A stretch of 64,000 bases of DNA from NCBI GenBank assembly GCA_001770935.1, contig MESI01000005.1, forward strand, positions 1-64,000, in the 5' to 3' direction. The DNA is from Burkholderiales bacterium RIFCSPLOWO2_12_FULL_61_40 (lineage in GTDB: Bacteria > Pseudomonadota > Gammaproteobacteria > Burkholderiales > Burkholderiaceae_C). This document shows, one piece after another, positions 1 through 64,000 of this stretch. The stretch's first letter is position 1, and each line of letters opens with the position of its first letter. A program made the position numbers and the translations under genes. A model generated the notes under the pieces. That model saw only the letters and a program-made list of their open reading frames with translations. It searched no databases and was not told the origin of the DNA.

Positions 1-728
1 CCGGCAAACTGGTATTCCGACAGGCTGTCGGGCACCGGGGTGACCGCGCCCAAAATGGTGGCCGGGTCGGCGCCCAGCGCCACACACACCGGGTAGGGTT
101 GGCCGGGGTTTTGCGCTGCGTGCTCCCGAAAATCCAATGCGCCACCGCGGTGCGGCAACCAACGCATGATGACTTGGTTGCGGGCCAAGACCTGCTGGCG
201 GTAGATGCCCAGGTTTTGCCGCGCCTTGTGCGGGCCTTGGGTGATCACCAGCCCCCAGGTGATGAGCGGCGCCACGTCGCCGGGCCAGCAGTGCTGGATG
301 GGCAGGCGGGCCAGATCCACATCGGCCCCCTCCCACACCACCTCCTGGCAGGCAGCGCTGCGCTGCTCTTTGGGCGCCATGTTCCACAGGGTTTTGACCA
401 GGGCACTCATGCCCACCAGTTCCTTGAAGCCCTTGGGCGCTTCGGGCTCCTTGAGCATGGCCAGCACATGGCCGAACTGGCGCACCTCGGCCACATCGGC
501 CACACCCATCCCCAAGGCCACACGCCGTGTGGTGCCAAACAGGTTGGCCAGCACCGGAATGCTGTGGCCGGTGGGGTTTTCAAACAACAGTGCTGGCCCC
601 CCGGCGCGCAAGGTGCGGTCGCACAGGGCGGTCATCTCCAGATGCGGAGAGACGGATGCGCTCACCCGTTTGAGTTCACCCAGTTGTTCCAACTGGGCGA
701 TGAAATCCCGCAGGTCTCGGTAGGCCAT
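1..728 (-). CDS. ubiD: UbiD decarboxylase, N-terminal part (cut by window edge)
   Basis: UbiD-family prenylated-FMN-dependent decarboxylase, which removes the carboxyl group of 3-polyprenyl-4-hydroxybenzoate in ubiquinone synthesis. The frame is open from the ATG at 728 to base 1, giving about 242 of the roughly 490 residues usual for the family. It opens [19 protein letters not shown] and continues with the family-typical [26 protein letters not shown]. It lies 13 bp downstream of ubiX, whose product makes the cofactor, so it is very probably the last gene of the leftward ubi operon. The C-terminal half with the catalytic Glu-Arg-Glu residues is outside the window, so activity cannot be judged. 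Confidence 0.93.
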
Positions 729-741
729 GGCGTGGTATCAG

Positions 742-1359
742 TTAAAGAAGAGGGTCGGTCGGCTCAGGCGCAGCAAGCCCGCCCCAGCGGGGCGCACCCA
801 CAGGCGGCAGGCCCAGCAGGTCCAGCACCCGGTCCACGGTGTGGTCCACCATCTCGGCAATGCTTTGCGGGCGGTGGTAGAAGCCGGGTACCGGTGGGAA
901 AATAATGCCGCCCATCTCGGTCACGCTGGTCATGTTGCGCAAATGGGCCAGGTTCAACGGCGTTTCGCGCACCATCAAAATCAGGCGGCGACGCTCTTTG
1001 AGCATCACGTCGGCAGAGCGTGCAATCAGGTTGTCCGACATGCCGTGGGCGATGGCCGCCAGCGTGCGCATGGAGCAGGGCGCCACCACCATGCCGTCGC
1101 ACTGGAACGAACCGCTGGCGATCACAGCACCCACATTGTGTACGGGGTGCACCACGTCGGCCAGGGCCTCGACCTGAGCGCGGTCCATATCCAGCTCTTG
1201 CTGCAGGTTCAGGCAACCCGCCTCAGACACCGTCAAATGGGTTTGCACATGCTCCAGTTCGGCCAGCTTCTGCAAGAGACGCACACCATAGACGGCACCG
1301 CTGGCGCCGGAGATGGCCACAATGATCCGCTTGGGCGGGGTGGACGGGGTGAAAGTCAC
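742..1359 (-). CDS. ubiX: Flavin prenyltransferase UbiX
   Basis: The 205-residue protein has the usual UbiX length. The flavin-binding GASGAVYG lies near residues 18-25 and the family segment APCSMRTLAAIAHG is near residue 95, with RRRLILMVRETPLN and EMGGIIFPPVPGFY further on. UbiX prenylates FMN to make the cofactor of UbiD, encoded 13 bp downstream. Its start overlaps the end of the upstream DGC-protein gene by 4 nt, which suggests translational coupling in the ubi operon. The proline- and alanine-rich last 20 residues are a loose tail. Assignment is firm. Confidence 0.96.
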   Translation of the reverse strand: MTFTPSTPPKRIIVAISGASGAVYGVRLLQKLAELEHVQTHLTVSEAGCLNLQQELDMDRAQVEALADVVHPVHNVGAVIASGSFQCDGMVVAPCSMRTLAAIAHGMSDNLIARSADVMLKERRRLILMVRETPLNLAHLRNMTSVTEMGGIIFPPVPGFYHRPQSIAEMVDHTVDRVLDLLGLPPVGAPRWGGLAAPEPTDPLL

Positions 1360-1760
1360 GGGTGAACCGATTCGGCAGCGCCAGGGGCCGAGAGAGGTGA
1401 TTGCAGATCGACCATGACCAGGGCGATCACCCGCTCGGCCTCCACGGGGTCAAAGTCTTCCTGGTAGCGCTTCTTCACTCCGTACTGGGCCAACTGGTAG
1501 TGGCGGTCCGCCGCGATGCCGTGCCGTGCCAGGCAGCTTTTGACGCACACCAGCGGGCAGCCGTCCAGCGCCACAATCGGCCGCCCCGACTGGGCAATTT
1601 TGAGCAAGTGGGGCACGTCGCCCCCCACACCGGCGATACAGGACATTTCCGCCGCGCCGCGCCGGTCCAGTTGCAAAGCGACCTGGTTGGTGAGCTGCGC
1701 TGCACTGGAGCACCCCGAACAGGAGTACACCAGCGGCAGTTGGCGTTTTTCGGCTGGCAT
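1356..1760 (-). CDS. DGC-domain putative zinc-binding protein
   Basis: A 134-residue cytosolic protein with paired cysteines at the N-terminus (CSGCSS, residues 14-19) and the ALDGCPLVCVKSC block near residue 65. This Asp-Gly-Cys motif names the DGC (putative zinc-binding, PF08859-like) family. There is no signal peptide or membrane segment. It sits between ubiT and ubiX and overlaps ubiX by 4 nt, so it is part of the anaerobic ubiquinone operon. Family members have no settled reaction. A role in metal or redox support of the UbiU/UbiV iron-sulfur hydroxylases or of UbiX/UbiD is only inference from position. Confidence 0.8.
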   Translation of the reverse strand: MPAEKRQLPLVYSCSGCSSAAQLTNQVALQLDRRGAAEMSCIAGVGGDVPHLLKIAQSGRPIVALDGCPLVCVKSCLARHGIAADRHYQLAQYGVKKRYQEDFDPVEAERVIALVMVDLQSPLSAPGAAESVHP

Positions 1761-1778
1761 GGCAGGAACTTTGACGCC

Positions 1779-2252
1779 TCAGCGGGGCCGGAACTTGGCC
1801 TTCAGGCGCTCCAGCACCTGCGCAGGCTTGAAGCGTTCCAGATGGAAGACCGGCAGCTCGATGGCATCAATGGTGTTTTTCACCAGCAAGCCCAGTTCGG
1901 TGTCGCCCTCCATGGACAGGCGGCGGCTGAAGAACAGGGTGTCCGGGTCTTCCTGGCGGCGCGCCAGCAGCACAAAGTCATGGGCACTGGCGCTGATGGT
2001 GAGGTCCGCGGCCCCCTTGTTCTGGCAGGCCGTAAAACGGCCGTTGACCCATGCAAAGTCAAACGTCCACTGGGCGTCCGTCACCCGCAGCCGCAGCTTT
2101 TTTCCCAACAAGAATTGGGTGATGTCCGGTGTCAGGCTCTTGGCCAGTGCCAGATTCAAGGCGGTGACAAACAGCAGCGAGCCAGGGTACGCGGGCAAGC
2201 GGGACAGCAGGTCGCCCATGGGTTTGGGCAGCAAAATTTGGCTGGTACTCAT
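1779..2252 (-). CDS. ubiT: Ubiquinone biosynthesis accessory factor UbiT (SCP2 domain)
   Basis: A 157-residue protein with an SCP2-like lipid-binding fold: the central stretch [24 protein letters not shown] is followed by [26 protein letters not shown] and [24 protein letters not shown]. In E. coli, UbiT carries the hydrophobic ubiquinone intermediates during O2-independent synthesis with UbiU and UbiV. Here it directly follows ubiV, with a 4-nt overlap at 2249-2252, which agrees with that role. The long SCP2 profile is shared with UbiJ, but the ubiUV neighbourhood favours UbiT. Confidence 0.9.
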
Positions 2253-3163
2253 ACAAGCTCCGGTTGGGTTGCCAATTGCTCCAGGCCGGGCTTGCCGTAC
2301 CAGTAGCCGTTGCAGGCCAGGTCGGGCATCAGGCCTGCCATGGCTTGCATGGCCGCGTCAGTAGAGGTCTGCCCGGTCATGGCACTGTGAAACAGCGTGA
2401 GAATCTCCGGCGTGTGCTGTGCTTGCGGGCTGACACGCACCACATCCACGCCCAAGTCGCGCATGGCACCCCATTCAGGCAGCAGGTTGTAGACTTTGGC
2501 CGACTGGGTCTGGATGCCATTGAGCACCAAAAATCCTTCGCTTTCGCGGGTGCGCAGCATGAGGCCATCGGGATGTTCAATGCAGCGGAACTGGCAATCG
2601 TCCTTGGGCAAGTTGCAATGCCGTGCGGTGAAACAGCGGGCCGAAAACGCCAGGGGCATGCGCCCGTAGGCAAAAACTTCGGTCTGCACACCGGCAGGGC
2701 GGCCTTGCTGCATCAGCGCCAGATCGTCGCGCCCCATCTCCAAAGGCATCACCCAGCGCTGGATGCCCAGGGTGGCCATCCATTGCAGCGTAGGCACGTT
2801 GTAGATGTTGAGGTGCGGGCCGGCCACGAAGGGCACCTTGCCCTCCAGGCAGTGCACCGCGCCCATGTCGTTGGCCTCGACCATGAAGTCGCCATTGGCC
2901 GACATCTCCGCGATTTTGTGCAGAGTGGTCACGTCCGAGCCCGACTCAATCAGCACCTGGGTGGACAAAACCACCTCTTTGCCCGCCTCCAGCAAGCGTG
3001 CGGCGATGCTCAGCCAATCGGCCAGACGCAGTTCACGCCGACGCGAGCACACCGTCTCGCCCAAATACACAATGTCCACCGGCGTTGCCGCAACGGCGTC
3101 ATAAAAGCTGAATACAGCGTCGCGCTGCCAGTAGTACAGCAGGGGTCCTAAAGCGAGTTTCAT
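2249..3163 (-). CDS. ubiV: O2-independent ubiquinone hydroxylase subunit UbiV
   Basis: A U32-peptidase-family protein of 304 residues. The start at 3163 is chosen because [12 protein letters not shown] is the family N-terminus and because the ATG overlaps the ubiU stop as TAATG; a longer frame back to 3298 would run through ubiU. Cys39, Cys177, Cys183/190 and Cys194 (in [20 protein letters not shown]) match the spacing of the 4Fe-4S ligands known for E. coli UbiV. With UbiU it forms the heterodimer that hydroxylates the ring without oxygen, using prephenate as the oxygen donor in E. coli. Coupled translation of the two subunits is likely. Confidence 0.93.
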
Positions 3164-4161
3164 TATTTCCAAGGCCGGTGGTAGGCCCCCAAGGTGTGTT
3201 GCTGCCCTTCGGCAACCTTGTCCAGACCACTCATCCAGGCCGGCTTGGCCGAGTAGCGGTGCGGGTTGTCGCGGCAGTTGTCGATCGCCTCGCGCCACAC
3301 TTTGGTGACCTGGGCCACATAGGCCGGGCTGCGCTGGCGGCCTTCGATCTTGATGGCCTTCACCCCCATTTTCATGAGCTTGGGCAACAGTTCCAGCGTG
3401 TTGAGGCTGGTGGGCTCTTCAATCGCGTAGTAGTTTTTGTCTTCGCCCACATCAAAACGGCCTTTGCACAGCGTGGGATAACCCGCGTTTTCACCGTCGG
3501 CGTAGCGGTCGATCAACACGCCATTGAGGCGCGACTCACGTCCCTGGGGCGTTTCGACCCAGCGCACGGCCTTGGGTGGCGAACACACACCGTTGGTGTT
3601 GGGCGCTTCGCCGGTCACATAGCTTGAGAGGGCGCAGCGCCCCTCCACCATCACACACAGGCTGCCAAAACCAAACACTTCGATTTCCACCGGTGTTTTG
3701 TCCAGCACCTGCTCCACCTGGGTCAGCGACAGCACGCGGGGCAACACGGCACGGGCGATGCCGAAGTGCCGGTGGTAAAAATTGATGGCCTCGTAATTGG
3801 TGGCCGATCCCTGCACCGACAAATGCAGGCGCAGCTCGGGGTAGTGTTTCAAGGCGTAGGCCATCAGGCCGGGGTCCGCCAAAATGACGGCGTCCACCCC
3901 GTTTTGGGCGGCACGGTCAATGGCTTTGCGCCACACCTCGGGGCTGGAGGCCTGGGGATAGGTGTTGAGGGCCAGCAGCACTTTGCGCCCCCGGTCATGG
4001 GCGTAACGGATGCCGGTGGCGATGGCCGCCTCGTCAAAATTCAGGCCGGCAAAATTGCGCGCGTTGGTGGCGTCGCGAAAGCCCAGATAGACGCAGTCTG
4101 CGCCATGGTCAACGGCGGCTTTGAGCGCGGGCAGGCTGCCGGCCGGACAGACCAACTCCAT
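3163..4161 (-). CDS. ubiU: O2-independent ubiquinone hydroxylase subunit UbiU
   Basis: A U32-family iron-sulfur protein, partner of UbiV. I chose the ATG at 4161 ([20 protein letters not shown]). It gives 332 residues and puts the four cysteines at 169, 176, 193 and 232, the same numbers as the 4Fe-4S ligands of E. coli UbiU. Longer in-frame starts exist at 4224 (ATG) and 4242 (TTG) and would add a Pro/Ser-rich extension across a run of ten G bases (4208-4217). No start has a clear Shine-Dalgarno. First gene of the leftward ubi operon, reading away from the FNR-like box at 4285-4298. Confidence 0.92.
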
Positions 4162-4284
4162 CGGGGTGCTCGCCCCTGAAGCCAGGGGTGGCACAAGGGA
4201 ACTATCAGGGGGGGGGGACATCATGTCGATGGACGTGGGCAAACTTTAAAACCGCGAAGTTATCAGAACCCGCGGATATATCCG

Positions 4285-4298
4285 ATGATATAGGTCAA
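4285..4298 (-). promoter_or_regulatory. FNR/Anr-type binding site
   Basis: Read on the minus strand the site is TTGAC-CTAT-ATCAT, which matches 8 of the 10 fixed bases of the FNR consensus TTGAT-N4-ATCAA. It lies in the short gap between the divergent ubiU and MFS genes. ubiUV is FNR-activated in E. coli, so oxygen control here fits the job of the operon. The site could also act on the rightward MFS gene. Confidence 0.6.
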
Positions 4299-4320
4299 CC
4301 AACCAGATAGAAAATAGTCC

Positions 4321-5493
4321 ATGAACCGCAATCTCTGGCTGCTGGCCCTGTGCCAAGGGCTGTTCCTCACCAACAACGTCACTTTCATCGCCATCAATGG
4401 CCTGGTGGGGTTGAGCATGGCGCCTTTTGGCTGGATGGCCACGCTGCCGGTGATGGGTTATGTGGTGGGGGCCGCCCTGAGCACCCCCTTGGTGGCGCGC
4501 ACACAGTCCCGCTTCGGGCGGCGGGCGTCCTTTCAAATCGGTCTGGCCGTGGCGGTAGCGTCGGCCGGTGTGGCCGCCTGGGCGGTGTTCAGCCACCAGT
4601 TCTGGCTGCTGGTGGCGGCCACCGTGGTGGCCGGTTACTACAGCGCCAATGGCCAGTTGTACCGGTTTGCCGCCGCCGAACTGGCCCTGCCCAGCCAGCG
4701 CGAAAAAGCGGTGTCCCTGGTGATGGCGGGCGGTTTGATCGGTGCCATTGCAGGGCCCAACCTGGCGGCCCGGTCGCGTTCTTTGCTGGAAATCCCGTTT
4801 GCAGGGGCCTACATTGCCCTGGCAGCCGTGGCGCTGCTGGCCATGGTGCTGATGGCGTTCATCCGTTTTCCGGCACACGCGGTGAGCCAAGGCACCTCGG
4901 CCCAGGGCCGCCCCCTGTGGGTCATCATGCGCCAGCCGGTGTTCATTGTGGCCGGTGCCGGTTCCGCGCTGGGCTTTGGGGTGATGAACCTGCTGATGGC
5001 GTCCACACCGCTGGCCATGCAACAGTGTGGCCTGGGGTTTGACGATGCCGCACTGGTGCTGGAATGGCATGTGATCGGCATGTTCGCCCCCGGCTTTTTT
5101 ACCGGCCACCTCATCAAGCGCTGGGGCACCCTGCCCATCATGGGCGTGGGGGTGCTGCTCAATCTGGCCTGCATTGCCGTGGCGCTGTCGGGGGTGGAAC
5201 TGCACCAGTTTGTTGTGGCCTTATTCCTGCTGGGCGTGGGCTGGAATTTTCTGTTCACCGGCAGCACCACCTTGTCATTGGGCGCCTACCGGCCCGAGGA
5301 AAAAGACCGCGCCCAAGCCGCCTTGAATTTCTGGGTGTTTGCGGTCACCGCACTCACCTCCTTTGCCTCGGGTGCGCTGATCACCACCCAGGGATGGACG
5401 GCGCTGAATTGGGGTTCCCTGGCCCCGGTCGGCCTCACCGCGCTGGCGTTGGTGTGGTTTGCCACGCTCCAAAGAGCCAGGCGCCAAGGCTAA
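4321..5493 (+). CDS. MFS transporter
   Basis: A 390-residue inner-membrane protein made almost entirely of hydrophobic helices, about twelve. There is a basic loop between helices 2 and 3 (ARTQSRFGRRASFQIG), the usual MFS signature region, and a central cytoplasmic loop near residue 195. The start MNRNLWLLALCQGLF places the first helix at the very N-terminus. The substrate is unknown; the sequence resembles uncharacterised drug/sugar-type permeases. It is divergent from ubiU across 159 bp holding an FNR-like site, so it may be oxygen-regulated. It converges on the GGDEF-EAL gene. Confidence 0.85.
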   Translation: MNRNLWLLALCQGLFLTNNVTFIAINGLVGLSMAPFGWMATLPVMGYVVGAALSTPLVARTQSRFGRRASFQIGLAVAVASAGVAAWAVFSHQFWLLVAATVVAGYYSANGQLYRFAAAELALPSQREKAVSLVMAGGLIGAIAGPNLAARSRSLLEIPFAGAYIALAAVALLAMVLMAFIRFPAHAVSQGTSAQGRPLWVIMRQPVFIVAGAGSALGFGVMNLLMASTPLAMQQCGLGFDDAALVLEWHVIGMFAPGFFTGHLIKRWGTLPIMGVGVLLNLACIAVALSGVELHQFVVALFLLGVGWNFLFTGSTTLSLGAYRPEEKDRAQAALNFWVFAVTALTSFASGALITTQGWTALNWGSLAPVGLTALALVWFATLQRARRQG

Positions 5494-5494
5494 G

Positions 5495-5509
5495 GCGTCG
5501 GCCCGACGC
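5495..5509. terminator. Possible stem-loop between convergent genes
   Basis: GCGTCGG and CCGACGC form inverted arms with a single central base, in the 22-bp gap between the converging MFS and GGDEF-EAL genes. There is no T-run on either side, so it is only a candidate bidirectional terminator. Confidence 0.3.
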
Positions 5510-5515
5510 AGCAGC

Positions 5516-7600
5516 TTAGGCAAAAAGCGCCACCGCGGAATGGCGCTCGGCTATCCAGGCCTCCAACCGGTCCACCGGCAAGGGGCGTGCAATGTAATAA
5601 CCCTGCAGCGTGTGGCAGCCGCTTTCCTGCAAAAACAGCATCTGTTCGGCCGTTTCCACCCCCTCGGCCACCACGGTCAGGCCCAGGGCATTGGCCAGCC
5701 CGACCACGCCTTTGATAATGGCCCGCGAATCGTTGTCGGTGCTGGCATCGCTGACAAAGGACTGGTCAATCTTGAGTTGGTTGGGCCGCAGGCGTTTAAG
5801 GTACGCCAGGGACGAATACCCGGTTCCAAAATCGTCGATGGCGGTGCCCACCCCCAGTTCCCGCAAGCGCGCGATGATGCGCTGGCTGGTTTCGGTCTCG
5901 GCCATCAGCACACTCTCGGTGATCTCGATTTCCAGATCGGCCGACGCAATCCCGCTGCTCGCCAGCGCGGCCTGCAAACTGTCGAGCAGGCGGTGGTCGC
6001 GAAACTCCAGCGCCGACACGTTGACCGACATGCAGCCCACATCCAAGCCGCGCGCCTTCCACTGCGCCATCTGGCGGCAGGCTTCACCCAGGGTCCATAC
6101 GCCCATCTCGGCAATTTTGCCGGACTCTTCGGCGATGCCGATGAAACTGCCCGGATACAGCAAACCCCGCTGGGGGTGCTGCCAGCGCACCAGCGCCTCC
6201 ACCCCCACCAGGTCACCGGTGCTGGCGTCCACCTGGGGCTGGTAGTGCAGCACCAGTTCCCCGTTGGCAATGGCGTGTCCGAGTTCCTTTTCGAGCTCGA
6301 TACTGGCCTGCAGGCGTGAATTGAGCTCCGAGTGGAAAAAACTGTACCGGGCCCGGCCCAAGACTTTGGCCTGGTACATGGCGATGTCGGCGTTCTTGAC
6401 CAGGGACTCAAAATCATCGGCGTCGTCAGGGAACAGGGCAATCCCCATACTGGCCGACACACGGACGGTCCCACCTGCCAAGGCCATCGGCAGCTCAATG
6501 GCTTTGAGCACGCGCTGCGCCATGTCGGCCACAAACTCCCAGTGCTGGATGTCGCGCGCCAGCACCAGAAATTCATCCCCACTTTGGCGGCACACCACAT
6601 CCACCTCGCGCAGCGTCTCGCGCAGCCGCCGCGCCACTTCCACCAGCAGTGCATCGCCCGCCGCATGGCCCATGGAGTCGTTGATGGCCTTGAAACGGTC
6701 CAGGTCGATAAAAAATATGCCGAAGCGCTGTTTGCTGCGCCGCGCATGCAATATCTCGCGCTGCACCAGGTCGGTGAACAATGAGCGGTTGGGCAAACTG
6801 GTGAGTTGGTCGTACAGCGCCATTTGCTGCAACTGCGCATTTTTGGCCCCGAGTTGCCCGAACAGTTCCGCCAACTGCTGTTGCACCTGGCTCAGATGGC
6901 GCCCCAGCAGGCCCAACTCATCGCGACGCTTCCAGACAAACACCGGTTGCGCTTGCCCCTCCCCATGCGCGAGCAGGGCCGTGGCCTGAACCTTGAGCCG
7001 TTCGATCGGCCTCAAGATCCGCGACACCAGCACGGGCGTGAGCAGCAGCAAACTGGCGATCACCTGGACCGCCACCAGTAGCAACATCTGCAAGCGCCGC
7101 TGCTGGAGCGCACCTTGTCCGTACGCCGCATCAAACCAGACCGTCAGGGTGCCCAATGGCTCACCGGAGCGCACAATGGTTTGGGTGCGCCGATTCAGCT
7201 TCTGGGCGGCGGTTTCGCCCTCCAGCGACGCGGAATAGGCAGGGCGCATGCGCTCCAGGACAGGCACCTTGGACAGGTTTTCTTCCACGCGCAAAGCCAC
7301 CACCTGCGGGTTCTCCAGCAGGTGGGTCGCGACACTGTTCAGGGCGGCATGGTCCACCACCCAGAGAGGGTCCGCCATGGATACGCCGCCCATGGCGATC
7401 AGGGCCAACTCGCCGCGTTCCAACTGGGTGCGTTGCAAGGCCTCGGCCAAACGCTGCTCCACTGCCAGCAACAGCAGGGCGGGGGTGGTTACCCCCAGCA
7501 GCACTACCGCCATCATGGTGGTGCGCAAGCGCATCCCACCACGCCAGCGCAGGCGCAACCGGGTGGGCCACTGGCCCAGATTTTTGAACAGGATGCTCAT
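5516..7600 (-). CDS. Membrane-bound GGDEF-EAL cyclic-di-GMP protein
   Basis: A 694-residue protein with a first membrane helix near residues 25-45 (VVLLGVTTPALLLLAV), a periplasmic sensor of about 125 residues, a second helix near 170-190, a HAMP linker (RILRPIERLKVQ), a GGDEF domain and an EAL domain. The cyclase signature reads SGDEF rather than GGDEF, so diguanylate cyclase activity may be weak. The EAL domain looks complete: EALVRW, EITESVL, DDFGTGYSSL and LKIDQSF are present, so phosphodiesterase activity is likely. The start at 7600 (MSILFKNLG) was chosen because the longer frame to 7681 overlaps the upstream hydrolase gene. Confidence 0.9.
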   Translation of the reverse strand: MSILFKNLGQWPTRLRLRWRGGMRLRTTMMAVVLLGVTTPALLLLAVEQRLAEALQRTQLERGELALIAMGGVSMADPLWVVDHAALNSVATHLLENPQVVALRVEENLSKVPVLERMRPAYSASLEGETAAQKLNRRTQTIVRSGEPLGTLTVWFDAAYGQGALQQRRLQMLLLVAVQVIASLLLLTPVLVSRILRPIERLKVQATALLAHGEGQAQPVFVWKRRDELGLLGRHLSQVQQQLAELFGQLGAKNAQLQQMALYDQLTSLPNRSLFTDLVQREILHARRSKQRFGIFFIDLDRFKAINDSMGHAAGDALLVEVARRLRETLREVDVVCRQSGDEFLVLARDIQHWEFVADMAQRVLKAIELPMALAGGTVRVSASMGIALFPDDADDFESLVKNADIAMYQAKVLGRARYSFFHSELNSRLQASIELEKELGHAIANGELVLHYQPQVDASTGDLVGVEALVRWQHPQRGLLYPGSFIGIAEESGKIAEMGVWTLGEACRQMAQWKARGLDVGCMSVNVSALEFRDHRLLDSLQAALASSGIASADLEIEITESVLMAETETSQRIIARLRELGVGTAIDDFGTGYSSLAYLKRLRPNQLKIDQSFVSDASTDNDSRAIIKGVVGLANALGLTVVAEGVETAEQMLFLQESGCHTLQGYYIARPLPVDRLEAWIAERHSAVALFA

Positions 7601-7644
7601 GTGCCGATGCCGCTCAGACCTGCCATTGAGATGCCATAGGGATC

Positions 7645-8502
7645 CTAGGACCGTGGGCCTCGAAACCGCTGGTCCAACCACGCCTTCAGGGTGTCAAACA
7701 CCGGGGTTGCATCGGACTCGTTGAAGATCTCATGGTACAGCCTGTCAAAACACACCGCCCGCACCCACTGCGCAGGAGCCGCTGCCGCAAAAGCGCGGCT
7801 GCCCTGGGGATTGACCAGCCGGTCATCCCCCGCGTACAACAACAGGGTGGGCACCGTCCACTGGCCCGCCATGGCAATAGTGGAGGGGCCAGTCGTCGCA
7901 ATGAAGAGTGCCAGACGGGCGGAAATGCGGTCATGCACCAGGCGGTCGGCCTGGTAGGCGGCCACCACCGCCGGGTCGTGCGAAATAAACTGAGGCTTCA
8001 GGCCATTGCCCACCCGCAAATCAGGAACGATTCTGGGCAGCACCGCCACCAGCCATTTCTGAAAACCGCTCAAACCGGGATCCAGCGCGGGGGAAGACAA
8101 GACCACGCCGTCCACCGGCCGGACAGCCAGCGCGACAAACCGGGCCACCACCAGTCCGCCCAGGCTGTGGCCCAGCAGAATCAGGGGCGTGCCCTTGGCC
8201 ATGTGTGCACGGGTGCTGTCCACAATGTCCGCCAGATCGTCCAGCAAACGGGTATCGGTGGGCAAACCGCCACGGACGCCCCCGGATTCCCCATGGCCGC
8301 ACTGGTCGTAGCCGCGCACGGCAAAGCCCCACTGGTTCAGGCGCCGCGCCACATGTTCATAACGCCCGGCATGTTCACCCAGCCCATGCACAATCACGAC
8401 CACACCGCGCAGTGCCACCTCGGCCTCCAGCGGCCAGTCCTGGATAACGATGTGGTCGCCATCGCTGGCGACAAAAGGGGTCAGCGTGGAATCGGCAACC
8501 AT
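7645..8502 (-). CDS. Alpha/beta hydrolase, lysophospholipase/monoacylglycerol lipase type
   Basis: A 285-residue serine hydrolase of the S33/hydrolase-4 group. The nucleophile elbow GHSLGG lies near residue 110, the acid is in YAGDDRLVNP and the histidine in DRLYHEIFNE, giving a full catalytic triad. HGLGEHAGRYEHVARRL and GYDQCGHGESGG are typical of monoacylglycerol-lipase-like enzymes. There is no signal peptide, so it is cytosolic. It is read leftwards between the M20 peptidase and the GGDEF-EAL gene, with short gaps. The physiological ester is not known. Confidence 0.88.
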   Translation of the reverse strand: MVADSTLTPFVASDGDHIVIQDWPLEAEVALRGVVVIVHGLGEHAGRYEHVARRLNQWGFAVRGYDQCGHGESGGVRGGLPTDTRLLDDLADIVDSTRAHMAKGTPLILLGHSLGGLVVARFVALAVRPVDGVVLSSPALDPGLSGFQKWLVAVLPRIVPDLRVGNGLKPQFISHDPAVVAAYQADRLVHDRISARLALFIATTGPSTIAMAGQWTVPTLLLYAGDDRLVNPQGSRAFAAAAPAQWVRAVCFDRLYHEIFNESDATPVFDTLKAWLDQRFRGPRS

Positions 8503-8518
8503 GGTGTTTCGACGGCAG

Positions 8519-9979
8519 TCAAGGGACCAGCGCGATGACCTGTGCCACGGCAGCGGTCAGCTTCTTGGCGTAGGGCACATGCAAAAACTCATTGGGGCCG
8601 TGGGCATTGCTCTTGGGGCCCAGCACGCCGCACACCATCATCTGCGCCTTGGGAAAGCCCAGGGACAGCATATTCATCAGCGGAATGGTGCCGCCCTGGC
8701 CGATGTAGCCGCAGGGCGCGCCGAAGTGCGCCTGGGAGGCGGCGTTCAGCGCGGTCTCGAACCACGGGGCCGTGTCGGGGGCGTTCCAGCCGGTGGCGCT
8801 GGACAGGCCTTCGAAGGTGACGCGGGCCTGGTAGGGCGCGTTGTCCTCCAGCAGGGCTTTGAGCTGCTGCACGGCGGTCGCGGCTTCCACCAGGGGCGGC
8901 AGGCGCAGGCTGAGCTTGAAGGCGGTGTAGGGGCGCAGCACATTGCCGGCGTTTTTCATCTCCGGGAAGCCATCGGCCCCGGTAACACTCAGCGTGGGGG
9001 TCCAGGTGCGGTTGAGCAGCGCCTGCAGGGGGTCGGTGGTGGTGGGCAGGGCAAAGGCCGTGGCACCGCCGCAGTCGTAGTGCGCCCAGGGGAAACGCTT
9101 GTACAACTCGTCGCCCAGAATTGCCGCCGTGGCCTGGGCCTGTTGCAGCCGCTGCGCCGGCACCTCGCAGTGGAAACTGGCGGGCAAGAGGCGACCCGTG
9201 GCGCTGTCTTCCAGGCGGTCCAGCACCTGGCGCATGATGCGAAAACTCGACGGCACCAGCCCGCTGGCATCGCCCGAGTGCACACCTTCGGTGAGAATTT
9301 CCACCTTGAGCACTCCACTGGCCATGCCACGCAGGCTGCTGGTGAGCCACAACTGGTCGTAGTTGCCCGCGCCCGAGTCCAGGCACACCACCAGCCCCAC
9401 CTCGCCCAGGCGGGGCTTGAGCACCTCGATGTAGTGCAGCAAATCGTAGGAGCCGCTTTCTTCGCAGGTCTCGATCAGGCCCACCACGCGGGGATGTTCG
9501 ACGTTCTGGCTCTTGAGGGCCTGGATGGCGGCAATGGCGGCGTAGGCCGCGTAGCCGTCGTCGGCGCCGCCGCGGCCATACAGCTTGCCGTTTTCATAGG
9601 CGGGCGTCCAGGGGCCGAGGTCGCTGCGCCAGCCGGTGAATTCGGGCTGTTTGTCCAGGTGGCCGTACATCAGCACGGTCTGGGTGGTATGGGCCTTGGT
9701 GGCGGCCACTTCGAAAAACAGCACCGGCGTACGGCCGGGCAGGCGGATCACCTCCAGCGTCAGGCCGCTGACCTTTTGCGCCTCGATCCAGTCCGCGGTG
9801 CTGCGCACCACGCTGTCCAGCAGGCCCCGGCTTTCCCAGTCGGCGTCGAACATGGGCGACTTGGCCGGCACGCGGATGTAGTCTTGCAGGGACGGAACAA
9901 TGGTGGTGTCCCAGGCCTGGCTGACCTGGTCCAGGGCTTGGGCGGCGTTCAATACGGCATGCGCAACGGGGGCATTCAT
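8519..9979 (-). CDS. M20 family metallopeptidase
   Basis: A 486-residue di-zinc peptidase of the M20 (dipeptidase/carboxypeptidase) clan. Metal-ligand motifs appear in order: MYGHLDKQPE, GRGGADDGYAAYAA, ETCEESGSYDL, CLDSGAG and, near the C-terminus, GQGGTIPLMNML. The insertion between the two halves of the catalytic domain is the usual dimerisation domain. The start MNAPVAHAV at 9979 is preferred over the frame start at 10018, which adds an unconserved basic stretch; AGGATC precedes it. The cytosolic location and exact substrate are unresolved. Confidence 0.9.
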   Translation of the reverse strand: MNAPVAHAVLNAAQALDQVSQAWDTTIVPSLQDYIRVPAKSPMFDADWESRGLLDSVVRSTADWIEAQKVSGLTLEVIRLPGRTPVLFFEVAATKAHTTQTVLMYGHLDKQPEFTGWRSDLGPWTPAYENGKLYGRGGADDGYAAYAAIAAIQALKSQNVEHPRVVGLIETCEESGSYDLLHYIEVLKPRLGEVGLVVCLDSGAGNYDQLWLTSSLRGMASGVLKVEILTEGVHSGDASGLVPSSFRIMRQVLDRLEDSATGRLLPASFHCEVPAQRLQQAQATAAILGDELYKRFPWAHYDCGGATAFALPTTTDPLQALLNRTWTPTLSVTGADGFPEMKNAGNVLRPYTAFKLSLRLPPLVEAATAVQQLKALLEDNAPYQARVTFEGLSSATGWNAPDTAPWFETALNAASQAHFGAPCGYIGQGGTIPLMNMLSLGFPKAQMMVCGVLGPKSNAHGPNEFLHVPYAKKLTAAVAQVIALVP

Positions 9980-10051
9980 GGGAGAGATCCTGACGCGTGA
10001 ATTGGAGCCGTGAATCATGCCATGGTCCCTGCCTTGGCAAGCTATCTCACC

Positions 10052-10645
10052 TTATTCCTTGAACTTGCTCTTCAACCATCGGAGCAATTCACGTTGATCC
10101 AGCGAAGTAGCCCGTCGCACTTGCACCAGCAGTTTGTTAAGTTCGGGGCGCTGTAGCGTGATATTGGCAGCCCCCTCATTGCAAACGGAGCAAATGGCCT
10201 TCAAATTACCCGCCTCATCGCTTCCACCCATGCTTTTGTCAATGATATGCCCTATATGCAGCCGAGTTTTGCGTGTAGGGTCGTACGGATGGGGTTCCCC
10301 TGCAACAGCGCCACACATCTGACAAGTAAACCCATTGCGGTCCAGTACAAAAGCCCTGGTTTCTTTCGAAATACCCCTTGCAAACGCGGGTTGTGGCTTG
10401 GCGGTTTCTAACAAATATTCGCCCGGCTTCAAATCCGCCCGGTCATTGTGGGTCAGGATCAGAAAACCTTCCTCCGTACGCAACTCACGCACTCGCCGCG
10501 CCCATTCACTGGTATCCCCAGCGATCGGGCGCAATTCGGCGGAGTCCATGACACGCCCGATATTTTCAAGGAAATAGGCTCTTAGCTTTGCCCGTGCACC
10601 CATTCTTTTCGGCATCCGCGCGTTTTTATCTTGCTGCATAGCCAT
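10052..10645 (-). CDS. HNH endonuclease, probable type II restriction enzyme
   Basis: A 197-residue protein. The N-terminal part looks like a winged helix (MDSAELRPIAGDTSEWARRVREL). The C-terminal half is an HNH nuclease: two Cys pairs (CQMC, CSVC) surround HIGHIIDKSMGG and the Asn of GNLKAIC, the usual zinc-stabilised beta-beta-alpha-metal arrangement. Its ATG overlaps the stop of the upstream cytosine methyltransferase as TGATG, so the two are translated together. That pairing makes a restriction enzyme the likeliest role. The recognition site cannot be read from the sequence. A second ATG at 10636 is possible. Confidence 0.82.
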   Translation of the reverse strand: MAMQQDKNARMPKRMGARAKLRAYFLENIGRVMDSAELRPIAGDTSEWARRVRELRTEEGFLILTHNDRADLKPGEYLLETAKPQPAFARGISKETRAFVLDRNGFTCQMCGAVAGEPHPYDPTRKTRLHIGHIIDKSMGGSDEAGNLKAICSVCNEGAANITLQRPELNKLLVQVRRATSLDQRELLRWLKSKFKE

Positions 10646-11604
10646 CAAGCTGCCAGTCTCATGATTCTGTGCGCCGCAGCCTGCTCAATGGCAATGGCAA
10701 TTTGTGCGCTGACGGCATGTGCAACGGGTGGCGGAAATGCATTGCCCACCTGCCGATATGAGGGCGTTTTTTTACCCGCGAACTGCCAATCGTCTGGAAA
10801 ACCCTGAACACGCGCGCACATACGCACCGTAAGCCGCGGCATACCCACGAAGTCAGCTTCGGGGGCGTCATTGGCCAAACCACGTCCGTCCACGCCCAAA
10901 GCAGCCCAGGCTGCGCGTGATCGCGTCGGTCCCAAATCAGGGCCCCCGTGTTTCTTGCTGCCACCGACCAGAGTAGGCGCAATGGCATTGGCGCGGTCAC
11001 GCCAGGCATCTGCCCCGCGCCAGCCATTGGTCAGCATCAAATCGTGCAAAAGTGTGCCCACGGTAGGAGGCAAGTTTTGACCGGGAACCGGCCAGCGAAA
11101 AAAGGGCGCGATATCCTGCCGTACCGCTACACACACCACTCTGGGCCTGAGCTGGCTAACCCCAAAATCTGCTGCATTGAAGAGGCGCCAATCCGTCCAG
11201 TAACCCATCGCCTGCAGTTGCTTGGCGATGTTCATTCTGTAATCTACAAAAACTGCATCGAGCAGGCCACGCACATTTTCAAGCATCACAGCCTGTGGGC
11301 GTGTTTCATCAACCACCCGAATGGCCTGCGGAAACATATCGCGCTCGTCATCGCCCCCCAATTGTTTACCGGCTTTGGAAAAGGGTGGGCACGGAACGCC
11401 CCCCGCCACGAGATCCACACCTCGGTAAGGCCGGGCATCAAACTGGCTCAAATCACCTTCAATCACGTTCCATTGCGGACGGTTCAATCGAAGGGTGCTG
11501 CACGCGGCGGCATCAATTTCAACAAGCGCCTCATGCTCGAAGCCGGAACGCTCCAATCCTTGGGCCTGTCCACCCGCACCAGCGCACAGCTCTAAAGAAT
11601 GCAT
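10645..11604 (-). CDS. DNA (cytosine-5) methyltransferase
   Basis: A 319-residue C5-methyltransferase. Motif I is ELCAGAGGQAQGLE; motif IV is PCPPFS, with the catalytic Cys (a PCxxFS variant); motif VI is ENVRGL; motif VIII is QLRPRV; motif X is GNAFPPPVAHA. The target-recognition segment between motifs VIII and X is short, as in small type II enzymes. It is coupled to the HNH nuclease downstream, so it is the protective half of a restriction-modification pair. The pair sits between housekeeping genes (M20 peptidase and metW), which points to insertion. Methylation target unknown. Confidence 0.93.
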   Translation of the reverse strand: MHSLELCAGAGGQAQGLERSGFEHEALVEIDAAACSTLRLNRPQWNVIEGDLSQFDARPYRGVDLVAGGVPCPPFSKAGKQLGGDDERDMFPQAIRVVDETRPQAVMLENVRGLLDAVFVDYRMNIAKQLQAMGYWTDWRLFNAADFGVSQLRPRVVCVAVRQDIAPFFRWPVPGQNLPPTVGTLLHDLMLTNGWRGADAWRDRANAIAPTLVGGSKKHGGPDLGPTRSRAAWAALGVDGRGLANDAPEADFVGMPRLTVRMCARVQGFPDDWQFAGKKTPSYRQVGNAFPPPVAHAVSAQIAIAIEQAAAHRIMRLAA

Positions 11605-11693
11605 GTTGAATTACTGTATATTTTCACAGGCATATTATCGGACCAAACTTTGGAACACGCAAGGAAAGCCCCTAAAGCGCATAGTCGTGGCCT

Positions 11694-12275
11694 TCAGCGC
11701 GACAACTGGTAAACCGAGGTGCCCGCCCGCAAATTGGGGGCAAAACGCACCGTGGCGCCGTCCTGGATGCCAAAACTGTCCAGCACCTTGAGACCGTTGC
11801 GCCGGGCCAGCAGCGCCAGGTCGGCGTGGGTGCCCACCCGGATGTTGGGCGTGTCGTACCACTGGTAGGGCAGGCGCTTGGTCACCGGCATGCGCCCGCC
11901 CAGCACGCTCAGGCGGTTGGGCCAGTGCGCAAAATTGGGGAAGGCCACAATGCCCACGCGCCCCACACGCACGGTTTCACGCAGCATCACCTCGGCATTG
12001 CGCAAATGCTGCAAGGTGTCGATCTGCAACACCACGTCAAAGGAGGCGTCGTCAAACATGGCCAGACCTTCGTCCAGGTTGAGCTGGATCACGTTGACGC
12101 CGCGCTGCACGCAGGCCAGCACATTGGCATCGGCAATCTCCACGCCGTAGCCGGTGCACTGGCGGTGGCGCTGCAAATGGTCCAGCAGGGCGCCGTCGCC
12201 ACAGCCCAGGTCGAGCACGCGGGCGCCTTCGGGCACCAGGCGGGCAATGGCTTGCAAATGGGTGTCGTTGCTCAT
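11694..12275 (-). CDS. metW: Methionine biosynthesis protein MetW
   Basis: A 193-residue class I methyltransferase-fold protein with the SAM-binding glycine motif [12 protein letters not shown] near residue 20 and the conserved [20 protein letters not shown] and [11 protein letters not shown]. MetW is found beside metX in beta- and alphaproteobacteria and is needed with MetX for homoserine acylation. The gene overlaps the metX stop by 4 nt, so it is translated with metX and falls under the same SAM-II-type leader. Confidence 0.94.
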
Positions 12276-13486
12276 GCGTTCAACTCCTTGGCGATGCTAT
12301 CAAAATAAGAGCTTACTACGCCCATGTAGCGTGCGTCATCGAGCAAAAAGGCATCGTGTCCGTGGGGCGCGTCGATCTCGGCGTAGCTCACGTCGCGCCG
12401 GTTGTCCAGCAGCGCCTTGACGATTTCCCGGCTGCGTTTGGGGGAAAAGCGCCAGTCGGTGGTGAAACTGACCAGCAGGAACTTGCAGCTGGCGCGCGCC
12501 AGCGCCTGGCTCAAATCACCGCCATACGCGCGGGCCGGGTCGAAATAATCCAGCGCACGGGTGATCAGCAAATAGGTGTTGGCGTCAAAGTATTCGGCAA
12601 ACTTGTCGCCCTGGTAGCGCAGGTAGCTCTCGATCTGGAACTCGGCGTCCAGGGTGCTGTAAAGATAAGCCCCCACGCTTGTCGCTTCGCGTACTACGCT
12701 GCCCCCCGAGGGGGCCGTGCCTTGCTTGGGGCGGCCCTGCGCAGCGGCGATCATCGCTTTGGAATCGGAAATCAGCTGGCGGCCAAACTTCTCGTTCATC
12801 ACATCGTCGCTGAGGTAGGTGATGTGGCCGATCATGCGGGCGATACGCAGGCCACGTTTGGGGACCGTGCCCTGCGCATAGAAATGCCCACCATGAAAAT
12901 CGGGGTCGGTCACGATGGCACGCCGGGCCACTTCGTTGAAGGCGATGTTTTCGGCCGTCAGGTTGGGCGCGCTGGCCACCACCACGGCGTGGCGCACCCG
13001 GTCCGGGTATTGCAGCGTCCAGCTCAGGGCCTGCATGCCGCCCAAACTGCCCCCCATCACCGCCGCCAGGGTCTGGATGCCCAGGGCGTCCAGCAGCCGG
13101 GCCTGCGCATCGACCCAGTCTTCCACGGTGACCACGGGGAAGTCTGCACCGTAGATTTGGCCGCTGTCCGGGTTGCTGTGCATGGGTCCGGTGGAGCCGA
13201 AGCAGGAGCCCAGGTTGTTGACGCCAATGACAAAAAAGGTGTTGGTATCGAGCGCCTTGCCGGGGCCGATCATGTTGTCCCACCAGCCTTCGCTCTTGGC
13301 CTGCCCGGCGTACACGCCCGCCACATGGTGCGAGGCGTTGAGCGCGTGGCAGACCAGCACCGCATTGGATCGGTCGGCATTGAGCGTGCCGTAGGTCTCA
13401 AAACTGAGGGAGTAATCGCGCAAGGACGCGCCGCTTTGCAAGGGCAGCGCATCGGCAAAATGCATGGACTGTGGTGTGGCAAACAT
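12272..13486 (-). CDS. metX: Homoserine O-acyltransferase MetX
   Basis: A 404-residue alpha/beta-hydrolase-fold acyltransferase, first committed step of methionine synthesis from homoserine. The nucleophile is in [10 protein letters not shown], the Asp in TDWRFSP and the His in [23 protein letters not shown] is the family signature. I set the start at [12 protein letters not shown] (13486), as in related Burkholderiales. The ATG directly abuts the T-run of a terminator hairpin, leaving no space for a normal Shine-Dalgarno. Residues near 273-282 ([10 protein letters not shown]) carry a low-complexity insertion. The last residues overlap a dispersed GCTAT repeat. Confidence 0.94.
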
Positions 13487-13522
13487 AAAAAAACCCGGCA
13501 ACGCTAAAGGCGAAACCGGGTT
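13487..13522 (-). terminator. Intrinsic terminator in the metX leader
   Basis: On the minus strand AACCCGG pairs with CCGGGTT (plus an inner CGC/GCG stem), followed at once by seven Ts that end at the metX ATG. It lies just downstream of the SAM-II-type aptamer, so it is the likely expression platform: SAM binding would favour termination. Confidence 0.75.
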
Positions 13523-13526
13523 GGCT

Positions 13527-13582
13527 GGCGTCTTTAGCTGAACTTATTAAGCGCCCGCAAGCTGTAGCAAATCGGCGCCGTG
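13527..13582 (-). promoter_or_regulatory. SAM-II-type riboswitch aptamer upstream of metX-metW
   Basis: Read on the minus strand it contains GCGCC-GATTT, then CTTGCG, the pairing arm GGCGC, then an 11-nt segment containing AATAA, and AGCTAAAG. The order, the P1 pairing GCGCC/GGCGC and the spacing between P1 and AGCTAAA match the SAM-II (metA motif) consensus known from alphaproteobacterial and other metX leaders. It should bind S-adenosylmethionine and switch off metX-metW, here through the terminator 4 nt downstream. Confidence 0.85.
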
Positions 13583-13698
13583 CAAGTATAAATGGAGTTG
13601 ATGACTTCGGGAAATACACCACCGTTGTGGCGTTGGGGTGCGACGTCGCCCGGTGATGGCCCTGAACAGGCCGGTGAGCGATGGATTTCCGGCTAAAT

Positions 13699-13977
13699 TT
13701 ATTTTGTGTCCGTGCCAAAACGTTGGGTGGACCGCTCGCGTGCCTTGACCACCTCAGCCTCCCGGTTCTTGGGTTCCGCGTGCGTGACCAGCCCCGCAAT
13801 GAGGCGACGCGCTGAAGCGGCGACTTCCTCGACCGCTGCGTCGAATGCGGCTTCGTTGGCCTTGGACGGGACGGAAAACCCGCTGAGCTTGCGCACAAAC
13901 TGCAGCGAGGCATCCCGAATCTCCAATTCAGTGGCCGGTGGTTCGAAGTTGAAAAGGGTCTTGATGCTGCGGCACAT
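13699..13977 (-). CDS. DUF2277 family protein
   Basis: A 92-residue cytosolic protein that matches the DUF2277 pattern closely: MCRSIKTLFNFEPPAT, then SLQFVRKLSGFSVPSKANE, then the helical C-terminus ending NREAEVVKARERSTQRFG. The family is common in Proteobacteria and Actinobacteria and has no established function. The gene lies upstream of the metX leader in the same direction but is separated by about 117 bp holding the aptamer, so it is probably a separate unit. Confidence 0.88.
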   Translation of the reverse strand: MCRSIKTLFNFEPPATELEIRDASLQFVRKLSGFSVPSKANEAAFDAAVEEVAASARRLIAGLVTHAEPKNREAEVVKARERSTQRFGTDTK

Positions 13978-14037
13978 GGTGAAACCTTACCCCATTGATT
14001 GGGTCGAATTATGACCAGGCTGGGGGCATCTTTCAAT

Positions 14038-14065
14038 TGCTATGTATTTCGTAGCTGCTTGCGCT
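14038..14065. repeat. Dispersed GCTAT...GTAGCTGCTTGCGC repeat, copy 1
   Basis: TGCTATGTATTTCGTAGC followed by TGCTTGCGC. This short element recurs in inverted orientation at 14201-14226 and in weaker form at 12295-12316, 15853-15880 and 24098-24115. Similar small repeats are common in Comamonadaceae intergenic DNA. It may be a non-autonomous palindromic repeat. Confidence 0.55.
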
Positions 14066-14200
14066 TACTCTATAAGGGCTGGGGCCGTATTTACCTATAA
14101 AAACTTCGCGCCAGAGGCCTAAAAACACTCGAACCCATACGGGGGCACGCCCTCCGTATAAATTTGCAAGCCAAACAAGCCTGCAGCCCCCGAAAACAGT

Positions 14201-14226
14201 GCGCAAGCAGCTACTTTTTTTATAGC
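14201..14226. repeat. Dispersed repeat, copy 2 (inverted relative to copy 1)
   Basis: GCGCAAGCAGCTAC followed by a T-run and TATAGC: the reverse complement of the 14038-14065 copy with a changed centre. The two copies face each other across about 135 bp in a gene-free stretch before the GDT1-family remnant. Confidence 0.55.
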
Positions 14227-14240
14227 GACATCCAGCAAAC

Positions 14241-14442
14241 TTAACCCAGCAGAGCCAGCAGCCCCAGGCCGAAGAAGATGCATGCCGACACCAGGTGCAC
14301 GGTGCGCAGCGGCACCAGGCGGGTCATGCGTTCACCCAGCCAGGCCACGGGGGGCATTGGCCAGCATCACGGTGGCGGCTTGCGTCTTGTCACCCATTTC
14401 TGCCAGGGCCACGATACCGGTTGAGACGAGAAAAGCCTCCAT
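14241..14442 (-). pseudogene. TMEM165/GDT1-family transporter remnant
   Basis: The minus strand starts MEAFLVSTGIVALAEMGDKT, with the E-x-G-D-(K/R)-T ion-binding motif of the UPF0016/GDT1 Mn2+/Ca2+ exchanger family. It then loses frame and resumes in another frame as ERMTRLVPLRTVHLVSACIF ending at a TAA. Intact members are about 190 residues with two such motifs; here the middle, including the second motif, is gone and only about 65 codons remain. It is a deleted, non-functional copy lying divergent to amtB. Confidence 0.75.
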
Positions 14443-14527
14443 GGAGGGATGGTAACCGCCGTCCTTTGGTGCATGGAATCAGGCCGTACCGGTCAATTCT
14501 GCACATTTGTGGGAATGTTTTTGAAAA

Positions 14528-14545
14528 TTGGCGCGATTTTTGCTT
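14528..14545 (+). promoter_or_regulatory. Sigma-54 promoter of amtB
   Basis: TTGGCGCG-ATTT-TTGCTT has GG and GC separated by exactly 10 bp and matches the TGGCACG-N4-TTGCW consensus in 11 of 12 positions. It predicts a start near 14555, about 75 bp before the amtB ATG. Sigma-54/NtrC control of ammonium transporters is well known. Confidence 0.8.
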
Positions 14546-14549
14546 TAGT

Positions 14550-14587
14550 TTGGTGCATTTTCGCAATTTTTAGCAAAAATGCACCAA
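14550..14587. repeat. Perfect 12-bp inverted repeat in the amtB leader
   Basis: TTGGTGCATTTT and AAAATGCACCAA form perfect arms around a 14-bp spacer, beginning at or just upstream of the predicted sigma-54 transcription start. It could be an operator, with TGCACC half-sites resembling NtrC boxes but in reversed order, or a 5'-UTR hairpin. Another GGTGCA lies at 14468-14473. Confidence 0.6.
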
Positions 14588-14628
14588 CAACAACCACTTC
14601 ACTCCCCATTTCACCCAAAGAGGTTCTC

Positions 14629-15831
14629 ATGGAAGCACTAAAACAGGGCGCAGACACCCTGTTCATCCTTCTCGGCGCGATCATGGTGCTGGCCATGCAC
14701 GCAGGTTTTGCATTTCTGGAGCTCGGCACTGTGCGCCGCAAAAACCAGGTCAATGCGCTGGTCAAGATCCTGGTGGACTTCTCCGTGTCCACCGTGGTCT
14801 ATTTCATCGTGGGGTATGGCGTGGCCTACGGCACCAGCTTCTTTGTAGGCGCGGAGCAGTTGGCCGCCAAGAACGGCTATGAACTGGTCAAGTTCTTCTT
14901 CCTGCTGACCTTTGCGGCGGCGATTCCGGCCATCATCTCGGGCGGCATCGCCGAGCGCGCCAAATTCTGGCCGCAACTGATCGCCACCGCGGTGATCGTC
15001 GGTTTTGTCTACCCTTTCTTTGAAGGCATTGTCTGGAACCAGCACTTCGGCGTGCAGGCCTGGATCAAGGGCGTGGCGGGTGAAGAGTTCCACGACTTTG
15101 CCGGCAGCGTGGTGGTGCACGCCCTGGGCGGCTGGATTGCGCTGCCAGCCGTCTTGCTGCTGGGCGCCCGCGCCAACCGCTACCGCAAAGACGGCGGCAT
15201 CTCGGCCCACCCGCCCAGCAGCATTCCCTTTTTGGCCCTGGGCGCCTGGGTGCTCACTGTGGGCTGGTTTGGCTTCAATGTGATGAGTGCACAAACGCTG
15301 GACAAGATTTCGGGCCTGGTGGCGGTGAACTCGCTCCTGGCCATGGTGGGCGGCACGCTGGCGGCCCTGCTGCTGGGCAAGAACGACCCCGGTTTTGTGC
15401 ACAACGGTCCGCTGGCCGGCCTGGTGGCGGTGTGTGCGGGGTCCGATCTGATGCACCCCTTGGGTGCATTGGTGGTAGGGGCGGTGGCCGGTGGCATTTT
15501 CGTCGTCATGTTCACGTTGACGCAAAACAAATGGAAGATCGACGACGTGCTCGGTGTGTGGCCGCTGCATGGCCTGTGCGGCACCTGGGGCGGCATTGCG
15601 GCGGGCATTTTTGGCAGCAAGGCCATGGGTGGCCTGGGCGGCGTCACCCTCGGCGCCCAGCTGATCGGCACCATCATGGGTGTGGCCTGGGCTCTGGCCG
15701 GGGGGCTGCTGGTGTACGGCATCCTCAAAGCCACGCTGGGTTTGCGCCTGAGCCAGGAAGAGGAATACGACGGGGCCGATCTGTCCATCCACAAAATCAG
15801 CGCCACGCCGGAGCGCGAAGCCAACTGGTGA
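14629..15831 (+). CDS. amtB: Ammonium transporter AmtB
   Basis: A 400-residue inner-membrane ammonia channel with about 11 helices. MEALKQGADTLFILLGAIMVLAMHAGFAFLELG is the usual N-terminus, and family motifs include FFLLTFAAAIPAIISGGIAERAKFWP, DFAGSVVVHALGG with the first pore His, and LHGLCGTWGGIAAG with the second. The ATG at 14629 is chosen over the longer frame from 14449 because AGAGG precedes it and the upstream part carries the sigma-54 promoter. No glnK is adjacent, unlike the usual glnK-amtB pair. Confidence 0.94.
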   Translation: MEALKQGADTLFILLGAIMVLAMHAGFAFLELGTVRRKNQVNALVKILVDFSVSTVVYFIVGYGVAYGTSFFVGAEQLAAKNGYELVKFFFLLTFAAAIPAIISGGIAERAKFWPQLIATAVIVGFVYPFFEGIVWNQHFGVQAWIKGVAGEEFHDFAGSVVVHALGGWIALPAVLLLGARANRYRKDGGISAHPPSSIPFLALGAWVLTVGWFGFNVMSAQTLDKISGLVAVNSLLAMVGGTLAALLLGKNDPGFVHNGPLAGLVAVCAGSDLMHPLGALVVGAVAGGIFVVMFTLTQNKWKIDDVLGVWPLHGLCGTWGGIAAGIFGSKAMGGLGGVTLGAQLIGTIMGVAWALAGGLLVYGILKATLGLRLSQEEEYDGADLSIHKISATPEREANW

Positions 15832-15916
15832 GGCAGCCGACAACCCGGCAAACGCTATTAATTTCATAGCTTACCACGCATACCCTGCGTGGCCTGGCCG
15901 TTGTTTTGCCAAAAAT

Positions 15917-16204
15917 TCAGGCGTGCGACGCCCGCGACGGATAGATCAACACCGAATCGGACTTCAGGCGAACATTTTCGTTGCCAGCGTCCTCCACCAG
16001 CGGCATCTTGTCCGCACGGTGCTGGAATGTTTCGCCCATTTCCGCCTCAATGCGGGCGATTCGCTCTGCATACATTTGGGTCAAGGCGCTGTGGTGCTCG
16101 GCCGCCGCCTGGTGTTCCACCCGGCGCACATGGGCTTCCTCCAGATACTCGCGGGATTTGCGAATGTGGGCCTCAATCCGTCGTTCGAATAAATAAAATC
16201 GCAT
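15917..16204 (-). CDS. Small coiled-coil hypothetical protein
   Basis: A 95-residue protein starting [21 protein letters not shown], preceded by a good GGGAG ribosome site. Residues 10-60 are charged and helical with heptad character, rich in Ala, Glu, Arg and His, and probably form a coiled coil. There is no membrane segment or signal peptide. A longer frame continues upstream to 16492 only because it runs into an EAL-domain fragment. I do not recognise a family. It stands alone between amtB and the RNA-binding protein gene. Confidence 0.55.
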
Positions 16205-16372
16205 GCTTTTTCTCCCTGTACCCGCAGCAAAAAGGTTGCACAAAAAGACCTGAATCGCGTTCAAAACAGTTTTGGCCCGGTACGCCCGCATGATCTCTGA
16301 AAAATTTTTGCGGCATTTGCGTCTTGTCAAGCGTTCTGGCAGGTTTGCGGTAGAGATTTTCCGGCGGCAGCG

Positions 16373-16492
16373 CTGGGTGCCGGGCTGGTCATTGGTGCCG
16401 TCGATGAAGCTGCGGTCGATCTTGAGTTCACTCACCGGCAGCTTTTGCAGGTAGACCAGGGACAAATATCCGGTCCCAAAGTCGTCAACCAA
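16373..16492 (-). pseudogene. EAL-domain fragment
   Basis: About 40 codons on the minus strand read [35 protein letters not shown], which is the DDFGTGYSSL...LKIDRSF block of cyclic-di-GMP phosphodiesterases. Nothing upstream or downstream in any frame continues the domain. It is the isolated remnant of a lost EAL gene, not the intact one at 5516-7600. Confidence 0.7.
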
Positions 16493-16761
16493 CCAGAAAA
16501 GCCAGCGCTGCCGATGGCCCCTTCACCATGGGAGCAAGCCGCCAAGTCCCACGAAGAAGGAACTTCCCTGTCAAGGCGTCTGAAAAATAAATCAAAAACT
16601 TTTTCCAAAGTGGCGCATAATTGTGTGGTATTGCCAATATTTCGGTGGTGCAAGTTTGCGGTGGTTAGTCAGTTTCGCGTCTGCTTTAATTCTTCATTGG
16701 TTTGTTGATTGCGGTTTTGGACTCTATCGTCGCGTTTTGAGTTATTTTGAGGAGTCCTTTC

Positions 16762-17172
16762 ATGGGCAACAAACTTTACGTGGGCAACCTGCCTTATTCT
16801 TTCCGTGATGAAGATCTGCAACAAGCATTTGCAGCGCACGGCTCCGTGACCAGCGCCAAGGTCATGATGGAACGTGACACCGGCCGCTCCAAAGGCTTCG
16901 GCTTTGTGGAAATGGGCAGCGACGCTGAAGCACAAGCAGCTATCAACGGCATGAATGGTCAACAATTCGGTGGCCGCGGTCTCGTGGTCAACGAAGCACG
17001 TCCCATGGAAGCACGTCCTCCCCGCACTGGCGGCGGCGGCTTTGGCGGCGGTGCTGGCGGCGGCCGTAGCGGTGGCGGCGGTTACGGCGGTGGCGGCGGC
17101 GGTTACGGCGGCGGCGCTGGTGGCGGCCGTAGCGGTGGCGGTGGTTACGGCGGTGGCCGTAGCAGCTACTAA
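16762..17172 (+). CDS. Glycine-rich RRM RNA-binding protein
   Basis: A 136-residue protein. Residues 1-82 form one RRM: RNP2 is LYVGNL and RNP1 is KGFGFVEM, preceded by MERDTGRS. Residues 95-133 are Gly/Ser/Arg/Tyr repeats of the type GGGRSGGGGYGG, a low-complexity RNA-binding tail ending RSSY. Such proteins are cold-induced RNA chaperones in cyanobacteria and common in betaproteobacteria. The ATG at 16762 follows a clear GAGGAG. The gene has a long AT-rich leader, as in cold-shock genes, and ends at a strong terminator. Confidence 0.92.
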   Translation: MGNKLYVGNLPYSFRDEDLQQAFAAHGSVTSAKVMMERDTGRSKGFGFVEMGSDAEAQAAINGMNGQQFGGRGLVVNEARPMEARPPRTGGGGFGGGAGGGRSGGGGYGGGGGGYGGGAGGGRSGGGGYGGGRSSY

Positions 17173-17197
17173 GCAGCTCCCTGGTAATTTACCAAGC

Positions 17198-17223
17198 AAA
17201 AAAGGACCTTCGGGTCCTTTTTT
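17198..17223. terminator. Bidirectional intrinsic terminator
   Basis: AAAAAAGGACC-TTCG-GGTCCTTTTTT is a perfect palindrome around a TTCG tetraloop, with A/T runs on both sides. It ends the RNA-binding protein gene and can also end the leftward SDR gene. Confidence 0.9.
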
Positions 17224-17273
17224 GTTGTCCACTCTTTGGTCGGATGGCCTTTAAAGGGTCCGGCGGCGCTGCC

Positions 17274-18050
17274 TCAGTTCGCTTGGCTGCGGGGTTTGCG
17301 CGGCCTGCCGGCAAACACTTTGTCAAACACTGCATTGGGAAGCATGCGCAACAGTTTGGCGACCACGCCCATTTGCCATGGAATCACCCGGTAACTCGCC
17401 CCATCCGCAATCGCCGCATAGGCCGCGTTGGCAAAATGCTCTGGCGGCATCAAAAACGGCATGGAATAGCTGTTGTTCTGGGTCAAGGGCGTATCGATAT
17501 ACCCCGGGCAAATGGTGACCACCTTGACCCCCGCAGTCCGAAGCTCCCCCCGCAAGGATTCACAGTAGCTGATGACACCCGCCTTGCTGGCGCAATACGC
17601 ACCGTGCCCTGGCATACCCCGGATGCCATGGACACTGGCAATCCCCACCAAGGCCCCGGAGCCCCGTTGCACCATGGCGGCGATAAAAGGGTGAAAGCTG
17701 GCAGCCATGCCTAGGTTGTTGGTGGCAAAGGTACGCGCCATCACGTCCAGGTCATCCCGCTCTGCCGTATCCATTCCAGTGCTGAAGCCCGCACTCGCAA
17801 TCACCACATCCGGTACACCCTGGGTTTGCAAACACATTTGCCCCGCCAGGACGATGCTGTCCACCACCGCCACGTCGGCCGTGTAAATGCGGTAGCGATG
17901 GGCCTCCAATTCACGTGTGTTGGCCCACGCCTGTATCGCTTCGGTACGTCTGGCGACCAATGCCAGCGAGTACCCGGCTTGGTAAAAACGCCAGGCCAGG
18001 GCCTGCCCGATGCCGCTGGAGGCCCCCGTGATAAAGATCAGCTTGGACAT
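17274..18050 (-). CDS. SDR family oxidoreductase
   Basis: A 258-residue classical short-chain dehydrogenase/reductase. The cofactor loop is TGASSGIGQAL (residues 8-18), the adenine-binding Asp is in TADVAVVDS, and the catalytic Ser and Tyr-Lys are in GIASVHGI and YCASKAG. The C-terminal PRKPRSQAN is basic. It follows lptC by 21 bp in the same direction and may be transcribed with the kds-lpt genes, but its substrate is unknown and a lipid or cell-envelope role is only inferred. Confidence 0.88.
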   Translation of the reverse strand: MSKLIFITGASSGIGQALAWRFYQAGYSLALVARRTEAIQAWANTRELEAHRYRIYTADVAVVDSIVLAGQMCLQTQGVPDVVIASAGFSTGMDTAERDDLDVMARTFATNNLGMAASFHPFIAAMVQRGSGALVGIASVHGIRGMPGHGAYCASKAGVISYCESLRGELRTAGVKVVTICPGYIDTPLTQNNSYSMPFLMPPEHFANAAYAAIADGASYRVIPWQMGVVAKLLRMLPNAVFDKVFAGRPRKPRSQAN

Positions 18051-18071
18051 GGCGCGCCGCTCCGAAGATGC

Positions 18072-18683
18072 TTATTGTGGTTTGGGCACCAAGGTGCCAT
18101 GCACGCGACCACGTAACTGGAGCACTTGTCCGGCATTGTCAAAGTCCAGGGAGTCGGCGGTAAAGCGGTCATTGCCATGCAACAACTCCACGGGCAGGTG
18201 CGACTTGATTTTTTCGGTGTTCATGAAAGCGTGCAAGAACTCGCCCCGGTATTCCATACGCGGTGCAGCATTGGCTTGCTTGCCTGTGATGGCTTCCCGC
18301 ACTACCACGGCATTGCCCAGCAGCTGCACCTCGGAGGAGTCTTCTTTGGTCAAGCCACGCTTCGCCGATGCCATCGTCAGGCGCCCCTGCGCATCAAAGG
18401 ACCGGATTTGGATGCCGTCAATCTCCAGCCACGGAGTGTCAGGATAGTGGCGCGCTTTTTCACCCAGTACCTCGGTACGCATGCGCCCCGTGGCATCAAA
18501 CGTGCGGGCCGAAAATTTCTGCATGAAATAATCCGGCTGGTGGCTCACCGGACGCGCAGGCACAGGACCATCGTTCGGCGGTGTACTGCGAACCAGCCAA
18601 TAGCTTCCCAAGGCCAGCAAGCCCATGAAAACCATGGGCAGGTAGAGCAAAAATCGCTCCCACACATTTTTGTAAATAGACAT
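18072..18683 (-). CDS. lptC: LPS export protein LptC
   Basis: A 203-residue bitopic inner-membrane protein. The N-terminus is short and cytoplasmic, with one helix near residues 10-30 (FLLYLPMVFMGLLALGSYWLV), then a periplasmic beta-jellyroll domain of the LptC/YrbK family (DYFMQKFSARTFDATGRMRTEVLGEKARHYPDT). LptC joins the LptB2FG extractor to the LptA bridge. The ATG at 18683 overlaps the kdsC stop as TAATG. lptA and lptB, which usually follow, are absent here and an SDR gene takes their place. Confidence 0.88.
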   Translation of the reverse strand: MSIYKNVWERFLLYLPMVFMGLLALGSYWLVRSTPPNDGPVPARPVSHQPDYFMQKFSARTFDATGRMRTEVLGEKARHYPDTPWLEIDGIQIRSFDAQGRLTMASAKRGLTKEDSSEVQLLGNAVVVREAITGKQANAAPRMEYRGEFLHAFMNTEKIKSHLPVELLHGNDRFTADSLDFDNAGQVLQLRGRVHGTLVPKPQ

Positions 18684-19228
18684 TACTGCAGATACTCTGC
18701 CAGCAGGTCCACATAGCGTCCGCTGGCCACCAGGAGAAGGTCGCAAAACTCGCGGGCCGCGCCGTAGCCGCCTCGGGCCTTGGTGACGTGGTGCGCCAGC
18801 GCCAGGACTTCCGCATGGGCATTGGCGGGCGCACAGGCAAAAGCACACCGGCGCATCACGGCCAGATCCGGCCAGTCGTCGCCCATGGCGGCGGCGGAGC
18901 TCCAGTCCAGGCCCAGATCCTTCAGCAGAAGTTCGGCGGCGGGGCGCTTGTCTTCGGTGCCAAAAATCGCATGTTCTATTCCCAACGCTTTCAAGCGAAG
19001 CCGCAGGGGCTTGGAATCACGCCCGGTAATCACCGCTGGGGTAATGCCTGCCTTTTGCAGCAGCTTGAGGCCATGGCCATCCAGGGTGTTGAAACGCTTT
19101 AAAGTCTCACCGGCTTCGGAAAACAAAAGCCCACCGTCCGTCAAGACACCATCCACGTCAAAGAAAGCCAGCTTAATGCCCTGCGCTTGCAGCAACAATG
19201 CGGGGTCTATATGGAGAGCAGGCTGCAT
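18683..19228 (-). CDS. kdsC: KDO 8-phosphate phosphatase KdsC
   Basis: A 181-residue HAD-superfamily phosphatase that releases KDO from KDO-8-phosphate for LPS inner core. Motif I is FFDVDGVLTDGGL; motif II is ITGRDSKPLRLRLKALG; motif III/IV is MGDDWPDLAVMRRC. The short length without a cap domain is typical of the tetrameric KdsC class. The ATG at 19228 overlaps the kdsD stop as TGATG. Confidence 0.93.
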   Translation of the reverse strand: MQPALHIDPALLLQAQGIKLAFFDVDGVLTDGGLLFSEAGETLKRFNTLDGHGLKLLQKAGITPAVITGRDSKPLRLRLKALGIEHAIFGTEDKRPAAELLLKDLGLDWSSAAAMGDDWPDLAVMRRCAFACAPANAHAEVLALAHHVTKARGGYGAAREFCDLLLVASGRYVDLLAEYLQ

Positions 19229-20229
19229 CAAATCACCTTGGCTCGCATCAGATCATTGGTGTTGAGTGCGCCGCACAGACGGCCCGCAGCATCCACCACC
19301 AGCACACTGGTGATGCGTCGGCTCTCCATCAGATCGACGGCGTCTACCGCCAAGGAATGTGCCGCAATGGTGCAGGGCGCGCGGTGCATGACTTCTTGGG
19401 CAGTTTTGGCCCGCAGGTCGGTTCCCTGCTCCACCAGACGGCGCAAATCACCATCGGTAAAAATACCAAGCACCTGGTCGTTGGCATCTACGACCGCCGT
19501 GGCCCCCAAGCCTTTGGCACTCATTTCCTGCATCAATGCACTGAAGCTGGCGCCGGGCAAGACACGGGGCACGGCGTCTCCCGAACGCATGACATCGTTG
19601 ACATGGGTCAGCAGCTTGCGTCCCAGCGCCCCGCCAGGGTGTGAGCGCGCAAAGTCTTCAGCCCGAAACCCCCGTGCATCCAGCAAGGCCACCGCAAGCG
19701 CGTCGCCCAGGGCAAGTTGCGCGGTGGTGCTGGCCGTGGGTGCCAAATTCAAGGGACAGGCTTCTTTTTCCACGGCGCTGTCCAGCCAGAGGTCTGCGTG
19801 ACGGGCCATGGTGGAGTTGGGGTTTCCGGTCATCGCCAGCACCGGGGTGCCCAGGCGCTTCAGAACGGGCAGAATCGCCGCCATCTCCAAAGACTCTCCG
19901 CTATTGGAAATGGCAAGCACCAGATCTGCGGCAGTGATCATGCCCAGGTCGCCATGGCTGGCCTCCCCCGGATGTACAAACATGGCCGGGGTTCCCGTCG
20001 ACGCCAGAGTCGCCGCAATCTTGCGCCCCACGTGGCCGCTTTTGCCCATTCCCATCACCACCACCCGCCCCTGAATGGTGAGTACACGGGCTACCGCCTG
20101 GGCGAACGGTTCGCCAATGCGGTTTTTTAATCCCAGTACAGCGGCGGACTCAATATCAAATGTTTCGCGTGCCAGCGCGATGGCGCGCTGTGCCGGTGTT
20201 GCAGGTTCCTGCGGTGCGTATGCTGTCAT
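19228..20229 (-). CDS. kdsD: Arabinose-5-phosphate isomerase KdsD
   Basis: A 333-residue KpsF/GutQ-family isomerase converting ribulose-5-phosphate to arabinose-5-phosphate for KDO synthesis. A SIS domain (residues 40-190) holds VVVMGMGKSGHVGRKIAATLASTGTPA, HPGEASHGDLGM and SNSGES. Two CBS repeats follow, with GIFTDGDLRR in the first. First gene of the kdsD-kdsC-lptC unit, coupled to kdsC by a 1-nt overlap. It is divergent from the Kef antiporter gene over 36 bp. Confidence 0.94.
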   Translation of the reverse strand: MTAYAPQEPATPAQRAIALARETFDIESAAVLGLKNRIGEPFAQAVARVLTIQGRVVVMGMGKSGHVGRKIAATLASTGTPAMFVHPGEASHGDLGMITAADLVLAISNSGESLEMAAILPVLKRLGTPVLAMTGNPNSTMARHADLWLDSAVEKEACPLNLAPTASTTAQLALGDALAVALLDARGFRAEDFARSHPGGALGRKLLTHVNDVMRSGDAVPRVLPGASFSALMQEMSAKGLGATAVVDANDQVLGIFTDGDLRRLVEQGTDLRAKTAQEVMHRAPCTIAAHSLAVDAVDLMESRRITSVLVVDAAGRLCGALNTNDLMRAKVI

Positions 20230-20265
20230 GCGGGCATTTTATAGACAGCCCGATCTCTTGCTAGT

Positions 20266-22272
20266 ATGACGGGCATGAGCGCATTGGAAATCACCCTTCT
20301 CTATCTGCTGGCTGCGGTGCTGGGGGTGGTGGCATGCCGTTCACTCAAGTTGCCGCCCATGTTGGGTTATCTGGCTGTTGGGGTGGTGATTGGGCCCCAC
20401 ACCCTGGCACTGTCGCCGGATGCGGATGGGGTACGCCATCTTGGGGAATTTGGTGTCGTATTCCTGATGTTTGTCATTGGCCTTGAATTCAACCTTTCCA
20501 AGTTGCGGGCCATGCGCCGCCATGTGTTTGGCCTGGGGGCGCTGCAGGTGATTGTGACCATGCTGGGGGCCACGCTGGTGACGCTCGGCGTGGCGTCGGT
20601 TTTGCCGCTCATGTGGCGCATGTCCTGGCAAGCCGCTTTGGCACTTTCCAGCGCGCTGACCATGAGCAGCACCGCCATCGTGGTCAAACTCATGGCTGAG
20701 CGACTTGAAATGGAATCGGAACACGGCAAACGTGTCATGGGTGTGCTCTTGTTCCAGGATTTGGCGGTGGTGCCTCTGCTGGTGCTGATTCCGGCCCTGG
20801 GCGCTTCGGGCGAACAGTTGGTCGGTGCCTTGGGTTTGGCGGCCCTGAAAGCAAGCGTGCTGATTTTTGTCCTCCTGGTGGGTGGGCAACATGTCATGCG
20901 CCGTTGGCTGACCCTGGTGGCCAGACGCAAGAGCGAAGAGCTGTTCGTGCTCAACCTGCTGTTCATCACATTGGGGCTGGCATGGTTGACTGAAATGGCC
21001 GGTTTGAGTCTGGCGCTGGGCGCCTTTATTGCGGGCATGCTGATTTCCGAAACCGAGTTCAAACACCAGGTGGAAACGGATATTCGCCCCTTTCACGATG
21101 TCTTGCTGGGCCTGTTCTTCATCAGTATCGGCATGTTGCTGGATTGGCGTTTGGTTTTGGAGCACTGGGCGTTGGTGCTGTTGTTACTGGTGGTCCCCAC
21201 CTTTTGCAAAGCCGCGTTGGTGACCGTCCTCTCCAAAATTCTGGGAGCTACCTCGGGGGTGTCCTTGCGCACCGGCCTGTATTTGGCGCAGGCGGGAGAG
21301 TTCGGCTTTGTTCTCCTGACCTTGGCACAAAACAATGCCCTGGTGCCCCCTGCATTGCTGAATTCCATTTTGGCCAGCATGGTGCTTTCCATGCTGGCAA
21401 CACCATTCATCGTGATGTACAGCAACCGCATCGTCATGAGACTGGTGTCCAGTGACTGGTTGCAACAGTCCTTGCAAATGACCACGATCGCACGCAAGGC
21501 CATCAGCGTCAACCGGCATGTGATCATCTGCGGCTACGGGCGCTGTGGGCAAAACCTGGCCCGCATGCTGGAGCGCGAAGGCATTCCCTACATGGCGCTG
21601 GACCTGGACCCCGACCGGGTGCAACAGGCCGCTTCGGCCGGAGATTCTGTTGTTTTTGGCGATGCAGCCCGTTTGCAATCGGTGATGGCGGCGGGTCTGG
21701 CGCGGGCCAGCGCTGTGGTCATCACCCACCTGGATGCGGCAAGTGCACTCAAGATCTTGGGCCATGTACGCACCCACGCGCCGCAGGTTCCGGTCATTGT
21801 GCGCACCAAGGACGACCACGACTTGGAACGGCTGCGGGAAGCCGGTGCCACCGAAGTTGTTCCTGAAGCCATCGAAGGCTCCTTGATGCTTGCCAGCCAC
21901 GCCTTGGCTCTGGTCGGCGTGCCCATGCGCCGGGTGATTCGCATCGTCCAGGACCAACGCGATGCGCGTTACAACCTGCTTCGAGGTTTTTTCCATGGGG
22001 CCGATGATGGTGCCGTCGATGAATTGCAGCACGAACGTCTGGCCTGCGTCACTTTGCCGGTGCAATCGAAAACAGCGGGGCAGACCCTGGGCCAGTTTGC
22101 ATTTCAGTCACTGAATGTGCGTGTGGTCAGTTTGCGGCGCCACAACGGCAAAAGCTGCGACCCGACACGCGGCACCGTTCTGGAAAGCGGGGACACGCTG
22201 GTGTTGTCGGGCAGGGCCGATGCGTTGATGCAGGCGGAGCAGCGCCTGCTCAAAGGGCACAATACCGGCTGA
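20266..22272 (+). CDS. CPA2 monovalent cation:proton antiporter, Kef type
   Basis: A 668-residue protein. Residues 1-390 form about 12 membrane helices of a Na+/H+ exchanger domain, including the ion-site region LALSSALTMSSTAIVVK and VLLFQDLAVVPLL. Residues 410-530 are a TrkA-N (RCK) nucleotide-binding domain starting HVIICGYGRCGQNLARML. A TrkA-C-like domain ends the protein. It resembles KefB/KefC and YbaL; without the glutathione-binding details I do not pick one. The ATG at 20275 (MSALEITLL) is an equally good start. apt follows 45 bp downstream. Confidence 0.9.
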   Translation: MTGMSALEITLLYLLAAVLGVVACRSLKLPPMLGYLAVGVVIGPHTLALSPDADGVRHLGEFGVVFLMFVIGLEFNLSKLRAMRRHVFGLGALQVIVTMLGATLVTLGVASVLPLMWRMSWQAALALSSALTMSSTAIVVKLMAERLEMESEHGKRVMGVLLFQDLAVVPLLVLIPALGASGEQLVGALGLAALKASVLIFVLLVGGQHVMRRWLTLVARRKSEELFVLNLLFITLGLAWLTEMAGLSLALGAFIAGMLISETEFKHQVETDIRPFHDVLLGLFFISIGMLLDWRLVLEHWALVLLLLVVPTFCKAALVTVLSKILGATSGVSLRTGLYLAQAGEFGFVLLTLAQNNALVPPALLNSILASMVLSMLATPFIVMYSNRIVMRLVSSDWLQQSLQMTTIARKAISVNRHVIICGYGRCGQNLARMLEREGIPYMALDLDPDRVQQAASAGDSVVFGDAARLQSVMAAGLARASAVVITHLDAASALKILGHVRTHAPQVPVIVRTKDDHDLERLREAGATEVVPEAIEGSLMLASHALALVGVPMRRVIRIVQDQRDARYNLLRGFFHGADDGAVDELQHERLACVTLPVQSKTAGQTLGQFAFQSLNVRVVSLRRHNGKSCDPTRGTVLESGDTLVLSGRADALMQAEQRLLKGHNTG

Positions 22273-22317
22273 TGCTGCCATTGTCGTTTGGCCGCCCCCC
22301 TTTTTTACGGATGATTC

Positions 22318-22872
22318 ATGCAACATTTGAGCGTTAACCAGTACCTGCGCGGCCACATCCGCACGGTACCCGATTGGCCCACACCGGGCGTGCAGTTTCG
22401 TGACATCACGCCCTTGTTGCAAGACGCCAAGGTGTTTCGAATTTTGATTGATGCATTTGTTCACCGCTATATGGACCCTGGCATGCGCCCGGATGTGGTC
22501 GCCGGACTGGATGCGCGTGGATTCATATTGGGTGCCGTCGTGGCATACGAGCTCAATGTGGGTTTTGTGCCCATCCGCAAGAAGGGAAAGCTGCCGTTTA
22601 CCACCGTGGAGGAAACGTATGAGCTGGAATATGGCAGTGCTACCGTGGAGCTCCATACCGATGCAGTCAAACCCGGAAACAGGGTATTGCTGATTGATGA
22701 CCTGATTGCCACAGGCGGCACCATGATGGCGGGTAAAAAGCTACTGGAGCGTCAGGGCGCCACGGTGATGGAAGGTGCCGCCATCGTAGACCTTCCCGAG
22801 CTGGGCGGCTCCCAAAAACTCAAGGAATCCGGATTGCCCCTGTTCACCCTGGTTGATTTTGCAGGGCACTGA
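22318..22872 (+). CDS. apt: Adenine phosphoribosyltransferase
   Basis: A 184-residue type I phosphoribosyltransferase that salvages adenine to AMP. The PRPP-binding motif [14 protein letters not shown] is near residue 121, with upstream family blocks [25 protein letters not shown] and PIRKKGKLP. The length is typical. It is cytosolic and probably read with the antiporter gene or from its own promoter in the 45-bp gap. Confidence 0.95.
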
Positions 22873-22908
22873 GTGTCGCAATGCCTGCCCTTCGCAGCCT
22901 GAACCCCT

Positions 22909-23640
22909 CTAGTTCAGATCGCCGTACTGGGTTCCGCTTAAGGGCGCTACGCGTTCGTCCAGTTCCGTGTCTTCAAAGCGGATTTCGGGTGCCGGGTTAC
23001 GCCGCCCTGACTGGATGATTTCTCCCGGGGAAGAAAGAGTCTTGGGCGTCGGCAGCGATGCAAGTGCTTGCTTGAACGCGGCCACTTCATCGTCATGCAA
23101 GGGTTCGTAGTGTGGCTTGGGTGGCGTCGGCGTTGAGGCTGGCGCAGCAGAGGCGCTGGCACTGAGGGGCGCGGGTGCGGATACCGGAGATCTTGTGACC
23201 CCGGCGGTCACCTGTTCGTTCACGCGCCAATACACGGACGTCACCAAAATATCGTGTCGCAACTTTGCACTCTTGGCGATCAGGCCCTCGATTTCAGCCA
23301 GGCGGGCGACCTCGCCCGCCTGCAGCCTCGCCAGATCCATCATGATCAGGTACTGGCGCCCCCGCGAATCCAGGGACAACACTTTGAACTTGTAGCTCGA
23401 AGACAACACCCCCACCCGTGTCATGGACTCACGCACGATGCCGTACAGCAATTCACGTCGCTCCAGTCGTTCGTTTTTGCGGTTGGCGGCGCTTCCGGGC
23501 ACATCAGGAACCCGGGTCCGACCTCGGCTCGAATGGGGAAAGGGGACCGTGGCATCGACATGGGCGAGCCCCGAACTCTCAACCTCCGAGGGTAAAATGG
23601 CGGATGATTTTTTAGTAAACCACTGAAACAGGGACATCAT
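22909..23640 (-). CDS. Conserved hypothetical protein with basic helical core
   Basis: A 243-residue protein from the ATG at 23640 (MMSLFQWFTKKSS), which has AAGGAAAG before it. Residues 55-160 are a conserved-looking core (RKNERLERRELLYGIVRESMTRVG, then VLSLDSRGRQYLIMMDLA). Residues 165-195 are Ala/Pro/Ser-rich linker, and the tail is acidic. No signal peptide or helix is evident. The gene lies 41 bp downstream of mnmE in the same direction. I do not recognise a named family; similar proteins sit in the same place in related Burkholderiales as far as I can recall. Confidence 0.65.
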   Translation of the reverse strand: MMSLFQWFTKKSSAILPSEVESSGLAHVDATVPFPHSSRGRTRVPDVPGSAANRKNERLERRELLYGIVRESMTRVGVLSSSYKFKVLSLDSRGRQYLIMMDLARLQAGEVARLAEIEGLIAKSAKLRHDILVTSVYWRVNEQVTAGVTRSPVSAPAPLSASASAAPASTPTPPKPHYEPLHDDEVAAFKQALASLPTPKTLSSPGEIIQSGRRNPAPEIRFEDTELDERVAPLSGTQYGDLN

Positions 23641-23680
23641 CTTTCCTTCGATTTCAACAACCGAACGAGTGTAATCCAAG

Positions 23681-25087
23681 CTATTTGCCGATACAGAATT
23701 TCGAGAAGATGACACCTAACAAATCATCCGACGTGAATTCTCCCGTGATTTCACCCAATGCGTTCTGTCCCAGTCGCAGTTCTTCCGCCACCAGATCCAG
23801 CGATTGGGCCTGTGCCGAGAGATGTGCGGCCGCTTGCTCCAAATGCGCGCCCACCCGTCGCAAGGCCTGGACATGCCTTTCCCGGGCAATGAACACCCCG
23901 CCTTCCGGGGCATGCCACCCGGCAGTGTCCAGCAGTGCGCGACGCAAAGTATCCAGTCCCGCGCCCGTTTTGGTGGACAAAAGAAGGCCAGGGGGTAGCG
24001 TCTGCGGGGTGAGCGCATCGGTCTTGTTCCAGACTTCAATAACGGGAACATTTTTACCAAGCGTTTGGGCTAATAGCACCGCAATATCAGCGTCAGCAGC
24101 TATGTAATCCGTAGCAAAAGCACGGGTTAAGTCGTGCAGAAACAGCACCACGTCAGCGCCTGCGATCGCCTCCCAAGCGCGTGCAATGCCTATTTTTTCA
24201 ACCACATCATCACTGGGGCGCAGCCCTGCTGTGTCGACGATATGGATCGGCACCCCTTCGATTTGGATGGTTTCTTGCACCTTGTCGCGCGTCGTCCCGG
24301 CGATCGGGGTGACGATGGCCAGTTCGGCCCCTGCCAGCGCGTTGAGCAGGGACGACTTACCCGCATTGGGTTGGCCTGCAATCACCACCTTGATGCCTTC
24401 CCGCAGCAGCGCACCCTGAGATGCTTGCTGCAGAATCGAATCCAGCGCCAGTTGCAGCCGATTCAGCTGCCCCTGGGCATCTGATTTCTGCAAAAAATCG
24501 ATTTCCTCCTCGGGAAAATCAAGCGTTGCCTCCACCAGCATACGCAAGTGGATCAGTGCATCGCGCATTCGGTGTATTTTTTGGGAGAACACGCCCGCCA
24601 ATGACTGCGTGGCACTGCGGGCAGCGGCTTCGGTACTGGCATCGATCAGATCGGCAATGGCTTCCGCCTGCGCCAAATCGATTTTGTCATTCAGAAAGGC
24701 ACGTTGGGTGAACTCACCGGGTTGCGCCACGCGCAAGCCGGGCAAACAAGGTGCACCGGTCGTCAAGCTCACATGCGCCGCAGCTTCCAGGCAACGCGCC
24801 ATGAGCAGTTGTAAAACCACAGGCCCCCCATGGGCCTGCAACTCCAGCACATCTTCGCCGGTGAAGGAGTGCGGCCCCGGAAAGAACAACGCCAGCCCAT
24901 GGTCAATAGGCTGGCCCATGGCATCTGGAAAGGGGAGGTATGTTGCCTCTCTGGGTTGCAAATTCCTGCCAAAAATCACTTGCACCAACGCGCGTAGATT
25001 TTTGCCACTGATACGCACAATACCCACCGACCCTCGACCGGGCGCGGTGGCGATTGCCAGAATAGGGTCGCATTGGCGCGGCAGCAT
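23681..25087 (-). CDS. mnmE: tRNA modification GTPase MnmE
   Basis: A 468-residue protein that with MnmG makes the cmnm5 group on wobble uridines. An N-terminal folate-binding domain ([22 protein letters not shown]) precedes a helical domain carrying an inserted G domain: [16 protein letters not shown] is the P-loop, DTAGLR the G3 and NKTD the G4. The C-terminal Cys motif reads FSKFCIGK, as required. The start at 25087 is the family start; the frame extends to 25180 without similarity. Residues near 325 ([11 protein letters not shown]) are encoded by a sequence resembling the dispersed GCTAT repeat. Confidence 0.95.
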
Positions 25088-25109
25088 AGCGCGACGACCC
25101 TTGCCTGGT

Positions 25110-26831
25110 TCAGGAAAACTTCGGCAGATTGAACTGCGGAGGCACACCCATGCGGGTATTGATGATCCACTGCTGCGCAATCGACAAAATATTGTTGGTG
25201 ATCCAGTACAACACCAGTCCCGCCGGGAAGAAGAAAAACATGACGCTGAATGCCAGCGGCATAAACCACATCATCTTGGCTTGCAAGGGATCCGGTGGCG
25301 CCGGATTCAAGGCCGTTTGCAGCATGGTGGTCAAAGTCATCACCAGCGGCAAGATGTAGAAGGGATCGGGTGAGGAGAGGTCGTGGATCCACAGGATCCA
25401 GGGCGCATTGCGCATCTCCACGCTGGACAACAACACCCAATACAAAGCGATGAACACCGGGATCTGGATCATGATCGGGAAACAGCCGCCCATGGGGTTG
25501 ACCTTTTCCTCTCGGTAGATGCGCATCATTTCTTGCTGCATCTGCTGCGGGTTGTCTTTCAGACGTTCACGCATTTCCGTGATTTTTGGGTTCACGGCCT
25601 TCATTTTTGCCATGCTTGCGTAAGCTTTGGCATTGAGCCAATAGAAAGCGATTTTGAGCAAGACCACCAGAGCCACGATGGACCACCCCCAGTTCTGAAT
25701 CAAACCATGCAATTTGTCCAACAACCAGTACAGCGGTTTCGCCAGAATAGTGAGCCATCCATAGTCCTTGACCAACTCCAACCCTGGTGTCAGGGATTCC
25801 AGCATTTTCTCTTCTTGGGGACCTGCGAAGAATTTTGCTTCGACCGTCTTGCTGGCACCGGGAGCGATGGCCTCAACGGGTGCAATCATCGATACACGGT
25901 AGCAACAATCCGCCAAGGTGGCGCCAATGTCCACCCCGTCCAGGGAAATAGTGCGCTGCATACCTTCCGGCAAAATCCATGCACTGGCAAAGTAGTGTTG
26001 AACCATGGCTACATAGCCATTGGCTGACTGATTTTCAACGTCAACATTCTTTTTCTTGATGTCGCTGAATTCCACTTTTTGGTATTTTTTGGCGTCGGTA
26101 TAGACGGCTGGACCTGTGAATGTTGAATAGAAGGATGATTCGCCCACAGGTTTGTTGCCGTCGCGCACCAGTTGCAGGTACAGTTGCGCTGCAATGGGTG
26201 CAGCAGAGACGTTGGTAAGTTCATGCTTCACCGCCATGTCATAGGCACCACGGCGAATGGTGTACGTTTTGATGAGCTTGATACCCCCCACATCGGCGGA
26301 GGTAAACCGGATAACCAATTCGTTTTCACCCTCTTTGAGCGTACGTTCACCACTGACGGTCATGGGTGTCTTGTGGGTTGGGAAGCTGCCAGCTGTCACG
26401 CCGCCAATCACACCGGTCTGGGCCAAATAGATGCGGTCCTTGCTGTCATCCAACAAAACAAAATTTTTGGTCCTGTCCGCCATATCTGCGTATTTCAGAA
26501 ATTCGGAACGGACCAGCGATCCACCTTCGGTGTCAAAGGTCAGCTTCAAAACATCGGTCGTGACTTCAAAGCGCTCTTTGGGCGCCGCGGGAGTTGCAAG
26601 CACCGATGCGCCAACCGGAGCAGACGCTGGTTTGACCACAGTGGCGGGCACACTTGAATCCACTGCGCCAGGCACCGTACCCGTGGCTGCGCCGACCGGC
26701 ATGGCAGCATTTTGGCTGGCGCTGGGCATAAATGTTGCCTTGCGACCGTTGTACACCTGCCATTGATCCCAGAGCAGGACCATGGAAAAGCCAAAAATCA
26801 CCCACAAAATGGTGCGGCGGATATCGTTCAT
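25110..26831 (-). CDS. yidC: Membrane protein insertase YidC
   Basis: A 573-residue inner-membrane protein of the proteobacterial type: an N-terminal anchor ([23 protein letters not shown]), a long periplasmic beta-domain (about residues 75-350) and five C-terminal helices forming the insertase core, with [22 protein letters not shown] and [19 protein letters not shown]. It inserts membrane proteins alone or with SecYEG. It overlaps yidD by 4 nt and lies in the conserved rpmH-rnpA-yidD-yidC-mnmE order. Confidence 0.97.
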
Positions 26832-27100
26832 GAGGGATTCTTTTTAGAAGAAGAAGGGACCAGCCGTGTAAACAGCCAGGGTTTTTCACTGGGAACCGGA
26901 TCATGGCCGCCAGCACACCAAGGATGGCACCGGGAAAGCCGGGATAATACAAGGTAGCTGCCTGCAGCCGCCCCATGGGCGTCTAAAGCCTTCAAGGCAT
27001 ACGCGGAGCAAGTGGGCTCAAAACGACAAGACGAGCCTAACCACGGGCTCAAAAACAGCCGGTACGCTCTAACGACACCGATAAGCACAAACTGCATCAT
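26828..27100 (-). CDS. yidD: Membrane protein insertion efficiency factor YidD
   Basis: A 90-residue protein with the whole family signature: YRLFLSPWLGSSCRFEPTCSAYALKALDAHG, then RLSRCHPWCAGGHDPVP. It contains an amphipathic helix that attaches to the inner membrane and aids YidC insertion. It overlaps rnpA upstream (ATGA) and yidC downstream. Confidence 0.95.
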   Translation of the reverse strand: MMQFVLIGVVRAYRLFLSPWLGSSCRFEPTCSAYALKALDAHGAAAGSYLVLSRLSRCHPWCAGGHDPVPSEKPWLFTRLVPSSSKKNPS

Positions 27101-27564
27101 GGAACCAAAGATGGCGGAGAGACTTGTACCGTCTGCCGCACGGAAGGTGTTAGCGCACGCTCAAACAACTTCAGCAACTCCATGCGCACGGCCAACCGAA
27201 GCGCGTCGGAAGTGGCACTTATAAACTGCGCACGGTCAAACCCAGTGCGCAAACGCACAACATGCGCTCCCTCCACCAAAGAGGGTTCAAATTCGGTGCA
27301 CACGCTGTAAATTTGGCGCTTGATGGTGTTGCGGGTCACTGCACGCTTGGCCCATCGTTTAGGAACCATGGCCCCCAACCATACACCGCGTTCGGCGAAC
27401 AAACGTGGCAACGCGACCTGCTGGTCCAGCAATGGTCGCGGCTCCAAAGCGCAACGGTGCAACGCAAAGTGCGTGGTTCTGGCCAGTGTTTGGCCAGCCA
27501 AAGCCGCCTGAAACTGGGTCCGTGTCTTCAGTCGTAGCACGTTCAGGTCACGAAAACTGCGCAC
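27097..27564 (-). CDS. rnpA: Ribonuclease P protein component RnpA
   Basis: A 155-residue basic protein that helps the RNase P RNA process pre-tRNA 5' ends. The RNR signature region reads KRWAKRAVTRNTIKRQIY, near residue 70. It is longer than the usual 115-130 residues because of a C-terminal extension, and a GTG at 27540 would give a shorter N-terminus nearer to homologues. It lies 47 bp downstream of rpmH. Confidence 0.93.
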   Translation of the reverse strand: MRSFRDLNVLRLKTRTQFQAALAGQTLARTTHFALHRCALEPRPLLDQQVALPRLFAERGVWLGAMVPKRWAKRAVTRNTIKRQIYSVCTEFEPSLVEGAHVVRLRTGFDRAQFISATSDALRLAVRMELLKLFERALTPSVRQTVQVSPPSLVP

Positions 27565-27611
27565 CAGCGTTGCTGGCGCACACTCCTACCGAGACTTGCC
27601 CGAGGCCTGTA

Positions 27612-27746
27612 TTAAACAGCCAGACGCTTGCGGCCCTTGGCACGGCGTGCGTTGATCACGGCACGTCCACCGCGGGTTTTCATGCGAACCAGAAAACCGT
27701 GGGTACGTGCGCGGCGAATTTTGGAGGGTTGGTAAGTGCGTTTCAT
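27612..27746 (-). CDS. rpmH: 50S ribosomal protein L34
   Basis: A 44-residue very basic protein reading [20 protein letters not shown] and ending [11 protein letters not shown]. It is complete and matches L34 along its length. It is the first gene of the leftward rpmH-rnpA-yidD-yidC unit and is divergent from dnaA across the origin region. It is shorter than common ORF cut-offs. Confidence 0.98.
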
Positions 27747-28002
27747 TTGGATTTCCTGGCTAGCTCGGTTCTTGCCCAACCGCATTCAAGCGATGGGATC
27801 TCGGTCAAATCGCCCCAACACAATCAGGGCAACCCGAGATTATCGCAAATTTTCTGAAGCCCGGCAACACCTCACCTTACGGTGGACATGCAGCGTAATG
27901 CTAGAACTTGGTGGGTCACATGGGTAAATGTGGATAAGGTATTGATAAGTTAAAATTCATGCTGCAGCAATTTATAACTATCCACAGAAGCTGAAAAGAA
28001 AA
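27747..28002. other. rpmH-dnaA intergenic region, candidate oriC
   Basis: This 256-bp gap contains a perfect DnaA box in reverse (TGTGGATAA, 27929-27937), a one-mismatch box (CTATCCACA, 27978-27986) and, between them, an AT-rich stretch that could unwind. A third perfect box is at 29472-29480 beyond dnaA. The rpmH and dnaA promoters must also lie here. Which of the two gaps is the true origin cannot be settled by eye. Confidence 0.6.
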
Positions 28003-29415
28003 ATGTCCGAGGAACACCCCCTACACAGCAATGAGCCTTCTGGCCTCGATATTGGCCAGACTCTTTGGCAAAGCTGCATTGATCAGCTCGCCCAGGAGTT
28101 GCCAGAGCAGCAGTTCAACACCTGGATTAAACCCCTGAGCGCACAAGTTTCGGAGGATCTGTCAAAGGTCACTATTTTTGTTGCCAACCGTTTCAAGCTG
28201 GATTGGGTGCGCGCGCAATACAGTGGCCGAATCGCCACTTTGTTGGAAAAATTTTACGGACAGCCCGTTTTACTGGAGTTAGCGATTACTCCGCGGGAAG
28301 CTGTTGTTCGCAGCGCAATGGTGCAAAGACCGGTAGAGACTATTCCCTTGGAGGAGGCCCCCCAACTTGGGGAGGAAAGAAATCCGGGTAGCCTCAAACA
28401 CCGCCTCAATTCCATGCTGACATTCGAAAGTTTGGTGGAAGGCACCGCCAACCGCATGGCGCGGGCGGCGGCCATGCACGTGGCGACCATGCCGGGGCAT
28501 CTTTACAACCCCTTGTTCATCTACGGTGGAGTAGGCCTGGGGAAGACCCATTTGATGCACGCCGTAGGCAATCGATTGCTGTTGGATAAACCCGGATCCA
28601 AAGTTCTCTACATCCATGCAGAGCAATTTGTATCGGATGTGGTTAAGGCCTATCAGCGCAAGACTTTCGATGAATTCAAGGAACGTTACCACTCTCTGGA
28701 TTTGTTGTTGATCGATGATGTGCAGTTTTTTGCCAACAAAGATCGCACCCAGGAAGAGTTTTTTAATGCCTTTGAGGCCTTGCTGGCCAAAAAATCGCAC
28801 ATTGTGATGACCAGCGATACCTATCCCAAAGGCCTGGCTGACATCCATGAACGTCTGGTATCGCGTTTTGATTCGGGCTTAACCGTTGCCATTGAGCCGC
28901 CGGAACTGGAAATGCGGGTCGCAATTCTGATCAACAAAGCACATGCGGAAGGGTCTGAAATACCTGAAGAAGTCGCCTTCTTCGTAGCCAAGAATGTCCG
29001 CTCCAACGTGCGAGAGTTGGAAGGTGCTTTGCGCAAGATTCTTGCCTATTCACGGTTTAACCAAAAAGAGATTTCCATCCAACTCGCCCGCGAAGCATTG
29101 CGCGATTTGCTGTCCATCCAGAACCGCCAAATTTCTGTAGAGAACATCCAAAAAACTGTTGCGGATTACTACAAGATCAAAGTGGCGGACATGTATTCCA
29201 AAAAACGACCGGCCAGTATTGCCCGGCCGCGCCAAATCGCGATGTACCTGGCCAAAGAGTTAACCCAAAAAAGCCTGCCTGAAATTGGTGAATTGTTTGG
29301 AGGCAGAGACCACACAACCGTGCTGCATGCCGTGCGAAAGATTGGCGGAGAGCGTCAACAACTGACAGAGCTCAATCAACAGTTGCATGTGCTGGAGCAA
29401 ACGTTGAAAGGTTGA
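28003..29415 (+). CDS. dnaA: Chromosomal replication initiator DnaA
   Basis: A 470-residue protein. Domain I is near residues 15-90 ([25 protein letters not shown]). Domain II is a short linker. Domain III is AAA+, with Walker [15 protein letters not shown], Walker [10 protein letters not shown] and sensor II. Domain IV has the DNA-binding signature [13 protein letters not shown] near residue 440. It starts 256 bp from rpmH with an origin-like gap and has a DnaA box downstream before dnaN. Confidence 0.98.
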
Positions 29416-29471
29416 ATGCAAAAACAAACCACCCCGCCTTCAAGTACCTGATAAAAAAGAAGAAAATGGCG

Positions 29472-29480
29472 TTATCCACA
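29472..29480 (+). promoter_or_regulatory. DnaA box between dnaA and dnaN
   Basis: A perfect TTATCCACA in the 125-bp dnaA-dnaN gap. It could belong to the origin or control dnaN. Confidence 0.75.
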
Positions 29481-29540
29481 GAAAATTGCGGCGCGCATTG
29501 CTGCCGTTCCAGTGACCGAGTTTAAAAAGAAGAGGTTGAC

Positions 29541-30647
29541 ATGATCGTATTGAAGGCAACGCAAGACAAAATTCTGTCGGTTTTGCAATCCGTGGCGGGT
29601 ATTGTTGAGCGCCGTCACACCCTGCCCATCTTGGCCAACATACTTCTGCGCAAGACAGGAACCTCGTTGCAACTCACCACCAGCGACCTGGAAATCCAGA
29701 TCCGCACCACCGCAGAGTTGGGTGGCGACATTGGAAACTTCACAACGACCATAGGCGCGCGAAAACTCATTGACATCCTGCGCACTATGCCATCGGACCA
29801 GACTGTGTCCTTGGAATCCAGCCAAAGCAAAGTCATCCTGAAGGGTGGAAAGAGCAAATTCACCCTTCAAACCATGCAGGCAGAGGACTTTCCGCTGGTG
29901 CAAGAGTCCGCCCATTTTGGACCTGTCTTTAGCGTCCCCCAAAAAACATTGAAGGGTCTGCTCAGCCAGGTCTCGTTTGCCATGGCGGTGCACGATATCC
30001 GCTACTACCTGAACGGAATCCTGTTCGTTGCTGAAGGCAATCAGTTGAGCCTGGTCGCCACCGATGGTCACCGCCTGGCCTTTGCCTCCGCCACGCTGGA
30101 TGTGGAAGTCCCCAAACAAGAGGTCATTCTGCCGCGTAAAACCGTGATTGAATTGCAGCGGTTGCTGTCGGACGTCGAGGGTGCGATTGAAATGCAGTTC
30201 GCGAATAACCAAGCCAAATTTACTTTTGATGGCATGGAGTTTGTCACCAAACTGGTCGAGGGTAAGTTCCCGGACTACAACCGCGTCATTCCCAAAAACC
30301 ACAAAAACAGCATCACCCTGGGTCGTACCGCACTGTTGTCCACTTTGCAGCGGACTGCTATTTTGACCAGCGACAAATTCAAGGGGGTTCGCCTGAACCT
30401 TGACCCCGGCACGCTGCGGGTCGCGTCCAACAACGCCGAACAGGAAGAGGCTATGGACGAGCTGGACATTGACTATGGCGGCGACAGTATTGAAATTGGT
30501 TTCAATGTCACGTACCTCATTGACGCCCTCACCAATATGACCCAGGACATGGTGACCCTGGAACTGTCCGATGGGAACAGTTCTGCTTTGTTCACCATTC
30601 CCAACAACGCCACCTTCAAGTACGTGGTGATGCCCATGCGAATTTAA
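29541..30647 (+). CDS. dnaN: DNA polymerase III beta clamp
   Basis: A 368-residue sliding clamp with three similar domains. It starts MIVLKATQDKILSVLQSVAGIVERRHTLPILANIL, contains the family blocks GKFPDYNRVIP and YLIDALTNM, and ends YVVMPMRI, which forms part of the peptide-binding cleft. AAGAGG lies seven bases before the ATG. Order dnaA-dnaN-gyrB; recF is absent between dnaN and gyrB, as is usual in Burkholderiales. Confidence 0.98.
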   Translation: MIVLKATQDKILSVLQSVAGIVERRHTLPILANILLRKTGTSLQLTTSDLEIQIRTTAELGGDIGNFTTTIGARKLIDILRTMPSDQTVSLESSQSKVILKGGKSKFTLQTMQAEDFPLVQESAHFGPVFSVPQKTLKGLLSQVSFAMAVHDIRYYLNGILFVAEGNQLSLVATDGHRLAFASATLDVEVPKQEVILPRKTVIELQRLLSDVEGAIEMQFANNQAKFTFDGMEFVTKLVEGKFPDYNRVIPKNHKNSITLGRTALLSTLQRTAILTSDKFKGVRLNLDPGTLRVASNNAEQEEAMDELDIDYGGDSIEIGFNVTYLIDALTNMTQDMVTLELSDGNSSALFTIPNNATFKYVVMPMRI

Positions 30648-30681
30648 GGCCATCGAAACGACAGGCCTTCCGGACCCAAGG

Positions 30682-33358
<2,677 letters not shown>

Positions 33359-33359
33359 G

Positions 33360-33418
33360 TGTAGGTTCTCACAATTGCCGAGAACTTTCTCACCAAACGA
33401 GAATTTAGTAGGTTCTCA
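33360..33418. repeat. Cluster of TTCTCA/GAGAA repeats at the island edge
   Basis: TTCTCA occurs at 33366, 33387 and 33413, and GAGAA at 33380 and 33399, so direct and inverted copies alternate. The block starts with TGTAGG two bases after the gyrB stop. It could be a transposon end with transposase sites, or operator sites for the sigma-54 activator downstream, or a weak gyrB terminator. Confidence 0.45.
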
Positions 33419-33548
33419 GTTTTACTGTAAGAATTTGTAGACGTGCGCAAAGTTTTGCCGCTCAGATAAGGTGCGCCTTCGTCACAAGAACCCGATGAAT
33501 TTTTGGTAAAAATTCTTACATCAACGTCCATTTGTTTATTATTCAACG

Positions 33549-35081
33549 GTGGCAAATAAACAATGGCTAATATCCTGGATTGGCAACGCTGATCACATCG
33601 CATCTGAAGATCCCTCCGGTTCTGGTAGCGGTCCAATTGCGACTGCTCTGCTCGGAGGTGTACGCTACGACCGAATCTGCCTGCTGACCAATTACGGGCA
33701 TGAGCGGGGCGTTACCTTTTGTGCTTGGCTTGAAAAGAAGTGCGGCTACCTAGATAGCGCCGTCGATTTGCAAGAGATCGATCTGCTTAGTCCCATTCAC
33801 TACGCGTCGATTTACAACGAGGTCAGCAAACACCTCAAGAATTTGGGGTTGCCGCATGACGATGTTGAACTGACTTTCCACCTCAGTCCAGGCACTCCAG
33901 CCATGGTGGCGATCTGGATCATGCTGGCGAAGACGCGTTTTCCCGCAAAGTTAATCCAAACTTCGCAGAAGGGCGGACTCGAATCCGTAGACTTTCCATT
34001 TGATCTCGCTAACGACTTTCTGCCCGAGTTTCTCCAGCGTAGCGGCGAGCGAATCGACCGCCTAATTCAAGGCCCTACAGAGACCGCTCCGCATTTCAGC
34101 AAAATCGTTCACCGTAGTGAATCCGTCAAAAAGCAGATCCACTTGGCTCAGCGAATCGCTTTGCATGACGTTCCCGTGCTGATCCTGGGCGAAACGGGTA
34201 CCGGCAAAGAACTCTTTGCCGAGGCGATCAGGGCATCTAGCGAACGGGCCGACAAGCCATTCATCACTGTTAATTGTGGAGCTATTGCGCCCGAGTTGGC
34301 CAATTCGGAACTGTTTGGTCACGTCAAGGGGGCCTTTACCGGTGCCGCGAGCCATCGCAAGGGCCACTTCCAAGAGGCACACGGTGGTACGCTGTTTCTC
34401 GATGAAGTGGGGGACCTTCCGCTGGAGACACAGGTTCGTCTGCTCCGGGCACTGCAGGTGAAGGAAGTTACGCCTCTTGGTGACTCAAAACCCATCAAGG
34501 TTGATGTTCGCGTCATTGCGGCGACACATCGCGATCTTGCTGCCGATGTAGCCACAGGTCACTTCCGTGAAGACTTGTTCCACCGCCTTGCGGTTGGCAT
34601 TCTCCGGTTACCGCCCTTACGAGAGCGAGAAGGTGACATTGATTTGCTGGTTGATACGTTCCTTAACCAAATCAACGCTGACGCGAGAGGTAAACCGGAG
34701 GCTCAAGATAAGAGACTTTCCATTGATGCAAGAAAAATTCTTATCGCTTACGCTTGGCCTGGCAACATTCGCGAGTTGTATCACTCGCTCCTTCGGGCCG
34801 CGATCTGGTCAACCGGTGCAGAGATTCAGTCTGATGATGTTCGATCATCCTTGTTGCAAATCCAACGGCTAAGCGACAACGTCATGGGGCGACCGCTTTC
34901 ACAAGGGTTTGATCTACAAGAACTTTTGGACGAAATATCACGAGACTACGTGAATAGAGCACTCAAGCAAACTGCTGATCGGAGGACTTTGGCCGCAAAG
35001 CTTCTGGGGTTTGCCAATCACCAGACATTGGGCAATTGGATTAAGCGTTTGGGTCTAGTAGACCGTCAACTTGATTCTTGA
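33549..35081 (+). CDS. Sigma-54 enhancer-binding activator with RtcR-like CARF sensor
   Basis: A 510-residue protein. Residues 1-155 resemble the CARF sensor of RtcR: LLTNYGHERG, then TFHLSPGTPAMVAIWIMLAKTRFPAKLIQTS. Residues 175-410 are an AAA+ domain with Walker A GETGTGKE, the sigma-54-contacting GAFTGA loop and Walker B GGTLFLDEVG. The C-terminus is a Fis-like helix-turn-helix ending QTLGNWIKRLG. CARF domains bind cyclic oligonucleotides or RNA ends with 2',3'-cyclic phosphates. No rtcBA genes are adjacent. The stop codon abuts an IS630 remnant. The only sigma-54 promoter I found in the island is upstream of Thoeris. Confidence 0.85.
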   Translation: MANKQWLISWIGNADHIASEDPSGSGSGPIATALLGGVRYDRICLLTNYGHERGVTFCAWLEKKCGYLDSAVDLQEIDLLSPIHYASIYNEVSKHLKNLGLPHDDVELTFHLSPGTPAMVAIWIMLAKTRFPAKLIQTSQKGGLESVDFPFDLANDFLPEFLQRSGERIDRLIQGPTETAPHFSKIVHRSESVKKQIHLAQRIALHDVPVLILGETGTGKELFAEAIRASSERADKPFITVNCGAIAPELANSELFGHVKGAFTGAASHRKGHFQEAHGGTLFLDEVGDLPLETQVRLLRALQVKEVTPLGDSKPIKVDVRVIAATHRDLAADVATGHFREDLFHRLAVGILRLPPLREREGDIDLLVDTFLNQINADARGKPEAQDKRLSIDARKILIAYAWPGNIRELYHSLLRAAIWSTGAEIQSDDVRSSLLQIQRLSDNVMGRPLSQGFDLQELLDEISRDYVNRALKQTADRRTLAAKLLGFANHQTLGNWIKRLGLVDRQLDS

Positions 35082-35545
35082 TCAATCTTGGGATAGGCCC
35101 AGGCCATTTTTTTGGCGCGCCTTGCTCAGGTTGAATTGCCAACGCACCGGCTTGCCCTCGACGTTCCTCTGCGAGCAGATGGCATCGAGTTCGCGTTGCA
35201 ATTGCCCTTTGTCCGCGATCCGCTTCTTGAACACCGTCCGGCCCAATACCGCAAATTCCAGTTCGGCGATGTTGAGCCATGACCCATGCTTGGGCGTGTG
35301 TTTGATCTCGATTTTTTGGGCCAGTCGGCGTGCCTCCTCAGGCGGGAATGTGGCGTAAAGCGCGCCCTTGGTGTGGGTGTTGAGGTTGTCGCACACCAGC
35401 GTGATCCTCTTCGCTTGGGGAAACATCTGGTCGAGTTCACTGCACACGCCAGCGAAATCGGCCTTTTTGCGATGCTCTGTCACCACCAGGCACTTGCGCA
35501 GGCCCGCCGCGGGCTGGCTGATCATCATCACTTCCGCCAGACCGC
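35082..35545 (-). pseudogene. IS630-family transposase, C-terminal remnant
   Basis: The minus strand encodes the second half of an IS630 DDE transposase: AGLRKCLVVTEHRKKADFA, VCDNLNTHTKGALYATFPP with the second Asp, and KHTPKHGSWLNIAELEFAVL with the final Glu. The first half is found at 35928-36374, separated by an IS66 fragment, and about 100 residues between them are missing. Its stop codon touches the stop of the sigma-54 activator, so no terminal repeat is left on this side. Confidence 0.85.
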
Positions 35546-35931
35546 AGCGTAAGCGGCTGCCCGAGGGCAGTGCCACGGCCAAGGCGATTGACTACAGTTT
35601 GAACCGCTGGCAAGCGCTTACAAATTACTTGGCCGATGGCAACGTCCAAATTGATAACAACCATCTTGAGAATCTGATTCGGCCATGGGCAATGGGGCGC
35701 CCGGCTTGGTTGTTCGCAGGCAGTGAGCTGGCCGGCCAACGTGCTGCCGTCGTGATGAGCTTGCTGCAGTCAGCAAAGCTGCATGGTCATGATCCGTGGG
35801 CCTATCTGCGGGACGTGCTGACAAGATTGCCAACGCACATGAACAGCCGCATCGAGGAACTGCTGCCACACCGCTGGCAACCGCAAACCTGAATTGGCGG
35901 CACGGTCAAGGTGCCGTGCCCAGCCGGTTAC
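35546..35931 (+). mobile_element. Truncated IS66 element (right part)
   Basis: The segment holds the last part of an IS66 TnpC (see 35551-35892) and ends with CCGGTTAC, which read from the other strand starts GTAACCGG, like IS66 termini beginning GTAA. The left end, tnpA, tnpB and most of tnpC are absent. It interrupts the IS630 transposase gene. Confidence 0.65.
35551..35892 (+). pseudogene. IS66 transposase TnpC, C-terminal fragment
   Basis: About 113 codons reading KAIDYSLNRWQALTNYLADG, then QIDNNHLENLIRPWAMGRPAWLFAGS, then VLTRLPTHMNSRIEELLPHRW. This is the end of the IS66 DDE domain, including the final Glu region (NHLEN). No start codon or upstream transposase sequence belongs to it; the open frame upstream is antisense IS630. 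Confidence 0.88.
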
Positions 35932-36374
35932 CCTTCATGGCTGTAGGAGGAAGCGAAACCGAGTTCCACAATCTTGGTACCCAGCAATCGCAGCGTCCAA
36001 TGGTCGTGCCCATCAGGCGCCTTCGAGCAGGCAATGGCCGTGATCATGGCGGCTTGCTTGGCATCAAGCTTGGGTTTGGCGCCTGGGCGAGGCAGTTCGC
36101 TCAATGCGTCCTCCAGGCCGCCTTCGGTAAAACGTTTTCGGATTTTCAAAACCGTCGGCAACGTAACGTCCAAGGCTGAGCAGATATCCTGATGGGAGTG
36201 GCCATTGCCGAGTTTGGCCAATATACGTGCGCGGGTGATCACGCGAGCGCTGTTGACGCCCTTATGGATGATGGCAAATAGGTGCTCTTGCTCTTCATCG
36301 GTGAGTTCCACGTCATGGTTGGGTGCGTTTTGGGGCATGCCTGTCTCCTCATGGTTGGAATAATTTCCGAACAT
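35928..36374 (-). pseudogene. IS630-family transposase, N-terminal remnant
   Basis: The minus strand encodes the DNA-binding half of an IS630 transposase: ELTDEEQEHLFAIIHKG, then HSHQDICSALDVTLPTVLKIRKRFTEGGLEDAL (helix-turn-helix) and DHWTLRLLGTKIVELGFASSYSHE, where it breaks at the IS66 end. An internal ATG at 36338 is the likely original start. It is the same element as 35082-35545, and the flanking bases 35932-35939 may be the IS66 target site. Confidence 0.85.
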
Positions 36375-36662
36375 CAGAGACCATAAATTGGCCCGTCAGC
36401 CAAGCATTTGCGTTTTATTAACAAATCAAGTTGCCTGTCTACTAGAAGCGGAACAACAAAAAAACTAAAAGTAGAGGTGGCACGGCTTTCGCAAAGTAGT
36501 CCACGCTGAGCAAATCACTCATCAAGCCAGAGCATCTGCTCCCGGCCTTTGCAGTGGGCGAGCTTCACCGATACGGCCGTGAAGTCCAGCCGCCAGCAGA
36601 CTCAAAAAAGCCGCAGCCTCCTGATTCGCAGCCGGATGTTGTGGCCCGCACCCGGCAATCGT
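36375..36662. other. Gap between IS630 remnant and brxL
   Basis: The first 100 bp are AT-rich and featureless. Bases 36517-36660 are GC-rich and open on the plus strand (HLLPAFAVGELHRYGREV), but I cannot match this to a family. It lies downstream of the BREX operon and may be debris of a lost gene. No clear terminator was seen. Confidence 0.4.
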
Positions 36663-38768
36663 TCAGACCTTGTAGATGTCGACCTTGGTCTCAAGACACT
36701 TGCGCAAGCTCATGTCCATGGACCCGATCTCGAACCAGCTGGCAGGCTTTTGGTAGAAGTCTAGGCCGCGACCAATCTTGATGACCCATCTGTTGTCGAG
36801 TCGGATTTCTCGATCGTGTAGGTGGGGGTTCACGTTGATCTCCAACTCCACATCCTGCTCAAGCAGGCTTTGACGCAGTTGATCGAGCTTGTCGTTCATG
36901 TCGGCCAAGGGCGTCGTGTCGTCAAAGCTGGTGAGCAGTGAGATCTTGCGCACCGTGCCGGCCTTCATGATGGCCTCGCAGAACCGCACAAAGTTCTGGA
37001 TCTGATGAGGCATGCGAATGTACGGGTCTTCCACCTGGACCATCTTGGCACCCTTCAGATAAGGCCCCATGATCGACTCGTACGTGTGACCGGCGTCCCC
37101 ATAAAGGATGGTGAAGTGCTGTTCGGCAAGCCCAGGCTCAGGTGCAGCGATCGCAGACGTTGGGGCAACATCAACGGCGGCCTTCTCCACCGACGGTGCC
37201 GTCTCAATAGGTGCAAGGTCGCTTGCTATACCGTGTGACTCACCTTGAACCAACGAACCCGCCTCTGATGGGCTCAGCGACGTCCGGGCGGGCTGCTGCG
37301 TGGCACTTGCATCCTTCGACTCAGGGCAGAACACCTCCACTTCCGCACCGTCAACGCGCAGGTATGAAAGGTTGATGCGCGCAAACTCGTCATCGGGCTT
37401 GCGCTTGTTCATCTGCTCTTTCACCCGGCGGCGGCACTCTACCGCATAGGCCACGTATTCCTCAAACTCTTCGTCTGTGGCCGTGCCAGTTGGGTGCATG
37501 ATCTTGAGGAAGGCGCACACCGTTTTCTTTATGCCCTTCTCGTCCCGCCCTTCCACCGACTTGCCCAAGCGAATGCGTTTGGAGACCTCCTCGTACCGGT
37601 TCGTGTGTTTGAACTGGTGGTGAAAAGCCTCGGCCAAGTAGTCGGTAATGAACCCGTAGCTGTTCGTCAGGAACGCGCTGCTGTTCTTGGGCATCTCCCA
37701 ACCAGGGATGTAGGCCGCAAAGCGGTCCATCACAGCCAAGTCGAATTCAGCCGGAAGCGGCTGAAACAAGTCGTGTTTGACTGAATTCACCACTTGGCTG
37801 ACGGACAGGTCGAAGTTCCCCACAAAGCTCAGGCTGGCATCGGCAATGACTTCTGCCCCACGGGAGAAGCGCCCGTTGGCCATGAAGTCTTTCATGATCT
37901 GGATCGTGTCAGGATCCTTGACCTTGATGCCCCCCACCTCGTCAAACGCCACCGTGTCCCAAAAGCCCACCAGGCCCACCTTGCGCCGGGCGTTGTTGTA
38001 AAACAGGGTTGACTTTGTGGCTTGTCCGCCAGAAATAAGCGTTGCGTAGGGAGAGAACTCGCTGAAGAAATATGACTTGCCCGTGCCGCGCGGCCCCAGT
38101 TCAATATAGTTGTAGTTGGGCTCCACCAACGCAGCCAAGCGAGCGATGAAGTGCATCTGTACCCGCTTTGACAGCTTGTCCGGTTCCAGTCCCACGGTGC
38201 GCAGGATGACGGATACCCATTCATCTCGCGTGAACTGCTTGCGGCCCTCGCAGTAACGATCAAAGTCAAACCGGCTGATCTGGATCGGCCGCATGTCTTC
38301 CACATGGAAGGCGTAGTCGTCGTCCTCAATTGGGTTGTGCCCCAGCGTCACTTCGGCCCAGATGCCGCCTTCGAGCAAGCGGTCGTTATCCCGATAAAAC
38401 TTCTCCCCGATGGCAATGCGCTGGGAGTTGAAGTTTTCCAACGAAGCCCAGTGCCGCTTCTCCTTCTCGACATAGCGAACGTGCACCTTGTCGATAAAGC
38501 GGTGCTTGCCTTTGGTCGCCACCTTGGACTGTGCAGCGTTCGCCTCATCGGGCTTGACGTAGTTGTCCTGCAGGCTGGCAATCACCGCCTCCATTCCCGA
38601 GTCCATCTCCGCCTGGTCGTCGCTCGCGCAGAAGCGCGCTAGCAAGAACTCCAACACGAAGGTGGGCACATTGGTGCCCTTTTTAATGCGATGAAGCAGA
38701 TCCTTGCGCAGGACCTTGCCATCAAAGGTATCGATCAGTTTGCAGTCGAGTTCGTTCATGGTGTTCAT
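36663..38768 (-). CDS. brxL: BREX Lon-protease-like protein BrxL
   Basis: A 701-residue AAA+ protein. The P-loop region reads ELGPRGTGKSYFF near residue 230 and Walker B lies in VAFDEVGGIKVKDPD, with the family blocks ISGGQATKSTLFYNN and PGWEMPKNSSAFLTNSYGF. BrxL forms ring-shaped DNA-binding hexamers or dodecamers in type 1 BREX. A variable Pro/Ala-rich linker (residues 470-560) leads to a C-terminal domain of about 130 residues. It is last in the operon, overlapping pglZ by 4 nt (ATGA). brxL is typical of BREX-1 and BREX-4, whereas this operon begins with brxE. Confidence 0.9.
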   Translation of the reverse strand: MNTMNELDCKLIDTFDGKVLRKDLLHRIKKGTNVPTFVLEFLLARFCASDDQAEMDSGMEAVIASLQDNYVKPDEANAAQSKVATKGKHRFIDKVHVRYVEKEKRHWASLENFNSQRIAIGEKFYRDNDRLLEGGIWAEVTLGHNPIEDDDYAFHVEDMRPIQISRFDFDRYCEGRKQFTRDEWVSVILRTVGLEPDKLSKRVQMHFIARLAALVEPNYNYIELGPRGTGKSYFFSEFSPYATLISGGQATKSTLFYNNARRKVGLVGFWDTVAFDEVGGIKVKDPDTIQIMKDFMANGRFSRGAEVIADASLSFVGNFDLSVSQVVNSVKHDLFQPLPAEFDLAVMDRFAAYIPGWEMPKNSSAFLTNSYGFITDYLAEAFHHQFKHTNRYEEVSKRIRLGKSVEGRDEKGIKKTVCAFLKIMHPTGTATDEEFEEYVAYAVECRRRVKEQMNKRKPDDEFARINLSYLRVDGAEVEVFCPESKDASATQQPARTSLSPSEAGSLVQGESHGIASDLAPIETAPSVEKAAVDVAPTSAIAAPEPGLAEQHFTILYGDAGHTYESIMGPYLKGAKMVQVEDPYIRMPHQIQNFVRFCEAIMKAGTVRKISLLTSFDDTTPLADMNDKLDQLRQSLLEQDVELEINVNPHLHDREIRLDNRWVIKIGRGLDFYQKPASWFEIGSMDMSLRKCLETKVDIYKV

Positions 38769-41287
38769 ACTGCGTAGTCTGTTGCCAATTTCAACTGGGC
38801 ATAAATCTCAAAGGTGGTCGGGTTCAGGGCCTTGAGCGAGAAACTGCCCTCAAAGTCCATCTGCATCTTCACCGTCACCTGCACCTTCTCACCCGGCTTC
38901 AATGTCAATGTGCCCGTGGCGGGGTTAACCGCGCCACCGGCCTTGGCTTCGCCAACGACATCGCCTTTGGCATCATGTGCCTCGAGCAGGACTTCGAAGC
39001 CGCTCTCGGCTGAGAACATGTCCGCCTTATCTAGGCTCAGTTCAACCACCGGCACCCGTGTGGTGATTGCCTTTGCGCCGTTCCGGTAGGTCATCGAAAT
39101 CGTCGCCTGGTGCACGCTGGGCTGCGTGCTGGCTTTGAGCTGCATGCTGATCACTGGCACCACACATTCCTGCAGTGACAGCCCGCCATGGAAGTACAGC
39201 AACCCGGCCCGGTAAGCGGCCAAGCTGGTTGGCACCGCAATTTTGGCGAAATCACCTCGGATGCCCACGCGCTCTGTCGGCAAGACCACGTGGTTGCTAT
39301 CGCCAACGCCGTTGCCCAAAGCGCACCGATCATGCACCGCCACCCAGTTGCCCACTGGCTTGGGGCACACATCACCGGCACCGGCGTGCGTGTTCATAAA
39401 GAAGCCGTGATCGGTCGCGATCACCACTTCATGGAAGCCCCGTTGCTTCAACAAGTTGATGGCCACGCGAATGCGTTTGACCGCATGAATGATCTCGCCC
39501 GGCGCCGTGTCTGGGTGGTTTTCAAAATGACTGTCGATTTCAACCGCGCGCAACACCAGCAGGTCGGCCTCGGCAGAGAACGTGGCGCGGCCACGCACAA
39601 AGTCCTCGAGCCGAACCTCGTCAAAGCGGTGCCCGTACCGTTGTTTCAACACATTCATCCGTTGCGCGACCGTCTCCATCACCTGGTCGCCCAGCAATGG
39701 CACCAAGCTTTGGGCGCTGTTGCTCAGTCGCAGTTGCTGCCCAGCGCAGGGCAGCAAGCTCGCCATGCCAACTGCAGTTACGCTGGGCAGTTGGGCAAGT
39801 GCGGCCTGCAGGCTCACCTGCCCGTCTTCAGCCAGCTGCCGCTCCAGCGCCACGCCCAGCTCATAGCGCAACGCATCGATCATCAAAAACGCCACCTTGT
39901 GGCCGTTATTCTGCAGCTTGGGGGCAACCACACGGTCGAAAACGTCGGCGTTGGCCAGGTAGCCCACCAAGGGCCAGCCGCTCTTTTCCACGTGGCGGAC
40001 AAAGATCTGCTGCACCTTCTCCATCAACCTGCCGTACTGCTTTCGGACTTGGTGCTTAACGGGCGCCATCAATCCGTTGGCGTCCTTCCAGTCGTAATCG
40101 CTGACTGCTTGCTCAAACTCCCTGTGCAAACGATCGGTTTCGCGCAAACTGCTTGTGTAAAACGCCAACAAGGCCTCCGCGTTGCGGGCGTTGTCGGCCA
40201 GTTGGCGATCCATGTCGTCGCATGTTTGAATGAGCTCTACCGCCGCCCGAATCAAATCCCACTGCGCACGGCTTTCCCCTTTGCCCGTCCAGACAGACTG
40301 CTGGTGCTGCTCCAGAATGGTTCGGGCGCGGTCAATGTCGTCCCGCAACACGCCGTCGATCGCGCGGGCCAAAAAGGTTCGCTCTTCAAACGGGAATGTG
40401 TCCCTTGTGCCCAGGTCGGACCAGCTTTCAAACAGTTTGACGAGTTTGAGGTCAGCCTCGATGCCTTCAGCGTGGTCGATATAGGTGCTTTGCGTGCGCC
40501 GGTCATTGCGCAGGCGCTCGCACAGGTCATCTATCAGCGGTTGGCTGCTCGCCGCTGCCCTGGGTACATCGGCCAGGGCACTAGGCAACTCGCCTGGAAG
40601 ATCGAACGCAAATTCGCTGAAAAGCACAAAGCGCCAGAGTTCAGCCGAAACAGAGTCCCACTTCTTGCCTCGCGTCTTCAGGCTCAGGCCGATGCTGTTC
40701 TTCAGCAGGTCCTTCACCTCTGACACCCAGGTTTCGCAGGCGTTCAGTGCCCCCAGCTGCACAGGGCTGGGCGCCAGCAAAGCGAACAAGATGTCGCGCG
40801 CTGACTCCACATGCAACAGCGCGCGCAAGTTAGGCCACCCCAGCCCGTCGCCTACCGCGTCTACCACGGCGAAGCTCGGGTTTGCATCCTGCGCAAAGAT
40901 CGCCCGAATGGCGGACACATGGTCAGGCTTGGCTTTCAAACACAAGCTCTCGAAGCCGTCGCCGTCGCCTTCAGGAAACACCAGACCCGCAGCCGCAACG
41001 GGCGAGTAAGGGTTTGACTGCTTCTCTTCTTCACTCTGAGGTGCCTTCGCAGGCACATACACCAGCACGCCTTGTAACTGGTGCCCCACCACGTCTCGCA
41101 ACCCCTGCATCGCGCGCAAGCGGCTTTCAATGCTGTTGGCGGTGGCATCTACAACCAGCAATTTGTCGTCGGCCAGCTGAGCGCAAACCTCTCGGTAACG
41201 CTGATCTGGATCGTACACCACCAAGGCGCCGGCCTTGTGGACACGTGGGCGCAGCACTTGCTGTTGGATGAAGTCTGCAATACTCAT
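38765..41287 (-). CDS. pglZ: BREX phosphatase-family protein PglZ
   Basis: An 840-residue protein with the alkaline-phosphatase-like PglZ domain in its second half: KVAFLMIDALRYELGVALERQL, SVTAVGMASLLP, VIATDHGFF and the metal-site His region LYFHGGLSLQECVVPVI. The N-terminal half is helical and typical of BREX PglZ. PglZ is a core BREX component; a nuclease or phosphodiesterase role is reported for some members. It overlaps the DUF262 gene and brxL by 4 nt each, so it is translated as part of the chain. Confidence 0.93.
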   Translation of the reverse strand: MSIADFIQQQVLRPRVHKAGALVVYDPDQRYREVCAQLADDKLLVVDATANSIESRLRAMQGLRDVVGHQLQGVLVYVPAKAPQSEEEKQSNPYSPVAAAGLVFPEGDGDGFESLCLKAKPDHVSAIRAIFAQDANPSFAVVDAVGDGLGWPNLRALLHVESARDILFALLAPSPVQLGALNACETWVSEVKDLLKNSIGLSLKTRGKKWDSVSAELWRFVLFSEFAFDLPGELPSALADVPRAAASSQPLIDDLCERLRNDRRTQSTYIDHAEGIEADLKLVKLFESWSDLGTRDTFPFEERTFLARAIDGVLRDDIDRARTILEQHQQSVWTGKGESRAQWDLIRAAVELIQTCDDMDRQLADNARNAEALLAFYTSSLRETDRLHREFEQAVSDYDWKDANGLMAPVKHQVRKQYGRLMEKVQQIFVRHVEKSGWPLVGYLANADVFDRVVAPKLQNNGHKVAFLMIDALRYELGVALERQLAEDGQVSLQAALAQLPSVTAVGMASLLPCAGQQLRLSNSAQSLVPLLGDQVMETVAQRMNVLKQRYGHRFDEVRLEDFVRGRATFSAEADLLVLRAVEIDSHFENHPDTAPGEIIHAVKRIRVAINLLKQRGFHEVVIATDHGFFMNTHAGAGDVCPKPVGNWVAVHDRCALGNGVGDSNHVVLPTERVGIRGDFAKIAVPTSLAAYRAGLLYFHGGLSLQECVVPVISMQLKASTQPSVHQATISMTYRNGAKAITTRVPVVELSLDKADMFSAESGFEVLLEAHDAKGDVVGEAKAGGAVNPATGTLTLKPGEKVQVTVKMQMDFEGSFSLKALNPTTFEIYAQLKLATDYAV

Positions 41288-43092
41288 TGGCTGTTCCTTA
41301 GGCTCAGGATGGACTTCACCTCTTTGAGCATTTTGTCTGTTCGTGCCGTCATCGCGGCTTCATTCCAGTCGTTGCGCGGAGCCAAATCAGCGTTCAGATA
41401 AAGCCCATTGCGATACCCGATGAAGTCAGCCTTGTCGTTCTGGCGGTCACGTTTCTTCATGAATTCCATCGTGCCGAGTTTGGAGTTGTAGCCACTCAGG
41501 GTGAGGTTGCCGAGTTGGTGGGCGCAGCGCTGGCGTATAGCGTCAGCAGTGTGCATGTTGTTGAGCTCCAGCATAGCCACCCACCCTGGTCCAAGGTTTT
41601 CTGTCTTTGGCAAGATGTGCTCAACCGTGAAAACGGGGCGATCATTTGCATCGTGTGCCCACAAATCGCGCTTGGTCTCGCGGGTTTGGTGCACTTCCTC
41701 CAACTTGCACAACATGAAACGAGTGGCCTCGTAGTTGTCGAGGTAAACATCGCCCTTCAGGCGCGCATCACACACATCCTCGGGGGCCGCACGCGCCAGC
41801 AACCAATCACTGGCGTGCTTCAAAAATTCTTCCAGCTCGGTAACTGACTGCGAGCGCATCTCTTGCAACAGCGCACCAATCAACTCCACGAACATCGGAT
41901 CGAGCTCACGGGTTGGCGGCATATCGGTAAGGTTCCGCCAGAAGAACCACTTGGTGAGCAGCGCAGCCATTTGACTCAGCGCCTCGCTTTCATCCCACGT
42001 CTGACTGCGGACAACCTGGCTCACCCATAGCAAAAACGCGTAAGCGGGTGCGGCACCGAGGCGCTGCAGGTCTTGCAAGTTGGCCGCAGTGCCCTCGCTC
42101 CATTGATCTTTGGCCGCCGCCGGATTGAGCAGCGCCGAATAGGTCTTGCCCTGGGATTGCAGGGCATGGAAAAGCCATACCGGGCGCTTGCGCAACAAGG
42201 TGTCGTAAATGGTGATGAGGTTGGAGCGAGTCGCCCTTGAACAGCCTTTGACCTCCACACGTTTGAGGTACTTGAACACGTTGTACAGCTGCCGCAAGAA
42301 GCGCTCTTGCACTGACGGATCAGGCAGCAAGTCGATCAAGTCTTTCCACTCATCAAACGCCCGGTCAATACCGTAGTCAGGACGTTTGTCGAGCTCTGCC
42401 AGCAAGTTGTTCTTGATGATGTCGATGGCCGACAGCGGGATGCCCCGGTTGTTGATCGACTCAAACAACATGAAAGCGTCTGAGTGGCTTTGAACCTCAA
42501 TCTTGACCAGGATGGCGGACTTCAGCTTTTCCAACAGCGCCATGGCCTGAGCAATAGTTAATGGCAGAAGGCGTTCTCGGAAATACTTATAGGCCTTCGC
42601 GATACGGCGATTCCCGAAGTTGGCCAGCCCTTTGGGCGCGGTGACCAGCTTTGGAAAAAGCTCGTTCAGAATCCGCTGGAAGTCAGCTTTGTTCTGCATC
42701 TGCTCGCTGGGCTCAAACCGCCACTGACTGTTCGCCTTAATGAAGATGCGGTTCTTCAGGTTCACCATCTCGACGTTGAAGTCGTCATCCGGATCTTGGT
42801 TCGACTTCAGCTTGTCGTAAAGCGCGCAGAACAGCAGGCTGATGGTGGTAAATCGCTGCTGGCCATCGATCAACTCCAGCTTGCTACCCGCCATCGAGTC
42901 CTTCTGGCCGTTGACACAGATAATCGATCCCAAGAAGTGACCAGAAGGCGACTCGTCCAGATCTGTGAACAGCGCGTCCCAATTCGACCAACCCCAAACG
43001 TACTCGCGCTGGTACTTGGGGATGAAGAAAGAAGTCGCCCCATCAGGGTTGAAGTAAAAACTAACGGGGAATGCTTTGACATCCTGGATCAT
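41284..43092 (-). CDS. DUF262-DUF1524 protein, BrxU/GmrSD-like type IV restriction enzyme
   Basis: A 602-residue protein. The N-terminal DUF262 domain has IPKYQREYVWGW and the nucleotide-binding LELIDGQQRFTTI near residue 75. The C-terminal DUF1524 domain carries the His-Asn nuclease block VEHILPK...HQLGNLTLSGYNSKLG near residues 490-550. This is the architecture of GmrSD and BrxU, which cut DNA with modified cytosines. It lies inside the BREX operon between pglX and pglZ, with 4-nt overlaps on both sides, so it is a true operon member and not cargo nearby. BrxU is known beside BREX in Escherichia fergusonii. Confidence 0.85.
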   Translation of the reverse strand: MIQDVKAFPVSFYFNPDGATSFFIPKYQREYVWGWSNWDALFTDLDESPSGHFLGSIICVNGQKDSMAGSKLELIDGQQRFTTISLLFCALYDKLKSNQDPDDDFNVEMVNLKNRIFIKANSQWRFEPSEQMQNKADFQRILNELFPKLVTAPKGLANFGNRRIAKAYKYFRERLLPLTIAQAMALLEKLKSAILVKIEVQSHSDAFMLFESINNRGIPLSAIDIIKNNLLAELDKRPDYGIDRAFDEWKDLIDLLPDPSVQERFLRQLYNVFKYLKRVEVKGCSRATRSNLITIYDTLLRKRPVWLFHALQSQGKTYSALLNPAAAKDQWSEGTAANLQDLQRLGAAPAYAFLLWVSQVVRSQTWDESEALSQMAALLTKWFFWRNLTDMPPTRELDPMFVELIGALLQEMRSQSVTELEEFLKHASDWLLARAAPEDVCDARLKGDVYLDNYEATRFMLCKLEEVHQTRETKRDLWAHDANDRPVFTVEHILPKTENLGPGWVAMLELNNMHTADAIRQRCAHQLGNLTLSGYNSKLGTMEFMKKRDRQNDKADFIGYRNGLYLNADLAPRNDWNEAAMTARTDKMLKEVKSILSLRNSQ

Positions 43093-44999
43093 TCCTCACC
43101 CCCGGCCTTCGTTTTCCTACGAGTTTTCTTCGGTGCCGCTTCGGGCTCGATGTACAGGTCTTCCAGCCCATGGGCAATAGCCAGGCTCTTGTCGGTCTTG
43201 CACTTCTCGCGCACGCGCTCGGGCCAGTAGGCAATGGCCAGGTGGGCCCAGTCGTAGTCTCCTTTTTGCAGTTTCGTCCAGGTTTCGTTCAACACTTTTT
43301 GCCAAGGCTTGTGGCGGAACAGCGCGCGCAGCGGCGCGGAGGTGATCTGCACGCCGTCATCGTGGTTGGGCTGGTAGGTGTGGGCCAGGACCTGCAAGGT
43401 GTCGCGCATGTCGCTCAGTTCCTGCGCCAAGGTCTGCAGGGCCTCAAACTGCTTTTCGTCGTCGCGTGTGCGGGCGTTGCCCTTGCTGCGCAGCCCAGCC
43501 ACGTCATCGCCCACCTGCTTGAGCTTGGGCTCCACAAAATCGTTGATGGCGGTGTACAGCGTCTGGTGGCTGAGGCTGGGGTAGTACACCCACAGCGTGT
43601 AGCCGCCTGACACGGTGCTCAACGGCCAATAGATCGGCGCTTTGCGCCGACTCTTGGAATAGCGCTGCAGGTGGAAAGGGAAGAAGTCCTTCTGCAGCCA
43701 GCGGCGAAGGTCTGCGGGTACAGGCGAGTCAACACGCACCAGCACTTCTTCGGCCAGGTGCGCGAGGTCGTGCAGGTGGCCGGCATCGTCCACCAGAATG
43801 CCCGCGTGGGGGTGGAAAGGCGCCGCGCCATCGGGCAGCATGCCGGGACTCTTAGGGGGCAGCGCGTCGAAGGGCTCTGGCTCTGGCGGTGCGGCGCGCT
43901 CGCCGGTGGCCAGGCGCCAGTCGAAGCGGCCGAAGGCCACACCCACGGCCCAGGACAGCAGGCCATCGGTATGGTCGACCGGTACCGCACTATCTTCGTC
44001 GTCGCCTTCGGCTACGATGACGGCTTCTTCATTGCTGTCGCTGATTGCTCCCTGGCTGGCTTGGACAATCGCGCGGTCGGCCTCGCTGAACCCGTAGAGA
44101 TCGAAGGCGATGGCGTCGATTTTGGTCTGGATGTGGGCCAGCTCAGCTCCGATGGCAGGCGGGTCGTAGTGGCCAGCGCGATTGCGCAGCAGGGTGGGTA
44201 GTGTGAACGCGTGCGACACCTCCGCAGTGGTGTCGAGAATTCGCTTTTTCGACCACATCACTCGCGCGTGATCTGAAAGCTGGTTGAGTTGCGCACCTGT
44301 AACGGTGGGCCAAGGCATTAGTTGAAGAATCCCAACTATGAATTCGGGATAGCCGAAACGACCCAGCGCGGATTTAAAGAGATAGTCAAATGCAGCGCTG
44401 TTGAAGATTCCGAGAATTCCGAGGTGATCCCCGTTTTCGGTGTGCGCCGTGTATCCCCGCACAGAAAAGATGCATTCAGCAGGCAATGCTTGTGGTGAGA
44501 ACTTGTGCGCCCGCAAGGGCCATGTAATAGCTGGTCTGAAGTAGTATTCCTCGTTGTAAACCCGCTTCCCTGCATTCCCATGCTGGGCAATTACCGTCTG
44601 CTTTAGCTCAGCCCCGGCCTCTTTCCAGTTCAGTACCAGCGAAAGGTCACTGTAGTATGGTGAATGGCTTCCTCCTTTGGCAAAGCTGGGGAATTCATGC
44701 ACTGATCCGCGAGTGGAATCTATCTCCCACCACGTTCTCAGGAATCGGAAATCATCGGCGGTTGCCAAACCTACTTTTGCGGTCCTACCGGAGGACTCAA
44801 AGGAAGGGAGGCGTTGGAATGTCTCGCGGACTGCTCTGCTGACCCAGTAGCTAAACGGAGTACCGGGTACCGCCTGCAACTCTTTCGGCTCAATCTCAAA
44901 CAATCGCTCGTCGCTTTGCCCCGCACGTAAGTCCATGCACGTCGCCATCAATGCCGAGGCCTTGTCTTTAACACCCAGTATCCGCAGGAAGGTGGTCAT
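43089..44999 (-). CDS. pglX: PglX second half (specificity/C-terminal part), separate cistron
   Basis: A 636-residue protein with no methyltransferase motif of its own. It begins MTTFLRILGVKDKASAL and contains PFSYWVSRAVRETFQ, FGYPEFIVGILQLMPWP and a C-terminal helical part ending KKTRRKTKAGGEE. In single-chain PglX the methyltransferase core is followed by just such a target-recognition and C-terminal region. The ATG overlaps the stop of the core gene by 4 nt. The two products add up to about 1,270 residues, near the size of a full PglX. It may be a real two-subunit enzyme or the result of one frameshift. Confidence 0.8.
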   Translation of the reverse strand: MTTFLRILGVKDKASALMATCMDLRAGQSDERLFEIEPKELQAVPGTPFSYWVSRAVRETFQRLPSFESSGRTAKVGLATADDFRFLRTWWEIDSTRGSVHEFPSFAKGGSHSPYYSDLSLVLNWKEAGAELKQTVIAQHGNAGKRVYNEEYYFRPAITWPLRAHKFSPQALPAECIFSVRGYTAHTENGDHLGILGIFNSAAFDYLFKSALGRFGYPEFIVGILQLMPWPTVTGAQLNQLSDHARVMWSKKRILDTTAEVSHAFTLPTLLRNRAGHYDPPAIGAELAHIQTKIDAIAFDLYGFSEADRAIVQASQGAISDSNEEAVIVAEGDDEDSAVPVDHTDGLLSWAVGVAFGRFDWRLATGERAAPPEPEPFDALPPKSPGMLPDGAAPFHPHAGILVDDAGHLHDLAHLAEEVLVRVDSPVPADLRRWLQKDFFPFHLQRYSKSRRKAPIYWPLSTVSGGYTLWVYYPSLSHQTLYTAINDFVEPKLKQVGDDVAGLRSKGNARTRDDEKQFEALQTLAQELSDMRDTLQVLAHTYQPNHDDGVQITSAPLRALFRHKPWQKVLNETWTKLQKGDYDWAHLAIAYWPERVREKCKTDKSLAIAHGLEDLYIEPEAAPKKTRRKTKAGGEE

Positions 45000-46900
45000 G
45001 ACTGTTTCTCCAACACGTACGCGGCAGCTTCCACCATCGCGTCGTCCATTACGCCAAAGCCCAGGTCGGCCATCACTTCAGGGTGAGCGATGCCCAGCAC
45101 GATCTCCTCTCGCCACCGTTGGAAGCTGGACAGAAAGAAGCAAGTTCGCGATGTAATCGCTCCGATCCTTCCGCCCGTCCGTAGCAACTCCAAACCACGC
45201 TCAACCATGATTGCGAGCAGATCGTTCCTGCTTCGCGGGTATGCCTGGGTGAGCAGGTCCTTGGTGTTCGCGGCGAGCGCCCCAAACGGCGGATTCATCA
45301 CCACCACGTCGAACACTTCGCGGCACAAATCAATGAGTCGGAGTCCTTCTAAGGCATCCTGCGCAAACAGTCGCCCTTGGTATGTGGCTTTGGCTGCATT
45401 CGCAAACTCGACGAGCCCAGTTCGCAGCCTCGTCTCGGCCTGGCGCCACTGCTCCGCATCCGTGTCCCTGAACAAACTGCCGTGCTCGCCAAACACTGCG
45501 CGCACCAGTCGAGGCAGATCGCGCTCCATCCGCAGCAAGACGCCCAACTCAGGCACGCCCTTCAGCAGTTGCAGGGTCTTTATGAACAGCTCCGCATCCA
45601 GGACGTCAAGCTGGGCAGCAAATTGCTCACGCAGTTCCTTCTCAGCCGGGGGCGCGGTGGCGGCGATGACGTTGCCACGCCCCACAACCGGCCGATCCTT
45701 GGCCTTGACGCCATCATCGTGCCAAGCGCGCTGCGCGCGCAGCCACAACGCCAGCGAGGCAATCTGTGCCGCGCGCGAGTCAATGTCCACGCCGTAGATG
45801 TTGTGCTCAACGAGCATGCGCGGCACGTCGCGCAGATAGGCCTGCTGGTCAGCATAGGTTTGGCACAGCGGTAGCATGCCAGCGCCGGGCTGGGTACTTA
45901 CGTCCAGACTGCCTGCACCATGGGTTTGCTCCCAATCCCAGGCCTCACGATATATGACCAGGAACAGGTCAAACGCATACAGGCCAAAGTGCATCGAGCC
46001 GCAGGCCGGGTCCAACAGCTTCAGGGTACGCGGGTCACGCAGGCGCAGCGCGGCCGCTGGCTGCTCGTCGGGCTTGACTAGCAGGTATTGGCAGCGCTCG
46101 CGCAGGCTGGTGTGCCCGCCGGTGGCGTTGAACCACAGGCGGCCCAGGGTGTTGTCCACTAAAAACTCCACCACGTAGCGCGGGGTGAAAAACTGGTTGC
46201 GCACCGCCAATTCCCGGCTGTTGCGCGGCGCCTGGCTGGCGTCGCGCATGGCTTTGCGCTCTTCTTTGGAGTTGAAGTATTGGTAGATCCAGCCGATGGT
46301 TTCGTCCTCAGCCCACAGCGGCGCAATCTCGGGGTGGTTCAGCTCGTCTAGCAAGCTACGCAGCGCGGTCTCTCGCGGGAACAGCAAACCGCTGGCCGCA
46401 AAGCGATCGAACAGGCCTTGGAGCCCCTGCGCCAGTTCGTCAAACAAGCTGAATAGGTAGGCTTGGTAGGCCTGCCCGGTCTCACCCAGCGCTGTGCCAG
46501 CCAAGCGCGCATAGCTTTGATAGCCTCGGGACTGGTAGCCCTTGCTAACCGATTCGAACAACTGGCCCCGGGCTTCCATCATCAGCAAAGCGGCCATGCG
46601 ATTGAGCACAGTGAAGGCCTGCTCGCGCACCATGCGGTCAATGACGTCGATGCGGTGCGCGGTATCGTCGGCATCCGCGCCGAGGTAGTGACCCAACACC
46701 TGACGCAGCACCTCGGCAGTGTGGCGTTGACGGTCGTCCAAATGGGTTAGGCGCGTGATAGGCGTGACATCGCCCGAATTGGGGTCCAGGCCATAGACCT
46801 GCTGTAGCTGGATGCTGAAGTCTTCGCTCAACAAGGCGCGGCAGGCATTGACCAGCTTTTGCAGGCGGCTTCGGGTGCTTTGGTCGAACGCCATGCTCAC
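44996..46900 (-). CDS. pglX: PglX first half, adenine-N6 DNA methyltransferase core
   Basis: A 634-residue protein. After a helical N-terminal region (residues 1-230) it has the methyltransferase motifs LLDPACGSMHFGLYAFDLF (motif I) and VVMNPPFGAL (motif IV, the N6-adenine signature), then GRIGAITSRTCFF and MDDAMVEAAAYVLEKQ, where it stops. PglX marks host DNA at a non-palindromic site in BREX. The start is GTG at 46900 in a 4-nt overlap with brxC; an ATG at 46894 is the alternative. The chain continues in the next cistron. Confidence 0.9.
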   Translation of the reverse strand: MSMAFDQSTRSRLQKLVNACRALLSEDFSIQLQQVYGLDPNSGDVTPITRLTHLDDRQRHTAEVLRQVLGHYLGADADDTAHRIDVIDRMVREQAFTVLNRMAALLMMEARGQLFESVSKGYQSRGYQSYARLAGTALGETGQAYQAYLFSLFDELAQGLQGLFDRFAASGLLFPRETALRSLLDELNHPEIAPLWAEDETIGWIYQYFNSKEERKAMRDASQAPRNSRELAVRNQFFTPRYVVEFLVDNTLGRLWFNATGGHTSLRERCQYLLVKPDEQPAAALRLRDPRTLKLLDPACGSMHFGLYAFDLFLVIYREAWDWEQTHGAGSLDVSTQPGAGMLPLCQTYADQQAYLRDVPRMLVEHNIYGVDIDSRAAQIASLALWLRAQRAWHDDGVKAKDRPVVGRGNVIAATAPPAEKELREQFAAQLDVLDAELFIKTLQLLKGVPELGVLLRMERDLPRLVRAVFGEHGSLFRDTDAEQWRQAETRLRTGLVEFANAAKATYQGRLFAQDALEGLRLIDLCREVFDVVVMNPPFGALAANTKDLLTQAYPRSRNDLLAIMVERGLELLRTGGRIGAITSRTCFFLSSFQRWREEIVLGIAHPEVMADLGFGVMDDAMVEAAAYVLEKQS

Positions 46901-49900
46901 TCGTCTCCCAGCTCGAGCTTCAGATCAAACGCGTGGGCGTACTTGAGCTCGCCGCGCAGTTGCTGTAGCTGGACAATCAGCGCGTCCAGGTCTTCCAACT
47001 GAGTGATTTGACGGCGGGCTTTGACGCTGCGCGACACAGGCTTGCGTGGCTCAGAGGGCGTCCCTTCAGGCACAGGCGGCTGATCTGCCTCCAGTTCTTC
47101 TTTGATACGTTGTTGCCCCAGCTTCTCAATACGGTGCTTGAGGGACTGCACCTGGGACTGCAGCTCGTAGTCTTTGTTCTGGATGATGGTGAGGCCAGCC
47201 AAATCTGCGGACGCTTCAACCAAAAATCGGTCGAGGCTGCCCAGCAGTTCAGTTTGCTCCTGCTGCGTGAGCTTGGTCCACTCGGGTACACGCCGCAGGT
47301 CCACCTCAGCATCTTTCACGCGCTGCTTGATCATCCCTTGCATGGCCAAGACGGTGTCTCGCACACGGCCGCGGATGGCGGTGAGGCTGGTGTTGAAGTC
47401 GGCCGCATAGCGGTAGAAATCGGCTTGTTGCAGGCGGTCGTTGATCAGGCTGAGGTCTTCCGACAGCTCATTTTTCAAAGCGGCCATTGAGTCCACATTG
47501 GGCAAGCTGGCGATGGTGCTGCAGTGCTTGCGCAGTTCGTGCAACGACGCCTCCAGGCCTTGCTCCAGCTTGAGCTTGACCTCTGCGGCCCATTTGAGGC
47601 TGCCAAACAGTTCGGAGGTTTCGTTGCCAAGGCGGCGTGGCGCGTCTGAAGCATCGGTCAGAAGAACGTCGTTGATTTCTTGCGTGAGGTTCTGCAAGCG
47701 GTCCACACCTGGCAGGCTCAGGGCACGGAGCTTCTCCGACAGAGGGCCGTACTGGTGCTGCAGCTGGGTAAAGAGTTTGGTGGTGACCTTGCTGATGTCG
47801 TCTTCCAGGGGGATGACGGAGTCGCCGGTCAGCTCGGTGAGTCGAGTAGCCGCGCGCGCCAGAACTTCGTTGGACGGGCGATCACCACCACGCAAGGCAA
47901 TCCCGATGCCCTTGAAGGCGATGTTGGTCTTGAGCGCGTCAATGGCTTGCTGACCATTGACGAGGACCTCGCGCCCAGCCACTTTGAGCTTGACTTCGCC
48001 TGCCATCAACATGGCTGCGATGAGGTAACGCAGCGTATCGGGCGACCAGCCGAACGGCGCGTCGCTGAAAACATCGGTCAATCGCTTGCCTTCGACCATG
48101 CCGTTGCGGTCAATGTGATCGTGGATGCTGACCATGGCCAGGTGGTTGGTGCGGACGCTATGTCGCCCGCCTTGAGTTTGCACCAAGTTCAAGGGATCGA
48201 TAGCGCTGGTGATGCCGGCAAGATTGCCCACCCGCAAGAACTTTTCAGCCAGGTCAGTGCCGGCGCGAACGGGCGCTTCGGCATAACGGTCAAACACCTG
48301 ATTGGCCACCTCACTGAGGTGTTTGCGCGCAGCTTCCAGAAGGTCAGCCGACAGCGTGTCCACCGCCACGACCTGGCCGCGGAAAACAAACGAGCCTTGC
48401 AGCAAGCTGCGCTGGATTTGAAGGCGCAGCTTGGTCGCCAGTTGCTCGGCCCGGTCGGCCTGCCCGTTGCAGTATTCGCGGATCTCTTGGTCCGGATCGT
48501 TGCGGTAGCGGGTGGCGATCTCACGGCATCGGAAGATGTCGGCGGTGAGCTCGTCCATCTCAGGCGTGGTGCGCCCCACCAGGAAGATGTTGAAACGCGC
48601 ATTGTTGTGGCGGGATTCGTCTGTCAGGCGGGTGCGAACACTGTCGACCTCTTTGGGGTCGGCCAACTCGACCACCGTCTGAATGGGGTTGCGATCCCCT
48701 GCCAGCGAGGCAGGAATGCCGCCAACCGACTGGGCCTTCAAACCCGTGGAGACGGCATAGGAGCCATGAAGTTGCGTGGTGGGCAAGGGCGCGTACACAC
48801 CGGTCAAGGCCTCATTGATGATGCGGCGTAGCTCGACGCCGCGCAGTGCCACCTGGCTGCGCTCTTGCTCGATGTTGTTGAGCTTTTCGCTGTAGAAGCA
48901 AAGGTTGCCTTCTTGTTCCCCGAACGGCACGATGGGATCGTTGATCAGCTCCTCAACGGCTTTGGCAATGGCGTCCGCCTGCGCCGCGCCCGAGACGCTG
49001 CCGTGCATCAAGCTGGTGACGTTCTGGCGCGTGATGGGCAGATTACCCAGGATCTGGAGCACTGCCACTGTCTTGGCTATGTCTTGGTGCAGTGCTGAAT
49101 GGGTAAAACGGATCTTGGTGGCTTTCTCCACGCCTGCATACAGCGAGGCAAAGGCCCGCTTAATGTCTTTGTCTAGCGCATCAAACAGCGTGACAGTGGT
49201 GGCCAGCCAACCGACGGATTGTTCGGCCACGGCCGGCCGGCCTTCCGATCCATCGATCAGGATGTCTTGCACCACCTTGATGGCCGAGCGCAGGCCGATG
49301 CCACCGGTGGATTTTGCCAGAGCACCCAACAGGTGCAGCAGGATGTCAAAGTGCGACGGCAGGAACGGGTAGAGGTCGGTGAACGCCTTGCGGTCCACGT
49401 CGCCCCCATAGACGCGGGCGTCAATCAGCTTGGTGTTTTGCCGCAGTTGCTGACCGTACTGGTCGAACAATTGGCCTAGTTCGGCCTCTGCAGCCGCTGA
49501 TTTGCCTAACAAGCGCGTGTAGCAGATCTCTTTGATGTCGTTGGATTCGAGCGCGATCTGGATGGGGAAGCGATCGTTGAGCTTGAACAGCTCAGGCGAG
49601 TTCAGCGCGGCTTTGGTGTCGTCCGCGGTGAGCGTTTGCTGAGCGGTGCCTACGATCCAGACCTTGCCGTCACCGATGTTCTTCAGGTTCTTGGCCAGGC
49701 CATCCAGATTCAAGATTAGGTTGGGGCGAGGGCCGACGTACTGACCCACTTCATCGATGATGAAGATGATGTATTCCTTGCCAGAGGCTTCTCGGGCTAC
49801 CTCCAGCATCTCGCGCACACGGTCGTTCTCGAAAACGACGATTTCACTGGCTTCGGTGGTGAAAGAGGCTGGCGTCTTGAACAGAACGGGATACAGCTTA

Positions 49901-50544
49901 TGCGCGATTTCGGGGATGAGGCTGTCGACCACGAGTTCGTCGTTTCGGTAGTTCGCCCATTCCTCACCGCCTGCGGTTTCCTTGAAAAGTGCAAGGAACT
50001 CGTCGTATCGCCCTTCCTTCTTGAGCTTGCGCTCCAGAGCTGCCACTTTGAGGTTGCGCGAGTAGCCCGCCCACTGCAATACCTTGTAGAACAAGACGGT
50101 GGAGACTTCCTCCATGGTGGCGCCAGCCACTTGCTCGCTGGCCAGGTCAAGCATCAACACCGCTGCGGGGAAGCGCTTGGCCACGCTTGACAACAGCGCC
50201 TTGGTGCTATTGCGCTTGAGACGGTCCTGCAAGTGCTGGATGAAGGGGGTGCCGTCGATCGTGATGCTGTCGTCAAACGCCAAGCCCAGGTACTTGGTGA
50301 ACGAGCTCTTGCCAGATCCATAAAAGCCCGAAACCCAGACACCGACCTCGTTCTCGCCACCCACATCCATGGCGGCTTCCATCTTGAGCAGCAGGTTTTC
50401 AAACTGCTCGTCGATGCTGTCGGTCACCACGTACTCAGAGATTTCAGACCGGAGACGAGCCTCTTGAGAGACGCCGTAGGTGATGACCTTCTCGATGCTT
50501 CGGTGGATGTTTTTGGATGGGTCGAAGAGCTGTTTGATTATCAT
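46897..50544 (-). CDS. brxC: BREX ATPase BrxC
   Basis: A 1215-residue P-loop protein. It opens IKQLFDPSKNIHRSIEKVI; Walker A is SGFYGSGKSSFTKYL near residue 70; Walker B is probably in YIIFIIDEVGQYVG near residue 265. The C-terminal third is strongly helical and coiled-coil-like (residues 1000-1190). BrxC is the large ATPase found in BREX types 1, 3, 4, 5 and 6 and acts with PglX and BrxB. It starts 20 bp after brxB and overlaps pglX by 4 nt. Confidence 0.94.
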   Translation of the reverse strand: MIIKQLFDPSKNIHRSIEKVITYGVSQEARLRSEISEYVVTDSIDEQFENLLLKMEAAMDVGGENEVGVWVSGFYGSGKSSFTKYLGLAFDDSITIDGTPFIQHLQDRLKRNSTKALLSSVAKRFPAAVLMLDLASEQVAGATMEEVSTVLFYKVLQWAGYSRNLKVAALERKLKKEGRYDEFLALFKETAGGEEWANYRNDELVVDSLIPEIAHKLYPVLFKTPASFTTEASEIVVFENDRVREMLEVAREASGKEYIIFIIDEVGQYVGPRPNLILNLDGLAKNLKNIGDGKVWIVGTAQQTLTADDTKAALNSPELFKLNDRFPIQIALESNDIKEICYTRLLGKSAAAEAELGQLFDQYGQQLRQNTKLIDARVYGGDVDRKAFTDLYPFLPSHFDILLHLLGALAKSTGGIGLRSAIKVVQDILIDGSEGRPAVAEQSVGWLATTVTLFDALDKDIKRAFASLYAGVEKATKIRFTHSALHQDIAKTVAVLQILGNLPITRQNVTSLMHGSVSGAAQADAIAKAVEELINDPIVPFGEQEGNLCFYSEKLNNIEQERSQVALRGVELRRIINEALTGVYAPLPTTQLHGSYAVSTGLKAQSVGGIPASLAGDRNPIQTVVELADPKEVDSVRTRLTDESRHNNARFNIFLVGRTTPEMDELTADIFRCREIATRYRNDPDQEIREYCNGQADRAEQLATKLRLQIQRSLLQGSFVFRGQVVAVDTLSADLLEAARKHLSEVANQVFDRYAEAPVRAGTDLAEKFLRVGNLAGITSAIDPLNLVQTQGGRHSVRTNHLAMVSIHDHIDRNGMVEGKRLTDVFSDAPFGWSPDTLRYLIAAMLMAGEVKLKVAGREVLVNGQQAIDALKTNIAFKGIGIALRGGDRPSNEVLARAATRLTELTGDSVIPLEDDISKVTTKLFTQLQHQYGPLSEKLRALSLPGVDRLQNLTQEINDVLLTDASDAPRRLGNETSELFGSLKWAAEVKLKLEQGLEASLHELRKHCSTIASLPNVDSMAALKNELSEDLSLINDRLQQADFYRYAADFNTSLTAIRGRVRDTVLAMQGMIKQRVKDAEVDLRRVPEWTKLTQQEQTELLGSLDRFLVEASADLAGLTIIQNKDYELQSQVQSLKHRIEKLGQQRIKEELEADQPPVPEGTPSEPRKPVSRSVKARRQITQLEDLDALIVQLQQLRGELKYAHAFDLKLELGDE

Positions 50545-50564
50545 TTTTTATTTCCCTGACTGAA

Positions 50565-51137
50565 TCATCCGCCGACGTGCACCGAACGGTAATTACCGTC
50601 GTCGGGGTAGAAACCTAAAAATTTCAGCCGTGTCTTGCCAGTGCGAATACCTGGGTAAAGGAACACGGTCGGCGCGTGAAACTTGCCTTGAAGCTTGCCT
50701 TCAATCACGCCAATGCGGGTGTATGGGTGCAGCGCTTCGAGGTCGGTGACGATCAGAATGGCTTTGGTCTTGCCTTCCAACTCGGTCAGCTTGGCTTCGA
50801 TGCGGGCCTGCAAAGCACCATTGCTGATGGCATTGGCCAATGACGCATTGGTCTTGTCCCAAGCTTGGGGCGCTTTCTGATCAGCCGCCACCCAGATCTT
50901 GCGCAAAGGGGCCGTCTCAATGATCTCGGCGATGTGCTCGGCGATGGAGAAGGTTGCAACCTCCCAGCCTTCGTTCTTGAGGCGGTGAATCCACGCAGGT
51001 GTTTCGCGCTTGACATTGAGGATCTGCCCGGGTGGAAAGACCAGGTAGAAGATGGGTTCGAAGCTGGCATGGCCAAATTCCCGGCCTTGTTTGATACGCT
51101 CCATGAGCTCGTTGAAATCAGCCTTGAGCGATGACAT
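50565..51137 (-). CDS. brxB: BREX protein BrxB (DUF1788)
   Basis: A 190-residue protein of the DUF1788 family: FEPIFYLVFPPGQILNVKRE, then KAILIVTDLEALHPYTRIGVIEGKLQGKF and VFLYPGIRTGKTRLKFLGFYPDDGNYRSVHVG at the C-terminus. BrxB is a small core component that contacts BrxC and PglX. It starts inside the end of brxA (20-nt overlap). Confidence 0.94.
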   Translation of the reverse strand: MSSLKADFNELMERIKQGREFGHASFEPIFYLVFPPGQILNVKRETPAWIHRLKNEGWEVATFSIAEHIAEIIETAPLRKIWVAADQKAPQAWDKTNASLANAISNGALQARIEAKLTELEGKTKAILIVTDLEALHPYTRIGVIEGKLQGKFHAPTVFLYPGIRTGKTRLKFLGFYPDDGNYRSVHVGG

Positions 51138-51906
51138 CGATCATGTCCTCCATGGTCTTGTAGGTCCAGCCGATGTGCACAACATCGGCGGCCGCTTGAA
51201 ATATCAGGTGCCCCTGCAAAGACAGGCGCTTGAGTTGATCCCGAACATCGTGCGGCTCAAGGCCAAACAACGTCCAGTCGGGGTGCGAAACAATGTGGTT
51301 GTCACCCAAACCACTGAACCGCAGTTCATAGGCAAGATAGACCGCGACTTTGGGTTGAATTCGGTATGGGGCCAAGGAGCGCTTGTGGCGACCGGTGACA
51401 GTCAAGAGGCCGTAATCCACGCAACAGCCGATGAGGTACGAGGAGATACGTTTGACCGTGATATCGGACCAAGGCTTACGGGTCTTTCCCTCTCGAACAC
51501 TGTTACCCACAAAGGTCCGAGCGTCTTCCAATTCCAGTTCATTGCGGCCGGCCGTATAGCGGCTCCAGAAGACCTCTCGAACGAAGTCGGCAAAGACCTG
51601 GTTCGCCCGTGCCGTGTAGAGAAAGAACAGTTGAACCAGCTCAGGACCTGAAAGCCGACCCGCCAACCTTTGCAGTTGAGATGCGACACCCACGGAGCGC
51701 AGGTAACGGGGGGCAAAACATTCAACGACGATGTTGCGCAGGCGGCGCGCCGTGACCAACGGGAATCGCCCTGAAGCCAGGGCTGCGTCGTACAGGCCGG
51801 GCACAGACATCCCGGGCTGGTAGACCTCTAAGAGCTGCTTGGTCTCGTCAATCAACCCCAACCCGGCCTGAAGCTGGGTCGTGTAGTAGCGCTGCTGATC
51901 GCTCAC
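51118..51906 (-). CDS. brxA: BREX protein BrxA (DUF1819)
   Basis: A 262-residue protein of the DUF1819 family with the N-terminal block YYTTQLQAGLGLIDETKQLL, then PLVTARRLRNIVVECFAPRYL and a C-terminal winged-helix-like part. BrxA of type 1 BREX binds DNA. The start is GTG at 51906, overlapping the brxE stop by 4 nt (GTGA). Confidence 0.93.
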   Translation of the reverse strand: MSDQQRYYTTQLQAGLGLIDETKQLLEVYQPGMSVPGLYDAALASGRFPLVTARRLRNIVVECFAPRYLRSVGVASQLQRLAGRLSGPELVQLFFLYTARANQVFADFVREVFWSRYTAGRNELELEDARTFVGNSVREGKTRKPWSDITVKRISSYLIGCCVDYGLLTVTGRHKRSLAPYRIQPKVAVYLAYELRFSGLGDNHIVSHPDWTLFGLEPHDVRDQLKRLSLQGHLIFQAAADVVHIGWTYKTMEDMIDVIAQG

Positions 51907-52403
51907 GCAGCCTCCCTCAAATAGGGAAAGGATTGCACCTGCTGTTGAAAGGCTGCCGCGTACACCCCGGCCGCTCGAGCCAAATCCATGGCGATGTCAT
52001 CTCCCACCAGGCCCAGCAGTACGGGACCAGGACCGGCTTCTTGGGCAGCAGAGGCGAGATCCGTCAACCGGATCAAGGCTTTCTGACGATCTTCCAGATG
52101 CGGCTGGACGCGCGCTACGAATGCTGGATTGTTGGCCACCTCTTGGCAGGACTGCTCCAACTCGATGGGCAGCCGGAAGAGGTGGATGGTCCGCCCCACG
52201 CCAATCACCTCGTCATGAACCTTGGCAGCGGCGGCCATAACGCCGTTGTACTGCGCCAGAAAGATCGATCGCGTAAAAATGGGCGCCAGGAAGGCACCTG
52301 CCGTTGGGCTGAAGAAGTCGCTACCCCACCAATTGGCTTGCCCCTTCTCACCCAAACATCCGACCAGAACACGAAGTTCAGTGACAGTTTCTGCTGCTGA
52401 CAT
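51903..52403 (-). CDS. brxE: BrxE family BREX protein
   Basis: A 166-residue protein: LRVLVGCLGEKGQANWWGSDFFSPT near residue 10, FLAQYNGVMAAAAKVHDEVIGVGRTIHLFRLP, then a helical C-terminus. This pattern fits the BrxE family, whose type member leads BREX-6 operons. Function is unknown. It is the first BREX structural gene here, 17 bp after the XRE regulator and coupled to brxA. Assigned from pattern memory, so less certain than its neighbours. Confidence 0.78.
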   Translation of the reverse strand: MSAAETVTELRVLVGCLGEKGQANWWGSDFFSPTAGAFLAPIFTRSIFLAQYNGVMAAAAKVHDEVIGVGRTIHLFRLPIELEQSCQEVANNPAFVARVQPHLEDRQKALIRLTDLASAAQEAGPGPVLLGLVGDDIAMDLARAAGVYAAAFQQQVQSFPYLREAA

Positions 52404-52420
52404 GCTTATCTTTTTCCTTA

Positions 52421-52708
52421 TTATTTGGCCCTGGACAGTTCAGTTGCTCCATCGTCACCAGACGAAGGTGCAAGGTCTGGTGCTCCGTCTCCCTTCTCAC
52501 TTTGCCCCCCAGGTATGTACTCCAACAAGTCAGAGATCCGGCATTGGTAGTGCTTGCAGATCGCATTCAGCGTCTCAATGTCCAGCCGGCTTGTCGTCTC
52601 GTGATACAGCCCAGAACACGTGTTCCGCGCTAAGCCAGTCGACCTCATCAAGTCCGACAGCTTTTCCTTGTGTTCGCCCATCAATCGCGACAGGTGGATC
52701 CGAATCAT
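52421..52708 (-). CDS. XRE-family regulator heading the BREX operon
   Basis: A 95-residue protein whose first 70 residues form a Cro/CI-type helix-turn-helix domain (LSRLMGEHKEKLSDLMRSTGLARNTCSGLYHE, then LNAICKHYQCRISDLLEYIP). The tail is disordered and acidic. It is co-directional with brxE, 17 bp upstream, and is preceded by two inverted repeats sharing AGCTGATCA, so autorepression of the whole BREX operon is likely. It differs from the WYL-domain BrxR regulators known from other BREX loci. Confidence 0.88.
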   Translation of the reverse strand: MIRIHLSRLMGEHKEKLSDLMRSTGLARNTCSGLYHETTSRLDIETLNAICKHYQCRISDLLEYIPGGQSEKGDGAPDLAPSSGDDGATELSRAK

Positions 52709-52743
52709 AAGATGCCTCGTTGTAAAACAACAATAAGCTAAAC

Positions 52744-52769
52744 AAAATGATCGTGTAGCTGATCATTTT
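52744..52769. promoter_or_regulatory. Operator candidate 1 of the BREX promoter region
   Basis: AAAATGATC and GATCATTTT form a perfect 9-bp inverted repeat with an 8-bp spacer, 36 bp before the XRE start. It contains the half-site AGCTGATCA that is shared with the second repeat. Confidence 0.65.
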
Positions 52770-52789
52770 TGCCTACTAAAGTGTCAACA

Positions 52790-52810
52790 AGCTGATTGTG
52801 TTGATCAGCT
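52790..52810. promoter_or_regulatory. Operator candidate 2 of the BREX promoter region
   Basis: AGCTGAT-N7-ATCAGCT, perfect arms. Its right arm read in reverse is AGCTGATCA, as in candidate 1, 20 bp away. The pair looks like two sites for one dimeric regulator, most simply the XRE protein encoded alongside. Confidence 0.65.
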
Positions 52811-52821
52811 AAAGGCACATT

Positions 52822-53034
52822 ATGACCATCATGAGTGATCTCGAGGCAAAGCGAATGCCTCAAAACGACATTTCCATCGGCTGGGCAGCCGGGTTTTTCG
52901 ATGGCGACGGGTACACGTCAATCAGCAAGCAGCGAGTCAAAGACAGCAAAAACCTGACCTATCTACCGCCTGCGACTCTACATCGCCCAAACTGTAAGGA
53001 GACCCTGCTGCACGCTGCATTGACTGGCAACTGT
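52822..53034 (+). pseudogene. Decayed LAGLIDADG homing endonuclease fragment
   Basis: The frame opens at an ATG and reads ISIGWAAGFFDGDGYTSIS, with the GFFDGDG form of the LAGLIDADG helix. After KDSKN the homology moves to another frame (YRLRLYIAQ) and then back (NCKETLLH). This is explained by a 4-nt insertion after ACCTAT and the loss of one A in CAAAC. The frame stays open to 53112 by chance, but the C-terminal domain is missing. It lies between the BREX operators and the Thoeris promoter. Confidence 0.72.
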
Positions 53035-53151
53035 CGAGTTAAAAGCCAAGTATGGCCGTTATATTTTTTACATAAAGGTAATTTTTATTTCATACATTTG
53101 AATTTTTTATAAAAGAATTTTTGTAACCCATTGATTTCATTGAATTTCTTG

Positions 53152-53170
53152 TTTGGCACGTAATTCGCAA
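53152..53170 (+). promoter_or_regulatory. Sigma-54 promoter of the Thoeris operon
   Basis: TTTGGCACG-TAAT-TCGCAA: TGGCACG is an exact -24 element, GG and GC are spaced by exactly 10 bp, and TCGCA matches the -12 consensus TTGCW at all but one base. Transcription should start near 53180, about 75 nt before the thsB ATG. Activation would need an enhancer-binding protein; one is encoded in the same island at 33549-35081. Confidence 0.75.
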
Positions 53171-53181
53171 TCCTTAGTGCA

Positions 53182-53230
53182 GGCGATACGTGAGAGTGAT
53201 CGCCAATAACCACCGGGGCGAATCCGCCTC
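53182..53230 (+). ncRNA. Two-hairpin 5' leader of the Thoeris mRNA
   Basis: Hairpin 1 pairs GGCGAT (53182-53187) with ATCGCC (53199-53204) around an 11-nt loop. Hairpin 2 pairs GGGGCG (53215-53220) with CGCCTC (53225-53230), including one G-U pair, around AATC. Hairpin 1 would sit at the very 5' end of a transcript from the sigma-54 promoter. The ribosome site AAAGGA follows at 53240. It may be an mRNA leader element or a small structured RNA; no known family was recognised. Confidence 0.4.
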
Positions 53231-53254
53231 ACAGCAACGAAAGGATGTCAATCA

Positions 53255-53752
53255 ATGACGCGCAAAGTTTTCTACAGTTTTCACTACGTCCCTGACAACT
53301 GGCGTGTTTCGCAAGTGCGGAATATCGGCGCTATCGAGGACAACAAACCCGCCAAGGACAACGACTGGGAAACGGTCACCAAAGGTGGTGACAAAGCGAT
53401 TGAGAAATGGATCGCTGATCAAATGAGTGGACGCTCTTGTGCCGTGATATTGATTGGCGCCGGCACGGCTAATCGCAAGTGGATCAACCACGAAATTATC
53501 AGGGCTTGGAATGACAGCAAGGGCGTGGTTGGCGTCCACATTCACAATCTTAAAAACAGTGATGGCAAGACATCAGCTAAAGGTGTCAACCCATTTGAGT
53601 ACATCACGCACGGCGTAAGCGGCAAAAAGCTCTCGACCATTGTTAAGACCTACGATCCGCCAGGCCTGACAAGCACTGATATGTACAACCACATCAAGAA
53701 CAATCTCGAAAAGTGGATTGAAGAGGCAATCACCATTCGGGGCAAGAATTGA
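53255..53752 (+). CDS. thsB: Thoeris TIR protein ThsB
   Basis: A 165-residue protein of the TIR-like DUF1863 group: VFYSFHYVPDNWRVSQVRNIG, KAIEKWIADQMSGRSCAVILIGAGTANRKWINHEI with the catalytic Glu, and GVVGVHIHNLK. In Thoeris, ThsB senses phage infection and makes a cyclic ADP-ribose isomer from NAD+. It is followed by thsA with a TTGA overlap. A sigma-54 promoter lies upstream. Confidence 0.9.
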   Translation: MTRKVFYSFHYVPDNWRVSQVRNIGAIEDNKPAKDNDWETVTKGGDKAIEKWIADQMSGRSCAVILIGAGTANRKWINHEIIRAWNDSKGVVGVHIHNLKNSDGKTSAKGVNPFEYITHGVSGKKLSTIVKTYDPPGLTSTDMYNHIKNNLEKWIEEAITIRGKN

Positions 53753-55245
53753 GTACCGGAGCGTCCCAATGGACTGCGACCAAGGAGCAGCGTCGCTTCA
53801 TTGCAAGCTTTGGTGACAAAGCTATAAATGGCGAGGCTGCCCTCTTCGTTGGTGCCGGCGTATCAAGAAGCGCTGGATTTGTGGACTGGAAAGCCTTGCT
53901 TACAGATGTCGCTATCGAGCTCGATCTGGACATTGGTAAAGAACATGATTTGCTAGCTCTCGCTCAGTACCACGTCAATGGTCACGGGAGCCGCGGCGAA
54001 CTGAATCAACAGCTTCTTGATGCATTCATTCGGGACGCGGAGCGGACCGAGGTTCACGATGTCCTAGCTCGTCTTCCCATCGATACGGTGTGGACCACCA
54101 ACTATGACCGATTGCTGGAGAAAGCGTATGAGGAAAGCGGCCGAACGGTTGAGGTCAAGCTGTCGATCCAGAATCTCGCGCAAGCCCGCCGTGGCCGCGA
54201 TGTGACGATCTACAAGATGCACGGGTGCGTGACCCAGCCCCACGACGCTGTGCTCACTAAGCAGGATTATGAAATCTACGACCAATCACGCCGTTTGTTC
54301 ACAGACAGCCTAAAGGGCGACTTCATTGAGAAAACGCTCCTGTTTCTTGGCTTCAGTTTTTCCGATCCGAACGTCGAGCGCATTCTTGCAAAGGTGCGTG
54401 AGCAACTGGGACAGAATCAGCGAACGCACTATTGGATCACGCGTCGTCCACCGCAAACATGCCCGCAAGGGAAGCGCACCAAAGATGAAATGGAGTATGA
54501 GCGGCGAAAAGCAGCTTTGCAAAGCGACGATCTGAAACGGTATGGAATCCAGACGATCTGGGTCGACGAATACTTTGATATTCCCAAACTGCTGCTTGCC
54601 CTCGAAGCGTATGTCACCCGCAAAGGTGTATTCGTGGCTGGTGCTGCCCATGACCCCAGCCCTTTGGAATGGGACCAACTGAATGAACTGAGTCGAGCTC
54701 TCGGTACTAAGATCATCAAATCCGGATACAACTTGGTTTCCGGCTTTGGTATCGGGATTGCCGAACAGACCATTCTTGGAGCTTTTCGCGCGATATACGA
54801 AAGCGCTCAGCGTCAGCCGGCAGAACGTGTGCTCATCCGCCCCTTCCCCGGAAACGCACCTTTATCACGGCGTTCCGAGATATTTCGCCGCCATCGCGAA
54901 GACCTCATTTCACAGGTCGGGGCGCTGATAGTAGTTGGTGGCAATAAGCTGGCCGACAGCGGCGATGTAATTCTTTCTGCAGGAGTTCAGGAAGAAGTTC
55001 AAATCGCGCTCCAACTAGGCAAGCCTGTAATCCCGATTGGAAAAACGGGTCATGCTGCGGAAATGGTTTGGAAGGCCGCATGCATAGCGCCCGAACGTTA
55101 TTTGCCTGGAATTGATTGCACCGCGGAGCTTGAAATTTTAGGCAGCCCAATGTCAGGTACGAATGAACTCGTCGGCGCAGTAGTCAGCCTACTCGGTAAG
55201 GCTGAAAATATCGCATCGGCTCGGTGCCGAGATGTGAATAAGTGA
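53749..55245 (+). CDS. thsA: Thoeris effector ThsA (SIR2-SLOG NADase)
   Basis: A 498-residue protein. Residues 15-285 are a SIR2 domain: AALFVGAGVSRSAGF, then TVWTTNYDRLLEKAY with the Asn-Tyr-Asp, YKMHGCVTQP with the catalytic His, and LLFLGFSFSDPNV. Residues 300-490 are a SLOG domain with LVSGFGIGIAEQTI and ALIVVGGNKLADS, which binds the ThsB signal and releases NAD+ cleavage. The start is TTG at 53749 overlapping the thsB stop (TTGA). The gene is intact although an IS element begins five bases after its stop. Confidence 0.92.
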   Translation: MSTGASQWTATKEQRRFIASFGDKAINGEAALFVGAGVSRSAGFVDWKALLTDVAIELDLDIGKEHDLLALAQYHVNGHGSRGELNQQLLDAFIRDAERTEVHDVLARLPIDTVWTTNYDRLLEKAYEESGRTVEVKLSIQNLAQARRGRDVTIYKMHGCVTQPHDAVLTKQDYEIYDQSRRLFTDSLKGDFIEKTLLFLGFSFSDPNVERILAKVREQLGQNQRTHYWITRRPPQTCPQGKRTKDEMEYERRKAALQSDDLKRYGIQTIWVDEYFDIPKLLLALEAYVTRKGVFVAGAAHDPSPLEWDQLNELSRALGTKIIKSGYNLVSGFGIGIAEQTILGAFRAIYESAQRQPAERVLIRPFPGNAPLSRRSEIFRRHREDLISQVGALIVVGGNKLADSGDVILSAGVQEEVQIALQLGKPVIPIGKTGHAAEMVWKAACIAPERYLPGIDCTAELEILGSPMSGTNELVGAVVSLLGKAENIASARCRDVNK

Positions 55246-55250
55246 GACTA

Positions 55251-56220
55251 GCGATAGTTTGTTGTTATAGCCTGAGAGAGAGATTATTCCCGTTGCCGGC
55301 CATCAGTGCGCCGAGCAGCGCGGCGAGTTCGGTCCTGACAGGCGTGTCGGCGACGGCGCTCCAGCAGCGCGCAAGCCAATGTGCCGGGGTCAACCAAGCT
55401 CGTACCGCGCGAAGCAGGCGGGGCCAGCACGGCAGCGGGTTGTTGCTGCTGGTTTTTTTCCGCGCCTTGGGTGGCGCAACCGATACAGCAGCGGTTTGCG
55501 TTGACGGCTCACCCATGCGGGCCTGGAGCGTCGCATGCCACCAGCAAAAGGAAAACGCACAGCACACCAGCGCCCAGTGGCGGCGGATCGCGCGGTCGCT
55601 TCTAACCATGAAGTCAGCCCAGCCGAGCTCATCCTTCATTTGTTTGTAGCCTTGCTCGATCCAGTTGCGCAGTCCGTACAAGCGCACGATTTCTCCCAGC
55701 GGTGCCTGCTCGGGTGACAAATTCGTAGTCAGAAACCAAGTCGACAAGATGGGCAGCGCGCGCCGATCCGTCGTGGCGCAGATCGCCCTGACCGGCTTGT
55801 CCGGGCCGTAGCAGAGCAGCGTCAGTTCAGCGGCCCCCCAGCGTTCGATGTGCCCATCACGAAAGCGGCGCACCACCTTCTGCCACGCTCGTATCGGCAC
55901 CTCTTGCGCCGCATCCTTGAACGAGCGGGCTGCCTCGACAGGCGCCCAGCCGCGCCCAAGCACACCACGGCGCGCCTGAACCAGCGGTTCAACTCCCGCC
56001 AGTGCGGTCAGCGTCTTGGGGCGCTCGCGCGGCAGCAACAAGCCAGCCAGATAGGTGCGAAAACTCTGGCGTTGGGCCGAAGAATGAAACAAAGAATCAA
56101 ACTGCACCCCATAGGCTTCAAGGGGTTCTGGTGCAGGAGAACCAGAATGACTTGTCGTCATGGCGAAAGCACCTCCTCCTAGAAATAGGGGTGCCCAAGG
56201 AGAATTCAACAAACTACCGC
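55251..56220. mobile_element. IS701-like insertion sequence, internally deleted
   Basis: The ends GCGATAGTTTGTTG (55251-55264) and, inverted, GCGGTAGTTTGTTG (56207-56220) match at 13 of 14 bases and bracket a leftward transposase gene. The element is about 970 bp, shorter than a full IS701 relative (about 1.4 kb). Flanking bases do not form an obvious 4-bp duplication, so it may have been rearranged since insertion. Confidence 0.7.
55265..56161 (-). pseudogene. IS701-family DDE transposase with central deletion
   Basis: From the ATG at 56161 the frame gives 298 residues. The start resembles IS701 transposases (FDSLFHSSAQRQSFRTYLAGLLLPRERPKTL). It jumps near residue 76 (PLVQARRGVLGRGWAP) into the later part of the catalytic domain (LTTNLSPEQAPLGEIVRLYGLRNWIEQGYKQMKDELG, with the final Glu). 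About 100 residues with the first Asp residues are missing, so it cannot transpose itself. A longer frame to 56260 exits the element. Confidence 0.8.
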
Positions 56221-56375
56221 CAAGCACCACCAGAACGCATTTTGCATTTTGGACATGCAATTTCCTTTCCGTATCGAATCGGAAATGGCATCCCCAACGA
56301 AAGTATGTGAAAGATGACTAATTTCAACTGATTCCGTAGAGCTGTTTCAGTGTTGTGTTACAGATCTAATCTTTG

Positions 56376-56399
56376 TTCATATTTGTGTTCATATTTGTG
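56376..56399. repeat. 12-bp tandem repeat, two copies
   Basis: TTCATATTTGTG occurs twice without spacing in the AT-rich 240-bp gap between the IS701-like element and the XRE gene. It may be a promoter-region iteron-like element or a simple slippage product; nothing else was recognised in this gap. Confidence 0.6.
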
Positions 56400-56502
56400 C
56401 GGAAATTGACATTTATTCAATTAAATCAACTACTTGCGTAATTTTTGACTTCCTCATAAACTCCTAAAAAGTACCTTCCAACAACCATTTAAAAGCTTTT
56501 TA

Positions 56503-56934
56503 ATGAGCAGTCCTGTTTCCATTTTTTTACGCGAATTAAGACTGCGCGCAGGTTTGACGCAACTTCGATTGGCCCAAGAGCTTGGTTATGAGCAAGGATA
56601 TGTATCGGCCATTGAACTGGGCCTGAAAAATCCGAGCACGGAGTACCTGGACAAGTTGACAGCTGCCCTGAAAGTCAGTGAAAAAGAACAAGTGAAATTG
56701 GCACTGGTGGTCAACCAGTCGAAGCGTCATTTCACTTTGTCCCCAGAGGTGTCAACCAAGACATTTTTGTTCTGCTCAGATTTGTGGGAAAAGATCGAGC
56801 GGCTGCATCCGGTGTTGTTGGATAGTTTGCACGACCTCCTCAAATATGACGATCTGCTGACTGAGCGGCCACCGGAGCAACCCACCCGTATTCGACGTCA
56901 AAAAATGACGGAGGCCCCATGTAAATCAGAGTAG
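56503..56934 (+). CDS. XRE-family transcriptional regulator
   Basis: A 143-residue protein with an N-terminal Cro/CI helix-turn-helix domain (FLRELRLRAGLTQLRLAQELGYEQGYVSAIELGLKNPSTEYLDKL). The remaining 75 residues are charged, with no known domain. A direct repeat (56948-57003) follows 13 bp after the stop. It could regulate the transposition genes downstream or be part of transposon cargo. The low-GC upstream region is unlike the core genome. Confidence 0.85.
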   Translation: MSSPVSIFLRELRLRAGLTQLRLAQELGYEQGYVSAIELGLKNPSTEYLDKLTAALKVSEKEQVKLALVVNQSKRHFTLSPEVSTKTFLFCSDLWEKIERLHPVLLDSLHDLLKYDDLLTERPPEQPTRIRRQKMTEAPCKSE

Positions 56935-56947
56935 CAGCGAGAAATTT

Positions 56948-57003
56948 CCTGTTTGGGCGACCGCCAACTCGATCACTACTGACTGGTGAGACTCTTAGTC
57001 TTG
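56948..57003. repeat. Imperfect direct repeat, copy A
   Basis: The segment contains CCTGTTT, GACCGCC and ACTGACTGGTGAG and matches 57900-57955 at roughly 70 percent of positions. The two copies flank the two small genes at 57087-57739. Confidence 0.55.
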
Positions 57004-57086
57004 ATCTCAATGGTCACCCCGACAAAATAATAAATTGCACCGGCTAATCGCTTTGGCTCGCCTGTGTGCACCCGAGGGTTCAAAAA

Positions 57087-57290
57087 ATGAAACTTGAAAG
57101 ACCGACCAACCACCTGGGGCGATGCTTCCTGGGCTTAATTCCGCGTCACGGGCAAAGAACCGTGACGCTTTTGGAATTGACCAAGGTGAGAAATTCGACA
57201 ATACCTGCCGTCGTAGCCAATTGGGATGAATTGGCACGCGCTATTTTTCTCGAATTGTTTCAATCAAAACAATTGGGGGAAGGGTCTTGA
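57087..57290 (+). CDS. Small hypothetical protein of the flanked cassette
   Basis: A 67-residue basic protein starting MKLERPTNHLGRCFLGLIP, with GAGGG 14 bases before the ATG. An upstream in-frame ATG at 57066 is less likely. There is no recognised domain; residues 38-60 look helical. Its stop overlaps the TTG start of the next gene by 4 nt (TTGA), so the two are co-translated. Confidence 0.5.
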   Translation: MKLERPTNHLGRCFLGLIPRHGQRTVTLLELTKVRNSTIPAVVANWDELARAIFLELFQSKQLGEGS

Positions 57291-57739
57291 CTTTAATACC
57301 TGTTTTGAACTTTAGCCAATTCAAAAAACTGGCGACAAAATTGAAAAAGTATCACGGGTTGACCCACTCCACAGCGCTTGACAGATTATCGATTGTCCAT
57401 GGTTACAAAAATTTTCATGTGTTGATCACATTGTCCAAAACCGCCCGCCCAAGTGTCACGCCCGTGGATGAATCAGAAGGACTTGAACTCTGGATGGATC
57501 GAATGCAATCAACTTTTGGGCCTGAAGTGATGGCCGGGCTTGGCAAGCTTTCGCCGCGCATCTGGTATTTGTCGATCAGTGGTGAACAGAGGTCAACTTC
57601 CGCCGCGCCATCTGGCCCCGAGGAATTTGCGCAAGCATTGGAAACTTGGCAGAACCGTTGGTCATCAACCGCGTTAAAAACGGCTGTTGTGGTGATCAAG
57701 AAGCGCCGCACATATACAAATCGAGACAAGATGCAGTGA
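57287..57739 (+). CDS. Hypothetical protein with 'HGYKNFHVL' helical motif
   Basis: A 150-residue protein from a TTG start coupled to the preceding gene. Residues 10-45 (FKKLATKLKKYHGLTHSTALDRLSIVHGYKNFHVL) resemble a short helical motif found in several plasmid- and island-borne proteins of unknown role. The rest has no recognised domain. A strong hairpin terminator lies 134 bp downstream. Composition is lower in GC than the core genes. Confidence 0.6.
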   Translation: MTLIPVLNFSQFKKLATKLKKYHGLTHSTALDRLSIVHGYKNFHVLITLSKTARPSVTPVDESEGLELWMDRMQSTFGPEVMAGLGKLSPRIWYLSISGEQRSTSAAPSGPEEFAQALETWQNRWSSTALKTAVVVIKKRRTYTNRDKMQ

Positions 57740-57873
57740 CAGTGACGCGCGCCTTTTGTCGTTCTCAACAATGGAGGCATGCCCGATACGTCATTTTTCA
57801 ACATGACCTATATAGATCGATCAACATGAACTAGTAACTATCATTTAAACACTGCAAAGCGTAGGCTAAATGA

Positions 57874-57907
57874 AAAACAGGACAAACCCTGCGGTTTGCC
57901 CTGTTTT
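57874..57907. terminator. Strong bidirectional hairpin
   Basis: AAACAGG and CAAACC pair with GGTTTG and CCTGTTT around CTGC with a single A-C mismatch; A-run before and T-run after. It probably ends the two-gene cassette before tnsA. Confidence 0.75.
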
Positions 57908-57955
57908 GGTGACCGCCGTGGCGACCAATACTGACTAGTGAGGCTTTCAGTATCG
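57900..57955. repeat. Imperfect direct repeat, copy B
   Basis: It contains CCTGTTTT, GACCGCC and ACTGACTAGTGAG, the partner of 56948-57003. It starts in the right arm of the terminator hairpin. Confidence 0.55.
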
Positions 57956-58026
57956 CGTTTCGCAATCGTCTCGTCAAGTCATCCCAACCTACTACGACCT
58001 CTGATCGCCAGCTCAAGCCCGGCGAT

Positions 58027-58042
58027 GGGTGTTGTCACACCC
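58027..58042. promoter_or_regulatory. Palindrome upstream of tnsA
   Basis: GGGTGT-TGTC-ACACCC, perfect 6-bp arms, 87 bp before the tnsA ATG. It could be an operator or a small hairpin. Confidence 0.4.
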
Positions 58043-58128
58043 AATTTCAGCAATATTCATTCAAACATTCATGACGTGCAAGTCAGGGAATCCCCTTTGC
58101 GCTTGCAAATCATTACGAGACGATAAAC

Positions 58129-58776
58129 ATGAGAGTCAGAAAAGTTGTCACCCGAAGCGGCAAGCGCTTCCGCGGGAAATTCCCTTCCAGAAAACTAAAC
58201 CGCATGGTGCATTGGGAATCTCTTTTGGAACGGGATGCTATCTACCACTTTGAGTATCACCCGTTGGTCATTAGCTACCAGGAGCAACCCTCCATCGAAA
58301 TTTATTACGACGCCCTTGGTAAGCAGCACAGGTACTTTCCAGATTTCAGACTGAACCTCATGGATGGCAGCGAAATTTATATTGAAGTGAAGCCAGCACG
58401 ATTTTTGGCAACTAAAAAAGTGCAGGAAAAGTTACAGGCAGTCGCTACACGGTTCGAAGAGCAAGCGCGCCAATTCCGGGTGATGACAGAAGTTGAAATT
58501 CGTCGGCAGCCCTTGTTTGCAAACCTGATACAAATTCACAAAAGTAGCAAACGTGCAGCTCAGATTGAGCCAGACACGCAAATGATAAAAACATTGTCGG
58601 GTGGTCCACGTTGGACACTTTCAGATCTGTGTAAAAAACTGCTAGGTATCGGTCAAGTCTTACGCCTGGTGCGCTCGAAACATTTGCGGGTAAATCTTGA
58701 AGCCAGTCTGTCAGATGACACCGAGGTCTGGCTGGCAGATGCACATGGAGGCTGCAATGGTTCGTTTTACATTTAA
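58129..58776 (+). CDS. tnsA: Tn7-like transposase endonuclease TnsA
   Basis: A 215-residue protein with a type-II-restriction-like nuclease fold. WESLLERDAIYHFEYHPLVISYQEQP carries the first Glu, HRYFPDFRL the Asp and SEIYIEVKPA the Glu-Val-Lys, the catalytic triad that nicks the 5' ends in cut-and-paste Tn7 transposition. A C-terminal winged-helix part follows. It ends 20 nt inside tnsB. The length is shorter than E. coli TnsA (273). Confidence 0.9.
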   Translation: MRVRKVVTRSGKRFRGKFPSRKLNRMVHWESLLERDAIYHFEYHPLVISYQEQPSIEIYYDALGKQHRYFPDFRLNLMDGSEIYIEVKPARFLATKKVQEKLQAVATRFEEQARQFRVMTEVEIRRQPLFANLIQIHKSSKRAAQIEPDTQMIKTLSGGPRWTLSDLCKKLLGIGQVLRLVRSKHLRVNLEASLSDDTEVWLADAHGGCNGSFYI

Positions 58777-60751
58777 AAAAGGGCTTCGTTTCCTTCAGAC
58801 ATCCAAAATCTTCACATTGCTACGCAGGCTCGCCAATGGCAATTTTCAACTTGAAGATCAGGCTGGGGAAATCAGTAGCCTGACGGAAGCCGAGATCCAT
58901 TCACGATGGATCTCAGGGCAGTGGCAAATTGATGAAGAAAGCTTGGGACCATCAAGCAATGTCTTTTATTTCACCACCCCACAGGACCTGAAATCCCTTC
59001 CACCTCAGGATCAACTGGATGTAAAGCGAAGGATGGAGTACCTGCGCAAAATCAAGGAGATGTTTGAGAATGAGGGACTTCGGCTGGTTTCTTCCCGCGA
59101 TAAATTGGTGCCAAAAATCGCGTTAGTCGCTGCAGAACTTGGCGACAGTTCACCTCCGTCGCCCAACACCCTTTGGAAATGGTGGCGAAAATTCGCGCCG
59201 ACTAAATGCATCACCAAATTAGTCATCGCCCGCCGCGCGGGGAGGCGATACGATTCCACTCAACGAAGTGTCTTCGATGAAGCAGTAGCCGAGGTCTTTC
59301 TCACACCACAACAGTTGCCAAGGAAGGCCGTGGTTGAGGCAGTTCAACGAAAAATCAGGCGCATCAATCAAAGTGTGCGCGAGAGTGAACGCGTACGCGA
59401 ACCCAGCCAGGCAACGATTTACCGCTGGCTTGACATGCTGTATTACCAGGTCGTCGCGAATGCCCGGCAAGGCCGGGCAGCGACATCCCGAGAGCTACGA
59501 CGCGCCATCGGTCGGGTCAAGGTTAGCCAAATCCTGGAACGCATCGAACTTGATCACACGCCACTGGACATTGTGGTTATCTGTATGGTCACGCGCCTAA
59601 TTCTGGGACGCCCATGGCTGACCTTGGCGATAGATCGGTACAGCCGGATGATTACTGGTTTTTACATCAGTTTCCACGCACCATCCTCAACCTCGGTACT
59701 GTACTGCCTGCGCATGATGATCATGCCCAAGGAACACATTCTTGCCCGCTTTCCAGATGTGCAGGGACCTTGGCCGGCGCGTGGCCTGCCCGACACGATC
59801 GTGACCGACAACGGCATGGAACTCCATTCACATGCGGTCGAAGCCGTCAGTTTGGAAATGGGGATCAACCTTCATTATTGTGGCGTGGCGCATCCTGAAA
59901 TGAAGGGAGCCATCGAACGGATGATCGGCACTGTCAACCGTGGCTTGATTCATACCTTGCCTGGCACAACGTTTTCCAATATCGAACAACGTGGTGATTA
60001 CGATTCGGAGGGGCACGCAGCCATTGACATCGAGGTACTGACCCATCTGTTGGTCAAGTGGATTGCGGACCAGTACCACAAGACACCACACCGCGGCCTG
60101 GGCGGTCGAACCCCGCTTTCTGTCTGGCAAAACGGTGAGAAAACAGCCACCATCGAACTTCCCGCGTTTCCACGACAACTTGAAACAATCATAGGGCTCG
60201 AAGCCACTCGCACACTATTCCATTATGGGCTGGAATTCGGCAACCTACGATACAACTCGCCCACGCTACAGGCGCTCCGTGAGCCTGGTGGAGGGACACG
60301 AGAATTGCAATTGCGTGCATTTGAGCACGATGTTGGCTACATCGCAGTATTTCACCCCACTTTGGAAGAGTTTATTGATGTACCGGCGGTCAATCAGGAG
60401 TATTCGGCTGGGGTGAACCGATATGTTCATCAGCTTGTGTGCGCTGAGGTTCGGCTGCGGTTTGGAGACTCATGGACGAATGATCAATTGCTCAATGTCA
60501 AGGGTGAGATCCAAGCCATTGTTGACGAAGCGGTCCGGGGGAAGAAGGCGGGGAATCGGAAGAAGGGAGCTTCAATGGCCCTCAGCGACAGTGAACAAAT
60601 CATCGATGGCACAGATACCAGTGCTCTCAAGCGCGCATGCCAACAGTCAGATCCAACGCCTAAACCCCGCACGCCAATCGCCCCTGGAATGGACGATGAA
60701 TTGCCTGAATTTCACCAGTCTAAACGCATCAATGAGGGTCACGCGGCATGA
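58757..60751 (+). CDS. tnsB: Tn7-like DDE transposase TnsB
   Basis: A 664-residue retroviral-integrase-type transposase. N-terminal helix-turn-helix domains bind the element ends. The catalytic core has ELDHTPLDIVVI (first Asp), TIVTDNGMELHS (second Asp) and KGAIERMIGTVNRGL (Glu). The C-terminal Mu-type beta-barrel and TnsC-contact tail follow. The ATG at 58757 is preceded by GGAG at six bases; a frame start at 58697 lies inside tnsA. It overlaps tnsC by 4 nt. Confidence 0.93.
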   Translation: MVRFTFKKGLRFLQTSKIFTLLRRLANGNFQLEDQAGEISSLTEAEIHSRWISGQWQIDEESLGPSSNVFYFTTPQDLKSLPPQDQLDVKRRMEYLRKIKEMFENEGLRLVSSRDKLVPKIALVAAELGDSSPPSPNTLWKWWRKFAPTKCITKLVIARRAGRRYDSTQRSVFDEAVAEVFLTPQQLPRKAVVEAVQRKIRRINQSVRESERVREPSQATIYRWLDMLYYQVVANARQGRAATSRELRRAIGRVKVSQILERIELDHTPLDIVVICMVTRLILGRPWLTLAIDRYSRMITGFYISFHAPSSTSVLYCLRMMIMPKEHILARFPDVQGPWPARGLPDTIVTDNGMELHSHAVEAVSLEMGINLHYCGVAHPEMKGAIERMIGTVNRGLIHTLPGTTFSNIEQRGDYDSEGHAAIDIEVLTHLLVKWIADQYHKTPHRGLGGRTPLSVWQNGEKTATIELPAFPRQLETIIGLEATRTLFHYGLEFGNLRYNSPTLQALREPGGGTRELQLRAFEHDVGYIAVFHPTLEEFIDVPAVNQEYSAGVNRYVHQLVCAEVRLRFGDSWTNDQLLNVKGEIQAIVDEAVRGKKAGNRKKGASMALSDSEQIIDGTDTSALKRACQQSDPTPKPRTPIAPGMDDELPEFHQSKRINEGHAA

Positions 60752-61812
60752 GTGCACATGACAAACTAAATGAACTTCTAAGACTTGGCATTTCAGACGC
60801 TGACAAGCCTGATATTTCCCAGGATTTTCTCCACTTCACATTACGGAAAAAGATAATCGAACACCCGCGTTTCACTGCGGCCATCCGAGAAATCGCCCGC
60901 CTTCATCAACGTGGGCAGCGGTCCGGAATCGCAGAGGGAATGCTTTTGGTGGCGCAAACCGGCTCAGGGAAGACAACAGCCTTGGAATTTTATGAACGCA
61001 GATTCCCTCGCATTGTTGTTCGCGAGACTTTGAAAATTCCAGTTCTGCGGGTCGACACCCCAGAATCACCCACAGTGAAGACCCTTGCCGAGGCGATCCT
61101 GCTGGCAATGGGTGATCCCGGGGCAGCGAAGGGGACTGCCTCAGAAAAGACCGTCAGGATCATTCACTATTGCAAGCAGTGTGGAGTGGAGCTACTCCTC
61201 ATAGACGAATTCCAGCACTTCATTGATGGCAATAAGCCATCTGAATCGAAAAGAGTAACGGACTGGCTCAAAAATTTAATCAATAAGGTTTGCATTCCGG
61301 TCATTCTGGCCGGACTGCCGCGGGCCATCGCGGTGGTAAACAGCAATCCGCAACTGCGCCGAAGGTTTGGGGCACCTTTCTACATGGCGCCATTCGGGTT
61401 CGACACGTCACTTGAGCAAAGGGAATTCCGTGGGGTCCTGAAGGGCATCCAATTGGCTCTGCCTGTCCCGTGTGTCGACTTGTTTGAAGCCAACCTTGCC
61501 CAGAGGTTCTTTTACGCGACCCACGGCCTTTTGGACTATGTAGTCAAGATTGTTGACGACGCGGTATCCCGTGGCGGCAGCGGCCCGAGTGGGCAGGTGA
61601 CTCAGCCCGACCTCGCACTCGCATTTAAGCGTTCTGTTTGGTTCGATGCTCCAGACATGCTCAACCCCTTCATGGAGAAAGCAACGCTGCGCTTATTAAA
61701 CAGGCATCTCGAACCGTTCGACATATGGGATGAGATTACGCAGTACACATCGCCGTCTGGTTACCGAAAAAAAGGAAAAGCGGGCACCAGCCAAACGAAA
61801 GCATTGCTATGA
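60748..61812 (+). CDS. tnsC: Tn7-like AAA+ regulator TnsC (TniB type)
   Basis: A 354-residue ATPase that links target selection to the transposase. Walker A is VAQTGSGKTTAL near residue 70 and Walker B is LLLIDEFQHF near residue 152; LAGLPRAIAVVNSNPQLRRRF is the sensor/arginine region. The size is closer to TniB and CAST TnsC than to the 555-residue E. coli TnsC. It overlaps tnsB and tniQ by 4 nt each. Confidence 0.92.
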   Translation: MSAHDKLNELLRLGISDADKPDISQDFLHFTLRKKIIEHPRFTAAIREIARLHQRGQRSGIAEGMLLVAQTGSGKTTALEFYERRFPRIVVRETLKIPVLRVDTPESPTVKTLAEAILLAMGDPGAAKGTASEKTVRIIHYCKQCGVELLLIDEFQHFIDGNKPSESKRVTDWLKNLINKVCIPVILAGLPRAIAVVNSNPQLRRRFGAPFYMAPFGFDTSLEQREFRGVLKGIQLALPVPCVDLFEANLAQRFFYATHGLLDYVVKIVDDAVSRGGSGPSGQVTQPDLALAFKRSVWFDAPDMLNPFMEKATLRLLNRHLEPFDIWDEITQYTSPSGYRKKGKAGTSQTKALL

Positions 61813-62906
61813 AAAGTCAATTACTCATACGCCCGACCCTGGCTGAGGATGAAAGTTTGCGCGGGTACATCGCTCGCGCAGCGGAGCGAAACCTGTCACC
61901 GGCGCTGTTCAAGCCCATGCTCTCATCGTTGTCAGCCGCGACAGCTGCGATACCCGCAGTCAGCGGCCTGACAGGTAGCAACCAATCCGACCTCTGTGCA
62001 AGGGGGGCAGTTGTCGGCAACGACTGGTCGCACCGCCCCGGTTTGCAATTTGGCAGCATCATTCTGTCCAGCAATCAAGTGCGGTTTCGACAGCGCATGG
62101 TGTGCCCACTCTGTCTTTCGGAAGATGGCATCTCTCGCTGTACCTGGGAGCTGCGGCGATACGATGTTTGCTGCCACCATGGATGCCATCTAATTGATAC
62201 ATGCGGTGCATGTCAGCGACCACTCTCCTGGAATTCTCCCAGTTGCCAGACTTGTGTCTGTGGCTTTCAGATTGCTAAGTCCCATATGGGGAAAGCGGCG
62301 CCAAGCCGTCAAAAATTCTGCCAATTGCTCGCCGACGCGATGCGGAAAACACTGAACAATCAAAGCCAAAATCTGCCTGGAAACATCAGCCAGATTCCCG
62401 CAATTGATTGGATGCTTCTTCTAATTTCATTCGCAGAAGCACTTATTCTTCCGCACTTCTTTCAGTTACATCTGACCTCGCCACGGCCAATTGGAGCAGG
62501 GAAGCAAGATGAACTGATCGCAACCATGTTGGGCGACAAGCCATATCGGGATCATCTCCGAGAGACGTTATTTCTGCATGCGGCGAAAGACCCCGTAACC
62601 ATGGGAAAGGCGTTGCAACCGGGGCTGTTATCTGCGGATCTCCAACTGTATTTTGGACCTTGCTTAGAGGACCTATTTTTTCATACCTGCCTATGGAAAT
62701 TGAACTGGGAGGTAGACATTCCGGCTGACGTCGAAGCGCCCGAAGTGGTCGATATTCCAAAGGCTGCGGTGGTCAAATTTACCTCAACACTCGACCACAA
62801 GGGACGCCTGCGATCAAGGCAAAGGGCAAGTGATCCAGGTGGCATTACATGGCGTCCGAGCTACAAGCCCCCTCTTCCACCCATAACGCCAACGAAACTT
62901 TATTGA
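61809..62906 (+). CDS. tniQ: TniQ-family target-selection protein 1
   Basis: A 365-residue protein. The N-terminal TniQ domain opens RPTLAEDESLRGYIARAAERN and has the zinc-binding sets CPLC, CCHHGCHLIDTCGAC and CQTC. The C-terminal half has no recognised DNA-binding domain. TniQ/TnsD proteins choose the target site and recruit TnsC. Translation is coupled to tnsC upstream and to a second TniQ-like gene downstream (TGATG). Confidence 0.88.
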   Translation: MKSQLLIRPTLAEDESLRGYIARAAERNLSPALFKPMLSSLSAATAAIPAVSGLTGSNQSDLCARGAVVGNDWSHRPGLQFGSIILSSNQVRFRQRMVCPLCLSEDGISRCTWELRRYDVCCHHGCHLIDTCGACQRPLSWNSPSCQTCVCGFQIAKSHMGKAAPSRQKFCQLLADAMRKTLNNQSQNLPGNISQIPAIDWMLLLISFAEALILPHFFQLHLTSPRPIGAGKQDELIATMLGDKPYRDHLRETLFLHAAKDPVTMGKALQPGLLSADLQLYFGPCLEDLFFHTCLWKLNWEVDIPADVEAPEVVDIPKAAVVKFTSTLDHKGRLRSRQRASDPGGITWRPSYKPPLPPITPTKLY

Positions 62907-64000
62907 TGGGCTTTCTTGTCCACCCGCCTTGCAGTACCGACGAGGGATCGTCGGGCTATCGCCTGCGTCTTGCTACCGCCAATCGTCTGTCCTATCGTCA
63001 CCTGATTGATCTCGAACTTACCGGCGAAGCGGGTCAACTTTTCCCACATAGCAGTGACCTCCAATCAGATCCTGGCTGCTTCGATCCATGGGTGCGACGT
63101 TTCTCGCGCTTTTGCCCTCATTGTTTATCAATGCGCAAAAAGTGGCTACTTGGGTGGGAGATATTGTTTGTCGACGTTTGTCCAGCCTGCGGGCGATGGT
63201 TAATTGATACTTGCAGTCAGTGTGGTGAACGACTTTCATGGAACCGTCACGATTTGCTACGCTGCAATTGCGGTCAAAGCCTGACGCTGGAGGTGTCCAA
63301 CACCGCGCCGTCCGCCATGTTTTGCCTGAGCCGATCGCTCCAATGTGTCGCACTGGGATTGCCTCCTACTGAAATACCGATACTCAATGGCTTAAATCTT
63401 GGACAATGCGGTCGCCTGATTCGACTTCTGGGCACCTATGGCAACGCTGACGGGCGTGCCATGCCACAAAAGGTATCCCAAGTCGACACACTTCCTGTCT
63501 CCTGGCCAATAGTGAGCATCGCCGCAGAGATCCTTAACAGTTGGCCAACAGGCATTTCAAGCTTTTTGAAGAGGTTGCACGCCCAAGGATGCGTCGACCA
63601 GAAAGGCAAGCTGCCCAAGGCGTTTGGTGGTTTTTACTCTGCTCTTTACAGGGGATTCAAAGAGGTCGAGTTTGATTTTCTCCGAACTGCTTTCGAGAAC
63701 TATGTGGCAGAACATTGGGCCGGCGCCATTGGGAAACGCAACCGGCGCCTCGATATCCGTGTTTTAAATTCCTTGGCATGGATTCCCGCCAACCACGCCT
63801 GCCAGATACTTGGCGTGTCGAGGCGCCGTCTAAATGGATTGATCGAAAAGGAAAGACTGCAAGCGGATAGACGAATCACAGCTGGCAACCGTATATTCAT
63901 CGTGGTGAAGCGCTCTGAGGTCCAAAACCTAGCTCTCACGTTGGATGATGGGGTTCCGCTATCGGATGTCGCGCGTCGACTGGGTTTCAAGAAGCAAAGG
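62906..64000 (+). CDS. TniQ/TnsD-like target-selection protein 2 (cut by window edge)
   Basis: The frame is open from the ATG at 62906, overlapping the previous stop, to the last base: 365 codons so far. It opens MGFLVHPPCSTDEGSSGYRLRLA, then YRHLIDLEL, with the zinc-finger pattern FCPHCL, DVCPACGRWLIDTCSQCG and CNCG seen in TniQ/TnsD. The later part has helix-turn-helix-like segments (CQILGVSRRRLNGLIEKERL and GVPLSDVARRLGF) that suggest sequence-specific DNA binding, as in TnsD. It may be the selector for a fixed attachment site. The C-terminus is unseen. Confidence 0.82.
   Translation, partial: MGFLVHPPCSTDEGSSGYRLRLATANRLSYRHLIDLELTGEAGQLFPHSSDLQSDPGCFDPWVRRFSRFCPHCLSMRKKWLLGWEILFVDVCPACGRWLIDTCSQCGERLSWNRHDLLRCNCGQSLTLEVSNTAPSAMFCLSRSLQCVALGLPPTEIPILNGLNLGQCGRLIRLLGTYGNADGRAMPQKVSQVDTLPVSWPIVSIAAEILNSWPTGISSFLKRLHAQGCVDQKGKLPKAFGGFYSALYRGFKEVEFDFLRTAFENYVAEHWAGAIGKRNRRLDIRVLNSLAWIPANHACQILGVSRRRLNGLIEKERLQADRRITAGNRIFIVVKRSEVQNLALTLDDGVPLSDVARRLGFKKQR

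Follow-up and report, generated by a model that had tools for sequence, protein, structure and literature searches.

The Thoeris genes of the 64,000-nucleotide stretch analysed here (the window) are preceded by what is very probably a full sigma-54 promoter of the enhancer-dependent kind, under the control of RtcR_PspF2, the CARF-domain activator of the same island. The predicted wiring, from RtcR_PspF2 through sigma-54 to Thoeris, is well supported by comparison, since a cassette of promoter elements stands before thsB only where the regulator gene is present and since its dyad is shared with the regulator's own promoter. A circuit of this kind, in which the promoter would stay silent until a phage- or damage-made nucleotide or RNA end activates the CARF protein, had been put forward in the original prediction; it is its wiring that the comparison bears out, and the likely regulator-binding region is narrowed to positions 53058-53091. 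In the mechanism we propose, the CARF domain would bind a ligand, upon which the AAA+ ring would assemble at the dyad pair; DNA bending by IHF would bring this ring within reach of the sigma-54 polymerase, which would open the thsB promoter and allow thsBA to be transcribed; ThsB would then make its nucleotide signal and ThsA would destroy NAD.

Table 1 Positions of the Thoeris genes, the regulator gene and the associated DNA elements in the window.
Feature	Position	Strand	Basis or remark
Dyad before rtcR, GTAAAAATTCTTAC	33506..33519	.	Exact GTAAN6TTAC match; candidate autoregulatory operator
Weaker partner dyad	33526-33539		20 bp on from the rtcR dyad
RtcR_PspF2 regulator (CARF, sigma-54-activating AAA+, HTH)	33549..35081	+	PADLOC RtcR_PspF2--CARF_AAA_HTH, E 5.1e-191
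IS630-like insertion (DDE_3 and HTH genes, TA at both ends)	35056..36444	-	Replaces the regulator's last 7 residues
Left-over element, TGGCACGGCTTTCGCA	36478..36493	+	Between rtcR and hsdR in relatives; identical 16-mer in 4 relatives
Upstream dyad 1, GTTATATTTTTTAC	53058..53071	.	GTAAN6TTAC type
Upstream dyad 2, GTAATTTTTATTTC	53078..53091	.	GTAAN6TTAC type; 20 bp from dyad 1
IHF consensus, TAACCCATTGATT	53124..53136	+	Exact match to YAANNNNTTGATW
Sigma-54 -24/-12 element, TGGCACGTAATTCGCA	53154..53169	+	GG-N10-GC type
thsB, TIR protein of Thoeris	53255..53752	+	ThsB_TIR PF08937, E 1.1e-25; PADLOC ThsB
thsA, SIR2-STALD NADase (predicted)	53749..55245	+	SIR2_2, E 4.6e-34; STALD, E 3.6e-48; PADLOC ThsA

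Elements of the thsB promoter

Judged by sequence, the window's thsB-thsA pair is a normal, genuine Thoeris pair: a ThsB TIR protein stands beside a ThsA with SIR2 and STALD domains, the two reading frames overlap, and ThsA shares with solved ThsA its TTNYD and KMHG stretches, which we take to be catalytic. Upstream, the coordinates confirm the predicted -24 element TGGCACG, which begins at 53154, with its GG (53155-53156) and GC (53167-53168) 10 nt apart and the GC lying 87 nt upstream of the thsB ATG (53255). The element differs by one mismatch from TGGCACGNNNNTTGCW, the sigma-54 promoter consensus (TGGCACG-N4-TTGCW-like), so that its description as near-consensus holds, and it proves further to belong to a larger cassette. 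The two strands of the 5.0-Mb genome hold 88 sites with one mismatch or none (2 exact, 86 with one), three of them within the window. When the 300-bp region before thsB was dinucleotide-shuffled 3000 times, an equally good site arose in 0.1% of the shuffles. The genome encodes rpoN, with the sigma-54 core-binding domain PF04963 above its cut-off (E 2.6e-46); what is expected of a sigma-54 promoter is present here, namely the GG-N10-GC element, a candidate activator site upstream with an IHF consensus between, and rpoN in the genome. Another one-mismatch sigma-54-like site lies at 14529-14544, about 100 bp upstream of where an ammonium-transporter gene appears to begin, and serves as an internal positive control, ammonium-transporter genes being a classical sigma-54 target.

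From 5' to 3', the cassette consists of two tandem GTAAN6TTAC dyads, an IHF consensus, for whose form we take YAANNNNTTGATW, and the -24/-12 element, with 17 nt between the IHF consensus and TGGC in the window. Most cassettes have paired dyads with a separation of about 20 bp, at roughly -97 and -78 relative to TGGC, and TTGATT, GG and GC are invariant across 10 aligned cassette promoters; taken by itself, the pattern from TTGATT to TGGC-N9-GC occurs 36 times in the genome. The dyad is also found upstream of rtcR, which suggests that RtcR_PspF2 may control its own gene as well. As the dyad consensus had first been taken from the window's rtcR promoter, we rebuilt the model from the rtcR promoters of 11 relatives, with the window excluded and without G770, G772 and G181, whose rtcR loci have no dyad with two or fewer mismatches. 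Among tandem pairs in the 64 kb, this model ranks the window's rtcR promoter first (19.5) and the thsB promoter second (18.4). Shuffling gave P <=0.0015 for the tandem pair in eight of nine cassette promoters; the ninth, that of G771, has a shifted pair and gave 0.029.

It is highly improbable that the motif is a chance or vestigial one, with constitutive thsBA expression that is driven by a sigma-70 promoter or is due to read-through. AT-rich upstream DNA does favour loose matches, loosely mismatched dyads by themselves gave no information in such DNA, and single dyads are weak alone (best P 0.03); against this stand the joint conservation of the elements at fixed spacing, the controls and a held-out case, described below. 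A scan of 52700-53300 found no sigma-70-like site, a result that says little, since 0.9 such sites are expected by chance.

thsB copies with and without the regulator gene nearby

Conservation of the motif in close homologues had been set beforehand as a test of the prediction, and the motif passed it. Wherever thsB lies near an RtcR_PspF2 gene, in five of five copies, GG-N10-GC stands 71-104 bp upstream of the start codon, with the exact YAANNNNTTGATW IHF consensus another 17-18 bp upstream; dyads are clear at four of these loci and degenerate at one (G771). Neither the sigma-54 nor the IHF element was found in the 300 bp upstream of any of 20 control thsB copies from 18 genomes, of which one has only 67 bp upstream; five have thsA before them and two are second copies, and as these seven are not first genes, no promoter need stand there. 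The best composite score (see below) anywhere across the 18 control loci was 12. The CARF domain had no match in the 18 control genomes, and the same query matched 15 of the 16 regulator genomes. Control thsB copies are at most 65% identical, and the linked copies may form one clade (support 75/67).

These data also bear on whether the sigma-54 promoter might be driven by another enhancer-binding protein, with RtcR_PspF2 as mere island company. Other activators are available, with at least seven sigma-54 activator matches in the genome, but it is the dyad of the rtcR promoter that stands in tandem before thsB, and thsB in the 18 genomes without a CARF match lacks the elements even though other activators are common in the family. 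We hold this alternative to be quite improbable, and control by RtcR_PspF2 is the reading we follow.

ThsA was found in 4 of the 17 regulator genomes searched (66-80% identity), always sharing contig and direction with rtcR. Not all of the related loci are complete. Polaromonas 39-63-25 (G773) has a thsA fragment from residue 46, and thsB and the cassette are absent; a 669-aa frame there (L090:8131-10140) has an island-ATPase-like start and a thsA end, apparently a deletion fusion. The locus in G771 looks decayed by its sequence: thsB is present (77%), but a ThsA match was not found, RtcR reads GAFTSA and hsdR is split. The -12 elements are poor in G777 and G778. Gene order in Limnohabitans (G693, identical with G779) is rtcR, hsdR, hsdM, hsdS, an ATPase gene, a 319-aa gene, a GHKL gene, thsB, thsA and gyrB.

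The regulator and its original setting

The regulator matches the RtcR_PspF2 profile over its full length, through the CARF, AAA+ and HTH regions, and its AAA+ domain matches Sigma54_activat (E 1.5e-67). Walker A, GAFTGA and Walker B are present, which we take to be the motifs for sigma-54 activation, and the C-terminal HTH region is intact up to NHQTLGNWIKRLGL. It falls short of canonical RtcR as defined by Pfam PF06956, with a CARF domain at 22.7 bits against a cut-off of 23.1. The N-terminal domain alone is predicted to adopt a CARF fold (mean pLDDT 84.1), with Csm6, Cdn1 and Can2 as best matches. Relatives of the CARF domain were not found in viral contigs. When the RtcR_PspF2 profile was run on 200 genomes of the family, scoring seven candidates per genome, the CARF-covering matches among those listed came from G181, G173 and the window's genome. 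A CARF-domain scan of genome contigs led to 16 loci, with 15 of 16 genomes matched again; the 16 loci that we inspected comprise those of 15 CARF-scan genomes and G181.

The original prediction had described this gene as an orphan RtcR-like CARF/sigma-54 activator. The activator part stands, given its profile match (Table 1), and the orphan part does not: in 13 of the 16 related loci hsdR follows rtcR directly, then hsdM and usually a recognisable hsdS, all sharing its direction to the extent that the contigs cover them, so that the window's regulator was not an orphan to begin with. Families were assigned at a single locus (G767) and transferred to the others by tblastn. As for the rest, G774 has a phosphatase-kinase module rather than hsdR after rtcR, while G775 and G776 have a broken or short rtcR and no labelled hsdR.

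The comparison indicates that the window has lost its type I restriction operon and that BREX is in its place. A left-over element identical to that between rtcR and hsdR in four relatives lies 9 nt past the former rtcR stop, the insertion discounted; the insertion, which we read as IS630-like from its DDE_3 and HTH genes and TA ends, separates it from rtcR. No hsdR remnant was found in the stretch 36461-37000, where an inverted BREX operon lies. Within this operon, pglX (43089-46900) is broken into two reading frames that overlap, one for each half of the PglX profile, and a GmrSD-type restriction gene (PF03235, PF07510; 41284-43092) lies between pglX and pglZ.

These changes could mean that the circuit is ancestral but dead here, the insertion having damaged the regulator and the original operon being gone. 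The element does replace the regulator's last residues, and no trace of hsdR was found where it would be expected; however, the three activator motifs are intact, as is the C-terminal region to the point named above, tails vary among the relatives' regulators, the rtcR dyad is undamaged, and no promoter has a better composite score than that of thsB. A dead circuit is, in our judgement, rather unlikely, and we continue with the reading that RtcR_PspF2 would still control thsB.

In 14 aligned loci, one of them from Azotobacter, TGGCA and TCGC of the rtcR-hsdR element are invariant. None of 13 such elements has an IHF site or dyads at the cassette spacing, which rules out that it acts just like the thsB element, and one scheme does not cover the island. 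The hsdR promoter, if the element is one, would work differently. Across the 14 aligned loci the element overlaps an inverted repeat that extends to the region of the hsdR start, and 1 of its 11 predicted pairs has changes on both sides. It is pure speculation that a read-through RNA would fold at this repeat and that an RNA begun at the element could not.

The cassette in other islands, known systems and surroundings

A composite score for the cassette was applied to 980 candidates in 732 kb, with both strands counted. Eight sites scored 3-7, with the next at 10, and the window's thsB promoter was the best. Four of the eight are thsB promoters (the window, G777, G778 and G779), two precede a phosphatase-kinase-helicase module (G774, G767) and two a DUF2130 gene, identified by Pfam in G766 and by sequence likeness in G765; the thsB promoter of G771 scored 11. 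A 488-kb control gave a score of 9 once and then 11; it takes in positions 1-20000 of the window (L079), from the same contig, as well as sites chosen for their sigma-54 likeness, so that it is not random DNA. Seven controls with shifted offsets gave no site at <=7. The dyad positions used in the score were fixed after inspection of eight promoters, G765 and pPNAP01 being previously unseen. As the held-out case, pPNAP01, a plasmid of Polaromonas naphthalenivorans, scores 5, before DUF4258, VWA, PP2C, kinase and AAA genes. In total, the cassette lies upstream of non-Thoeris modules in five related islands. A module of VWA, PP2C, kinase and AAA-helicase genes stands behind the cassette at L105:16690-23386 and L087:10989-17756, and presumably resembles TerY-P modules. 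Within the stretches read, no cassette was seen near two distant plasmid regulators (41% and 38% CARF-domain identity), one of which precedes the same kind of kinase module. Control of BREX by the same means was rejected, as no composite site at <=7 faces BREX on either strand of the window.

As the cassette of relatives precedes other modules, Thoeris would be one member of an island regulon. RtcR_PspF2 is more likely than not an island-level master switch, with Thoeris as a transcriptionally gated second layer that was kept when BREX replaced the restriction module. One CARF-gated activator would then run interchangeable modules because these carry a portable cassette; they would include Thoeris, the VWA-phosphatase-kinase-helicase set and the DUF2130 module, with type I restriction reached by a variant route. 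The conserved layout, with the same sensor gene nearby, suggests that one sensor switches on several defence modules of the island. Accounts of Thoeris usually give its nucleotide signal as the sole control; if the proposed circuit is true, a CARF-sensed sigma-54 promoter would be a second gate, and the NADase would be made only after another signal. The 20 control copies of thsB show no sigma-54 or IHF element in the 300 bp upstream.

A close known parallel is RtcR/rtcBA of E. coli and Salmonella, likewise with a CARF-AAA-HTH activator; the E. coli rtcBA promoter has an upstream activating sequence (UAS), an IHF site and a -24/-12 element (PMC9650030). For rtcBA, the ligand of RtcR is given in a further study as tRNA 5' halves with a 2',3'-cyclic phosphate (PMC7790460). 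The target there is RNA repair, whereas here it is predicted to be Thoeris, and the window's CARF domain lies under the Pfam RtcR cut-off. RtcR-like CARF activators near restriction systems have been proposed to act through sigma-54 (Makarova et al. 2014, PMC4012209), and the likeness extends to sigma-54 activators of downstream defence genes, with type I restriction genes following the regulator in our relatives; the passages concerned contain neither promoter sites nor Thoeris, whereas here a promoter cassette recurs. In RtcR-CoCoNuT systems an RtcR-like gene likewise heads defence genes, forming the 5' end of superoperons that contain type I restriction, BREX or Druantia III (PMC11090510). 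These differ in that CoCoNuT genes were not identified here and that our cassettes stand inside the island; Thoeris has 0 occurrences in the main text of that paper. Our search of mostly open-access literature found no paper joining Thoeris with RtcR or with an enhancer-binding protein. Within that literature, the recurring cassette and the targeting of Thoeris appear to be new, the kind of regulator being known, and a published guess on RtcR-like proteins running defence islands becomes a testable regulon with named candidate sites.

In the window, gyrB adjoins the island on the rtcR side. The rtcR-Thoeris island stands beside dnaA-dnaN-gyrB both here (28003-33549) and, in opposite orientation, in Limnohabitans (L077, L080; contig C15 of G693), and these genes were beside the island in none of the other loci examined; this hints at an insertion hotspot. 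A short frame at 52822-53112 has a GFFDGDGY stretch and looks by eye like a LAGLIDADG endonuclease, with no Pfam match. On the right side of the island, 58129-62906 holds Tn7-like transposition genes: TnsA-like, rve-like (under the cut-off), TniB and TniQ.
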